DNA of 64,000 nucleotides, taken from positions 62,001 to 126,000 of the forward strand of contig JAJEKV010000579.1 in assembly GCA_021234155.1 (NCBI GenBank), given 5' to 3'. This DNA is from Isoetes taiwanensis (Eukaryota; Streptophyta; Lycopodiopsida; Isoetales; Isoetaceae). Each line of letters begins with the position of its first letter. The stretch's first letter is position 1. Both the position numbers and the translations under genes were made by a program. Shown here one piece after another: positions 1 to 64,000 of this stretch. The notes beneath the pieces were generated by a model that did no database searches, was not told where the DNA came from, and saw only the letters and a program-made list of their open reading frames with translations.

Positions 1-317
1 ATTTGTGGCCTTCTGAATCCAAAATAGGGTTGCACGCTTCCTGCTTCCTGCAGAAATCAACAGAGCGGCTATGGCGTGCACCAAGCGCCAAGCAGGGGGA
101 CCAAATCGCCCTATTTGTCTAACGAAATCCTGGCCCTCCATCCCAATCTGGCTTGCTGATGTGGAATTTTTTCCCCCTGTACACGTCATCTTTTTTTTGC
201 TTCCACAATTTTATATGATGGAGATAGGATTATGGTTTATCGTTCAAGAAACCTTCTATTATGGTTCTTTGAAAGGTAATGAAGTGTTTTATCATGGTCT
301 TGCATGAGTAAACCGCC

Positions 318-452
318 AGAACATGGAATATCTTGTATGAATCTCGCTGATCTGCATGAATATCACTGATCTTGCATGGAATATCTTGCACGGAATATCT
401 ACATGGAATACTACAGAATATGTTGCATGTAAGCTTGCATGAATATCTTGCA
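318..452. repeat. Degenerate tandem repeat, TGCATGGAATATCTT-like
   Basis: Variants of GCATGAATATCTT recur about eight times at 15-25 bp spacing, with many substitutions. No function is suggested. Confidence 0.6.
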
Positions 453-785
453 ATAAAATCAACGACTGCTTAGCTTTTGTTGTGGTTCTAGGGTCAAGTT
501 GTAAGATTACACTTAGGTAAGTATTTTCCGTTGCATGGGGTTTTTTATTTTCTTGCATAGGGATAAACTAACATATAGACTTTGTTGCAGATTTGCCCAA
601 TTGATGAGCTAGTATTTCAACAGGTTTTAATTTTGAGAGTATGCAATATTGTTTGCCAAACAGTTATGAAAATAGTGTTTTTACTGTGCAAGAGGCATTG
701 AAATCGATGTAACCGTAATTTTGGTATCCATTGAATCAATGAGAAAACATGTTTCCACGGTTTAGCAATTTAAAAGTTTAACCGC

Positions 786-946
786 GGATCCTAATGTTAT
801 AACCTTGATTATCTGAATGTTATAACCTTGGTTATCTGAATGTTATAACCTTTGATGTTTAACTTTGTGATCTGAATGTTATAAACTTGGTTATCTGAAT
901 GTTATAACCTTGATTGTTATCTGAACGTTATATTAAAAAAGTTAAG
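786..946. repeat. Tandem repeat of about 22-24 bp
   Basis: Units of the form CTGAATGTTATAACCTTGGT recur six or seven times, with one longer variant near 860. It lies just upstream of the first Helitron. Confidence 0.75.
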
Positions 947-1161
947 ATCTCAACTGTTATAAGGGTTTAGATGGTGGTGCTCTAAGCGGCGCCGCCAAGA
1001 AGTTGAAAACCAAGAAATTACCCTAAATAAACAATTGCTCAAAAGTCCAGGAATTTCCATGTTACAGTCAGGAGCCCTGCCTGATGAAATGGCCTTGACA
1101 TGGGTGCACGCGGTCGGGACCCCAAGACTGCCTTATGAAAACCAGGGCTTTATATTCCATA

Positions 1162-4100
1162 CTAGAAAATTGCCCACCGTTGGTGGGCTTTCTATGTGAG
1201 TTATACTAATGTGTTGTCTATGTGTATGGGGTACAGTTTGTGTCATTTGGAAGCCCCTTAAAGATGTCGTACTATTCTATTCTATTCTATTCTACGCATC
1301 ATGTGGTTGCATATAAAAATGGGGCATTTAACAATATAAATAGATATTTTAAAATTTAATTGTCGATATAATAAATGTGGTTTCTTAAACCAGATCAAAA
1401 TGTTCAAAATTTTAGGATTCTAAAGCAGAATGGAGCTTTAGAACAATGGTAATTATGGGTCCACAATTACTTGAAAATTTTTAGTAATACTAAAAAAATG
1501 CATCATCAGAGTATGAACACAAAAAACAAAATTGCTTGCACTTTTAGCCATCAGCTTACAATCTGCCCAGCCATGTCCCTTATATAAATCGCAGCAAAAA
1601 GTTGCATGTTGAAGATAAGAACAGAGAATAATGTGGAACCTTCAACATAAAAAGAAATTGGGAAGAAACAAATTGATGTGACGTTAATTTAAGTCGCATT
1701 ATAGGAAATTATTTCTTCACGCGCACGATGTATAATGTAGTAAGTGTAAAGGATAAGTAAACTCAAATAGCAACCATGACTCTACGTATAATGGAAAAGA
1801 GGATATTTTGATCTACTTATGGGACGAAGTTTATACCTCACCCTGCATTTATAATACAAAGATCCAGTGCCATATCTCAAGCTGCCTGCCTTCTTATTTA
1901 TACAACCTTCTTATTTATACAGTGGTCCCTTTGATTGATATGTTGCAGATTTTTGTGAGCCGAAACCCCGCCGCGACGAGCAGAATGCGTACCATAAAGA
2001 GATGGGTCCAAGCCTATAGCCAGAAGGCAATCCAAATTGGAAGGAAAGTAGGATAACTATATACTAGATGTGAATAAGTGCATAGATAACAGACCAACAA
2101 TATCCTAAATGCAATTCTCACCAGGAAAAACAATGCCAGTGTAACCTTTAATTCCATTGGCAAGATGTCAAATGCATAAGATACCGACTAAAAAATGTGC
2201 CCTAGGCCAGAGAATAGAACAAAGTATACCAATGTCCGAAGTCCAGCAGTCAAATGGTAAGAGGCAAGCACTAGACAAGAAGGCAGAAAGGAAATCAAGC
2301 AACTACGGGGAACGAGCACATCATGCAAGATCGCGTGGAGTCGCCTCTATCGAAAAGACATCGCGGATATAGGGAAAAGAGACCCAAGTCGATAGAATGG
2401 TAAGATGGAGATGCTTGAAGGGAGGAGGTCAAATATGAAAACCAAGTCAAAGGTACAAGTTACGGCCAAGCAGGAGGCGACTGAGTAAAATGACAAGAGC
2501 GGAATCGCGGTAAATTTGCCCATCGAAAAGCAAAGCAGATCGAGATTAGAGGCGATGAGCGATGGGCAAAAGCCGCCTCGGGGAACACAGAGCCAGATCT
2601 CGCTCGATTCATTGCAAGATGGGGTGACTGCGATCTCACAGGACAAAGAATTGGGTGAAGGAAAACTTCTGTGACACTATGAGCATTGAACTGCCGCAAT
2701 GATGAAACCATGATGCAAGGATGAACTGCTGGATGACAATGTGTAACATAAATCCAATAACAGAATACTGTAGGAATCGAAATCTCACAATAGAGTTACT
2801 GGATGCTTCCCATCGAATAATGCATGAATCTAAATCCAACAACGAGAGGTACCGATGCTCTTGTAGTTCTTACTGGAAGAAAAAAGACATGTATGAATCC
2901 AACATAGTTACTCGATGCTCCTGCGTTCATTCCTGTAATAAAATGTGAAAACAAAAAAAAACCATGCATGAATGCGGCTTTAAGCAATGATTTACACCGC
3001 CCAAAAGATTGCAGTCCCAAACAACCAAAAGAAAAGCACCATAAGAAACTCTGCACAATTTGCTTTACAGACAAAGACATGGAAGCCCATCACGGGCAAG
3101 CAATACTTATAATCGAGGAAAAAATTTGCGATATGATTCGTCTTGCGTGATACTTTTCCAAAAATGCCTATAGAAAAGCATGCATGTACCAATCCGATGT
3201 AGATGAGCATGAGCTCCTAGAAGACCGCAATGGAAATCACAAAAGAAGAAGAGGAATTGAGCATATGCTTGCTACAAACGTATGGAAAAGTTGAGTAAGA
3301 AATTATCGTTAGTCACAGGAAAGGGATTGGATCAGCAAAAAGGAAAGAAAGGATTGGAAAGGGAGGGAAGCTCGGAGAAGGAAGGAAGCTGCTGCACGAG
3401 AAGACGCCGATAACCGGTCCTGAAGGGGAAAGAGCCTTATATAATGGCTCGTCCCTCCCCAGAATGGCGATCCGATGGCTCGGATCGATGCGAATAGATA
3501 AGAGAAGCTGAGTTGTAAAGGATAACATAAGATGGAAGATCATAGCTAACCTTTAGTCCGTCTGTGTTGGAGGATGCTCAAATTTACTGTTGTGACAATG
3601 GATTGAAAAGATTAGAATAGGACGTCATCTGCTAATGGACAGAATTCCATACAACAAAGGTGAGTGAAATGTTAATAATTTTCCACCTTTGGAGGCACAT
3701 GCTCAACTGCTGAACTAACATTCAGAGGCTTGTGGGATGAAAATGATACAATAAACATAGCTAGAAGTGTCAGGCTTATGAACATAGTGGGCTCTGCCTG
3801 TGCGCTATAGTACTATCTCTCTCAAAGCTTATATTTTTATCTAAATGATAATCAGAGGTGACATATCAAGCTCGCATATCAGGACTCAGATAAATTCTTG
3901 CTTATCATTTTACAGATCACTCACCTGCATGAACCAAATGCAAAACATTTGATTTAGAAATGCTCTAAAATGCTTAAAAACATCTTCATCCTAAGCTTTA
4001 CCTTTGGAAGAATGCTCCCCCAGCCAGATTTGTTACTCCAAGACTCACATTTTATGGATTCTTATTTCAACTCGTTGCATTCACCTTAACAACTGCCCAA

Positions 4101-5245
4101 GAAGTTTTGCACTTCATGTTTCCGAAGAAATCCATAGCTCTGAATATTCGAATGAATGCATGCAAACCAAAAAAAAGGGTATGAGAAGCATGAGCCAGCT
4201 TCGAAGTCTCCACTACTATAGATATTGTTGCATCCAAAAGCCATTCTAATCCACAGAATGAAGGAAAGGGAAGCCATTCTAACCTCAATTTAACCCCAGA
4301 CTCACCTCTGAAATTATACCCCGAGATGGAATATGGCAACGGAGGGAATATCGCGACCGCTCTACAAACTCGTAACCTATATCCGCTTTTACAATGGACA
4401 AAACAACGATTTTAAATACATTGTCTTCCAAACGCAAGTTCCGGCCAAGGCATATACAATAAAAATGGAAAGAACACAAAAGCCATGAGTTCTTGATCAA
4501 ACAAAAGAAGCCAAAAGCGAGAAAATCCAAGAAGAGGGCGATACACCGGGATCCATAGCCACCGCGGGTTGGGGCTATTGCTTTCGGATCGTCATATTCA
4601 TGATCATCCCCGCCCATTCATGGAAACGGCCTGAAAGGCTTCAAGCGACCGGTAAGGCTCGAAATCCAAACCGCAAAGAAAGAGGGCAGAGAAGCATATC
4701 AAGATGGAAACCCACGATCAAGTTCCAGTGGATCGGCACCACTACATCATTGGGCACACGACACCGCTTTGAAAAAGCTCGATTGGCAAGAGTATTCACT
4801 TCTCACCTCATACCCGATCGAGGCATTGTTATAACGACTAAGCAAAAAAAGAAGAGCCCTTTTTTTTCGAAGCTCATGTACTATGCATCTAACAGCCTTT
4901 CCCAAGATCCATGTCATATAGCCGGGCTAAAGAAAGATCTCCGCCCGGGCGCTAAAAATGCTTAAGAAAGATCTCGCTCTCTACCATCCCTCAGATATAC
5001 ATCATCGACGGCCCGATTGAAAAGAACCTCGGGCCGAAATTCCCTAGGCGCACCTTCTTCGAAAAAACAAAGATGTGCCTTTTGTTTTAAAAGGCTTAAA
5101 CTGCTCAATGTGGACGGGCACGATCTAAGCCGCCGATGGATCTAATGGTAAATCTGCGCCCGCCGGGCCGGGGGCGGGACATTGGCGCGATCTCATTGGC
5201 CGACGAGGCGCACGCACCGAAGCACCGCGGTTTTATAATAATAGA
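1162..5245 (-). mobile_element. Helitron A, about 4.1 kb, minus orientation
   Basis: Read on the minus strand, the 3' end is the hairpin GCCCACC-AAC-GGTGGGC (1172-1188), a short AT spacer and terminal CTAG (plus-strand 1162-1165). The outer neighbour is T in element orientation (A1161 on plus). The 5' end is TCTATTATTATAAAACC, ending at 5245 and followed by T5246. This matches the canonical Helitron: TC start, CTRR end, hairpin near the 3' end, insertion between A and T, no target duplication. No Rep/helicase reading frame was seen, so it is probably non-autonomous. Pairing of these two ends is inferred from orientation and the absence of other ends between them. Confidence 0.75.
1273..1294. 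repeat. (TATTC)n microsatellite
   Basis: About four and a half copies of TATTC lie inside Helitron A near its 3' end. Confidence 0.85.
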
Positions 5246-5836
5246 TACTAGAAATTGCAAATCGCTGGTGGCTTTATGTGTGATTATCTAAGGCGCTCAA
5301 GCATGAAAACATTCGTGGTTGTTTCAAAGAAGTTCTTGTGTTTGAAATCCAAGATGGCAACTTTAATTTGTATGTAAGTTGTCATTCCGAGGTCATTGTC
5401 CGGGTAGACAAAGTGCATAGGAGCACTTGGTAGCGGTGCAGGGCTTTGTATGTGATTATAGTAAGGCGTGTTCAAGCATGAGAAACATTAGTGATTGTTG
5501 AGCAGACTTCCTATGTTGAAACCCGCAATACATCTAATTGAAATTTAATTAAAATGCAGTTTTCTCATTGTATTTTTTTAGTGTATGGTAAGACATGATT
5601 GTGTAGTGTTTGTGGTTGATGTTAGGATTTATATTTTGTTTAGTAGATTATTTGATTCGTTGGCATATTGTATGGGATGAACGCCTTGGATTGTAATTTT
5701 TGTCTGGCCTTGATTCATGTAGTTGTCATGTTGTACGCACAATGGAATATATGTGGAATCCATTTTGCTTTTGCTAAAATATGTTGGTATAATTTGCCTT
5801 CGTTATCCTAAAAATAGATATTGAATTAGATTGTTA

Positions 5837-8303
5837 TCTTATATTATAATGTTATAGCATGTGTCTTCAATGGAGCCCTAAATCGGACGGTCGAGGATTT
5901 GATTGACCAATGGTGGAGATGATGTGTGCGTGTCTTCAACTAAAATTTCATCTTGACTATGGCATTATGATAGGAAAAAGGAAAAGGGAAAAGGGAAAAG
6001 GAAAAGGGAAAATGAAAAGGAAAAAAGGAAGGAGAAGGAAAAGGAAAAACGATGAAAGGGAAAAGGGAAAAGGAAAAAGGGAAGGGAAAAGGAAAAACGA
6101 TGAAAGGGAAAAGGAAAAGGGAAAAGGAAAAGGAAAAACCATGAAAGGGAAAAGGGAAAAGGAAAAGGGAAAGGGAAAAACGATGAAAGGGAAAAGGGAA
6201 AAGGGAAAAGGGTTAAAGAAAAGGAAAAACGATGAAAGGGAAAAGGGAAAAGGGAAAAGGGAAAAGGAAAACGATGAAAGGAAAAGGGAAAAGGGAAAAG
6301 GAAAAGGAAAGGGGGAAGGGAAAAGGAAAAACGATGAAAGGGAAAAGGGAAAAGGAAAAGGGAAGGGAAAAGGAAAAAAGATGAAAGGGAAAAGGGAAAA
6401 GGAAAAGGGGAAGGGAAAAGGAAAAACGATGAAAGGGAAAAGCGAAAAGGGAAACGGAAAAGGGGAAGGGAAAAGGAAAAACGATGAAAGGGAAAAGCGA
6501 AAAGGGAAAATGAATAAAAGAAAGGTAAGAGGAAAAAGGAAAGAGAAGGAGTAAAGGAAAAAGGGAAAGATAGGCGAGGGGGAAAGGGAAAGGAAAAAGG
6601 GCACCGCGAGAAGGGTAAGAAGTAAGGGTGAGAAAAGGAGAAAAAGGTAAGGGAAAATAAGAAAAGGTTGCAAAGTCCATGGGAAAAAGAAAAGTAAAAA
6701 GGAAAAGAGAGGGGGAAAAGGGAAAAAGAGAACTTGGGAAAAGGGAACGAGAAAAAGAGAAAAAAGGAAAGGGCGGGAAGAGAGAAAGGGTGAAGAAAGA
6801 GAAAAAGGGAAGCAAACAGAGCATCGAGAAAAAGGAAGAGGGAAAGGATGGAAAAAGGAGGAAAAGGGTGGGGGGAAAGTAGAATAGACAAATGGTAGGG
6901 AGCAAGGAATAGCAAAAGAGGAAAAGAGGAAGGAGAAAAGGGCATGAGAAAAAAGAGAAGGGAAAGGGAAGGGAAAAGGGGCAACGAGAAAAGGAAATGA
7001 GTGAAAGGTTGGGAAAATGAGGAAATGGGCAGGGAAAAGGGGGAACAGGCATGGAAAAGGTGAAAGCAGAAAAGAAAAAAGGAGGGGCAAAGGAGGAAAT
7101 AGAACCTGGAAAATGGGCATTAGACAAAGGGAAATGAGAAAAGGGAAGGAGAAAAAAAAGGAACGAGACATGGAAAAAAGAAAAGGGGAAGAGGGAAAGG
7201 GTGGGGGAAAATAGGAAAACGGGCATAGAAAAAAAGGAAAGAGAAACAATGTGGGAAGGGCATGGGAAAAGGAAAGGAAGGGAGAAAGGGTGAAGGAAAG
7301 GTAAAAAGGGCACAAGTAAAAGAGAAAGAGGGCAAGGATTGGGAAAGGAGGAAAATGGAAAGGAAAAGTCCATCATGAAAAGGGAAAGGGAAAAAGGCCG
7401 AGAAAAGGAAAAGAGGAAAAGGGTCAGAAAAGGAGGAAAAGGGAGGGGGAAAAGGGGAACAGGAGAAGGGTGAGGAGCAAGAAATTGAAAAAGAGGAAGA
7501 GGAAAGGGGAAAAGGGCACGAGAAAAAAAGGGAAGAGAGAAAGAGTGAGGAAAGGGGAAAACGAGCAGAGGAAATGGGAAAAGGAAAAGTGGAAAAGGGA
7601 AAAGGAGGAGAAGGTGGGAAAAGGTGAAAAATGGGAACATAAAAAGGGTAGAGAAAAGGGTATGCAAAGAGGCATAGGGAAAGCGAAAAAGAAAAAGAAG
7701 GGAGAAAGGAAAGAGAAAAAGGGAACGGAAAAAAGCGAAAGGGTGGCGAAAGAATGAAAAGGGAAGGGAAAGGAAAAAGGAATAGGAAGGCGGAAATGGG
7801 GGGAGGTAAGGAAAATGGGAGAGGGAAATGGGAAAAGAGAAGCGGAAAAGGTCAAGGGATAAAGAGGAAGAGGATGGAAAAAGGAAGAAAAAATGCATAT
7901 GAAAAGGTGGGGAAAAGAGATGAAAAAAGGGCATGGGAAAGGGGAAAGGGAAAGTGAAAAGGAAAAGAAAAAGGAAGGGGAAAAAGGGAAGGGGGGGAAA
8001 GGAAGAGAAAAACTCACGAAAAAAAAAGGGAAGGAAAAACTAAATGGGAAAGGGGGAAAGCGGAAGGGAGAAGGAGGTAAAAAGTTAAACGAAAGCGAAA
8101 ACGAAAGAGAAACAAGCGAGAAGGGAAATGCAAAATAGAGCAAAAGGAAAAAGTAAGAGGAAGGGTGTCGAAACGCATTAAAAGTTCTCTTAAAGCTCAA
8201 AAGAATGTTACGCTTTGGTTTCTATTATAATCGAGTCATTGAATAGGTTTTCATCCACACAGATTTCCCACTTATGCCCAGCAACGCTGGGCACCATTAC
8301 TAG
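5837..8303 (+). mobile_element. Helitron D carrying a polypurine tract, plus orientation
   Basis: It starts TCTTATATTATAATG directly after A5836. It ends with hairpin GCCCAGC-AAC-GCTGGGC (8276-8292), 7 nt, then CTAG (8300-8303), followed by T8304. The first 120 bp closely match, in reverse complement, the 5' end of the Helitron at 42184. It inserted between A and T inside Helitron B; the rejoined flank resembles uninterrupted sequence near 32505 in Helitron C. No transposition protein is encoded. Nearly all of the interior is the polypurine repeat. Confidence 0.85.
5969..8167 (+). repeat. 2.2-kb polypurine (GGGAAAA-type) tract
   Basis: The plus strand is almost entirely A and G in GGAAAA/GGGAAAA words. 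In the first 550 bp a block ending ACGATGAAAGGG recurs about ten times at 40-55 bp spacing; the rest is more degenerate. Open frames here encode only Lys/Gly/Glu runs, or Phe/Pro/Ser/Leu on the other strand, and are composition artefacts. Long homopurine strands can form triplex or other non-B DNA; that they do so here is inference. Confidence 0.95.
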
Positions 8304-8429
8304 TTGTTAAATAGGTTTGTTTTGTTTAGTAGATTATTTGATTCGTTGGCACAGTGGGCAAGGACATTGACGATCTCGGCCGTCGATCGGTCGAACAGAC
8401 CGACGCCACGGTTTTATAATATAGGAGGA

Positions 8430-8665
8430 TAGGATTGCCACGTGTCAACAGCAGAGAGGTTTTAGTCGAGAAGGTATTCTGGCGTGGCGATGAAGGGCTG
8501 ATTTTCAAAGACTTTACGGGATGTCACATGGAATAATCGGTCAGGCAGTTGTTGGGCTGCCTGAAGTTTTTTATCGCAAAACCTCTTGCCTCTTCATTCT
8601 ATTTCATCCCAGATATGTCCAAATACGATTGGCCTTCGTTTCTTCGATAATTGTGGAGCGGCGTC
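8430..8665. promoter_or_regulatory. Presumed remorin promoter / 5' leader
   Basis: This 236-bp stretch separates the Helitron B terminus from the remorin start. No clear TATA box was seen. The Helitron insertion therefore lies very close to the upstream edge of the gene. Confidence 0.3.
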
Positions 8666-10973
8666 ATGGGAAATAAACAATCCAGCACCAAGCATGCCCT
8701 CAAAGGTAACTCTCTTTTACTTCGTTAACTCCTAGTTGGAAAATCATTTCTCGTGTTCTTTTGAATCCTCATGGCCGATTTGTAAAGTATTTTTCTTTCC
8801 AAAATGCTGCCATTCCATTTATTCCGGCCAAACAAACCTTCTAAGATATATCATTTGCTTTAGCCTAATTTGAGGTTCCGGCACATTCGTTTTTTATGAT
8901 ATAAAACAGCTAATAACTCCTCCAGCATCTCAAGGTTGTGCTTTTATTCTGTAGCGAGTAGAAACAGATAATCCAAACCTTTGGGGGACTTTGTAGGCAT
9001 GTAGGTAGATAATAGAAAATCAAAGGCAGCCTCCCTTCTATATACTGGTATAAATTTTAAATAGTGATCTCGGTCCTAACATTTATCATGTTTATTTTTT
9101 ACCCAATAGGGATAGCATCATATACATGTACCGCTGGTTTTGTTGGGGCAACTTTCAAACAGTAGGAATGGCTGCATCACCTGCACCTTCTATTGAACAA
9201 GTGGAAGAAACTACATTCAATAAGCAACCCTAAGAGAACAATGAGGCTGATCAACAAGAGAAGCCATCACCCGCCTTGATCCCCGAGAAAGGCCATCACC
9301 GAGGCCATCACCACGTGGACATGATAATGAGATGGAGCACAAAGTAGAAGGAAAATATGATGAGTCTCCAGATCCAGAGAGCTCATGGGCTGTCTCCTGA
9401 TAGGCTCAATGCAGCAATAGGCTATACAAACAGAGGTTCAATGCTGGAACATCCCTTTGAAAGGAATCCTACTCCAATTGTGCCGCTGCCACAGTCTGGG
9501 ATTTTTTACCTCGCTTTTCAGTTCTCTCTATTAACAAGGGAAGGCTAGGTAAGAACACTTGTGACTTTAATGATACATACCAAATCACATGTGTTTTATA
9601 CATCAAGTCAAAAGGCAAGGAAGCCTGTAAAAGAAATTCAACTATCCTGAACACCATTTTAAGTATAATCCTAGGGCAATATTTAATTATGTAAACCATT
9701 AGATGATTTTACATTGTATGGCATTGACAACTAAGAACATCCAGAAAAATGTCAAGGCAAAAGTGTTGCATAGTTAAAAGCTTGGTATTTGCAGGGCTGC
9801 TTTACACGATTGTGTGTTCTTTTAAATGGAGAGGAATGACCTTTAAATGTGTCGTGGATAGTTCTCTTTGATGAATTGCCATAATTTTGTTTGAGGGTCG
9901 CAAGTCGAGACATAATGATTAAATTTATTTTGCAGAGGGTACTATGATGAACTGTGATGGGGACAATCCTTTGTTGCACCCTCTATTCATGGATTCACCT
10001 CCACTGATAACATAGACCGTGGTATGTTATTGAAACATGATAAGTGTGCCTGTATTCTTTCTGTCTCTACAATGTAAAATTTTACCATTTCGAAATTTCA
10101 TTTTTAGCTGAAAAACATGTTTTTTAGATAGTTCATTGTATCTTATGTGAAGGTGCTTTTATAGAACAATAGTTTTGTAATTTCAACAAAAAAGTCATGA
10201 TCTTCTGGTATTTTTTATTATTGCTGTTGCAAATAGATCATATCCTAAGTTAATGTGTTTCTTTTTGGAAACCCTTGAAGCTTGTTTTCCTGGATGGGGG
10301 CAGGAAAAAGTAGTTGGACCTAAAAATGCTTGCCAGTTCACTTTTTTACCAGACAGTCTACCCTTTGACTTTGAGATGACATGATGATTGAACGTCCTCA
10401 AATTCATTGCTTTCTAACACTCCTCAGCCTCTCTTACTACAGACCAGATGTTGGCAAAAGCATACGCAGAGAAGACTCAAATGCACATTAAAAGCATGGG
10501 AACGTCACAAGGCTACAACTAACATGAACAAGTGAGTTTTCCTGGTCTGTTTTTAAGTTTTCCCACATGTTCACTCTTAAAATGCTTGACTCCAGGTATG
10601 AGAGTGAAATAGCAAGAATTAACCTCGTGGGAGAATTCTCAAATTGCTAGAGCTGAAGCTCGGCTAAGGGCTTCGTGAGGTTGAGCCCATTTAGAATCCT
10701 TTTGTATTTTGCTACCCATTTATGCTCATGCTTGTTCTTCATATTATTATAGGAAGAATTTGAGACAAGAAGGGCCAAGTTGGCAGAACATTTTAAGAAT
10801 GAAATTGCCACCATTCACAAAAGGCAGAAGAAGCTAAAGCATTAGCGGAGACTAGGCGTGTTGAGGAGATCCTACAAATTGAGGAGGGTGCTGTTAGATG
10901 TAGAGCAACTGAAAAGCTACCAAAGAAATCGTTGTTAAAAATGTTGTACTTCCTTGAAGTCAAAATTGAGTGA
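8666..10973 (+). CDS. Remorin family protein, six exons
   Basis: Exons inferred from splice signals and homology are 8666-8705, 9166-9548, 9936-10021, 10443-10531, 10596-10674 and 10753-10973. Exon 1 encodes MGNKQSS, a plausible N-myristoylation signal. The last three exons give a remorin C-terminal region: an AWERHK-like motif, SWENSQIARAEARLR, then a coiled coil (FKNEIATIHK, KAEEAKALAETRR). Remorins are plant plasma-membrane nanodomain proteins. Single-base indels interrupt the frame: AAAA for AAA near 10487, a missing A near 10825, and others in exon 2 and at the exon 5/6 junction. The second copy near 18.2 kb keeps exon 3 open, so at least some indels look like sequencing errors. The family is clear from the C-terminal motifs; exon borders are predictions. 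Confidence 0.75.
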
Positions 10974-11385
10974 TGTTTAATTAATCAAGGAGAAGTGATT
11001 GCAGGCAGTATTTTAATCCATGTAAATTACAAATATCACCATCATTATTCTTATTGTTTTACAATTATCACCATCGTTATTCATATTATTTGATTTTCCT
11101 GAATGCTTTTATTACGAGCTTTGTGAAGGAGGACAAATAGAAGCTTTTGTGAATAGAAGATCTTCATCATTCTTCTGAGCTGTTCCATAGGTAACATCAT
11201 CCTGCTTGCTTGTTGCTTATATGCCCCTGGCTGGAGAATAGAGAGGTTCAAGTCCTTCCAGGGTTTATAGTTCACAGAATATAGTATCTCTTTATTATTA
11301 TTATTTGTTTTTTGTGGCCTGAAAACAGTTGTTCTTGATGAAAAGGTTGAGAACGGATAGCGGCCTTGGCATAAATTTTGGTGCA

Positions 11386-12359
11386 ATGGAAGCCAACTCC
11401 AAAATCGTCTTTATCCCAGCCTCTTCCATGAGTAACATATTTTCATATCCAATTCTCACAGCCCATCTTCAGCATGCATTTGAAAATGCAGCAGCCTTTT
11501 CTGTGCCGCCGCGGGATCATTATTCTCTTTCCCAGCTGCAGCCTAATGCCATGCTTCTGCTCATGCCAGCATGGTCGCATTCAAAAGCAGGCTATATTGG
11601 TGTGAAAATCGCCACAGTTTTTCCAGACAATGGCCTCCAAGGCCTTCCTTCAGTGGCAGCTTCTTACATACTCTTGAGTGCACAAACAGGGCTACCCCTT
11701 GCAGTCTTAGATGGCGCAGAGCTCACCCTATGGAGAACAGCATGTGCTTCAGCTCTGGCTGCGTCATTTCTAGCCAGAAAAAATGCCAAAGTCCTAACTA
11801 TGGTGGGTGCAGGGTCCTTGGCTCCCCATCTGATCAGGGCTCATGTTTCCATGCTTCCCTCAATTACCCATGTCTTCATTTGGAACAGAACCCATTCCAG
11901 GGCTCAGAAATTGGCAGAAATTCTTGGCAGAGATTTCAGTTTCACAGTGGAGGGTTGTGATGATTTAGAGGCTGCAATTAGGTGTGCAGATTTGATCAGT
12001 TGCGCTACTCTCTCATGCTCTGCCCTTGTGAAAGGATCGTGGCTCAAAAAAGGCTCGCATTTGGATCTGGTTGGTTCGTTTAAACCCTGTATGATGGAAT
12101 GTGATGATGCCGCTGTTGTATGTAGCAGGGTTTTTGTGGATACGAGTGCTGCTTTGGATGAATCCGGCGAGATTGTGGGTGCTCTGGAAAGGGTGTTATT
12201 GAAGAGAATCATGTTGTGGGCAATCTGGCAGAGCTGGTTCAAGGTAAGAAGATTGGCAGGCGAGATTCGGATGAAATTACCCTGTTTAAATCTGTAGGTT
12301 GCGCCCTAGAGGATCTCTGTGCTGCTCAGTTGGTTTACGAGTCGATTTACTTGAAATGA
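11386..12359 (+). CDS. SARD4: Ornithine cyclodeaminase/mu-crystallin family protein (SARD4-like)
   Basis: A single-exon gene of about 324 codons, the usual length for plant SARD4. The start at 11386 (MEANSKIVFIPASSM) fits the family better than the ATG at 11338. A Rossmann glycine motif (VGAGSLAPH) and family segments such as WNRTHSRAQKLAE, LVKGSWLKKGSHLDLVGSF and VFVDTSAAL are present. SARD4 reduces cyclic imine intermediates in pipecolic acid synthesis, a systemic immunity signal; plastid location is known for Arabidopsis and not tested here. The frame breaks at 12191-12193, where GGG stands for an expected GGGG. Past that point the family C-terminus (GKKIGRRDSDEITLFKSVG) is intact in the next frame up to TGA at 12357. 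The broken copy at 36.4 kb keeps four Gs there, so a sequencing error is likely. Confidence 0.88.
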
Positions 12360-13325
12360 TTTTGAATTAGGTAAACGTTGCCTCAGCCTTTGGGCCTTTT
12401 CTTTGTTCCTAAGAATAAATTGCCTGTTCTTAATATGATGCTTTCATCAGTGTATCTCTTTGTCAAACTTAAGGCCAAGGTGATAAACTTCCCCCTTTTT
12501 GTTTGGTATTCGGGGTGCAATGGTCTGGAGTAAGGTTTCGCTTTGTGTATAGTATGGGAAGTCGTATGTTTGAGGGGGTTTTGAGGAGCTTTTTGCCATT
12601 TAGATGTTCTGGGGAACGGCATCCGCATGTCCGGAAATAGAATGGAGACTATTTCACGTTGAAGCTGGTGGATGCCGGACGCTTTTTGTGGCCGATGAGC
12701 ATGGGAAGAGGTAGAGTGGCTTTGTGCTTGTCAAGATGTCCGGGTGGAGAGGCGCTTTGGAGGTAGGATTTTCTCGTGCTTGAATTTGGTTGGAATTTCT
12801 ACATTTGTTCTCGTTGGAATTTGGTGCAAGCCGAGTGTGTGTTAGGAATTGGCCCGTGTCTCATACCTTAGTTACCGGTTAGTAGGGGATTGTCTTGTGC
12901 ATGGAAGCCGTGTCCATGTATGTAGGTTTCAATTCGAGAGGTGGAATTGGGCTTCGCTTTGAAGTTTTCTCTGGCGCAATTTGACACTAGGAAGCGTCTT
13001 TGTGAAACATGGATATGGATATAGAGAGCGGCAAGGTTGAGAGTGAAGGTGCATAAGTTGACTTTGCCAAGAGTCATTGTAGAGGATCTGAGTGTTTGCG
13101 ATGGCGAGAGAATTTCGGATGGGAGGAAGTTGTAGCTTGCCTTGGCGAAGGGGGAGCCGCTTCGAGAGCCCGGTGCATCCGGTGAGTCTGGAATATGAGA
13201 AAGCGAGGTCACAGTCGAGGTGACTTGGGGTGCATGCTTTAAGCGTGCTTGTTGGCAAGGGGAAGATATGGCGATGGGGATAGTGCTTTTAGCTCGGGGA
13301 GGATGGTTGTTGGATTGGCCAGCAA
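12360..13325 (+). repeat. 3' flank of the cyclodeaminase gene, duplicated at 36621-37615
   Basis: Directly downstream of the stop codon. It is repeated with substitutions and indels after the pseudogene copy, and its first 70 bp (from TAAGAATAAATTGCCTG) occur again at 51241. No protein family was recognised in it. Open frames on the minus strand are Ser/Pro/Thr-rich and not conserved between the copies. Confidence 0.8.
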
Positions 13326-14022
13326 TGCAGGGGGGGGAAGATATGAAAAGTGGGATAGTCAAAATTTGCTATCCTAGCTCATAAAATGCTACAAGGGGAG
13401 GATGCCAATGGTGTTATGGAGTTTTTTATTTTAAAGAACCTTTATAAAGTTCATGTTTTACAAAGATTTTCAATGCCATAAAAAGGGGGGTGGTTCTATA
13501 AGTTCCAATAATATCATGTATATTTGAATAAACAAAATTGTCGATTAAAATTTTTAAGTTCATTTACAAAATTTTACAAGGATTGAAAAAGATTTTTAAG
13601 GATTTTAAAGATCATTTTAGTTCAATAATTTCATATAACAAGATCTTTTTTCCAAAATTTTAAAGATTTCAAAAATCTTAAAACGTTTTTATATGATTTT
13701 GTTTTAAAATGGTTTTCAAAAATTTTAAAATAAAATTATGAGGGCTCTACCAGTTTTGCCCCTACGTCACCCCCGTGTGAATATGCACCCAAACCAAGGG
13801 GGGTTTAAGGGGGTTTTTTAATTTAAATGTGTTGGACCCAATGGTTGTGTTAATTAATGTCAATGGTAGTTATGTGTTGGTTGTTAATGTCAATGGTTGC
13901 TATGTGTTGGTTGTTATGTGTTGGGGGATTTAATTTTACATGTTGGATGTTAATGGTTTGTGTTGCAAAAATTTTTTTTTTTGCCCCTTGAGGGGGCCTT
14001 GGAGACGCGTCCAAGTGACAAA
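13326..14022. other. AT-rich intergenic DNA with short repeats
   Basis: It contains AAAGATTTTTAAGGATTTT-like words (13440-13750), similar to those at 40320-40860. A GTTGGTTGTTAATGTCAATGG repeat lies near 13840-13920. No gene was seen. Confidence 0.5.
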
Positions 14023-15038
14023 AATTTTAGAATTCAAACCCGGAAAAAACTAGAATTCATTTGAGGCTTTCATCACTGTAGCTTTTGAATTTGATGACAA
14101 TAAAACAAATAGAACATAAGTAAAAGTTACCATAAAGATAGAGCGATTGATCCCATTATTCGATAGTCATAAAATTTGCAACACAAAAAACCCCTGTTAT
14201 TATGCTACATATTGTTACTTCATTTGCAACTATTTCTCTTTCACAATGACACCATTGTTTATCAATCCATATGATTTTGAATGCTCCATCTCTAGCTTAA
14301 AAGGTAATGCATGATTCACCTTATGGTTCGATTAAAGTTCCAAACCTACAATATAAATGCATTCTTGTGGCCACTATTTGATGATCTGCATGACATGGAA
14401 AAGGGCGTGGAATAATCCGCTCATTGTGTGCATAAGAATCCGTTTGTTGATTGAAGCTAAGGGTTGCTATGAACAATCCGTGACCGGGGAATATCAAGAG
14501 TTGGAAGCAAACAAGAGGGCCTAAACTTGAATCTGAAGCAAATCTTAGGAAGGAAACAAAAGGGGTTTTTGCGGCTACATCATAGAATCAGAAACCAATA
14601 CCTCGTAAAAAAAAACATTATGCTAATCAAGAAACATTAAAAATAAATACCTTTGTAAGTGTGAGCAAAAAATCCATCTCGTGGTAGTAAAATCCACTCG
14701 GCAATAAGAATCCAAGAGGGCAAGTACACATGCACACACATGCACACATGCACATGCACTTGCACTTGCACATACACAATACACATGCACACACATGCAC
14801 ATGCATGTGCACATGCACATGCATATACATGCGTAGTGTTCATGCACAAACACATGCAGAGAGAAAGACAACAACCCCGGATTGTTCCAACCAACGAAAA
14901 ATCAACGGCCCATAAAGGTGCACTCTAGAAATACTATTTAGTACACTTCAAGAATACAACAAACGAAATCATAGAAAAACCATGTGAAAAAGCGTATAAA
15001 ATCTAAAAGTAACCCCATGTTATTATGCTACATATGTA
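14023..15038 (+). repeat. Arm 1 of a 1.0-kb inverted repeat (partner 34748-35772)
   Basis: It matches the reverse complement of 34748-35772 over nearly its whole length, including the TG/CA microsatellite and the motif GTTATTATGCTACATAT. That motif appears twice within the arm, at about 14193 and 15018. No coding region or known transposon end was identified. The two arms are probably copies of one unclassified repeat family inserted in opposite orientation. Confidence 0.85.
14727..14835. repeat. CA/TGCACA-type microsatellite
   Basis: Alternating CA-rich words (CACATGCA variants) run for about 110 bp. The reverse complement is in the partner arm at about 34945-35070. Reading frames over it give His/Thr/Met repeats and are not genes. 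Confidence 0.9.
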
Positions 15039-15905
15039 GGATCTCGGTAGTGAAACTTCATGAGTCATCAATATCATTCCCTCTTCCAAACTCTCCATCC
15101 ATATCAACATATATAGAACACCGGGGTATAGAATGACTATAGCCATAGCTATCACATTCCGCTTTGATCCATATAGAAACATCACAAAACCTAATGAAAT
15201 TTGATAAGCTTATTATATCGGACAAAAAGACAATAAAACATATAATTGGCGTACTTTCGAGGAATTGGCTCAGTCCATTTTTGGGCTTCAATTGGCCCAA
15301 CTCGATCAAATATGATATACTCTTATTCCATCTTTCTCTATTATGTGAGAAATGGAACTTTCGCATTATCATCAATTATAAAATAGAGGCCAAAGCATTT
15401 GCGATCAAAATCAAATGGTATTTTTTTTTTACGGGGACGAAAGCCAAAAAGTTTATTAATCGGATGAAAAGTACAAAGTTTACATGTCTCATCTAACTAT
15501 GTAAGCACAAAAGAAGATGCCACGGGGAGCACGAGCCTAAAGCACAATGTGCTTACTCGAGAAAGGAGACTAACGATAAGAATCAATTCGAAGATACTGG
15601 ATCCAGATGCGTTCCATCATTTCTGAATCAAGAGAGGAGCATTCATAAGGTCTGTGTGTATTTTTCTGGGCCACAGTAATAACACCATGTGCAGATGAAT
15701 AAATGCCTTGGAAGATGTGGTGTCTGCGACGCTCCCATATCGACCATAGGAGCCAACGGAGAACCAAGATGGAATGCCCTTTGTTTAACACGATACTACT
15801 TACAAATACTCTCAAAAAAATCTAGGATCAATATAAATGGCGCAATCCTTGCGGTCTTAGTTGCATGTGACATCGCATATCATAGGCAACATGATGAAGT
15901 TTTAT
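15039..15905 (+). repeat. Dispersed repeat, copy of 49640-49925, split by a LINE fragment
   Basis: Sequence from about 15270 to 15420, and again from about 15790 to 15905, matches the contiguous segment at 49640-49925. The intervening 370 bp is the LINE insertion. No gene was recognised. Confidence 0.75.
15421..15790 (-). mobile_element. 5'-truncated LINE 3' end
   Basis: On the minus strand a short frame (about 15570-15815) contains an LWSIWERRRHHIFQG motif. This resembles the LW.IWK.RN segment near the C-terminus of plant LINE polymerase proteins. The sequence then runs to an A10 tail (poly-T near 15420 on plus). The paralogue at 49815 lacks this block, showing a discrete insertion. Clear target duplications were not found. 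Confidence 0.6.
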
Positions 15906-15921
15906 GATGGAGTTTTTTCTT

Positions 15922-16427
15922 AGGAAAACTACCAAAATGCCCCTATGAGTTTATATAATTACCAAAATGCCCTTATGAGTTTCAAAATCACGAAAATGCC
16001 CCTGACTCAAATAAATATACAAATAAATTACCAATTTGCCCATAGACATCAAACTTAATTACCAAAATACCCCTACACACCAAACTTAATTACCAAAATG
16101 ACATTACATACCGATTTTGATCAATCTACACCAAATTTAATTACCAAAATGCCCTATACATCAAACTTAATTACCAAAATGCCCCTACAAAGCCTTGTTG
16201 TGACACTTACAAGGAGGCAAAGTGTTTCTTGTGGTTTTGGCTTATCGATGATGATGCTATTGGAGGCATTTTGGGTAATTAAATTGATGGGGCACATTAG
16301 TAATTTGTTTGTATGTTTATTTTATACAGTGTATTTATTTGAGCCAAGGGCATTTTGGTAATTTTGAAACTCATAAGGGCATTTTGGTAATTATATAAAC
16401 TCATAGGGTTATTTTGGTAGTTTTCCC
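15922..16427. mobile_element. Mutator-type MITE, 506 bp
   Basis: Terminal inverted repeats of about 120 bp begin GGAAAACTACCAAAATGCCC and end with the complement. Flanking 9-mers TTTTTCTTA (15913-15921) and TTTTTGTTA (16428-16436) match at 8 of 9 positions, as expected for a Mutator-like 9-bp target duplication. Inside are tandem units ending TTAATTACCAAAATGCCC. No protein is encoded. Confidence 0.85.
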
Positions 16428-17726
16428 TTTTTGTTATTGTGTGTCTTTGGATCATGCTAGAAGTATAAAGGCCATGCCCATTGTTAGACATGTCTAAGAT
16501 GACTAGCCCTGTACCTTTAAACATGACAGAAAGTGACAGAATATTCTATGCCTCTTGAATTGTAGGAACAATACAAGAGTCACATTTGAAGACGCGAATA
16601 AGGACTTGGATCAAGTAGGCAATACCCTTACCATGTTTGTTGCAGTGCTTGCAATGCCTCTCATGTGTAACCTACAAGTTTCCGTTGAAATTGTAAATCA
16701 TTATGCAAAAAAAGTTGGACCAAATGGTGAAACAAACGATCTCCTTTGTGCTGGTAAGAGCAATATGTGGGAGTCAACGATGGTGCTCCTAAGTCTGGCT
16801 AGCATCTTTCTATATGCAGCATGGTAGTACAACCAAGAGCCCTCCGGAGAAAAGGCCTGAATGGAAACTTAAGCTCCAAATGTGCGGAGATCTTGAATTT
16901 GTTGTCAACATTCTTTCCTTAATTAGTTGTCAACCCTAAATCTTAAATTAGTTGTCAACCCTAAACCCTAAACTCACAACATCTTGAAGTTTTCTTTGTG
17001 ATCCATCCAGTGACATGTGTGCTTAAGACTGCATCTAATATAGAAATTATGAAATTGGTTGGAAGCATTTGTCTGCTTGCAAGTGCTAAAGAAGACAGGA
17101 AGGACGTTTGGAGCCCTACAAGTGAACCGCTTCTGGCCAAGTGTGAAGGGGTGGCCCTGTTATAGGATCCTGCAAAAGTGATGTAAATTGAGATCAATTC
17201 ATAGTCAATGAGTATAATGTGCAAAGCTGAAAGACCTAGCTTCAAGCCCCATGAGTGGCAGTGGTCCATAGAATGGGCCACATTCAATGCTCTACATCAC
17301 TCCAATCAATCTAGCAAGCCACAAGCAGCCAGATACCATGAAAATGCATCAAAGATGCAGCATGCAAAGTCTCATACATGAAGTGAACTGAACTAAGCTG
17401 CATGATTAGCAGCCTTTCCTTTTCTTTAGCATTTGTTTAGCAGGGTTTTACAGATGCAGAGTTTCACACGTAATCTAAGCAACCTTCTTACTTACTTCAT
17501 AAATTTCAATCATAAATTTTAGCAAAGAATTGATCTATTTCTTTACCTGGAGAGGGTTGCTTTCGGCAGTCTTGGAAGAGGTTATTCGTGTGGACCATGG
17601 GATCCTTGTAGCTGCTTGAGCATCGGGGCCATCACATAGATACTATGCATGGAACAAAGTGTTGAGGGAAAGTTTCGTTCCAAGGCAAACTTCTGCTTGG
17701 GATTATTAATGGAGAACTCATGAGAA
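16428..17726. other. No recognised gene
   Basis: An open frame at 16555-16827 has a hydrophobic C-terminus but no family resemblance and no supporting context. It is not called. The right edge joins the second remorin copy. Confidence 0.4.
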
Positions 17727-18349
17727 TCTGGAATTTTTACTCCTCATCTTTCAGTTCTCGCCTCTATTAACAAGGGAAGGCTAGGTAAGAACACTTGTGA
17801 CTTTAATGATACATACCAAATCACATGTGTTTTATACACTAAGTCAAAAGGCAAGGAAGCCTGTCAAAGAAATTCAACTATCCTGAACACCATTTTAAGT
17901 ATAATCCTAGGCAACATTTAATTATGTGACCATTAGATGATTTTACATTGTATGGCATTGACAACTAAGGACATCCAGAAAAATGTCAAGGCAAAGTGTT
18001 GCATAGTTAAAAGCTTGGTTATTTGCGGTCGCTTCTACACGATTGTGTGTTCTTTTAAATGGAGAGGAATGACCTTTAAATGTGTCGCATAGTTCTCTTT
18101 GATGAATTGCCATAATTTTGTTTGAGGGTCGAAGCAAGTCGAGACATAATGATTAAATTTATTTTGCAGAGGGTACTATGATGAACTGTGATGGGGACAA
18201 TCCTTTTGTCGCACCGTCTATTCATGGATCTACCTCCACTGATAACATAGACCGTGGTATGTTATTGAAACATGATAAGTGTGCCTGTATTCTTTCTGTC
18301 TCTACAATGTAAAATTTTACCATTTCGGATTTCATTTTAGCTGAAAAAA
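17727..18349 (+). pseudogene. Partial second copy of the remorin gene (exon 2 end to intron 3)
   Basis: It matches 9500-10113 closely: the end of exon 2 (GIFTPHLSVLASINKGRLG), intron 2, exon 3 and the start of intron 3. Exon 3 is open here. The copy is then interrupted at 18350 by the 13.5-kb element and resumes at 31859 with intron 3. Compared with the first copy, changes concentrate at CAG/CTG and CG sites. No upstream exons and no C-terminal exons were found, so it is a fragment. Confidence 0.85.
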
Positions 18350-18380
18350 CATTAGGGCGGATTTGGGGTCTGAAAATGGC
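18350..18380 (+). repeat. Left terminal inverted repeat of the 13.5-kb element
   Basis: Reads CATTAGGGCGGATTTGGGG and continues TCTGAAAATGGCC. It matches the reverse complement of 31829-31858 with one single-base gap. Confidence 0.9.
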
Positions 18381-18985
18381 CTCCTATCAGCCATTCCACG
18401 TCATATTTCCGCTCCCTTTTTCCCATGCCACCTAGGATACCAAACTCTCATAATTACAGTTGCTTGGAATATTCTTAGGAATAAGGGGATTGCACATTCA
18501 TGGCGCCATATGTATTTAATTACATTTGGTTGTCGCACGGTCGATGCAACACGTGGCGCTTCTAAAATGCCACTTGCATTATAGCATACTAGGCAACTCA
18601 TGACGGTGTCTCTTGGTAAGCGTCTTGGCGTCCGCCTTCTACATTTCAAAAAGTTGAATGTGTAGGTTGAAGCTTTGTATCGGTCGGACTTTCATTTCGA
18701 GGCGCATAGTAGCCTTTAACCGATCTTCACTTCATCCTAATACAAGCTTCCGCCCCCTACAATTCCAAATTTGAATTTGCTTAATGTATAAAAAGCGAGA
18801 ATGGACTTTTCGATTTCCATATGCACGTTGCAAATTTCAAAACGAAGTTAATACGGACGTTCGGCTCACGGGCGAATTGTGTTGGGGCATAAAAATACCA
18901 CACCTTGATTTCCGCAAGTGCGATCTACACGATATGGAAGTTGCTTGTTGTCAAATTAAACTTAAACACAAGTGAGGTCGGCACG
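18373..18985 (+). repeat. Direct repeat copy 1 near the left end of the element
   Basis: Similar to 20322-20965 over about 600 bp, from AAAATGGCCTCCTATCAGCC to the segment with AATGGACTTTTC and GGGGCATA. Numerous indels separate the copies. Confidence 0.75.
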
Positions 18986-19132
18986 CACGTGGTTTTTCGA
19001 GGAGGGTTTGGAGTGTTTTTTTTTAAATCCCAATTATCGACATAGTGTGACGTGTAGCATCTTGGTATTAAATAGTATGTTAAATTCGAATTATATCGAT
19101 TGTTCATGTTACGGTTAAACTCAAATCATATA

Positions 19133-19245
19133 GGTTTAGGAATAAGGTTAAAAAGGAAGATATTGGCTATTTAGGAATAAGGTTAAAAAGGAAGATATTG
19201 GATATTTAGGTATAAAGGTTAAAAAGGAAGATATTAGATATGGCT
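19133..19245 (+). repeat. Three tandem units of about 36 bp
   Basis: TTTAGGAATAAGGTTAAAAA followed by GGAAGATATTGG recurs three times with small changes. Confidence 0.85.
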
Positions 19246-19430
19246 CAAATTTGAGATATGCACATAATGGCATGTAATGATGGTTGATAGGATTTGGAAT
19301 CTGAATCATTCCTACGATTTTCACGTCTAATCCAGCCTATATCTATTCCAGCCTAGATTGGCGCCCATTCTCCCCCAATCTCAGCCCAATCTTTGCTAGA
19401 TCCTCCGCCCAATTTCTCTAGTCCATCGCC

Positions 19431-19870
19431 ATGAAGAGATCAGCTCACGGAAGAAATGGGAGGTGTCCTCCAAGAGGCGCCTATTACGGCTGGAAGAGGT
19501 GTTCCCTCCGCAGTTCCCTCCATTGCCCACGGTTCTTGCTCACGAGAATGCCTCGATTCCTCGATTCCCTTTGACGAGGAATCAGAGAATGAGGAATCGA
19601 GAGGAAATTTCGGAGCGGGGAGTTCATCAGTGTTCTTGAATTTTGGATAGGAGATTCTTCAGAGAAAATGAGTGGTCTACCGAAGCGGAGAAGAAGTCGA
19701 AGATGATGAAGAAGATGAAGAAGTTGAAAGACGAATCTCTGACCGAGGAGCTCATGGCGTTAGTTCATGGTACATGCATGTTTTCTTTCTTTTCTTAAGC
19801 ATTCAACTAACGGTTATTTCTTATTTTTTTTTGCGGATGATGAAGCGGATGAATGAAATTTGTTAGGGCG
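19431..19870 (+). CDS. Unknown gene fragment, Lys/Glu-rich coiled-coil
   Basis: An ATG at 19431 starts a short frame. After small frame changes a charged stretch follows (EAEKKSKMMKKMKKLKDES) to a possible splice donor near 19770. The upstream 100 bp is C/T-rich. No family was recognised. Its position and direction suggest the first exon of the rightward transcription unit of the 13.5-kb element. Confidence 0.3.
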
Positions 19871-20321
19871 AGCACCTCTTTTTTTTTTCCTTGTTCTTAG
19901 TCGAGCTTGCCTCCGACTTCTTACCATATGACCGCAAGCCTCCGGGCTTTTTGTTGTGAATAGTTGAAGCCTCGGGCATTTAAATTTACAAAATGATGTA
20001 AAGCCATACGGCCATAAAAATTTTGAATGTAAAAGTTTTTTGCTTCTAATTCCATTTGAATACCTAACTTTTTTTCTTGTACATGTGTTATCACTCTTAA
20101 GTACATAAGTCATCATCCCTTTTCAAAGAGCATATTATTTTCAAGGATCACACCAAGCGAATAGTACATATGCAACAAAAATGGAACACACTAAATTAAG
20201 CATCGTGTGATCCACTTTCTTATTTGTTGTCAAATTAAAACTAAACACAAGTCCTTCGTCAATAGTCTCCCATTTGCATATAAAATATCTATCATTCCAA
20301 GTTATATTATGTTTTATGAAC

Positions 20322-20965
20322 TAAAATGGCCTCCTATCAGCCATTCCCGTCATATTTCCGCCCTTTTTTTCCGTCGATTTGCTTGGAATATTCTCCGGGA
20401 ATAAGGGGAATCGCGATATCTATGAAAGCCATATGTATTTAATTCTCTTGTTGTCGATAGACAGATTGACGCAACACGTGGCGCTTCTAAAAGCCACTTG
20501 CATTATAGCATACCAGGCAACTCATGGCGGTGTCTCTTGGTTTGTCGGATACCAATCATGCGCATCATTAGATTCTTGTCTTGCCCTATTTTCATTTAGA
20601 GTCCATTCCCGCCTTCTACATTTCAAAATTTGAATGTGTAGGTTGAAGCTTTGTATTAGACTTTCGTTTTGAGGTATTTCGCGATTTCGCCTTAAAAGTT
20701 CATAAGCAGGGATCTTTACTTCATCCCAATACTGGGCTTCCAGCCCCCTACAATTCGAATTTTGAATTTGCTTTTGTATAAAAGCATGGATTGTAGGAGA
20801 ATGGACTTTTCCATATGCTGCGTTGCAAATTTCAAAACGAGGTTAGTACGAATTTGAGTCTCAAGCGAGCCCGAATTGTCTTTGGGGCATACAAATTGTA
20901 CACATTCATTTGCGCCAGGTGCGATCCACGCTGGTATGGAAGCTCCAAATGATGTGTGGATAAGG
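20322..20965 (+). repeat. Direct repeat copy 2
   Basis: Second copy of the subterminal segment 18373-18985, about 1.95 kb downstream. It does not include the terminal TAGGGCGG motif. Confidence 0.75.
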
Positions 20966-21249
20966 ATCCAGCCCGACTTCGGGAATATGCTCCAGTCTTC
21001 AATCATAAAAAGAGGTCTAAAAATAAGAACTTAGACCTCGACATGTTGCGCCTTTGCGAGCTCAAAAAGTATCGACATCTGGGCGGATGGCGGTTTATAT
21101 CCATTGGATCCGTTGAGTGGCGAGGAAACCGTCATTTCGGGACGTTTCAAGTTTAGTCCGATTTTGTGGTGGCGGTAACTCGGCCTCTTGGGATATTGTG
21201 AGAGATTGAGAGGATGAAGGCATTCGAATCGAATCTGATTCCTTGAGAT

Positions 21250-22340
21250 GAGTACGCTTCAGATTGTCACAAGAGAATTATAACTTAAACCAGTGACTCT
21301 TTTTTCTCGCTTCATTACTCCAATCGTGATGAAGGAAAGGAATGACTTGACTTGGGGAGGGAAACTTCTTTGAGATACGAAGTGGAGAAGTCCAAATTGG
21401 TGATAGGGCGGCTGCAAGAAAAGATCCAAGAGCTCGAAAGAGCAAACTTTGGGCTTCAATGTAGGTTAAAGAATTTGAAGAAAACACCCCTTAACTTGCG
21501 AGAAAGGAAGAAGCATTATCGGCCAGATAGAGGCGAAGTTTGGATCAGGTGCATTCAGACGAAGTGGTCCGACCACAAGGTCCGTTTACAACACTAGCAA
21601 AGGCGGTTAAGATCTGGGGAAACTAGAAGCAATCTTGGTTACGTGGTGAAGAACCTAGCGGCGAAACGGGGAGATAGTGGACATGATTTGTCAGCCCTAC
21701 AACTCTCCTCTCAAGAAGATGGTATTGGAAATGGTACTAGGGGAGATCTACAAGAAGTTAGAAGCGACGGATGTCTGATTTGTTTGTGATGATGTAGGCA
21801 TCGATGAGGCTTGGTTACCGTTCTCTATTCAAGCCATTCCACGGCGTTGAAAAGAATGGGCACAAAAAAAGTATTAGCTCCACGTCCACAAATTGTCGAG
21901 AATACAAGGGTTACTAGGACAAAGATGGTGTATGCCATATTAGGAGAGATGCACCCGTTGAATGTCTTTGGTCACGCCATAGCCATAAAAGATAAGAATG
22001 GCAAGGATTGTTGTGATATAGTTGGAATGAATGAGCGCTTAATAATCTTTGGGTTGACCTGGTTACTCTCTTACAATTCCTTGTCAAATATTATGACTTA
22101 ACGATTCTTGAGAAACTAATGGTGAGATTGAAGTTTGCATAAAATTGGATGAAATGGAACCCGACCAAGTTTGAGAAGTATGAGAGGGTATCCGTTGTCA
22201 TCATGAATAGAGCAATTGAGAATGCAATTGCACATGCTAAATCAAAGAGCAACAAGAATAACAAAAAAGATGTAGAGGTTGTGGACGAGGAGAAGAAGCG
22301 TCTGCGGAAAAATGGTTCTCATGTCAATCGAAGATGACAC
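21250..22340 (+). CDS. Unknown coiled-coil protein, frameshifted
   Basis: Open segments include 21352-21597, with a predicted coiled coil (KLVIGRLQEKIQELERANFG), 21811-22101, and 22149-22337, which ends Lys/Arg-rich (EEKKRLRKNGSHVNRR). They lie on one strand in order and probably belong to one gene broken by indels. No known domain was recognised. Confidence 0.35.
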
Positions 22341-22522
22341 ACGGTGGTTAGGTCTCTTTAAAGTTGAAAAGAAACCCACGAGGTTTTGAAATGGGTGTTC
22401 AATCAAAGCCCGACATCCAGGAGTCTAATATCTAGATTGAGGGAGGGAAAAATTACAAGTAGATCACTATGGATCTTACAAAGTAATTTTCACTTGGCGT
22501 CTGATTTAAAAGCGAGAAAGCA

Positions 22523-23434
22523 ATGTACAACATAAGTGGAGGAGGACAAGGAACATGCAAAAGTTATGCATCTTTGCAATCATGCAAGGAAGTCAAAATC
22601 TTGGGAAGGCTGTTTCAACCTTGTCCCTTAACCAAGCAAATGCTCCTAATAGAGGAGAAGAAGATCCCAAGTTCCATGGCATTTTCCCATTCCATTAGAG
22701 AGGGTTCATATCGCACTTTGCGGCTTTGTGAGAATCATCGACAAGATGATATTTTTGAGCTCTTGATTAGGTGTGGAACATTTCGGACACAAGAAGAAGA
22801 GAGGAAGGAATTCGTAGAGTTGAACATGTTCTATCGAAGCGGAGGTTTGCATGGTGGCAATGTAAGATTAGAGCTTTCGATGAAAGCGGGCGGGGAAGAA
22901 CAAGTGTGCCTCGTAAGGTGTCAATTGGAGGGAAAGCTCGGCGGCTTCATAAAAGAATCATAGAGAGCTACGAGCGGAAACCGGATGGGAGAAAAGGTCT
23001 ATGAATTTGGAAAATTGCTGGTTGATGCGGGCGGGACCGCCTGAGATGGCGTTCGTTCGGCATTGAAAAAAAAGCATGGGATGCATTATGCGAATTGTTC
23101 CCATACATTGGAGAATGGACCTCACAAGAGAAGATGCAGAAATGTTAGTGTACAAGCGAATAACAAATTTATTAAAGCTTTCATAGGCGCATGGGGGAGA
23201 GTGAAGTCACGCACTACTTGCACATCTTTTGGGCTCATGCACCTTGGTTTTAGGAAGTATGGAAGCCTAGCGATTGTGGAGTGCACAAGGCATGGAGAAG
23301 TCGCATAAACAAGCTAAAATAGCCTTTCATCGTAACACTCAAAGGGGGTGGAAATGTGGGAACCAACCCTCTAAACGGATAATGAGTGGTTTTATAGAAG
23401 AGGCGATGGCTAAATCGACAAGAAGGTAAGCTTT
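22523..23434 (+). CDS. Possible transposase C-terminal region, frameshifted
   Basis: The most telling part is 23190-23430. One frame reads HYLHIFWAHAPWF followed by KYGSL; the next frame reads WSAQGMEKSHKQAKIAFH then RNTQRG. The order 'YLH...KYGSL...QG-E-K....K..F...T.RG' resembles the C-terminal part of several eukaryotic cut-and-paste transposases, by general recollection and without a search. Upstream, 22523-22963 is a 146-residue open frame with no recognised motif. The position, in the rightward unit of a TIR element, fits a transposase. Confidence 0.35.
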
Positions 23435-23814
23435 AAGGAGCAACCCAGAAGTCGTAAACACCATTGGCATAATCTTTGAGAAAAAGCGGAAAGTTGCTTG
23501 GCAAAATTCTAGGGCCCCACTAGCATGCATAGCGGTGGAGATCTAAGAGACAAAGAATCGGTAAAAGTATACTTGTAATGTGTAGCATGTTCACACGCCT
23601 TGAAGTACTTGCCTCAACCTTGTTTGCACAAGTTGTAAGCCGGCGTCGTGTGATCTTATTTGTATCATCTGGCCTTGTGAGCGAGCGTGGAGTTAAGCTA
23701 TTGCTTACATTTATGTGGCTGGCGTCGTGTGAAGCTTTACAAGATAATAATAAAAAGGGTTACTTTTGATTAAAGTTGTGAAAGATGTTACATTGAAAAA
23801 CAAAATACAACGAC

Positions 23815-24286
23815 TCATTGTTGCTCGGTCGCGAGCTCTTCTTCATTATCTTCATCATCATCATCAGCTCCGTCCTCGTCTTCGTCTTCATCTCTTCCCC
23901 TCAAGCGAGCAATCACCCTATCAAGCGTTCCTCCAATCTGTCCACCATCTCTTTGTACATGTCGCTCTCTGTCCCAATAGCACAGCGTGTTCTTACGCTG
24001 AATTAGCATCCTCGTTGCCGTCATAACCACCTCGGTCGCGGTTGTTGGGGCATGTCATCTGTCCGACCTTCTATTCAAGCGCTTTGATTTGCCTCTCTCG
24101 GCTCTGAAGCATGAGAAGGTTGAATTCATTCTCTTCTTCTTTACGCTGAATTGTAGCGGCGTTTTCCTTTAGAAGATCATCTTGCTCCTTCAACCTCTTC
24201 ATTAGAACACCCAACACTATGTCGGAAGGGTTCTATCCTCTTCGCGTTTTCCATTATCGGGGTTGAGGATGTGGAGGCCATAGATG
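23815..24286 (-). CDS. Small coiled-coil protein with acidic C-terminus
   Basis: The minus-strand ATG at 24286 starts MASTSSTPIMENAKRIEP. After a frame change comes a coiled coil (VLMKRLKEQDDLLKENAATI), a second heptad-rich segment (ESDMYKEMVDRLEERLIG) and a tail that is largely Asp/Glu, ending in a stop at 23815. About 150 residues, with at least two frameshifts. Related in plan (MAS start, MKR(L/F)KE coil) to the genes at 25760-26126 and 26646-27046. Acidic tails occur in histone chaperones, but no such fold is shown here. Confidence 0.5.
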
Positions 24287-24736
24287 ACAAATGGGAGGGG
24301 CGTTAAGATTATAGAAGTGAGGAGCAAAGACTCTAACCGGTGGAAGGAGCACATGCAAGGACCTCAATTTATACATATTAGCGCTTGAACATATTAAACA
24401 CACTTTCGGCTCTTTGTCGCGCGTGTCGGGGATTACGTCGGTTGTCGCTAGAAACATTTAATGTCTTGTCATTTGGAACACATTAATAACTATTCTAACT
24501 ACAGCGTATATCACACCACTTGAAATCGCACACGAGCTTTAAAACCCTATGAAGGGTTTAACCCGTGTGATCTATCTAATCATTCTCTCTACCACGGATA
24601 TTGAAAATTAAAAATAGGAAGCGTAATATTCGGTACATTTGTCAAAAAACTTTTCCCATTGAAAAATAAAACCAATTACAAACATTAAAAAAAAAGCGGG
24701 CCCCTCTAGGAGGAGGCCGATGCCTATGATCGTAGG

Positions 24737-25138
24737 GCAAGCTCTTCACGGAGGCGGTGATAATTTTTCTGCTCCTCCAACATGATTACTGCCCCTTAAC
24801 CACGTTCTCATATTCCATAACCTTATCTTCCCCGCTCATCGAGTTGGGCTGGGCAGCCTCTCCAGCCGATTGCGGCCCTAAGCCTCTCTTGGAGGTTATA
24901 TATCGTGTGGCGCAATTAGCGGTCTAAAGGCAACCAGCCCGGTGATTGTCGCGCACTAAAATCACCTCCACGTAGAAGGCGGCCTTTTCCTCTGCGCCTA
25001 ACCCGGCTTGGCGGCGTCTTCATCATTCTTTTTCTTTTAGAAGGCGGATCCGTTCCTTCCTCCGGTAGCGAATGTTTGAATTTCCTTGACCAAAACTTGA
25101 GACAAGATCTCGGCGGGGATGGGCGGGCTGGAGGCCAT
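24737..25138 (-). CDS. Small MASS-type protein of unknown function
   Basis: Starts MASSPPIPAEILSQVLVKEIQ at 25138, is Lys-rich in the middle, and ends with an amphipathic segment (LEEQKNYHRLREELALRS) at about 24737 after frame changes. A TATATAAA-type box lies about 90 bp upstream on the minus strand. It shares the MASS start and C-terminal coil plan of its neighbours. Confidence 0.45.
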
Positions 25139-25227
25139 TGAAAGTGATGGGAGAAACGAGGAGTGATGATGAGGCGGATGTGGTAGAAACGAAGATGGCG
25201 GATAGGAGAAGACAAAGGCCTCAGGCG

Positions 25228-25236
25228 TTTTATATA
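25228..25236 (-). promoter_or_regulatory. TATA-box candidate
   Basis: TATATAAAA on the minus strand, about 90 bp upstream of the ATG at 25138. Confidence 0.5.
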
Positions 25237-25759
25237 GAAACTAGAATCACGTTGGAATCTACGGTTCGCGACTACCAGATAAAGTTGTGTAATAATCCTC
25301 ACGAGGTGAAATTATAGCATGCAATTAGGCAGCGGTAGCCTATGTTAGCATCATGGGATCCGTCATATATCTAGCCGTCTTTGTATGCGGGCCGTACAAA
25401 AACGATGTTATTGTGGCGGCGCATGCCCGTCCTTGGCATGGCGTTGTCATCCACAAGCCCGTATGTGAATAGGCGTTGTCATCCACATGCAAATTAGCAT
25501 TTACACGCAAGTTATATCACATAATCTAGCTAGATATTTGTGTTACATACACTTTTCCATTAATAAATTATGAATTTATACATACAGCGAGGTTAATGCG
25601 TTGTGGAGATCATCTGACGAAATCCATTGATTGCTACCTAATTGCAAGAATGGCATTTGGCGTCGTGTGATCTTTAATAAAACAAAACAAGAGAAGCAGA
25701 TAGAAGCAAGAAATAGAGCAAATTTTTCTTTGAAACAAAAAAAAATATATATACAATGG

Positions 25760-26126
25760 CTACGGATCTTCATGATCCTGTAGCTTTTGGCCGTAAAGCT
25801 GCGTTCTCATCCTCGCATGATTTCGAAGCTTCTTCTCCATATCTTCTAAGCGCTGCGAAATGTTGTGTGCGATTAAAAGCGCCTCGACCCTACGGCTATT
25901 GGCCTCTCGGTTTTTGGTTAATGTTGCTTTGCGAGCTCAAGGTCACCGCTCATGCGGCCGACCCCTAGTAATTCTAACACGTCCACCGCCTCCATCTTCA
26001 CCGGCGGCGAGGCGGCTGTTTTTTTTCGTCGTGAACCTCCTTGAATCTCTTCATCACCACGGCAAAGGGTGATGTCGAGTGAAACGGTTCTGGCGCGATA
26101 AAACTGGAGGAGGATGAAGATGCCAT
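25760..26126 (-). CDS. Small coiled-coil protein, tandem paralogue 1
   Basis: The minus-strand ATG at 26126 starts MASSSSSS, then a SPF motif and VMKRFKEVHDE. After frame changes it ends LQDHEDP-stop at 25760. The downstream paralogue has the same start, central VMKRFKEIHDEN motif and HEDP end. A TATAAATAG box lies about 100 bp upstream. The shared reading frames across paralogues argue that these are real genes despite indels. Function unknown; a dimerising coiled coil is likely. Confidence 0.55.
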
Positions 26127-26227
26127 CGGAGGAGAAGGCGGAAGGCGGAAGGCGGAAGGGGAGAAGATGAAAGAAGAAGGCGGAAGGCGGAAGAGGATCG
26201 GAGGTCGAAGGCAAGATAGAAAGTCTT

Positions 26228-26236
26228 CTATTTATA
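26228..26236 (-). promoter_or_regulatory. TATA box of paralogue 1
   Basis: TATAAATAG on the minus strand, about 100 bp upstream of the ATG at 26126. Conserved in position with the box of paralogue 2. Confidence 0.65.
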
Positions 26237-26645
26237 ACGGGGATTTCATAGTAGCTTGAGTCACACGAATGGCGAAGGATGCAGGTGGGTCGGGGAAAAT
26301 CGCAGATTACTTCGGCGTCGTGTGAGGAAAAAGGACCGTTACTTCTTCTAGCGTCTTTTCTTCGAAAGCTTCGTGTGATAATTTTTATTGATAATTTCGG
26401 TGATACAATCTATACATAAGTAATTTTCTTGATACATAACTAAAGATAGAACTTCTCATTGAAGCAAAATAGAGCGGCATGGAGATCACACGGCGAAATC
26501 CATTGATTGCTACCTAATTGCAAGCAAGGCATTTCGGCGTCGTGTGATATTTTAATAAAGCAGAACATACATTGGAACAACGGGATAGATAGAAGCAAAA
26601 AATAGAAAACTTTTCTTTGAAGCAAAAAATAGATAGATACAGCGG

Positions 26646-27046
26646 CTAGGGATCTTCATGATCCTCTAGCTGATTTTCATGTCTGCTGGTGGCCCGTAAA
26701 AACTGCGTTCTCATCCTCCGCCTGACTCGGGCTTCTTCTCCATATCTTCTAAGGCTGCGAAATCATGTGGCGGTTTCAAGCTGCCTCGACCTGCGACTCG
26801 TAAGCCTCTTGGTACATGGCGAATGTTTTCCACGAGCTCAGCGTCTCATTTTCGTCGCGGCGGCTCCCTCGTGAAGGCTAATCGTCGACCGCCTCATTGT
26901 TCGGCGGCGAGGCGGTTGTTTTCATCATGGATCTCCTTGAATCTCTTCATCACCCTTTGCAAGGGTGATGTCCGCGGGCAGCTCGGGGGCTGGGGAGTGC
27001 TATCTTGGCGTGGTAAACGCTTGCTAGAGGAAGATGATGATGCCAT
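26646..27046 (-). CDS. Small coiled-coil protein, tandem paralogue 2
   Basis: The minus-strand ATG at 27046 starts MASSSSSSKRLPRQDS, with VMKRFKEIHDENNRLAAEQ in the same open frame. After frame changes it ends with HEDP and a stop at 26646. About 880 bp separate the start codons of the two paralogues, and the non-coding spacers are also similar, so this is a tandem duplication. Confidence 0.55.
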
Positions 27047-27134
27047 CGGGGAGGAAGGTGGAAGGCGGGCCGGGAAGTAGAAAGATGGCTGAGGGAAGGC
27101 GGAGGCGTCGGAGGTCGGCGTGGACATCGGTCTT

Positions 27135-27143
27135 CTATTTATA
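27135..27143 (-). promoter_or_regulatory. TATA box of paralogue 2
   Basis: TATAAATAG on the minus strand, about 90 bp upstream of the ATG at 27046. Confidence 0.65.
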
Positions 27144-27518
27144 ACATGAGTCACCACAGTTGCTTCACGCGTCGTGTGAGGAATAAATAAATTAATTGTC
27201 TTTTTCCAATAATATTTCATTTCTTGAGATAGATATCACACGGCGAAAACCTAGATATATGAAAATCGGTGATGTATTTTGGCGTGATGTGAATAAATAC
27301 AAATAAAATAATTTTTATTAGGAATTTCGGAAGGACAATCTGTACATAAATAATTTTACCGATACAAGTTGGAAAACATATAACTTCCAATTTCTCAAGC
27401 TTCGTCGTCAATTTCATGCTCTTTCAATCCCCTGCCGCACTGATCCAACAAGGCAATGACTTCCATGTTATCGACCCCAGCTTCCAACCTTGGGTGAGTC
27501 AAGCCAGTGACTAAAAAT

Positions 27519-27896
27519 TTAACATATTGCTCGCCCATGAACCCGGCAGTCGTCAAAATATTGTAACACAACATCCCGCCGAATTGCTATCACCCTTTCA
27601 GTGTTTGATGCCAATTGGGAATGGTTCCCGAACATGCATAATGCACGGAGGTAATAGACAAACTCTGCACCCTTTGGACTGAAAGTTCTGCTGAAGACGA
27701 TTATCTCCCCATTAACGAATCTTGAGATATATCTTAACAATGTAGAGTCCTTCAATCTTTCTGTCCCGTGCGTGCGGCATCGGCAAGAAAAATCATCTAC
27801 TTCCCACAAATAAGAACCCTCAAGATTATCTTCTTCACATTTATCCTCATCTACCGGGCTTATCTTTTTGTGATTGGTGAAGGGCACGCCAAACAC
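27519..27896 (-). CDS. Unknown protein segment, 125 residues
   Basis: An uninterrupted frame with balanced composition (segments such as YLWEVDDFSCRC and FSRTFSPKGAEFVYYLRAL). It looks like genuine coding sequence. Coding signal may continue upstream to about 28170 in other frames. No domain was recognised. It lies in the leftward gene series of the 13.5-kb element. Confidence 0.4.
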   Translation of the reverse strand: MFGVPFTNHKKISPVDEDKCEEDNLEGSYLWEVDDFSCRCRTHGTERLKDSTLLRYISRFVNGEIIVFSRTFSPKGAEFVYYLRALCMFGNHSQLASNTERVIAIRRDVVLQYFDDCRVHGRAIC

Positions 27897-28397
27897 TGTA
27901 GATCTGTTGGCGACTTTGCGGAGGCTGGAATTCTTCTTCCGTTGGTAGATTAAGCCTCATCTTGAGCAAATCGAGACTCCAGCCTCTCATATGCTTCTTT
28001 AAGCTTTATAGCATTCTTGGGTATAATTAGATACTTCAAACATCTCTTTGTCCAAATCCTCTTCAAAATCTAGGCCTAAGTTTACCCATTCGGCCAAAGT
28101 CTTGATAAGCTCGTCTTCCTAGCACACATTAAGTAACATAGGCGGGTTCCTCGATTATATCCTTAGCAATAAGTATTCTTTGCCTTCCACTAAAATTGGC
28201 GTTATGTCGAGGACAACTTCTTTTCATCCTCATCCCCATCCTCATCACCTTGAATCATCTCCCCTCCTCTGGTTCACCCAAGGCCGGGCGTCGAAGCTAA
28301 AACTCCTACATTCTTGCTCTTCTTCTTGTAGATCTATCTCCATTTTACGTCATAGTCGGCATCATCACACATAATGACCCCCCTTGGCTTAAAGATT

Positions 28398-28929
28398 TCA
28401 TTGTTTCGGTGTATCTTCGGGTTTGGCGGCGAGAATGCAATAACTAGCAAATGCAAGCGGCAAAGAAATAAGATACCTTCTTAAGCACAAGGGCGCAGCC
28501 GGGGAGGAGCCCGTTTCGCAGCATTCTTGAAAAACATCTTCCCTGTTTGCAAATGGGAAGCCGCCTCCTCTAGAGCTGGTTTTGGAATCCACGAGCGGGG
28601 ACATCGCAAAGGGCGTCTTGGCGAGACCAAGCGGTGCGGGTGAAAGCTAAAGCAACCTCGCGATAGCATCAAGCTCGCTACTGTTTGCCATGATGTCCAA
28701 CTCCTTGCAATAGAGCGGATAAATCGCGGTCGGCGCAACTTCCCTCGTTGTCATGAGGGGCGGATGCATACCATTCGGGAACTTCACATAACAATCCATG
28801 GCCGAAACAAGCAGCGAAAACAAAGAAGATGTTTAGGAGGCGGTAAAAATTTATCACTTTTGAACTCAAGTAGCCGTTATCGATTATGAAAGGGGACACG
28901 GCCGTTGTGGGGAGATTTGTCAGGTACAT
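28398..28929 (-). CDS. Unknown gene, frameshifted
   Basis: The minus-strand ATG at 28929 starts MYLTNLPTTAVSPFIIDNGY, followed by a hydrophobic stretch (LNIFFVFAACFGHGLL) that could be a membrane segment. After a frame change the frame runs from MANSSELDAIARLL to a stop at 28398. No family recognised. The telomere-like repeat sits just upstream. Confidence 0.3.
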
Positions 28930-28930
28930 T

Positions 28931-28954
28931 TTAGGGTTAGGGTTAGGGTTAGGG
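28931..28954 (+). repeat. Four TTAGGG units
   Basis: A perfect run of four TTAGGG hexamers. The typical plant telomere repeat is TTTAGGG, so this short interstitial run may be coincidence. Confidence 0.9.
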
Positions 28955-29126
28955 TTGGATCTGGACGCGAAGACTACTATGTGCAACAAAAAGCACAATG
29001 CTTGCTGGCGTCGTGTGATCCTCGCATTATAAAAAAAAAAAAAAAAATGCAAAGTCTGAAGCTAGGCTTCTAAGAAAAGAAATGGACTAAGAGATTAAGC
29101 TTATAAAGCCATTGCATTAAGAAATA

Positions 29127-30010
29127 TTATACATATGAAAAAAAACACAAAGGCACTTCACGGCCTTTTTTACGGGGGTCTTTCTTCTTGTTGTATTGAC
29201 CATAAAATTTTGACCATAGTTTTCGGGATCCCTTATCGTAAGGCAGGCGCATGTCCTTGGGCATGGCGGTCACCAGCTTGGCATGTATTCTGCAAGCTGC
29301 GAGTCCTCGAGCAGGCCGACACCAAGCGCTTCAAAGCCATTTGAAAAGCATTTAAAGGCGGTTGCTTGAATTATGCTTGGTATGATGTATCGCACCACAC
29401 TCTTGCAGAATCTCTCTCACGAGCACGGCAAATGGGAGGCGGAATGACCATCTCGGTGCTCTTCGATACTTCTTAATCTCATGGCTCTTTAATACCGAGG
29501 CCGTCTTCCGCTTCCGGCCTCTACCCTCACCCACCCGGCATTTGGAGCACTGTTGCTCGGCCGACTCTTCCGGCGCCTCCTCACCCGACATCTTGTTCCT
29601 CGGCCCGACTCTTCCGGCCGTCTCCTCCCCATTCAGGTCGCCTTCCCTTTACGGCGTTGGGCCTCCTCCTCGATTTGAAGGTCTGGCACCTCCACGGGAG
29701 GAACAGGGGGGGAAGGGAAAAGAGCAAGAAGAGGCGGCTGCCCAATAATTAATCCGGCATCATATTACGCTCGCCCGGTCTCTCACATTTTCATCCTCGT
29801 CTCCGAGGCAGGAGTGCACCTCCCTACTTACTCGGGGCTGCTTCTCCGTGATTACGTCATGCGGATTTTCTTTTAGGGTCTTACGTTAGGCATGGTGGGA
29901 GGAGGAGAATCTCTATCGAGAGACTTCAGAGTCAGATGAAGAAGGCGGACTAATGTAATCACGGCCTTACACCACGGATGGATCCTTGCGGTTTGCTTAG
30001 TTCTTGCCAT
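29127..30010 (-). CDS. Divergent histone H3 encoded by the transposable element
   Basis: The minus-strand ATG at 30010 starts MARTKQTAR, identical to the first nine residues of canonical H3 including lysine 4. A tail of at least 40 residues follows; a possible intron donor lies near 29888. The exon ending at 29352 carries a basic linker (GRGRKRKTASVL), then EIKKYRRAPR and LPFAVLVREIL, matching H3 alpha-N and alpha-1 (EIRKYQK..., LPFQRLVREI). Shifted frames then give EALGVGLLEDSQL (H3 EAYLVGLFEDTNL) and CRIHAKLVTAMPKDMRL (H3 CAIHAKRVTIMPKDIQL), then a basic tail to TAA at 29127. A TATAAAG box lies 20-25 bp upstream of the ATG. At least two frameshifts are present; they may be sequencing errors. 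The tail-to-core distance is longer than in normal H3. Family identity rests on several collinear motifs and is strong; deposition into chromatin is inference. Confidence 0.85.
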
Positions 30011-30029
30011 GGCTTCTCGGCGGATGGCG

Positions 30030-30036
30030 CTTTATA
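30030..30036 (-). promoter_or_regulatory. TATA-box candidate of the H3-like gene
   Basis: TATAAAG on the minus strand, only 20-25 bp before the ATG. It would give a very short leader, so a start further upstream is possible. Confidence 0.4.
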
Positions 30037-30605
30037 CTACGAACAACGACAAAAATAGACAAGCTGGCAGGAGATAAATAGTAAAAACAGAAGTTAAAGT
30101 AAAATATGATGGTAGCGTTTTTAAATAATTATACGGAACCCTAAAAAAATATCGGACAAAATCACGGAACCCTAAAAAACATCAGACAAAAACACAAATA
30201 AAAACCGAGATTCAAAGCTAGCCGATAGACAATTTCTTGTTGATCGCGAACTCACTAAACTTTACATTTCCCTCTTGCACGTAACCAACCTAATGCCATC
30301 AATAAAATAATGGGTTAAATCGACAATTTCCTCTGTCTCCATTAGCACTCTTAGCTCGATAATGGCCATTAAGCTTTCCATGGTGGCGTATAAATGACTT
30401 CCTCCCCTCTCCATACTCGAATATCCCGCGCCGGATTGTCTATTATGGTCCTCAAGCGGCTCCCAAAAAGTTGTGCAGCCTCTCTTTTTACTGTTTCCGC
30501 CGTTCTAGTTGACAATTAGCGTATAAATATTGTTTTGGAAGAAAGTATCCCGAACTTAAAGGAGGACTTAACTTCTGGCGGACACTCTGTTAGTTGACCG
30601 GATGA

Positions 30606-31640
30606 TTAGGTGGAATCGAACATCAGTCGGAACCAAAAATAAGCCATCCACAAAATCGGCGGGGGAGAAAGCACGTATATGTCTTGGAGCTTTTGAACTT
30701 CTGCGCCATGGAATATGTTAGCAAATACCTCAAGCGGTGTGAAGATTTTGAAACTCATCCTCACGCCTCCGTTTTCGAGACATTCCGCTTGCACCTCGTC
30801 GACCATGCATTTCTTCATTGCAATTACATTGTTCTCATTAGTGCGTGGCTTACAAAGTTCACTTAAAGGGGCAATTCAATAGGCCTCAAGCTCGGTTTCG
30901 ACCTTTACGTTATAATCATGTCAGTAAAACCGGATGCCTATACCCTTAAGGTCACGGCATCCATACCTTGGAAAAGGACAATTCCGATGTCTATGTGATA
31001 CGACAAGTACACTACTAATACTTTTCGGCGGAATGACATCCACGACGTCGATAAACATAAACACTGCACAATAAATTTGTTTGTAAACGCGTGTCAGCGA
31101 AAAGAAATGAAAAGATAAAGAAGATCACCGACGCGAAACTATCTCTACGCAGTTAAGTAGCTGACGGCTAGCTTCGCGTCGTGTGATCCGTTTAAGGTGG
31201 TTACCATTTGCGGGCAATTTTGGGAAGCTGTTTTTGGTGGAGATTAGCTCTTTGGCCATATCAGAAGGGGTATATGCATGTCGTATTGTTATACTTTCCA
31301 CTTTCCGGCCGCTAGAATTCAACTTGAACTCTTTTATCCTACCTATCAATGTGTCACATACGTCGATCGCCTTTATTAAGCAACTCTATGCTAGCCCTAG
31401 TTGATGGCAGCATACTCACCTGAACCTATTGAGACAAAACCTCCCACTTCTTGACCTTGGGAGTTACGTAAATGGGGCAAGAACACGAAATTACAGGAGA
31501 CATGGATTGCGGATGAGGAGTGAAAGGCGGGAGGATGCGTAGGTGGCCGGGTGTGATCTGAAGTTTGGCGCCAAAATTTGACAAGGGAGTTGGTGGCAGC
31601 GGCGGTGGCGGTCAAAGTCACCATTATTTTGGGCGTGGCG
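30606..31640 (-). CDS. Unknown spliced gene, minus strand
   Basis: Open segments in order are 31397-31624 (ending at a good splice donor, G|GTGAGT near 31424), 31125-31349 (IKEFKLNSSGRKVESITIRH) and 30606-30818 (MVDEVQAECLENGG, then FKIFTPLEVF). They probably form one multi-exon gene at the right end of the element. The first lies within 250 bp of the right TIR. No domain recognised. Confidence 0.35.
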
Positions 31641-31828
31641 ACTCAAAAAATACAGGCCATTAAAATGGTTGCAATAAAAGCGCGGGCATCCCCTATGAAA
31701 ATCGCCATGTGGATGCCAAGTAAAGCACTGCTCATCCTTCTACACCGCCAAGTATCGCGACTTTCGTAAAAAGGCGCAAACTGATTGGTCTGGCGAATCG
31801 GCGTGGAAATCTTTAGCCCAAGATAAGG

Positions 31829-31858
31829 GCCATTTCAGACCCCAAATCCGCCCTAATG
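31829..31858 (-). repeat. Right terminal inverted repeat of the 13.5-kb element
   Basis: Reverse complement of the left terminus. The remorin intron resumes directly afterwards (CATGTTTTAGATAGTTC), matching 10116 onwards. Confidence 0.9.
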
Positions 31859-31910
31859 CATGTTTTAGATAGTTCATTGTATCCTATGTGAAGGTGCTTT
31901 TATAGAACAA

Positions 31911-32530
31911 CTAGAAAATTGCCCACCGTTGGTGGGCTTTATGTGTGATTATACGAAGGCAGTTCAAGCATGGAAAACATTAATGGTTGTTTGAGCAAGT
32001 TCTTGTGTTCGAAATGCAGTAGATGGCAACTTTAATTTGTATGTAAGTTGTCATTCTGATGTCATTGTCTGGGTAGACAGGAGCACTTGGTAGCAGCCAA
32101 AGGCTTTGCATTTTCCTTAAAGTTGGGTTGTAGGGTATTGTGACAGTACATCGGAATTGAAATATAATAAAAATGCAGTTACTTGTTAAGAATTATGAAT
32201 TTATACATGTATTATCTCAAATCTAGTTGAAGTAGAAAATTCTCATTGTATTTTTTTAGTGTATGATAACATGTGATTGTGTAGTGTTTGTGGTTGATGT
32301 TAGGATTTGTATTTTGTTTAGTAGACTCTTTGATTCATTGGCATATTGTATGGGATGAACGTCTTGGATTATAATTTTTTGTCGGTCTTGATTCATGTAG
32401 TTGTCATGTTGTATAGACAGTTGGAATATATGTGGAATCCATTTTGCTTTTGCTAAAATATATTAGTGGGGCTTTCTTTGTCAAAAAATGTAAATAAATT
32501 TTTGAAGGATTAATTGTTAAATAGATTAAG
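31911..32530 (-). mobile_element. Helitron C, 3' portion
   Basis: CTAG at 31911-31914, hairpin GCCCACC-AAC-GGTGGGC in element orientation (31921-31937), and 550 bp matching Helitron B. The base before it is A31910. The same remorin-intron sequence is uninterrupted at 10168 (GAACAA|TAG), giving an empty-site match. The 5' end could not be found; the element may extend further right or be truncated. Confidence 0.75.
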
Positions 32531-34747
32531 AGAGTTATTCAATAGATCATGGACATTTTAGATTATTTGATATTGTGCCTTGTAAGTTGCCAACATGTAG
32601 CTTCCAACTGTCCATCGTTGTGAATATAAATTGTTAACCATTGATGGCGTTATTGGAACAAAGTATTGTTGTCTGTAGACGAATGTTCGTTTTGTCCATG
32701 GTTCTGAATTGCCCTTGTATAAAGCTGATATAAATCCTTAGAATATCGCATGTTCTAGAAAATAATCTACCTCACAAATCTAGAGTGCAATTTCCTTTGA
32801 TAATGTGCATGCAACTAAGCCGTCATTTGCTTTGCCATTATCGTTATCGAGTTGTGGATTTATGCCTTGTCTTTTGCGTAATCTTAGGCCTGTTTAAACA
32901 TATAGGTCTCCTTACTGCATGAGCTACTCAGTTTTCAATTGCAATTAATCCATCTCTAAATCTTCTAAAATAGGGAGGATGCTATTACATCTTTGTGGGT
33001 TCTTCTCTCAAAAGTTTCGGTCCCAATTTTTGACGTTATAAAGAAAAATAGAATGGAAAAGCGTCTCCCTAAATATACCGCCTTGATTGTTGTGGAACGA
33101 TAAAAATTGAGCATAACTTATTATTTTTGTTCCATATCTGTTTTTGCATTCTTTAAATTGCCCTTATACATGGAAGACTCCGCATGAGCTATTCAATCTT
33201 CAATGGCAATTTATCCGTCTCTATCTCCATCTGGTTAACACCTTAACACCTAAAGCTAGAAGCAACCCAAAATGCTTGAAAATTCCAAAATTATAGATTA
33301 ATCAAGGACAAATCTCTCTTTTGACAATAAATATGAACATGCATCTATAACATTCGCACAGCAAAAATTTCCATCCCAATATACAACATACAACAATTTT
33401 ACAAATCAAACAACTGTACACAACTAAAACCGAATGAATGCAAGGAAAGCATATTTAGAGTGCAAGATGCACGGATTTCATTGTTTTTTTCGTAATATTA
33501 GGCTCTCTTAAAAGATATAGGTGTCTCCACATGGTTACACCTTGAGCTAGAATAAAACAAATTGCTTGAGGAGACTCCTTGAGAAGCTTTGCCCACAAAG
33601 GCATTAGAAAGTTTGCCCACGAGTTCCGGGCAAAAATATCTGAGAGATATGGGAGCAACAATGGAGATTTATCATTAGAGATCAAGGTCGCAGCGTAGGA
33701 CTCTGATCTATTAATGTTAGTAAAACCATAAACAACTGGATGAATCCGAAAAGGCAAAGATACGGTCGGTTCCTAAAGGGCATAAAAGAATTTGAGTCAT
33801 TGGGGAAGCGTTTCTTTTAGATGGACAATGTCCCACACTACAAATTCATAAAGCACGTAGTAAAGAAAGATATGTAGAAATGGTACATTGGCATGTGAAA
33901 TGAAGTGCATTCATAGTTCGGGAGAATAGTAATGAAAGAACAAATTCGGAAAAAAATAGCTGATCTAAGTTATAAGAGAATGGTATCTTGGTTTTGCGGC
34001 AAGTAGGGTACCATAAATTCATGGATATAAGTAGGATGGTTCTCTCTTATTGCTTTATACTTATGAGAAATTGTCTAAGCTTTGGATTGTGCAACATGTT
34101 TATTTTTCTGCTAGCAATCAAGATGTCACGAATAGAAATCAGTGATTGATTCTAGAAAATTTTATGTGGTCCTTTGCCATGACACGTAAAGCACAATAAT
34201 TGCAATAGAGAGGGCCAAGCCGGCATAGTTTGGATATTTGCTATGCTCATTCAGAAGTCAACACAGGAAGGCGGGGGATTTAATGCCCACATTCAATAAT
34301 AGGTGAGCTAACTCTTATCCAAGCGGGAAAGGATGTAGCAAAATATATATAAGCGAAGCAGGCTTTCTTTGGCCCTAATAATCCCAGCCTATTACGCCAA
34401 GTAGCAAAAATTTCTCAAGTGGGTGATGGCCCATTCCACTCAAGGAGACAACATCATAGATGTTGGAGGAACTATTGACAACGATTATTCCCCTTGGGCT
34501 GGTAGAACATACAATATTTTGAGTAGTGCGAAATGCCTAAGGTACATTGGAATGGCAGAAATCTTATAATGGTAAAATTAAGTGGTAGTAGCTATAGCGG
34601 ATGCGGAATGTCATGATCACGTGCGTCTCATGAACTCTAGCCACTTTGTCAATCTTGCAATTCAATTTCCCAACCGCAATAAAGCGAGGGCGGTTGTAAA
34701 TCTAGGAAGTTGATGCTGATTCCAAATGCTGAACCATAGCCTCCATG
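32531..34747. other. No recognised gene; probably Helitron C interior and old repeats
   Basis: AT-rich and without long open frames. On the minus strand around 34300-34560 there is a weak resemblance to the C-terminal region of LINE polymerase proteins (SAIPMYLRHFALLKILYV), too degraded to call. Confidence 0.3.
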
Positions 34748-35772
34748 AATATGTAGCATAATAACGAGGGGGTTACTTTTTAGATTTTTATAAGCTTTTT
34801 CACATGGTTTTTCTATGATTTCGTTGTTGTATTCCGTTGGGTGTACTAAATAGTATTTCTAGAGTGCACCTTTTATGGGCCGTTGATTTTCCCCGTTGGT
34901 TGGAACAATCGAGGGTTGTTGTCTTTTCTGCATGTGTTTGTGCATGAACACTACGCATGTGTATGCATGTGCATGTGCACATGCATGTGCATGTGTGTGC
35001 ATGTGTATTGTGCATGTGCAAGTGCAAGTGCATGTGTGCATGTGTGTGCATGTGTGCATATGCATGTGTACCTACCCTCTTGGATTCTTATTGCGGAGTG
35101 GATTTTACTACCACGAGATGGATTTTTGCTCACACTTACAAAGGTATTTATTTTTAATGTTTCTTGATTAGCATAATGTTTTTTTCGAGGTATTGGTTTC
35201 GATTCTACAATGTAGTGCTGCAAAACCCCTTTTTTGTTTCCTTCCTAAGATTTCTTTATGATTCAAGTTTAGGCCCTCTGTTTGCTTCCAACTCTTGGAT
35301 ATTCCGTCTGCGGATTGTTCATAGCAGCCAACCTTTAGCTTCAATCAACAAGCAGTTCTTATGCACTAGCAACCCGGATTATTCCGCCCTTTTCCATGTC
35401 CGCTTGAGATCAGTCAAATAGTGGCCACAAGAATGCATTTATATTGTAGGTTTGGAACTTTAATCGAACCATAAGGTGAATCATGCATTACCTTTAAGCT
35501 AGAGATGGAGCATTCAAAATCATATGGATTGATAAACAATGGTGTCATTGTGAAAAGAAATAGTTGTAAGCGGAGTAACAATATGTAGCATAATAGGGGT
35601 TTTTTTTGTGTTGCAAATTTTATGACTTTCGGAATAATGGGATCAATGCTCTATCTTTATGGTAACTTTTTACTTATGTTCTATTTGTTTTATTGTCATC
35701 AAATTCAAAAGCTACGGTCATGAAAAGCCTCAAATGAATTCTAGTTTTTACGGTTTGAATTCTAAAATTTAA
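34748..35772 (-). repeat. Arm 2 of the 1.0-kb inverted repeat
   Basis: Reverse complement of 14023-15038, including the microsatellite (34945-35070). It directly abuts the truncated 5' end of the second cyclodeaminase copy. Confidence 0.85.
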
Positions 35773-35778
35773 ATCACG

Positions 35779-36620
35779 GGATCGGTATTCTCTTCCCAAA
35801 GCTGCTGACCTAATGCCATGCTTACGCTCATGCCGGCATGGTGGCATTCAAAAGCAAGCTATATTGGTGTGAAAAATCGCCACAGTTTTCCCGGACAATG
35901 GCCTCCAAGGCCTTCCTTGATGGCGACTTCTTACATACACTTGAGTGCACAAACAAGGCTACCCTTTGCGGTCTTAAATGGCTTGAGCTCACCCTATGGA
36001 GAACGGCATGTGCTTGACTCAGGCTCGCGTCATTTCTAGAAAAATGCCAAAGTCCTAACTATGGTGGGTGCGAGGGGTCCTTGGCTCCCCATCTGGTCGG
36101 GGCTCATGTTTCCATGCTTCCCTCAATTACCCATGTCTTCATTTGGAACAGAACCCATTCGGGGCTCGAGAAATTGGGCGAAATTCTTGGCGAGAGATTT
36201 CAGTTTTCACAGTGGAGGGTTGTGATGATTTAGAGGCTGCAATCGGGTGTGCAGATTTGATCCGTTTCGCTACTCTCTCATGCTCTGCCCTTGTGAAAGG
36301 ATCATGGCTCAAAAAAGGCTCGCATTTGGATCACGGTTGGTTCGTTTAAACCACGTATGATGGAATGTGATGATGCGGCTGTTGTATGTAGCGGGGGTTT
36401 TGTGGATCTGAGTCTTTGCTTTGGATGAATCGTGAGATTGTGGGTGCTGGAAAGGGGTGTTATTGAAGAGAATCATGTTGTGGGCAATGGGAGGATGGTT
36501 CAAGGTAAAGAAGATTGGCAGGTGAGATTAGGATGAAATTACCACATTTAAATCGTAGGTTCGCCCTAGAGGATCTACGTGCTACTCGGTTGGTTTACTG
36601 AGTCGATTTACTTGAAATGA
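35779..36620 (+). pseudogene. 5'-truncated ornithine cyclodeaminase copy
   Basis: Aligns with 11513-12359 from CGGGATC to the TGA stop. The first 40 or so codons are missing. Multiple small indels and substitutions break the frame. Most differences from the intact gene fall on CAG or CTG (for example CCAGC to CCGGC, TTCTGC to TTACGC) or at CG. It keeps GGGG where the first copy has GGG. Some breaks may be basecalling errors, but the truncation is real. Confidence 0.9.
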
Positions 36621-37615
36621 TTTTGAATTAGGTAAACGTTGCCTCAGCCTTTGGGCTTTTTCTTTGTTCCTAAGAATAAATTGCTGTTCTTAATATGATG
36701 CTTTCATCATTGTATCTTTTGTCAAACTTAAGGCTAAGGTGATAAACTTCCCCTTTTTTGTTTGGTATTAGGGTGCAATGGTGCAGGTAAGTTTTGCACT
36801 GTGTATATAGTATGGGAAGTCAGTATGTTTGAGGGGTTTTGAGGGCTTCTTGCCATTTAGATGTTACGTGGGGAAGCGCACATGCATGTATGCGGAAATA
36901 GAATGGACATTCCACGCGTGTGGTGAAATTTTAGCGTGGCAGTGGTTTTTGTGGCCGATGAGCATGGGAAGAGGTAGAGTGGCTTTGTGCTTGTCGAAGA
37001 TGTGCAAGGGAGGAGAGCTTGGAGGTAGGATTTTCGTGCTTGAATTTGGTTGGAATTTCTGTTTGTTCGTTGGAATTTGGTGCAAGCAGTGTGTGTTTAG
37101 GAATTGGCCGTAGTCTCATACCTTAGTTACCGGTTGTGGGGATTAGCGTTGCATGGAAGGCCGTGGTCCATGTATGTAGGTTTAGATCAATTCTCGGAGG
37201 TGGAATTGGGCTACCTTTGAAGTTTTCTCTGGCGGTCTTTGCACTAGGAAGCGTCTTTGTGAAAGTTGTCGAATATATGGATATTAAATAGAGCAGCAAG
37301 GTTGAGAGTGAAGGTGCATAAGTTGACTCTGCCAAGAGTCATTGTAGAAAGGATCGAGTGTTTGCGTCTGAGAGGGCTGGATGGGAGGAAGTTCGCAAAA
37401 GCTTGCTTGATCTGAAGGGGAGGCCACTTTGAGCGGTACATCGGTGAGGTCGCGGAATATGAGAAAGCGAGGTCACAATTGAGGGAGGTGACTTGGGGTG
37501 CTCGAGGCTGCATGCTTTAAGCGTGCTTGTTGGTGGACATGGAAGATATGGCCGATGGGGATAGTCTTGGCCTAGCTCCGGGAGGATGGTGTGATGGAGG
37601 TGGATTGGCCAACAA
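36621..37615 (+). repeat. Duplicated 3' flank of the cyclodeaminase gene
   Basis: Matches 12360-13325 with indels, and similarity ends near 37612. Together with 35779-36620 it makes a duplication unit of about 1.85 kb. Confidence 0.85.
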
Positions 37616-38159
37616 TGCCTTGGGGGTGGTTCTATGAGTGAGGGCTGAGAGGGAAGGAGGCCTGGTGGGGAAGGATCGCCCTTGGTGTATGAAGATCGCG
37701 GAACCATTTGTGTTTTCGGAGCTGTAGCGAGGGAAATCCGGTGTAGAACATGATGGGATTGGAAGGGGAGGGTGCATTTGGTGCAAAAAGCAGTGGTGAG
37801 GAAGGGTGGGCGTGGAAGGGGAGACAAGTTAGGATTTGTGAGCCCATTCATGATCATGACGAAAGAAGATGAGGGAGGGATCACATATGTGAGAAGAGGT
37901 CGAGGTGGGAAGCGGGGCGAGGGAGAGGAAGAAAGCGACCCGGCATGTTTGAAGAGCATGTTGGTATGGACATTGGAGGAGGAGGTGGTGAGGAGGTTGT
38001 TGACATGTCTTGTTTTAGATGTGTCGGTGACCATTGTCTTTAGGGGTGCGGATGATGTGCTTTGCCTTTATATAAGTGTAATACGGTTTATAGAGGAGAA
38101 TTGCAAAAATTTGGTGTTGTGGCTTGCGAAAGGGGCTCCTCCTTAGATCATTTGCGTCA
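37616..38159. other. Unassigned; open frames on both strands
   Basis: A plus frame at 37772-38146 (124 residues, Gly/Arg/Glu-rich then hydrophobic) overlaps a minus frame at 37339-38034 (Ser/Pro-rich). Neither resembles a known family. The minus frame runs into the duplicated flank, where it is not conserved in the other copy. Confidence 0.3.
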
Positions 38160-38880
38160 AAGTACGTCTTTTCGCTCGGGGGATAGGTTAAATGCGTATG
38201 AAACTATTTTTTCCGGGCGGTATAAAGTGCAAAAATATCGTATTTTGGGAAAAATCGTATTTTTTGTATTAATACTTCGCCGGCGGAGGAAAAAAAGTTT
38301 GGCGTAAAGCGAAACCTTCTGTTTAAACTTCGCGAACTTTCTTTCAGCGTAAGCGAAGTCTAAGTTTAAACTTTAGCGAATCCCTCACGGCTTCGGCGTA
38401 AAGCGAAAGCCTTAATGTTAAACTTCAGCGAAACTCTTTTCAGTAAGCGAAATATAAGGTTAAGCTTACTGGCGAAACTTTTTTAGTCAGCGTAAGCATT
38501 CTTTGCGTTTAAACTACGCGAAGGCGGTTCAGCGTAATGGCGAGAAGTTTTAGCTAACGCCGAAGTTTTTCTATATATATATTTTTAGTGTTAAACTGCA
38601 GCGAAGTTATTTGTTTAAACTTCAGCGAAGATGTTTTCGGCGGGGCCAGGCGGTTCATTTAAGCTAACGAAACTATTTCTGGTTCGCGTGGCGAAATCTC
38701 TTGTTTAAACTACGCGAACGGACTTTCGCGTGGCCCGAAAGCAGTTGTTTTAAACTTCTGCGAAAGTTTTCGACCAGGAAATTTTTTAACCCGTTTTTTG
38801 GCGTATTAAGCGTCAAATTTGTGCCGTATCAAGCGAAAAATATGTATTGCGTATAAAATGTATCGGGTATTGAACCTATC
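38160..38880. repeat. Degenerate minisatellite with GTTTAAACTTCAGCGAA core
   Basis: At least eight variants of GTTTAAACTTC(A)GCGAA occur, for example near 38321, 38363, 38418, 38510, 38590, 38620, 38705 and 38747. Most are spaced at about 42-46 bp or multiples. Between them lie CAGCGTAAGCGAA variants. The core contains the palindrome GTTTAAAC. Many differences among units again involve CAG/CG, so true unit similarity may be higher. Confidence 0.8.
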
Positions 38881-40263
38881 CCTGCTTTCGCTTGCATGCT
38901 AAAAGCGCCCACGAGTGTGAGCGTTAGGATCAAAATTTCCTTGGGTGGAGCCCAGCTCACTCGGGGGCAATGATTCTATGTAAAGCTTTGGCGGGGAATT
39001 AGCCTCCTTTGTTTTGAAGGCTTGATTGGCTATTGTTTAAAGACTTGGGTAAATTACATTTCGGGTGCACTTACATAATGTGGACGGTGAGCAAGTGAAG
39101 AGTGGCAAGAGTTATATCGCTATATGGCCTAGGAGATGTGAAGAATTTAGTCTTTGCTTAGGAATATCATGGGGCGAGCCTATCATTGTTGTTATACCAT
39201 AGTGGCAGTTAAATTTGCATCCTTTATCCATACGGTAAAGCGTATATTCTGGTGCTGGCAAGTTTAGGCTTGCTAGTTAGGTGGGTTTTGCCAAATAACT
39301 TCGGCCTATGTGTCTCTGGGCGATGCAAAAGCGACATGGAGGATCATGCTTGCACAGAGATGTGCCTAAAGATGTAAGGATGAGTTTGTTTGGGACCTGC
39401 CGGGCATTGTCCGATAGAGAAGATCGGCAAGAAGGAAAGCGCATGTGGGATAAAGGCAGGAGTGTTTGATGATGGAGAGGAAGAGGAGGATGGGAGCAAT
39501 GATGAGGATGAGTTCATTTACGCGGATATAGTGGAGTGCGGCGCCTTGTGCGAAGATCCCCTGGCGATGATTGTGATTTCATTCCGTTAGACATGCATGA
39601 TTGGGCGTTTGATGTTGTTGAGGTAGTACTTTCTTAGCTACATATTTTTATGCTAATTGCTATGTTATTCTGAATGCATGCAGTCTTTGGGCGTGATGTG
39701 GAGGTCGTTGTGTTGAGCGATAGCTCGAGGAGGAAGGTGTAAGATGGGCCGGTCTAAAGGACGGAGGGGGCTAGATATTTGTTGCCACGCATTTGCAAAG
39801 CGGAAGCGTCAATCAAAGAGGTTTGTGAGGCTGTAGGAAAACTCCGTTTAGCACTTGCCGGAGGTGTTGGATCGCATTCAAGCAAGTCACGGATCTTGTT
39901 CGGGGAGGCAAGGGGTCCAGCTCCATATCTTTGGAAGGTGCCTTGTTGCACCCGCATCTGAATCTTTTCTTGAGGCCTCCCTTTTGAAAAGAGCCGTGGA
40001 TTTGGGCCTTGGCCCGAAGACATGATCCCTCCATTGGATGCTCAAGGAAGAGAAATGGTGGACAGTAGCAAGTTTAGTGGACAAATGGACATCTTTGTAG
40101 ATATGTTAACAAGTGGTGGTTATGTTTTAGTGCGGATATGGGGATCTTTGTACATACATTACATGTTGTGGAGTGGTAGTTCTGCCGTGTGTGTGAACTG
40201 TTATAAACTTCCCCCTTTCTTGTGTTGTTATATTGCCTTGTAAATGTAATTTGAAGTTGACTA
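38881..40263 (+). other. Possible 3' part of an unknown gene
   Basis: A plus frame at 39390-39590 contains an acidic segment followed by DEFIYADIVECGALCEDPLA; a possible intron near 39620-39680 follows. Other plus frames lie at 39779-39961 and 40022-40243. Together they could be the last exons of a transposon-derived gene, but no domain was recognised. Confidence 0.3.
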
Positions 40264-41039
40264 TTAAAATGGGTCTACGTGCAATCCAATGTTGTTAAGT
40301 ACGTCAAAATCCGTACCTTTAAAAAATGTTTTTTAAGATTTTTTGAAGATTTTTAAAATTTTTGGAAAAAATCTTTAAAAACGTATTTCATATAAAATAC
40401 GTTAAAAATCTTTAAAATCCTTAAAAATCTTTAAAAAACCTTAAAAATCTTTAAAAATCCTTAGACTGTGATTTTGTTTATTCAAATATATGATATTCTT
40501 GAATTTATTTATCCTTGTATATGAAATTCTTATATTTCTTAATCTCTACGATAATGTTTTTCTGAACTTTCTTAAGAGTTGCATGGCAAAACAACTATGA
40601 TATCTTTGTACTTGAATTTAATAGTTTCTAGTAGCAGCATAAATTTTTGATTTACTTGTTGACATGCTACATCTTGTAACTTGTAATAAAAGTATGCATT
40701 TTAACCATAGCACATATATCCAATAAAGCAGTGCAAAGAATGTGCAATTTTTTTATTTTTTATTTTGACCATACCAAATCATAAAAATCCTTTAAAAAAC
40801 GGGAGGATTTTTATAAAGTTACTTTAAAAATAAAAAACGGGTTTTTTAACAACATTGGTGCAATCAGAAGTGAGAGTAGATGTGCCTATGGTTGAATTTC
40901 ACCTTGGAAATTGGCACACTTTTTTCCTGCATAAAAAACGTTGGCCTTCGATTTGGCATAATCTGGAGAATATCCTGTAAATCAACGTCCCACACGAAAA
41001 CCCACTTGGTAACCCATAAACCCCGTAAAATATATTAAG
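40264..41039. other. AT-rich DNA with AAAAATCTTTAAAAATCC words
   Basis: Short degenerate repeats at 40320-40460 and 40780-40855 resemble those at 13440-13750. No gene was seen. Confidence 0.5.
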
Positions 41040-41420
41040 AGTGTAATTAAGGGTGATTGTGTACCGATAAATGCTTTTAAGAATTTACAATACTTTGTGG
41101 CAGACGAGACCCCCTTGGATGCTTTCGAATAGACAATATGTAGATCATACGAGTGAAAGTGGTTAAATTATGATTTCTGCTTCTTTTGTTTTCTTCTTCG
41201 TATCAGAAAAAACACATTCCACCTTAAGTAGAATATCTACAAAGCCAATTGAATGCTCATGATTCTACATTTCAGCTTATTGTTCTTTGAAAAAAAAAAA
41301 TCTATGGAAATGGTATTAGTCTTCTTAAGTTTTTGAGCATTGAGAAGTTTATAGTTTTTCGAAGGCGCATTGAGAAGTAATAGTTTTTCAGAAAACATGG
41401 TATCCTTAGGTCAACTAGCG
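41040..41420 (+). repeat. Dispersed repeat, copy of 51320-51690
   Basis: Shares GTACCGATAAATGCTTTTAA and some 350 bp beyond with 51320-51690. A 40-bp segment near 51410 is absent here. Identity is high. Confidence 0.85.
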
Positions 41421-41750
41421 AATGCAAAGGCTTGGGGTAAAGGGTAAGGTAATAAGAACAAAGGAAAATTGACATGCAAGGGAGATGATTCTGAAATTTA
41501 CATATCGTACGGGCGACTTGAATTGAAGTGGCATGACATTTGAATTTTCCGTGTAGCTATGATGGCTAGGATATCGCCAACAAAAGTCAATAAAGATTAC
41601 CTTAATCAAGTGTAAAGTAAATGAGAGAAAGACAAGAGAAATTTCAAAACCATCTCTCATTGTAACAAAGCTCTCTGCAATTGTAACGAAGTATTAGATC
41701 TATATGTCTTCAGTGCGACTCTTTTCTTAAAAACCTAGATCTTGCATCGT

Positions 41751-41840
41751 TCAAATTTATAACTAGAAAACCTTCCAAGTTTACATTAACCTTTATTCAA
41801 ATTTATAACTAGAAAACGACAAGTTTACATTAACCTTTAT
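41751..41840 (+). repeat. Tandem duplication of about 45 bp
   Basis: TCAAATTTATAACTAGAAAA then AAGTTTACATTAACC occurs twice in succession. The rest of 41421-42183 shows nothing recognisable. Confidence 0.8.
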
Positions 41841-42249
41841 TAAGCTTGCCAAAGCATTGAATTCACAAGTGGCATCCCAAAGGATAGTAAATCTTGGTTC
41901 CCAATTCATTTGGAATGTGGTTGTGTGTTCCCAATACTCCCAACCCACGACCCCAGTATGATGAAATGTTGACAACAACACCCAATTTTGGCCTGGTTTT
42001 AGAGAAGGGTACCCAAATTTAATTCGTGGTTGTGAGCGGTAATGGTTAGATGTAGAAAGGTTGGCGCATGTTAGAGCGACTTTGATGCTACGTTTTGTGG
42101 CATCAATGTTTTGCTAATTCGCGGAATGTTCAATCCTCGTGGCATGTCTCTAGTAGTAGAGATTCCAAAAGCTTATAGAGCAACTAGTAATTGTGCCCAG
42201 CGTTGCTGGGCGTAGGTTGAAAGCATGTGAATGTTTTGGGCCACAATAA

Positions 42250-43520
42250 GGAAAACCCTTTCCCTTTCCATTTTGCTCTATCCCGCATTTCACTTTTCCC
42301 CATTTTCTCTATACTTTTCTCTTTTTTCTTTTTCTTTTCTTCTTTTTTTGCATACATGTTTTTTTTTCTCCCCTCCCCTTTCCTTTCCTTTCCCTCTTCT
42401 TTTTTTTCGTTTTCCCTTTTATTGATAGTGTTTTTCCCTTCCCTTTTCCTCCTTTCTCCACGATTTCCCTTGCCTTTTTTCCATGACCCTTTTCCCTTTC
42501 CCTTTCCTTTTCCTTTTCCCTTTTCCCACCCTTTTGCTCTTCCCTTTTTTTTCTTGCCTATTTTCCCTTCCCTTTTCCTCCTTTTTTCACCTTTTCCCTC
42601 TTATTTGTTCACGTGCCCTTTTTCACTCCTTTTTTTACGTCGCTGGGCTATAAGAGATTTGCCCAATTTTCTCTCCCTCTTTCTTCCCCTTTTCTGCTTT
42701 TCTTTTTGCCTTTTCATTTTTCCCTTACCTTTTTTCCCTACCTTTTCTTTCTTTTTGTCCTCTACCTTTTTCCCATTTTTTTTCTTTCTTCCTTTTATTT
42801 TTTATTTTTCTCTTCTTTCCTGTTTTCCTTTTACTTTTATTTTTTTTCCTTTTTTTTCTCTTTTTCATTGTATTTTTTTTTTACCTTCCCCTTTTTTTTT
42901 TTCCTTTTTCTTTTACCTTTTACATTTTCCCTTCTTTCCATTTGTTCTTTTTGCCTTTTTTTTCCCTTTCCTTTTAACTCCTCCTCCTCTCCCCCCTCCC
43001 CCCTACCTTTTTGTTTATTCTTTTTTCCACTTTTCCTTTGTTCCCTTTTTACTTTTTTTTCCTTTTCTCATTTTGGCCTTTGTTGACTTTTTCCTTTTTT
43101 TTCTTTTCCCTTTTTCATTTTCCTTTTTTTCCCCATTGTTTCCTTTTTTTCCCTTTACCCTTTCACATTTTTTTCCTCTTCCTTTTTCACTTCATCGTGT
43201 CCTTTTCACCTTCCCCCGATTTCCCTTTTTGACTGTCGGATTAAGTGAATTTCGGTCATCGGCCCTTTTACCTTCCCTTTTTCTATTTTCTCATTCCTTT
43301 TCACTTTTTCCCTTTCCCTCCTTTTCTCCCTTCCCATTTTTGCATTTTCCTTTTTTTTCTCATTTTTTTTTTAATTTTTTTTATATTTTCCTATTTCTTA
43401 TTTTCCCTTTATCCCCTTTTTTTTGGCATTTTCCCCTTTCCCAGCCCTTTTCCCCTTTCTCTGTTTTCTTCTATCTTTTTCTCTTCCCCTTTAACTTTTC
43501 TCATTCCACCCTTTTGGCTA
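42250..43520 (-). repeat. Polypyrimidine tract of Helitron E (polypurine on its own strand)
   Basis: About 1.3 kb of C/T, mainly CCCTTTTTCC-type words. On the element strand it is A/G, as in Helitron D. Long open frames (Phe/Ser/Leu/Pro) are composition artefacts. Confidence 0.95.
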
Positions 43521-43666
43521 TCAGATTGAGTGAATCGTATTGAAGCAACAGTCAAGATGAATTATTGGCTAAAGACATGCACACATCATCTTCACCGTTG
43601 CTCGATCAAATTCTCGACCATCCGATCTAGGGCAAGATTGAAGACACACGGTATAACATTATAATA

Positions 43667-45733
43667 CTAGGAACGGTGCCCAGCGTTGCTCGGTATAAGC
43701 TCATAACCTATAAATGATACACTACAGTGATGAAAGGGGCAAGCATGAATAACCTAGAAGTACTCCATTGTTAAAGTAGTCGACACCGTTTCTCTTTCCT
43801 TTTCCCATTTGCTATACCCCGCTTTTATACTTTTGCTTTTTCCTTTTCCTCGTACGTGTTTCCTTTCCTTCCTTTCTTTTTTTCCTCTTCTCACTTTCAG
43901 TTTTATTTATAAACTTTTTCCTTCCTCTTTCCCTTCATTTCTCCACCCTTTTCCTCTTTTCCTTTTCACCATGCTTTTTTCCTTTTTCCCCTTCATTTTC
44001 TTTTGACTCTTCCGTTTTCCCATAACCTTTCTACACATTTTTCCTCTTTCCTTTTCTCTTGTCCCCATTTTCCTTTTTTTCCCACCCTTTCTTTCTTTCC
44101 CCTTTTTTTCCCTCTCCTTTTTTCTTTTCCCGTGACCTTTCGTCCTTCCCTTTTCCCATTTCCCTCTTCCCCTTTTTCTCGTGCCCTTTTTTCCAGGTTC
44201 GCTTTCACCCTTTTCATCTGTCCTTTTTTTTTTTCTTTCCCTTTCCCTTTTTCCCTTCCTTTCTTCCCATCCTTTTCTTGTTCCCTTTTTGCCCTTCCCG
44301 GTCCCCATCTTTTCCTTTTTTCTCCTCTCTCAACCCTTTCCCATTCCTCTTCCCCTTTCCCAATGCCCTTTCGCTCCCCTTTTCCATTTTCCTTTCCCTT
44401 TCCCTTTTCCTTTTCTTTTTCCCATGTCATTTTTCCCTTCCCTTTTTCTCTTTCCTCACCGGTTCACACTTCCCCTTTTTTCCTTCCCTTTTTCCATGCT
44501 TTTTTTCACTTCCTTTTCCCCCTCTCTTTACCCTTTCCCGTTCTCTATCCCTATCCTTTGTCTTGATGGACTTGTTTTTCCCTTTCCACATTTTCCAACC
44601 CTTTTCCTCTTCTCCTTTTTGTCGTGCCTTTTTTACCTTTCCTTTCCCCTTCCCCCCTTCAGTTTCTTTTCACTCCCTTCTTTTCCATGCCCTTTCCAAC
44701 ATCTCTCTTTTCCCTCTTTCCTTTTTTCCTCAACCTTTTTCCCCCTTTTCCCCACCCTTTCTCTCTTTCCCCCTTTTTTTTTCTCTTGTCCTTTTTCCAT
44801 GCTTTTTTTCTACTTTCCTTTTCTTCTTTCTTTCCCTTTTTTCCTGTACCCTTTTCCCCTTCCCTTTTCCCTTGTCTCTATTCCCCTTTCCCTCATGCCC
44901 TTTTTCCCATGTTCCCTTTCCACCTTTCTGCCTCCCTTTTTTATTTTCCTTTCTCTTTTCCATTTTCCCATGCTCTCTTTCTATTCCTTCTCCCCACCCT
45001 TTTCTTGTTTCCCTCCCCTTCCTTTTTCCTCCCTTCCCTTCCCTTTCGTCCTCCCTTTTTCCCTCCTTTCTTCTTTTCCATTTTCCTTTCCCTTCTTCCA
45101 TGCCATTTTTCCCTTCTCTTTTCCCTCTTCTCACACTTTTCTCTCTTCCATTTTTTCCACCTTCTTTTTCTTCCTTTTTTCCATGCTTTTTTTCGCTTAT
45201 CCTTTTCCCCTTTCTTCGCCCTTTCCCTCTTTCTCTTTTTTCTGTGCTCTTTCACCCTTCTCTTTTTCATTTTTCCTTTCCCTCTTCCCTTTTTTTGGTG
45301 CCTTTTTTCCCAGGCTCCCTTTCCTTCTTCCTTTTTCTAATTTCATTTCCCTTTTCTCATGTGCTTTTCCCCTTCTCTTTACTCCACCCTTTTTCTGTTA
45401 CCCTTTCTCCCTCCTTTTTTCCTCCTTTTCCCACCCTTTGCTTCTTTTTCCCTTTTTCCCCTCGTTTTCCCCTTCCTTTTTCTTTTTCTTTTCCCGTATC
45501 CCTTTTCCCATGCCATTTTTTCCTTTTTTCTCCCTTTCCTCACCCTTTTCCACTTCCCTTTTTTCCCATGCCTTTTTACCCTTTCACGTTCCCCTCTCCT
45601 CAAGACATCAAAACATAACCAATCATAGTGGTCAAAAGTCGTGCGATAAATCTCTGCCTTTGGATGCAATTAGATGATCTCGGTCATTCAAATTAGGGCT
45701 TGATACAACACGCTAAAACATTATAATATAAGA
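43667..45733 (-). mobile_element. Helitron F, inserted in the 5' end of Helitron E
   Basis: 3' end CTAG at 43667-43670 with a damaged hairpin (GCCCAGC/GTT/GCTCGGT on plus). 5' end AACATTATAATATAAGA at 45717-45733. It inserted between A43666 and the T now at 49319, both belonging to Helitron E. About 2.07 kb, mostly polypyrimidine on plus. Confidence 0.88.
43790..45600 (-). repeat. Polypyrimidine tract of Helitron F
   Basis: About 1.8 kb of C/T with frequent CCCTTTTTCCC and CATGCC words, giving long spurious frames on plus. The element strand is polypurine. Confidence 0.95.
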
Positions 45734-46232
45734 CTAGTAATGATGCCCAGCGTTGCTGGGCATAAGTTGGAAGTATGCAAATCTTTTGACCGCAATGGGA
45801 AATGCGTGCAATAATAATCTAATTTTTGTAACCTATTATTATGATAAAAATATCTAAAGATTTAACAACATCTAAAAGCTTCTTCATGTTAGATAGTTCT
45901 GCATTGGTATCTGTGATGCATCATTAGGGCTTCATCCCATATAATCATGCTAGTCTATATTGTTAACTTTGCCAACTCGGACTGCTTTGGAATATTGCAT
46001 GTTGATGTCTCATCTATGTTTATCGGTATCTTGAACCTTGAATGCGTGAGTGTATGCCGCCCTTTGGTTGAGTGTTGATCGGCTGTGCAAGGTTTTTATA
46101 GGAGTGTGATATTTTGCTCGGGCATCGCTGGAGGTCCTCGAGCTAGAAGTGTGAGGGAGTGTTATTTGTTTTTGCAATGTTCGTGTATATGAGGGTCAAG
46201 TTGACTTCATTGCATTGTCAATGTAAATGTGT

Positions 46233-46249
46233 GCCCGACATTGTCGGGC
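46233..46249 (-). repeat. Hairpin resembling a decayed Helitron 3' end
   Basis: GCCCGAC-ATT-GTCGGGC, preceded by TAAATGTGT, like the terminal spacer of Helitrons E-G, but without CTAG. It lies inside Helitron G and could be a remnant of an older insertion. Confidence 0.45.
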
Positions 46250-48660
46250 GTATAAACGTGTGCCACGCTAATGTAGGAGCTTGTTTGTAATTCTTGCGCT
46301 AATTTAGAAACTTGTGTCCGGCTTGTGCGACATGTTGATGTTTGCAGAAATGGACATGGTTTGATTTACTAATTATTTTGTTGTTGAAACTATATGCTAA
46401 CAATACCATCAATGTTAAATTGTCCAAGCACGGGCGAATTGAGTACACAACCCAATGTTTTATGGGGGTTGGGGGTAATAGAAAACCAAGCCCAAGACAA
46501 CACAAAGTTGGAAACACGGTAATGATAAACCCATCAAGGTTTCATATAACACTTATTATTGGCCATAATAACTTTGTTTGACAACTTTGTTTATAGGAGA
46601 GGCTTATGCATTGCTCTCTTTTAAATCATTAGCTAAGAAATATCTATTTACCAATACTAACTTATAATTTTGATTGTACATTAGCTAAGATATATTATTC
46701 TGCAAATTATATTATGCAGACCTATTTAGTCAGCATGTGTGCATTATCCTTAGCTGCATTGTGTAACATTGATGATACATGTGTAATATAGATCAGTACA
46801 TCAAGAATAGAAATGTAACATTGATCATGATGGTGGCGGATCATTTTCCCCGAACACGTGTATTTCTGTGTAGTTGCAATTCTTTGTGATCTTTGCGAGT
46901 GATGTATAATATCGAGGCATTATAGATCAAAGTTTAATGGCGATACATGGTACCCAAATCAAAATCTTGTGTTCGTTGAAGCGATAATTTCCATCGGTAA
47001 CCGGTTTGCTTCACATGGAGTTTTAAGGACATCCTTCCCTGTCTTCATAAAAGCATTTAATTGGCCTTGTAACCCTGCTTTAAAAGGCCAGACTTATTCC
47101 TCAAAGGCATGGTTGTCCTTGTTGACTCCAAAAACCCTGAAATGAATGTTCCACTTGAGGATTTCCATAACTAAGGTAGCGAATGCATCCATGTTTTATG
47201 TGAACATATTTTTGCAAATCTGTTATACTTGCGAAAGGAAAAGATGGTTAGCAACATGATAAATATGAGTGAGCACATACGTATTAAAGAAACGAGAATC
47301 TGGTTTGGCTTGAATAGCTATTTTGGGAAACTCCAAAGATAACATATTTTCTGCGTGGAATTTGAGATTGTGAGCCTTAGCTCTAAAAAGAGAAATTTCG
47401 CCGCTATCCTTGCCTAGCCGATCCACTTTGTTTTTTATGATTAAGAGCACCATAAAGAAAAGAGCTAGAAAGAGAATCGAAAAAGTGTAGTTCAGAAATC
47501 CATGGCGAAGCCGGTTGCCGGAAAACGTCTTAGAAGTCGGGCTTTGAAGAAAATGCTATGGAAGTGCCACGCCTGGGCTTGACATGCACCAGAGGCCGAG
47601 CTCTTTGTGCTAGGGTTTAAAGTCAAAAGTCGGGATGCCTTTCTTTCGATTAAAATTGCACGATCGATGCCCTTCTTCTTGTAACCCGGCTTCAGCGGCC
47701 AATGTAAATCCATAATGTGTTCATCCCCACCGTCGACTATTTGTGAGGGAAGGCCCTTAGATCCTCCGGACTAGAAGCATTTCCTTGCGGATCTGTGAAA
47801 AAAAGAGAAATATGTATAAATAGGTCCTCTACTTCAAATTAGAGCAGACAATTCCAGATATATGGAAAGCTCACGATCTTTGGAAACGTGGAAGGGGGTG
47901 GTTTCAACACACCTGCTACAATATATCTGCATAAGCCATCTCCTTTGGGATCAGAAGATATAGACTATCCTCCCACTTTGCCGCGAGTCAATAATGTTTT
48001 CTTTTCCCCAAGGAAAGTACACCTGGAAATATAGACCGTCACATTTGAGCTCACCAACATTGAAATAAGTGCCTAATAATGCACTTTCTCACCGATCCTT
48101 ATAAGCTCATTTGCTTCTCTTTAAATCCATGGGCACATCATGCAAATGCTAAAATCATATCACGGCTATAATTGGATCTGCATCTGCTATGTATTCATCT
48201 AGCAGCTCAATAAGATTCTGGCAATCAAGTAGCACAGTTTTCTGAAAACCCAACCATCTGGAAAAACAAAGTTTTCAGATCGACAATTGTTCTATTCTCA
48301 TCAATATAAATCCCCGCCCTCTAAACTTAATAATATAATTATACCTGCAGTAGGCCCAACAACTTTGCCATATTGTCATCATAGGTGGGGATAAACACAC
48401 CACTCGCCAAGAAAACTATGTGTAATCCATCCTACCATTTGCGAGGAATGATTCTGAAAGGACCTCAGATAACCCGGAATAAGAAGCAATATCTTGCAAA
48501 CCTGTAAAAAGAAGAAATATGCATAAATAGGACGCCTATTTCTAATCAGAGTAGGCATTTCCAGATATAATAAAAACTCACGATTTATGGATTCCCTTAC
48601 AGATCGATCAACTGGCCTGTGTAAATCCATAAGCTTTCAACTTCAACTGACCTGTGTACA

Positions 48661-48984
48661 TTGTGGTCTGGCATAGCAGAAGACTCATCTAACTGGTCGA
48701 AGGAGGTCTGGTGGCCATGGTTGGTTTCCAAATTAGAACAATGCAAGACCCATAAACTGCAAGAAATCATTGCACTGATGTGGTTCAAAGATCAGAACAA
48801 TGCTGAACAAAACCAACGGGCCAGACTTCGCAAATCAAAAAGAAGAAAAGAAAAACATACCAAAAGAATAAAATCGGGATCAAAGGCGGGGAGGAACCTT
48901 AGGGAAGTCCACCTTTCGGACGTGGCGCAAAGCGGCCTCTACGACTTGCGCCATAAGAAGGGCATGGGAAGCTCGAAAATGTGA
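48661..48984 (+). other. Uncharacterised open frame inside Helitron G
   Basis: 107 residues, Lys/Arg-rich in the middle (RARLRKSKRRKEKHTKRIKS). No family recognised; could be a captured gene fragment or chance. No other gene-like sequence was seen between 46250 and 49300. Confidence 0.2.
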
Positions 48985-49639
48985 CGGAACAGTAGAAAAA
49001 TTAAAAACCCTAATTTGTGCTCTGTTTTGCGTAATGAAGAAAGCGATTCCTCTTCTTGCCTCTTCCTCTTTATGTTCCGTCTTTTAGGCCTATTCGAAGT
49101 TATACGCTTCCATGTTTTCGCTTCCAGCCATGCTTAGCCCGGGAAAGACCTGCAAAAATCGGGCCGAGCTCGCGACCGCCCAAAGCTCTACACCGTTGAA
49201 ACCTAAAAAAAAAAAGGATGAGAAGAGAAGAAATCTTGGCCGTGCAATGTCGATGGATCTCACCGCCCAAATTAGAATTTTGGGTCCAACACTTACACAA
49301 TAACATTATAATATAAGATAAGATATATTGGACAATGATGAAGCTATAAAAGTGATAATGTGGAGGACTTACCTCTATTTCATTGTATCATACATCAGCG
49401 GGTTAAGACATCATCTCCCAGCACAAACTTGTACAGATGGATGCTCCTTATTCCTCAAGAAAAAATTCGATTATACAGGTCCATAACAATGCTCATTGTG
49501 GTCCATCAAGTGGACAGAAATTACATCTTTTTTTCGAAAAAAAAGAGAGCATGAAATTATAGCCCCAAATGGTAGGCTTTTTCAAAGCGAAATATTGAGT
49601 CGATCCAATTGACTACACTGCCATCCAAATATTGAGTCG

Positions 49640-49928
49640 ATCCATCCCCGGCTCGATTCCGTTCATTTTTTTTGGGCTTCAATTGGCCCAACTCTGATCA
49701 AATATGGTATACTCTTATTCCATCTTTCTCTATTATGTGAGAAATGGAACTTTTTGAATTATCATCAATTATAAAATAGAGGCAAAGCATTTGTGATCAA
49801 AATCAAATGGGATTTAATATGATACTACTTATAAATACTCTTTGCAAAAAATCTAGGATCAATATAAACCAAGCAATCCTTACCAGTCTTGGCTGCATGT
49901 GACACATATCATAGGCAACATGATGAAG
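49640..49928 (+). repeat. Dispersed repeat, uninterrupted copy of 15270-15905
   Basis: Contiguous here, and split by a LINE fragment in the other copy. It joins the DIRS-like fragment exactly after CATAGGCAACATGATGAAG. Confidence 0.8.
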
Positions 49929-51240
49929 TATGTAGATGATTTCATTTTTGCAGTGGCTCCTAAACATTTTTACTTCTCGCGTGCTTTTGTTCTTCAGGCC
50001 TTTACCTCCGTTGGGTTTGTCATTGCTCCGCATAAGTGTCAACCTGAGTTTTCCTTTGAGGTGAAGTTCCTAGGATTTGTGGACAATTCTTCGACAGGAC
50101 TCAAATATATTGCACCGCAGCGCCGTCAAAAGTTTCTGGATTTGGCCAAGTCACTTTCCTTGGAGTCTAGGGTGCCTGCCCATAAACTTGCTTCTTTCTT
50201 GGGTATGATTGCTTCATTCAAGGCGGTGTTTGGCCCTTTTTGCAAACTTCTTAGTTTTGAACTTTTGAATCTTTATGTTTCCATTGCCGCTTGGTCCCAG
50301 TTCGTAAACTTGAGTCCACTTGTTGTTGTTGAGTTAGCCTATTTTCTTGAGCTCCATGCTGTTAACTTTGCTGGGAAGTGTCTATTTGCATATGGAGATT
50401 CCTTGAATTGCTTCTACATTTTGAATAAAGGGGGTTCGCAGATCCCAACCCTTCATTGGTTGTGTCTCCAAAACTTCACATTATGTCTTCGTCATAACAT
50501 CATCTTAAAGCCTGCTTGGATTCCCCATAGCCTCAACCAGTGGGCCGACTATTTGTCTAAGCTCAGGGATTTTGACCATTATAGTTTGATGCTCGAGGTT
50601 TTTTGCATCATTGATCTAGCATGCGGACCCCACCCCATATCCTACCTAGGTTCAACTGTTGGCACCCTATCCCAGGGGATCCTTGCCCTCCCGATGCTAC
50701 TCTCTCATTCTTGGAATGGTGCAGTAACTATTGCTTCCCCCCACCAGCCTTGACCTTCAAAGCTTTTGCGTTTGCCAGAGCCTGCAAAGCCAATTGCACC
50801 CTGGTGGTCTTTCATTGGGAATCAGCTCCATGGTGGCCAGCCCTACACGATGATGCTGGAAAATGGGGTTCGAAGATTGTAGACCACTTGTATTTTCCTG
50901 ATGGTGGTAAATTAAAGGTCTTGTACCTAGTACATCCTCTAAGTTGCCGTTTTGGAACCTGTCAGGCCCTATTATTGCGCTTCGAGTTATGAATACTAAT
51001 TAGGTGAGTTTGTGCTCTTGCAGATGTTTTTTTTTTTCAGAGTTTTGGATAATGCTGGATGGTGATGATGAGTTTCTTAAGTTGAAGAGTTGTTTTCAAT
51101 AGTTTTTGGTGTCTTCTAGATCTAAAAGCACTTTCAGGGGTTATCAGCATGCTTGGAACATTTTTAAGAATTGGTGCAAGTCTAAGAACCTGGTTTTCCT
51201 ACCTGCACAGTCCTCTTCACATCGCTTCTTACTTCCTTTT
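49929..51240 (+). mobile_element. DIRS-like retrotransposon fragment (RT, RNase H, start of tyrosine recombinase)
   Basis: The open frame starts at the RT catalytic YVDD motif (49929-49940), so the fragment lacks the N-terminal part. RT thumb-like sequence follows (KFLGF, LASFLGMIASFK), then RNase H with AYGDSLNCFYILNKGG and WIPHSLNQWADYLSK. After a frame change near 50700 comes the conserved block typical of DIRS elements (VPPP-like PPPALTFKAFAFARACKA, then CTLVVFHWESAPWWPAL). At 51122 begins a tyrosine-recombinase core-binding segment (STFRGYQHAWNIFKNWCKSK), cut off at about 51240. The first ten residues of the 284-residue frame come from the adjoining repeat. Truncated at both ends and not functional. 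Confidence 0.85.
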
Positions 51241-51319
51241 CTAAGAATAAATTGCCTGTTCTTATTAGAGTTAATATGATGCTTTCATCAGTGTATCTCT
51301 TTGTCAAACTTAAGGCCAA
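51241..51319 (+). repeat. Third copy of the cyclodeaminase 3' flank, 79 bp
   Basis: Matches 12412-12483 (CTAAGAATAAATTGCCTG to AAGGCCAAGGTGAT) with an 8-bp addition. It is joined directly to the repeat shared with 41040. Confidence 0.85.
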
Positions 51320-51690
51320 GGTGATTGAGTACCGATAAATGCTTTTAAGAATTTACAATAATTTGTGGCAGGCGAGACCCCCTTGGATGCTTTCGAATAG
51401 ACAATACATGATTGAAGAACTTCATCCAAATCCTTTTCCATGTAGATCATACGAGTGAAAATGGTTAAATTATGACTTCTGCTTCTTTTGTTTTCTTCTT
51501 CGTATCAGAAAAAACATATTCCACCTTCGTAGAATATCTACAAAGCATCTACATTTCAGCTTATTGTTCTTTGAAAAAAAAAAAATCTATGGAAATGGTA
51601 TTAGTCCTTAGGTTTTTTCAGAGGCATTGAGAAGTTATAGTTTTTTCAGAAAACATGATATCCTTAGGACAACTAGCACTAATGCAGGCT
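51320..51690 (+). repeat. Dispersed repeat, copy of 41040-41420
   Basis: High identity to 41050-41410, with one extra 40-bp segment near 51405-51445. Confidence 0.85.
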
Positions 51691-51714
51691 TGGGGTAAAG
51701 GAAGGAAGGAAGGA

Positions 51715-52610
51715 AGTATATTTTAACGTCCACGGAGGCCAACTGGCCTATGAGACGGTTTTACAATATAGAGGAAATTTTCCAAACACAAAATAAAACC
51801 ACAGAAACCCTGTACAATGTGTCTCTATCACAGTATCCTGCAGCTCCTGCTCTGCAATATCCGACATATTCACAATGTGTTGATAGTCTATAGACCATCT
51901 TGCGAACCATCCCCTACAATGCTCTTGCCACACTCTCTTCAGACGTTGCGGCCCGTGTGCCAATAACAGAGTCGGGGGAGGAAGACGTTGTGCATCCATT
52001 TCGTCAACCTTATGGAAATACGCAAGGTGATTGCGATAGCGTATCGTTGTTAGGGCCAAAAGCCGATCTCATACAACAAAATTGGATAAGGCACCTTGTG
52101 TCCTTGGCCTTTAGGTCAGGTATGTCGGGAAAGCCTATACGCACCCTCTCTAGCTTATCCCAAGTACCCTTGCTAATCGGTGGCCCCGGACCTCTACCCC
52201 ATCTGGTAATCTTGGTTCCACGAGTGCTTTCGAGCGGTGTGCTAACTGCGTGCCCAATCGCGGAGATCTATTACGTGTGACTATCTATTTTGCATTGCAT
52301 CTAGGGCTTTCCATCCCGCGCTGACCCTTCTTTCCACATAGTCATCCCATAGCATGTTAGCAGATAAATCGATTCCCAGATACTTAAAGGTCCTTACAGC
52401 TTCCATCCTTTGGCCTCTGTAATAGAAGTCACGGGATATCATCTTTTCTTGTGACGGGATTGGCAAGCGGCTTGGTTTTCTGGCTGGTTGGTATCATTCT
52501 GCTATATCCGTAATTGGTGGAGAGCATCAAATGTTCACGCATACTCGGGTACGTATGGGATAATAATCCCAGATCGTCTGCATAAAGCACAATTTCATTA
52601 AAATGGGAAA
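51715..52610 (-). mobile_element. 5'-truncated LINE, 3' end of reverse transcriptase ORF
   Basis: Minus-strand frames carry the RT catalytic motif (EIVLYADDLGLL; YADD at 52573-52584) and, in the next frame, FKYLGIDLSANMLW followed by RRVSAGWKALDAMQN, typical of non-LTR polymerase after the palm. The C-terminal part continues to about 51748 (RVWQEHCRGW, RYRNHLAYFHKVDEMD). The minus-strand 3' end runs into a (TTCC)n tail at 51720. Frameshifted and truncated upstream. Confidence 0.8.
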
Positions 52611-53014
52611 TTTCGTGATTCCAATTAGCAATGAAAATCTTTTTTTGTTCATTTTATGCCATTTTTTTAAGCAATTATGGCGCCATTAAGAAAAAATATG
52701 TCTCTAAAGTGTCATTTATTGGCGCCATCAAAAAGACTAACACTGCATATAAAGAAGCTAAAGAAACGTAACTTCACAAAATTAGTTAAAATTTCCAAAT
52801 TCATAGATTTGCAAATCAAAATTTTTGCCACAATGAGGCAAGGACTTGGAAGGAAGTCATTTTACAAAAGTATTATTGTACAATTTAATATTACAATCAC
52901 ACAAAATTCGGTGGTTCGGATCGGGATCGGGTTACGCATGAGGATCGGGTGTTCCACATCGGGATCAGTTCCGTGATCGCCAGGGGCCATGGCTAGAAGA
53001 AGCACCCATAGGAT

Positions 53015-55910
53015 CTACACGAAAGTTCTCAAACGCCGTGGCGGTGAAATTGGGATCATTAAGCATGTCGGATCGAATTGTGCGTTCCTAATCGCATCAT
53101 AGTCCACATCGGGTGGAGCTTCAGGCATCTCTGTATTTGGTGGATCTACAGCGAAGAAGAGCGGCACCTTTTGTCTCCGTAGGAACAGTGCGATGATAGG
53201 ATTCAAGAGGCGGTCAAGCCTATCAAGAATCCCCCTTAGGCACTCCTGCTTAACCGGGTCACTTTCGAACACAATGCAAAATCTTTTATTCAGCAATGAA
53301 GCCCAGCCAAAAGAACCACAGGAGAAGTAATCAAACACCCCTGTTCCTGGCGGTACCATTTTCTGCACGAGGTAGGAGCATGTGGCAGGCCCCAGCTGGT
53401 TTCTCATGATTAAGTCCCTGGCAAGCCTTGCCGGTGACATTGAATCTGGTTGTTCTTGAGCTTCCTTGCCATAGTCTCGGTCTCCCCCTCTTCGTCTTCT
53501 TCGTTAGGCACAGGAACTGGTGGCAGTTCTTGAGGATGATCGTTGAAGGGGAATTTGAGGTCAATTTCATTGAGAGGATGACCTGCAGTGGCCTGAATTT
53601 TTGTGGCGTACACCAGTGCATGGACCTCCTGAACTCCTGGGGGAGCCGGATTTTTGTACTCGTCCTCATACATGCCAATGAAAACTCTGGATCTGGAATC
53701 TAGATCATCCAACACAGATGAAATCAAGAAGTTGTGCTCTGGCCTTGCGAAGACCACTATCCAGAAAAGAATCATTTGTGGTGTTCTTCTGTTGTATCAA
53801 AGAAATTAGAGAGAGTGGTCTTGTCCCACATTGGAGTGATGGCTCTAGTGTCCGGGGCTATCAAAGGAGGCTGAGTACGGGATTGCAAACAAATTGCCCC
53901 TCATTGTCCGGTAAGTTCAACCGCGAAGCGGAAGTCTTGATTATCCTCCCTCGCAAGACAAAGATTGCGTATATATTTTGCCAAAGGCGGTGGTACGCGT
54001 TCAAAAACGCCTTCCTTGGTCACGCCAACTTCAACCCACTTACTATGCGGGGTGGCCATGGAAATCAGTGTCCTCTCGAAGCCCACCACGGCAGACACTT
54101 AGATCGATGAAGGATTTAAACTTCCTGAGGAAAATTATCCCTCACATATTCAAAAATCTCCTTCTTCAAGAGCGATAAAGATCGTAGTGTCTTTGCCCTT
54201 GTCTTGAAGAAGTGCTTACTATAATATAATCGGAGGTGACCTTCACGTAGGTATTCCCATCCGGCACCTCCGGAATAAAAATCCGGCAGTCTTCATAGTC
54301 CATACCCGCATGCACCTCGTAGGGTCGGTGAAGTAGTCGGACTCTTTTGCCCGATTCACTGGGTAATAGTGTCATCCCTTATTATCCGTTAGCTTGCAAG
54401 ATTTCCACAAGTTCCATAGGGACACGAATAGCTGAAAAATATCCTCGGCATGAAGACCCACCTGGCTGAAATCCTTCGGTGCTTACCATGCATGGTAACT
54501 TGCAAAAGCCCGATCTTATTTGGAAACAACAAGAAGTTAGTATTGAATGCAAAGCGATTATGGCGTGGCGCTATTTATTGAAATGGCGCGCTATTTTCTC
54601 GGAAATGGCCGCCGGCCGCCATTTGTGGGAGGAAATGGCACCACGGCGCCATTTGCTAATCTAGCAGAAAATTAAAACACGATGTACCTTGTATGGTTCT
54701 GGCGAGATTGCCCCCAGCGTCGATGGATCGGGCTTCCCGCAAAAAGAGCATATTGTTGCCGCTTGGGTGGGTTATTTTATCAATGAAAGCTCCTTGAAGA
54801 TAGTCTTGGCAGCGATATCATTGACTTCACAACCGGTAGCCGCATGCACTCTTGCTCGTCCACCGTGCTAGACAAGACTTCGGCAATTCCGATACTCATA
54901 AATCTTTGCCATTTGTTCTTGGGACTTCATTTGTGCGAGTCTTTTTTACATACAAAATTGAGCGGCCATATGAGAATGATTGCCATTCACTATGTAAAAA
55001 TGCATCCCCATGAGGTCATCCTCAGTTTTCCAAGGATGTAGTTTCTTTGTGAGGGGATTGAATGGAATCACGTCCGCAGGAGTGAACACCGGATGTGGAT
55101 CTCTTTGAAAGGATTCCACTAAGGTCTTCACGTGCTCCATATTTCTTGGCCTAGATGTCAGATTTGCGGGTCCTTGATATAAATTTTGAACACGTTTATT
55201 CGTTTTATAAATGTGATGCCCAGAGGAAAAAGATGCCGGTGGTCAATGATCTTCTGTAACGTGTTCTCTGCCGTCTTCTCCTCCTCTGATCTTTCCACCT
55301 TAAGATTTGCAGGCACCTCGAGCAAGTGCTGAGCTATTCTTAAGGTTAGCTTCTTTGGCTCTGCCTTCTTAATGGGGACCCTTTTGGCCGGTGTGCCCAT
55401 TGGAATCTTGGATATGTGGTGGGCTTGGAGGAACTTCACCACCACTTCAATGGGACTTGGAGTCCGAGTCTCTCTCCCTCATTTTTTAGGTGTTCTCTCC
55501 TTCTCGGAGGTCCCGGCCTGTGCTTCTTCTTCTTTTTCCCTTCTATTGCCTCTGATTCCCTTTCCTCTCTGTCCTTTTCCTGTCCCGCCTGTTCTTCCTT
55601 CCGCTCTTTCCCGTCCTTTTCCTTGTCTTTCTTGTCTTTCTTCTTCCTGTCCTTCCTTTCTTTCTTTTCCTTTTCTTTCCTTTCCTTCTTCTCTTTCTTT
55701 TCGTTATCAGGATCTTCGTGATCCTTTCTCTTCACTTTCCCCTTGTCCCGTAGCCTTTTCCTTGCTCGGCTTCTGGGTCAACTTCCTCGATAGCGGATGA
55801 GGGAGTCTTTTTCGAGGTGCAGTTGCGGTACCCTCCTTAGGTTTTGTCTTCTTCACCTTCGCGGATTTCAGCCGCGCCCGTGTCCACAATGGCGGGTAGT
55901 TTACCATTGG
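53015..55910 (-). CDS. Possible ParB-like / DNA methyltransferase-like protein, broken
   Basis: Minus-strand order: basic N-terminal segment (55907-55707); long Lys/Glu-rich tract (55735-55436); a segment with VNGNH (54976-54990) after PFNPLTKKLHPWKTEDDL, reminiscent of the ParB/sulfiredoxin 'V-D/N-G-x-H-R' loop; WDK near 53826, where beta-class methyltransferases have sequence after motif IV; VVFARPEHNFLISSVLDDL; and VFDYFSCGSFGWASLL then FCIVFESD (53338-53260), resembling methyltransferase motif I and the following acidic residue. ParB-methyltransferase fusions are known in bacteria and phages. A clear DPPY was not seen (the site reads APDTRAITPMWDK). Many frameshifts. Family assignment is tentative. 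Confidence 0.4.
54580..54654. repeat. Three palindromes of the AAATGGCGCCA type
   Basis: Variants at 54580-54596, 54603-54624 and 54633-54654. Each is AAATGGC, a centre, then GCCATTT or a variant. The middle one is built around GCCGGC and is perfectly symmetric. Confidence 0.85.
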
Positions 55911-56199
55911 GCTAATGCCTTGACAACCCAGATGAAATAGAGTTCTTCGACTCGTTCAAACGATTGCGAAGAATCATATAACCCCTCAAGATTTCTTGTG
56001 GACCACTGATATCAGCTTCTTCAAAACTGTTGTATGATGGTAGAGCCCGGCCTTGCTTTCTCGCCCGAACCGGCTACATTTGCGATACTAGCGGATTATT
56101 ATTGTGGGATCATAGAACTTCCGGTCCACATAGTAGACTATTATTCTGGCTGCCGCGGTGTCTTCTGAGACCACCTGATCAATCTTTCGCCCGCGCTCT

Positions 56200-57400
56200 T
56201 GCTAGTCAACCTCATGTTAACCAAGATACCCTATTTGGTAAATTTGGGCTACGGGCCCGGTCTCTTTTATCAGCCAATGAGCTCTCTTCTGATCTCCTCT
56301 TCGAGACACTAGAGGTGGAGGGGCTGCATTATTTCCATGCACCCGGTTCCTATCATGTCGGCATGATAGTCTGGTGGGATTGAAATTGTGTTTACGAACG
56401 TAGCAATACGGTAAGCGAAGAAGCATCATTAACAAAGGCATCAATGACTCGGATTTGAAACTAGTAGGCGGACCGGGGACGACCAAGCAAATGTAGGCCG
56501 CCATGGCCCATTTGCATCTGGCTGTACCTAAGCACATGGAAGCGGTTAGCATCGTTTATTTCGAAGGAGATCCAATCGGAAACAATCAAACAATATACCA
56601 AGAACAATCAACCCAAATGTAGGATAATAGACATCGAATGGCGCGATGGCGCCATTTGCAAACAACAAGACCCTAATGTAAGACAATAGGCATCAAATGG
56701 CGCGATGGCGCCATTTGCCAACAACAAGATCATTTGCCAACAACAATAGCCTAATGCAAGCTAATGAACATTAAACGGCGCCATGACGCCATTTGTCAAC
56801 CACAGGTCCCTAATGTAAGCTAATGGACATCAAATGGCGCGACGACGCCATTTCTCAACAACAAGCCACTAGTTCGATTAGACATCAAATGGCGCGATGG
56901 CGCCATTTGCCAACAACAAGAGCCTAATGTAAGCTAATGGACATCAAATGGGCGACGGCGCCATTTCACAACAACAAGCCACTAGTTTAAGACTAGACAT
57001 CAAATGGCGGGATGGCGCCATTTGCCAACAACAAGAGCCTAATGTAAGCTAATGGACATCAAATGGCGCCATGGCGCCATTTGCCAATAACAAGAGCCTA
57101 ATGTGCTAATGGACATCAAATGGCCGCGGGCTTTATTTATCAACCTAGACCCAAATTCAGCAACAAGATTGAATGGCAAATGTATTTCGCCAAAGGAAGT
57201 TAATGCAAGTAGATGACATACCTCAGGTGCCTTTGCAAAGGCGGATGACATACATTCGAAAGTAGCTCCAATTGTCCACTTCCATTTTGAGCCTTTGAAT
57301 TTGGCCCGAAACGGTGTGTAGCTTGGATGGAGTGAGGCGATGAACTGTGGGGAAATGGCGCCGGAAAATACTAAAAACAGAGGGCGAAACAAGGCTCCTG
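56200..57400 (-). other. Upstream region of the minus gene, containing the palindrome array
   Basis: A minus frame at 57039-57392 (MFRPLFLVFSGAISPQ...) and another at 56217-56552 could be 5' exons of the methyltransferase-like gene with the palindrome array as intron, but splice sites were not confirmed. No known domain was recognised. Confidence 0.25.
56630..57140. repeat. Tandem array of nine 55-60-bp units, each with a 22-bp palindrome
   Basis: Each unit is CATCAAATGGCGC-centre-GCGCCATTTG, then CCAACAACAAG and a tail. Tails alternate between CCTAATGTAAGCTAATGGA and CCACTAGTTTAAGACTAGA types for part of the array, a two-unit higher-order repeat (units at about 56828, 56883, 56942 and 56998). 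The best palindrome is at about 57060. Confidence 0.92.
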
Positions 57401-57800
57401 GAGGCGCTGGGCGCTAGGCGCTGGCGAGTAGGCGCTGGGCGCTGGCGGCTAGGGTCGAGGCGCTGAGAGCTGGAATCCGAAACGAAAGCGCAAATGAGGT
57501 CCTCCAGAAAAACAATGGGGCATAACTAACTTTGGCCGGTGGAGTCATTGCACCACAAAGTGGGGCAGCTAGGGGCGGAGCCGCCCAGCGCCCATGCCCA
57601 TGCTCGCCCATGCCCGGGCCGACGCCATTGGGGTCCAAAGTGGCATGCTATGCCATGCCGGGCGGTCCAGTCGCCCATGCCCGCCCAAAATTGAATTTTG
57701 AAATTCGAATATTTCCCGCCCTACCGCCCGCCCGCCCAAATTTGAACATAGAATTCAAAAATCCCGCCCGTAATTTGAAAATTTGCCACCACAAAATTTA
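57400..57800. repeat. GC-rich short repeats between the divergent genes
   Basis: GGCGCTGGGCGCTAGGCGCT words (57402-57465) are followed by CCATGCCC/CGCCCATGC words (57585-57690) and CCCGCCC plus AATTTGAA-type words (57690-57800). This may be a promoter region for both units. No TATA box was assigned. Confidence 0.6.
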
Positions 57801-58196
57801 AAATTCCCGCCCGTAAATTAAAATTTGTTGCCACTTGTCCAAAAGTCGAATGGTCCGCTTTTAAAATTGTACTTTGCATTTAAAGCTCCCTCTTTGTCGC
57901 CGTTCTCCCTCTTATACCATACCATGCCACGACGCAGACGTTTTAGGCATGGTCCAGCGCTTTCAAATCCGCCTCTTTCGTTTGCCGCATAAAGGCGATA
58001 AGGCGCTTTTTTCAGCGCCAGAGGCGTAAACTTTGCAAAGGCGATGCGTCTTTGTCGTCAGCTTTTCTTCTTGGCTCCCGTAAATCCCTGGTGATTCTTG
58101 GCACTTTCTTCTTGGCCTTTCGGTTCTCTGCTAATTCATCTCTTTGGGATTAGCTTCTTTTTCTGTTCCATCTCTTTGCCGAAAGTACATACCACC

Positions 58197-61100
58197 ATGG
58201 ATCTATCTAATATCAAGTAAGTCCACTATTTACGGTAGGAATTATGTTACGGTAGGTGTATAGCGTGTTCAAATCTTTGAATTTCAGACTCGCTAGGACC
58301 ACGAAACTTGGCTTCACTTGCGAGGAGTTGGCATGGGGTGCCCATGTTATGCATGCACTCTCTTATTGACACATATCTGACAATGGGAGCAAGAATGCAT
58401 AACATAGGCACCGTGTTGATTTTGTGATGGAGCTAAGCCAAATCGCTTCATGTCACCCACTTGGATCAAATGGCTCAGTATGCCATTCTATTCAAATACC
58501 CTTAAAATGGTGTATTGGTCAATGGCCATAGCCATTTAGTTGAAAATGGTGCAAGGTTGAAATTGTGAATTTGGAGCTAAATCGCGCCATGGCGCCATTT
58601 GGGACTAAAACGGTGCACACTTGATCAAATGGCGCCATGGCGCTATTTATTCTAAATTCACACCTATCCTGCGATGCCATGGTTGTGAATTTGGATCAAA
58701 TGGCGCCATGGCGCCATTTGATCCAAGTGTTCTCTGTTTCGACCAAATGGCGCCATGGCGCCATTTAGCTCCAAAGTTAGACCAAAAGTTTGTCTTCTGT
58801 ACTAAATGGCGCCACTTTTACTTGTTTATTGCTTATTTTTCGTCTAATTCATATGTTCTAAAAAGTTTCGCCTTGCTTGATTGAAACAGGTTCAATTTTC
58901 CCCTGTACAACCTATTCGTCGGAAGGACAATTGTTGCCCGGGGACATATTTTGAATAGAACCACTCTTCATGGGAAGGAAATAGATCCTTCAAATGTAGC
59001 AATTGAGGTCACGGAGTCCGTGATCCCATCGACAGAGCTTCCAGTCCCCTGCGGAGGTGCAGATAACATTGGTGAAGCAGTAGGCACATTCATTCAGTGG
59101 CCTAAGAGGGATGTAAAACAAATTGAGTGGCCCTCAAGTGAAGATACGTCTTTGAGATCCCTCAATTTGCCCTCTTCACAAGAGGATTCATCTAGTAGTC
59201 CACCATCTGTCAGTAGCCCGCCGGACATCAGTTTCACTGCTCACTGTGGTGAACCAAGCAACACAGCAACAAATGAAGAAGACGAGATAGTAGAGGAGAT
59301 TGGAGGTCATGAGAATCTAGCTGTCCGTCTTGGTCTCAGGTTGTTTAAGCCTGAAGATGAGACAGTCTACTACTCCAGAACAGATCTACTAGGTTTGCCA
59401 TGCTACATTCTTCACTCCTGCATTGGATCTAAATATTCGGAGGCGAATATAGTCTTTAGTGATCCTCAGGATGCTATAGACGATGAGTTCTTGGGTGTAT
59501 CAAAGGTCGGGCTTTCAGTGGGTAACATAATAGATCCAACGGGAAACCAAAATATCAGGTTAGCTAATAGTCTAGTAACCTGGGAGACCCATGATGTTTT
59601 GCTTCATGATGGTAGGACAGTTTCACAACATTTACAAGCTCGAGCTGCTCTCGAACATGATGACTCAAAAGTTGAGTGCTTGGAAGCTGATGTTGAGAAG
59701 CAATTCAAGAGGAAAAGGAAATATACATATGTGAAGAGGGTCGGGAGGGAACCAAAGGGGATAGCAAGCGTAAGAGGATGTGCGCTTCAAGTCAATCAAG
59801 AGTGCTCTAAAATCAACATCTTTGCAAGGACGAATGTGTCAAAAAGCGGAGCCGAGAGCAAGTATGTGCCTTAAGAAAAGAATTTTATTCTCAATCAAAA
59901 GCGGTGCGATTACGCTTGTTTTTGATGTGTTGAGTGTAACTTATCACAGGCGGTCGGAGGCTTAAAAGTAGTGGTCTCCAGGTGGAGTCTTTGTCAATTC
60001 GCATGGTGGCGTGGCTCTAGGAGTTGCTCGATCTCGTTTTATAGTTGGAGGAAGAGGTTCGAGTTAGGTGGAAGCGGGCGGAACATGGTATCTGAGGCTC
60101 TAAGAAGCCTAGATCCTGTGACACTAGCTACAGAAAGTGTGCTTGATACCTTCATTAGTGAGAATGCGGCGAGCATTCCACATAGAAGCAAAAAAGGAAA
60201 GGATGATATAAAGGAGAATGTTCGCAAACTTCCTTCCATCCTTAATAAGAAGAGCATACATAAGGAAGTGGGTGCCGTGGTGGAAGAATTGACAGGAAAG
60301 AGCGTGACCTTGCCCTCTTTTTACAATATTTGGAAGAAAGAGTTTCTAGACGTCAGCATAGCAAAAAATACAGCATTCTCCAAGTGTAACATATGTGTAG
60401 TCATCAAGCAGAAATTGGAAAGAACAAAAGATACAAGGGAGAGGCGCAACCTTTCAATTCAACGGCGGGCACATATGTTGGAACAATGTTCCTGTAGGAG
60501 TCAATATTGGCATTGGCGTGCATTATCACATCGTTCACCAGAAAGTCACCTTTGCATAATACATGATAAGATGGATCAGGTCAAAACACTCACACCAAGA
60601 AGTCACCATCTCGCAAAATCTGTTTGGAGAGGAGATCGCTTGAAGAGCGCTTTTGGGAGCATTGACACATGGTCATGGTGGACGGGCTTATGGCCATTTC
60701 TCTCTTGATCTTTGGAAGGATGACTCAAACTTTCATGTTGGATCACTCTCTAGGATCCTACACTATCTTGAGTTGCCGGAAGAAGACAAGTGCGGTGATC
60801 TGTGTGTGGAAGCGTAACTTCTGATTGCAAATTGATGCAAGCCCTAAAAGATACTCGACCCATCTGCGGCATAAGCTAGCCTTGCAGACACAAGAGAAGA
60901 TGCCTTCATCTTCTGCCAACTTAGAAGGCTTCAATCCTCTTCCTCGAAATCTCTACTTACAGGTTGGATAATGCATCGGGTCAAAATAAAATAGATATGT
61001 GTTCTCCTACCTCTCTTATTTGACATGGCTTAAGGTATTCGATGAGATTCAGGTTGGCTTCATGATGGTTGGACATACTCATGGCGATATTGATGCATTG

Positions 61101-62099
61101 TTTGGGAACTTTTCGGCGTTAATGAGTTCATCGGATGCTCTAACTTTGCCTCGAAGTTGCTTTACTTGTTTAGCAAGTGCAATGCAAAGTCTCTGTTCCA
61201 TATTTTGTGGATGAAGTTCAGATTGGAAAGGCTTTGTCAAGGGATATATCCTAATAAAGGCCAACGTCTAACGGGCCATACCGACCCATTGCTATTCCGA
61301 TTTAAAATGGATGGGAAATGGCCCATTATGCAATATAAGATGCGGCCAACCCATAAAGAGTGGATTCGGAAAAAGGAATAAGAATGTGGAAGGAGGATGA
61401 AAATGGTGAGCCAACGTTACCAACGGGGTGCCTAAAAATATCCCTCAAGGAAGACATTGAAAGATCTCCCCTGGCTCGCGGAGACAAAGATCGCAAGTAC
61501 ATAGCATTATGGAATTCCCATACGCAAAAATCAAAGAAGATAGTGTGTTTGCTTACAACGGTACAAAGCAACTATGGATTCTTTGGAGCGAGATTCTTTT
61601 GTGTTTGGAAGATGTATCTCCGGACGACCTCAAAATGATAACTTTTGGTTGCGTACAAGGCAAGAACCTCTACAAAGCTGCATTTTACCGGAGGTCGATG
61701 AAGCCGTTGTGCTTGTAAGACCTTTGCCTACGTGTTGTGGGCGGCCGGATGGGCGTCGGTGTTGCCTATGGATGAGTTTGATCCTCATGCACATGTTACG
61801 TAAAGGTATGTTCGTTTTAGTCCGACCTAGAGCGATGAAACTCCAACGTGTTGGGCTTTCTGAAAGAAGATGCCATCCTAGATCCAGAGTCTACCAATTA
61901 TGGTCACATTTATGTATCATGGTGGATGCCCATTGGTCGTGACTATACAAGGTTTTTAACTAAACGTTGGCGACCCAATCCATCGGATCCATCAAGGTAT
62001 GAGAAGTTAGATGCCATACATTATGCATGGCATGCAAATGGCAAAAGACCAAGACCTGATTCGAATCCAAAATACATTGTTGACATGTGGGGGACATAG
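58197..62099 (+). CDS. Transposase-like protein (DUF7869-type signature), spliced and frameshifted
   Basis: The ATG at 58197 has a perfect ACCACCATGG context and encodes MDLSNI. A GTAAGT donor follows at 58213 and the CAG acceptor ends at about 58889; splicing keeps the frame into FNFPLYNLFVGRTIVARGHI. The 307-residue frame to 59874 has GEAVGTFIQWP, similar to a segment of plant transposon-encoded proteins. From about 60060: FSKCNICVVIKQKLERTKDT, CIIHDKMDQ, LDNASGQNK (60964-60990), and VGHTHGDIDALF (61068-61103). The last two are the D-N-x-x-x-Q-N-K and V-G-H-T-H-x-D-I-D signatures of a transposase-like family often labelled DUF7869 (name from memory). The C-terminus ends at 62099. Acidic residues in these three motifs could be catalytic, but that is not shown. 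Several frameshifts occur, probably partly sequencing errors. Confidence 0.65.
58579..58820. repeat. Five palindromes in intron 1 of the transposase-like gene
   Basis: 22-bp palindromes of the AAATGGCGCCA type at 58579-58600, 58627-58648, 58698-58719 and 58745-58766, and a half-copy at 58804. They are flanked by GATCAAA and TTTGATC in the best copy. Confidence 0.92.
58691..58726. repeat. Perfect 36-bp palindrome
   Basis: TTGGATC, then AAATGGCGCCA and its reverse complement, then GATCCAA. All 36 positions are symmetric with no spacer. Confidence 0.97.
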
Positions 62100-62647
62100 C
62101 ATTAGCTAAAAGCTCTCAATCTCGGTCATGTTCTCGATAATCATGTATGTAATTTCTTTTGCTATAATACTTAAGCATTTTGGACAATTAATCGTTGTCG
62201 ATACATCCATTAGCTTCCATTATGCTTATACTAACATCCTTACATCTTTTATAATAGGTGTTTAATACACATCATTATATCGATGCACATATTATTGATG
62301 GCATACATATAATTTAGATGCACATATTATTGATGGCTTTATAGAGTCGATGATTCACTCATCATCAATCCCTGCTATTGTGATCCCATTCAGCTCGTAG
62401 GCATGGCGCTCAGGAACCCAAAGAAGATGGATCACAACACGAGTAAGGTCGGGGCAATCACACTCCGACCTTACGCTTTGGATTGTAAGTAAGGATCCAA
62501 ATTTTAACACCTTTATGTATGCAGCGATTAATATCATTGTAGCTCATGGAGCAAAGAATGGTCTCAAACCGATCTTCATAAATATTATAAGCCATGGGAG
62601 ATGAATGACTTACAAATCATATGGAGTCTTTTTATAGTCGTTGTAGA
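62100..62647. other. No recognised gene
   Basis: AT-rich DNA downstream of the transposase-like gene, with a short direct repeat ATTATTGATGGC near 62285-62330. A 60-residue minus frame (62355-62537) has no support. Confidence 0.4.
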
Positions 62648-62765
62648 ATTATTGGTATAATACTTCAGCATTATTGGTATTATACGTGAGCATTATTGGT
62701 ATTATACGTCAGCATTATTGGTATTATACTTCAACATTATTGGTATTATACTTCAACATTATTGG
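62648..62765 (+). repeat. 22-bp tandem repeat, 5.4 copies
   Basis: ATTATTGGTATTATAC followed by TTCAAC/GTCAGC variants, five full units and part of a sixth. Confidence 0.92.
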
Positions 62766-62817
62766 ATTCGTAGCTATAAATTCTTTTACCTTGTTTTCAC
62801 TTCTCACTTATTCATTC

Positions 62818-63322
62818 TTGCTTCATCCTTCATCTTCCTTGTTCCTTGATCTTCTTGCTACTTGATCTTCCTTGTTCCTTGATCTTCTTGCTACTTGATC
62901 TTCCTTGTTCATTGCTTCTTGCTACTTGATCTTGATCCTTGTTCCTTGTTCCTTGCTACTTCATTCCCGTGCTCCTTGCTACTTGATCTTGTTGCTTGCT
63001 ACTTGATCTTGATCCTGCTTCTTGCTCCTTGACCTTCCTTGTTCCTTGATCTTCTTGCTACTTGATCTTCCTTGTTCATTGCATTCTGCTACTTGATCTT
63101 GATCCTTGTTCCTTGCTACTTGATCTTGTTCCTTGCTACTTGATCTTGATCCTTGCTTCTTGCTCCTTGATCTTCCTTGTTCATTGATCTTCCTTGTTCA
63201 TTGCATTTTGCTACTTGATCTTGATCCTTGTTCCTTGCTACTTCATTCCCGTGCTCCCTGCTACTTGATCTTGTTGTTTGCTCTTGAACTTACTACTTGC
63301 TCTGCTCCGTGTTCCTTGCTCC
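62818..63322 (+). repeat. CTTGATCTTCCTTGTTC-type degenerate tandem repeat
   Basis: About 500 bp of words CTTGATC, TTCCTTGTTC and CTTGCTACTTGATC in changing order. T-rich and immediately upstream of the gene at 63350. Confidence 0.92.
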
Positions 63323-63349
63323 ATCGGTGATCCTTGCTTGCTTTTGCAA

Positions 63350-63940
63350 ATGATTGGACCCAATCCTCCCTGGGCTACTCCAGAAGGCCTGCAAGCATGC
63401 CCCAGGCATTCTGTGCGGCCTGGAATGGATGAGCTATGGGACCATTTCTTGGAGTGGAGGTTGCGCCACAGTCCCACCAAGGAGCTTACAATGGAGTTGA
63501 TCAACTTCATTCTGGAGCGATTTGATTGTGGTCATGAGCCACTGATGGAAATTAATCCATCTGAATGTTATAGGAGACTTGCAATGAGGGGAATGCTTGA
63601 ACCCCCTCCTTATCTGGACGAGATGCTACAACAATTGAGGCCTCTTCTTCGTGATGGATATTTAGCACACTCTCTGGATGCATACATATCAGAGTTCATT
63701 CATGAAATTTGTAAGGGACAGATGCATGCCCTTATTAGGGTGTACTACCACGTTTACAACGGTTTTGTGGAGTTGGGTCCGCTCTTCTTCCGTGAGTATT
63801 ATCATGTGGAATTACTTTTTCTAATGACTAGGTACCCCATATGGTGGGAAGAATCAGGCTGGGAGGAGCATGAGCTCTTGACTCCTAACCCAGATGCGTG
63901 GGTTAGACCTCGCAGGCGAAGGGAAAGGGGAAGGGGTTAG
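63350..63940 (+). CDS. Unknown 196-residue protein
   Basis: The start at 63350 (MIGPNPPWATPEGLQACP) is chosen because the upstream frame is only Leu/Cys-rich repeat translation. The frame is uninterrupted, with balanced composition: helical segments (LTMELINFILERF, YLDEMLQQLRPLL), a Tyr/His-rich middle (RVYYHVYNGF, REYYHVELLF), a Trp/Glu patch and a basic C-terminus (RPRRRRERGRG). No domain was recognised. An intact frame beside a broken element suggests a younger or less methylated segment, or a gene of the adjoining element. Confidence 0.55.
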   Translation: MIGPNPPWATPEGLQACPRHSVRPGMDELWDHFLEWRLRHSPTKELTMELINFILERFDCGHEPLMEINPSECYRRLAMRGMLEPPPYLDEMLQQLRPLLRDGYLAHSLDAYISEFIHEICKGQMHALIRVYYHVYNGFVELGPLFFREYYHVELLFLMTRYPIWWEESGWEEHELLTPNPDAWVRPRRRRERGRG

Positions 63941-64000
63941 GAACCTGGGGGAAGGTTACTAGGGACATACATAGTTCATAATTTGGTCTCTATTGTGTTT

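Follow-up and report, generated by a model that had tools for sequence, protein, structure and literature searches.

Transposons are already known to carry anti-silencing proteins and chromatin enzymes, and the closest known case of a transposon with a histone gene is that of fungal hAT elements. In Pseudocercospora fijiensis and related fungi, hAT transposons contain a histone H3 that was captured as a transcript or retrocopy, and the copies except the original gene have been inactivated by RIP; in Pyrenophora tritici-repentis there are tens of potentially active H3 copies (PMC6710886). TET/JBP dioxygenases are carried by fungal transposons of several lineages and have been proposed to help them escape silencing (PMC12730594), and plant VANDAL elements encode VANC anti-silencing proteins, which bind noncoding regions of specific element copies (PMC10398659).

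We describe here a TIR transposon with an H3-like gene (element A) in a window of 64,000 nucleotides from Isoetes taiwanensis (C307:62001-126000 in a 1.66-Gb assembly), together with an LTR retrotransposon family of the same genome (family B) whose first ORF contains an H3 core. An rbcL gene adjoining atpB marks the genome as that of a plant. Like the fungal hAT elements, element A is a DNA transposon that has amplified an H3-like sequence to hundreds of copies; unlike theirs as described, its H3 has diverged and been restructured, a number of copies keep it intact, purifying selection acts on it, and it resides in a plant host and in another type of element (PMC6710886). The resemblance to the TET/JBP elements lies in one chromatin-related cargo gene occurring in unrelated transposon lineages, but their cargo is an enzyme acting on 5mC, whereas here a histone is common to a TIR element and an LTR retrotransposon (PMC12730594). 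As with VANDAL and VANC, a plant transposon gene would counter host silencing, although for the H3 of element A this role is only proposed, whereas VANC is known to bind noncoding regions of specific element copies (PMC10398659). Family B resembles plant LTR retrotransposons with additional ORFs (PMC7264820), yet its own additional ORFs precede gag in the sense orientation, and one of them has an H3 core.

The word "histone" is absent from the main text of three papers that treat additional ORFs or captured genes in plants (PMC7264820, PMC11963269, PMC13317346), and phrase searches for transposon-encoded histones returned 0 papers. In this search, whose scope took in little of the subscription literature, we found no plant transposon that has a histone among its conserved components. 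The initial annotation, made from the sequence of the window, knew of no described plant transposon family with an H3 cargo; our search agrees, and the novelty is regarded as provisional. Provisionally, then, an H3-carrying transposon is known in fungi, and a conserved, restructured H3 common to two element classes was found nowhere in the literature searched.

Results

Structure and mobility of element A

The H3-like gene lies inside a 13.5-kb TIR element, as had been proposed at the outset, and the coordinates of the element and its features are collected in Table 1. The TIRs are 33 bp long and 91% complementary. Seven further full-length copies, with lengths of about 13.5-13.8 kb, align colinearly with that of the window and have the ends CATTAGGGCGG...CCGCCCTAATG in common, with a one-base difference near the right end in the copies on C216 and C1100. 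Five of the seven were chosen with an H3 match already known and two, on C1054 and C920, by their ends alone; the H3 region is present in both of the latter. When the two flanks of the element in the window are joined, all 278 bases match contig C1012 of the same assembly, which is free of the element and has one extra T; over longer flanks the identity is 98.5-99%. C1012 represents either an allele or a duplication of recent date. Because this near-identical contig carries the empty site (AAAAAA^CATG), element A has been recently mobile: its insertion at the window site, or an exact excision there, is recent. These copies and the empty site show element A to be a high-copy, recently mobile plant TIR transposon; the first-look candidates for its right end (1074) and left end (1725) are rough guides and not copy numbers.

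Table 1. Features of element A in the window (window coordinates)
Feature	Position	Strand	Description	Basis
Element A, TIR DNA transposon, 13.5 kb	18350..31858	.	begins CATTAGGGCGG, ends CCGCCCTAATG; without target-site duplication	TIRs, 7 colinear copies, empty site
Left terminal inverted repeat	18350..18382	+	33 bp	identical first bases in 7 other copies
Candidate transposase gene	21062..23574	+		tblastn of L090 (2e-68) and L091 (1e-30)
ORF2	27398..28799	-	about 480 aa, acidic stretch; homologous to family B ORF2	tblastn of copy L086, E=2e-115
Histone H3-like gene	29158..30010	-	H3 tail, linker, H3 core and C-terminal extension; reading frame broken in assembled window copy	about 290-aa ORF intact elsewhere (L077, L078, others)
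H3 histone-fold core	29244..29594	-		tblastn with canonical H3, E=3.9e-5; Pfam Histone in L032 (2e-16) and L077 (9.9e-31)
MARTKQTAR (H3 residues 1-8 with K4)	29984..30010	-	next residue I, not K9	eight aligned intact or nearly intact ORFs
Right terminal inverted repeat	31826..31858	-	33 bp	one-base difference near end in 2 of 7 other copies

The TIRs of CACTA/EnSpm elements start with CACTA, and their target-site duplications are of 2-3 bp. The TIRs of element A start with CATTA, no duplication is seen in nine of the ten copies inspected, and 0 bp are duplicated at the empty site. The tenth copy, on C1100, has a possible 3-bp repeat (GGC/GGC), and at the C216 site the comparison with related repeats is too imprecise for a duplication to be read. 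The plus-strand gene is probably the transposase, judging from its place and its conservation. Its relatives have open frames of 526, 544 and 877 aa, with conserved acidic residues, a CxxC motif and GMEKSHK near the C-terminus. No Pfam transposase family was found in the window or in L025, L089, L090 and L091; weak matches of the C-terminal part to RAG1 (E 0.025 for a piece of L025; 0.11 in PDB for L089) were not confirmed by profile, and scans of IMG/VR with the H3 and transposase proteins gave no relative. The 877-aa frame occupies positions 358-2991 of L091 and is 51-54% related to the candidate transposase of element A; it perhaps represents an undescribed plant group.

Several further features were observed in and around the element. 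Left-subterminal segments within positions 18399-20863 of the window repeat about 1.9-2 kb further inward at 81-97% identity and may be transposase-binding subterminal repeats, and between ORF2 and the transposase side (25604-26972) there are repeats spaced 876-896 bp apart, 77-89% identical in three matched stretches. The copy of element A on C1018 (L025) may lie in or beside a host gene, as coding sequence for a mitochondrial-carrier domain (Pfam 2.3e-7) in the first 160 or so bases of that locus directly adjoins the element. Elsewhere in the window, long strand-biased tracts are found at 6001-8000, almost pure purine (GC skew 0.82, AT skew 0.82), and at 42001-46000, strongly pyrimidine-rich (skews -0.48 to -0.68).

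Element A encodes a diverged H3 variant

In the window copy, the codons for the reported N-terminus MARTKQTAR are present, with the ATG at 30010; the initial annotation had placed the gene correctly and left unstated its strand, which is the minus strand. The stop near 29158 was placed by eye, by comparison with the intact copy L077. The frame is interrupted several times as assembled, and a Pfam search of the six frames of the window copy, a profile check that had been suggested, found no family, histone included. The H3-like core segments that had been described are nonetheless supported by the tblastn match of canonical H3 (29594-29244, despite the frameshifts) and by the L077 protein, whose match to 30010-29165 has E=3e-37; the part of it from residue 19 on matches 29960-29166 at 8.5e-41. 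With these E-values, together with that of 3.9e-5 for canonical H3 and the Pfam Histone match of L077 (9.9e-31), a chance match to H3 was rejected. A short telomere-like TTAGGG array is found downstream of the gene at about 28931-28958, and other copies have it too, with PNPNPN or TLTLTL in their translated frames.

A DNA search with the H3 region gave 528 first-look candidates, and the check for H3 in other copies of the element had a clear outcome: all 40 scored matches, the window included, cover the whole 813-base query at 87-100%. MARTKQTAR is intact in 20 of the 21 copies read (the window and 19 of L001-L020), and L016 has one substitution in it. As assembled, tail and core share a frame in none of these 21 first-read copies. 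With 69 residues of the H3 of element A as protein query, the search yielded 4744 candidates, 150 of them scored, with 20 in open frames of at least 250 aa. Fourteen loci were read for intact H3 ORFs, 11 of them chosen for long open frames, and in seven of the fourteen a single ORF spans the tail and the entire core (L077, L078, L079, L080, L081, L085, L087). Part of the core is missing from L084, the frame is lost within the core in L072, and tail and core are not both in one frame in L071, L073, L082, L083 and L086. L077, on C1072, is also among the DNA matches to the H3 region. The splicing that had been suspected near 29888 is not needed, as a single ORF runs through tail, linker and core in the intact copies.

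The H3 protein of element A has about 290 aa and consists of MARTKQTAR followed by IHPGGVRPGDYISPP, a Ser/Asp/Pro- and Arg-rich linker, the H3 core and a C-terminal extension (DPEYYGQNFMAEYNKKKDPPEKRP in L077). Compared with the canonical tail, ARTKQTARKSTGGKAPRK...ARKSAP, residues 1-8 are kept and the sequence from K9 onward is replaced. Among eight aligned ORFs, residues 1-8 are unchanged but for single changes in L079 and L087, K4 is kept in seven (T in L087) and position 9 is I in all eight. The protein is without K9, K14, the K27 motif and the ARKS motif, and the linker contains ARKGK. The full H3 fold from alpha-N to alpha-3 is recognized by profile in L077 with 107 bits, and the best phmmer matches in PDB are H3 variants (all of the 60 shown among 176 matches; E 9e-31 to 2e-28). 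Its core shares 53-59% identity with host H3. Since the residues at canonical R63 and Q68 are changed and loop 1 is four residues longer than in host H3, entry of this protein into nucleosomes is not certain. The linker is new relative to H3. The initial annotation had called the remainder of the protein highly divergent; much of the divergence of the window copy is found at CG/CHG sites and is probably base-call error.

Between the diverged copy L087 and four other copies, the H3 of element A is under purifying selection, with a dN/dS of 0.17-0.24 for the core at dS 0.44-0.53 and of 0.29-0.40 for tail plus linker; the C-terminal extension (0.33-1.12) is under little constraint. Values from six pairs closer than those with L087 scatter more, at 0.14-0.90 for the core and 0.45-1.20 for tail plus linker. 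The core figure is biased, as part of the H3 core served as the query by which the loci were found; tail and linker lie nearly all outside that query. A transduplicated host fragment would be near-identical to its source, free of selection and decaying; here the core is far from identical to host H3 and constrained, as given above. The proposal that H3 is a component of the element, open to refutation had other copies lacked it or had it been a recent host fragment, has thus held, with 40 copies, intact ORFs and purifying selection, and it is well supported that element A encodes its own diverged H3 variant as part of the element.

Frame breaks in young copies concentrate at CG/CHG sites

In an alignment of 21 copies, 1032 of 1745 columns are invariant, and most substitutions and small indels fall into 78 hot spots, which are mostly short. 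The eight full-length copies show a column deviation of 14.5% at up to 1 bp from CG or CHG sites and of 1.25% at a distance of at least 30 bp. The H3 gene of the window differs from L077 by substitution at 76 of the 468 compared positions that lie no more than 2 bp from CG/CHG and at 2 of the 144 that are at least 6 bp away; all 23 short indels (up to 4 bases) fall within 2 bp of such sites, with one 7-base gap in addition. The other 20 young copies differ from L077 at 11-24% of near and 0-4.9% of far positions and have 15-28 short indels each, of which 0-2 are far. For control, intact L078 differs from L077 at 6 of 497 near and 0 of 144 far positions and has no indel; intact L085 differs at 24 of 458 and 0 of 143, without short indels. 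In the diverged intact copies L081 and L087, 11% and 22% of near and 14% and 14% of far positions differ, with one short indel each. For six family B copies the near and far rates are similar (2.4-9.3%), and none of the six has more than one short indel.

Deamination would alter cytosine alone and create no indels; this pattern fits base-call error in methylated DNA, along with some real CG/CHG mutation. Part of the excess is probably real, since the intact L085 differs from L077 only near CG/CHG and without indels. Against base-call error, the family B copies come from the same assembly and are free of the pattern. Presumably, polishing failed on methylated copies that are nearly identical to one another. 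By this pattern the young, window-like copies look methylated, and hence silenced despite their H3 gene.

An LTR retrotransposon family with an H3 core

A genome search with canonical H3 gave 9022 first-look candidates, and the scored matches comprise 15 full-length host-like genes (96-98%) and 135 others (71-86%), most of which are without internal stops. In nine of ten family B loci read, ORF1 has 404-413 aa and consists of a new N-terminal domain, a basic linker and a C-terminal H3 core, and L052 holds the core only; a 409-aa ORF matches Pfam Histone at 1.3e-40. Family B is a Ty3/gypsy-type LTR retrotransposon in which three extra ORFs precede gag in the sense orientation. A single copy was tested; its LTRs are 1.6 kb long and 95.6% identical, and its pol, split in two frames, contains protease, RVT_1, RNase H, integrase zinc-binding and C-terminal domains and a chromodomain by Pfam. 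The integrase catalytic core is absent from the Pfam listing of that copy, and gag gives a weak Pfam match (7e-5), just under the cut-off. Two of the loci, L053 (5022-9477) and L070, have an intact H3 core in one of the three pre-gag ORFs, and first-look candidates of the family run to thousands.

Between two family B subfamilies (14 pairs), dN/dS of the H3 core is 0.025-0.06 at dS 0.49-0.83, and that of the rest is 0.07-0.10 with dS near saturation, so that the H3 gene of family B, like that of element A, is under purifying selection. As a check on choosing loci by H3, the N-terminal domain alone was used as query (3617 candidates, 150 scored, eight loci taken). All eight have an H3 core by tblastn; six are nearly perfect, three of which (L062, L065, L068) are places already read via the H3 search, and two are damaged. 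The family B protein starts with MAITK or MANTK, which resembles the MARTK of H3, and is without MARTKQTAR. In one subfamily (L047 and L050) the ORF1 linker contains ARKS, which is possibly a relic of the H3 K9 region, and the other subfamily has AHKS or AHKA. H3 K9 in its canonical setting is kept in neither element A nor family B, and the fold is kept in both.

ORF2 lies downstream of the H3 gene, on the same strand and in the same order, in both elements. The ORF2 of element A (L086) matches that of family B by BLASTP at E=5e-11 over 238 columns, and further comparisons agree; for the gene upstream of H3 in element A, comparison with the N-terminal domain and with ORF2 of family B gave no support for homology (hhalign E 0.62 and 0.21). 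The H3 of family B was rejected as the direct source of that of element A, which has KYQ and STE as host H3 does, where family B has KFQ and STD or STQ. Since ORF2 is shared and yet the H3 of element A does not derive from that of family B as it stands, either the two elements hold a module that goes back to one old origin or H3 was acquired on two occasions next to the ORF2 common to both. That two unrelated element classes each pair H3 with a homologous neighbour gene argues strongly for use.

Discussion

Our main reading is that the element-encoded H3 variants form nucleosomes resistant to H3K9/K27-based silencing, to which we assign a probability of roughly 0.45. As the evidence is anatomical and evolutionary, this is a role that we infer, and the roles proposed in the initial annotation, marking or protecting chromatin or mimicking an H3K4 substrate, are likewise conjectural. 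In such a scheme, the H3 of element A would pair with host H4 and enter nucleosomes on the element, or wherever ORF2 or the transposase directs it. With no methylation at K9 or K27 of the element H3, both the loop of H3K9me2 and DNA methylation and the marking of H3K27 would be interrupted, and through the kept tail residues 1-8, K4 could still be read or methylated. The element would then stay transcribable, which would amount to anti-silencing by histone replacement. Against this, the loss of K9 and K27 could be mere divergence of the tail, given ARKGK in the linker of element A and ARKS in one subfamily of family B. More tentatively still, two unrelated classes in one plant might share an accessory module, namely a self-encoded H3 without the K9/K27 silencing sites and its partner protein, that builds non-silenceable nucleosomes.

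It is somewhat unlikely, though it deserves weight, that the H3 instead serves the transposition complex, its fold, with H4 or alone, packaging or bending element DNA or docking the transposase or integrase on chromatin and histone chaperones, with silencing unchanged. A fold kept while the tail is replaced would suit such a role, as would the fusion of the family B core to a new domain upstream of gag, the chromodomain in pol and the ORF2 partner common to both elements; what it leaves unexplained is the exactness of H3 residues 1-8 in element A, both in 20 of the 21 first-read copies and, single changes in L079 and L087 aside, in the eight aligned ORFs. In a tail decoy, a free MARTKQTAR N-terminus would titrate H3K4 readers, methyltransferases or demethylases and nucleosome entry would not be needed. 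The K4 epitope is indeed the only conserved part of an otherwise new tail, but the whole histone fold is also under selection and family B does without MARTKQTAR, and we consider a decoy unlikely.

We regard it as quite improbable that the gene is passive cargo, a host H3 that was picked up in the distant past and decays while it is carried along, as in the fungal hAT elements, whose described history is the precedent (PMC6710886). The failure of all 21 first-read copies to show tail and core in one frame as assembled would agree with decay, but those breaks concentrate at CG/CHG sites, and the core is too far from host H3 to be called near-identical. Chance capture of a host fragment is disfavoured because there are intact ORFs under purifying selection and because H3 with a homologous ORF2 recurs in a second element class; recent capture or decay is disfavoured on the same grounds. 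Least probable of all, and by our estimate very remote, is a gene derived from CENH3 that directs the element to centromeric chromatin or mimics it. The lengthened loop 1 and an "IP" after alpha-N are both found in CENH3 sequences; however, maximum-likelihood placement with CENH3 sequences has 56% support only, none of the 60 PDB matches shown (of 176) is named CENP-A, all being H3 variants, and the canonical tail residues 1-8 are kept.

For the study of such elements, our comparison of young and intact copies carries a warning: an apparently broken frame in a young, methylated repeat may be no more than an effect of the assembly. If the main reading is true, histone replacement encoded by a transposon would be a new kind of counter-defence, and the elements of Isoetes taiwanensis would open to direct test the question of whether a genome parasite can change the nucleosomes that silence it.
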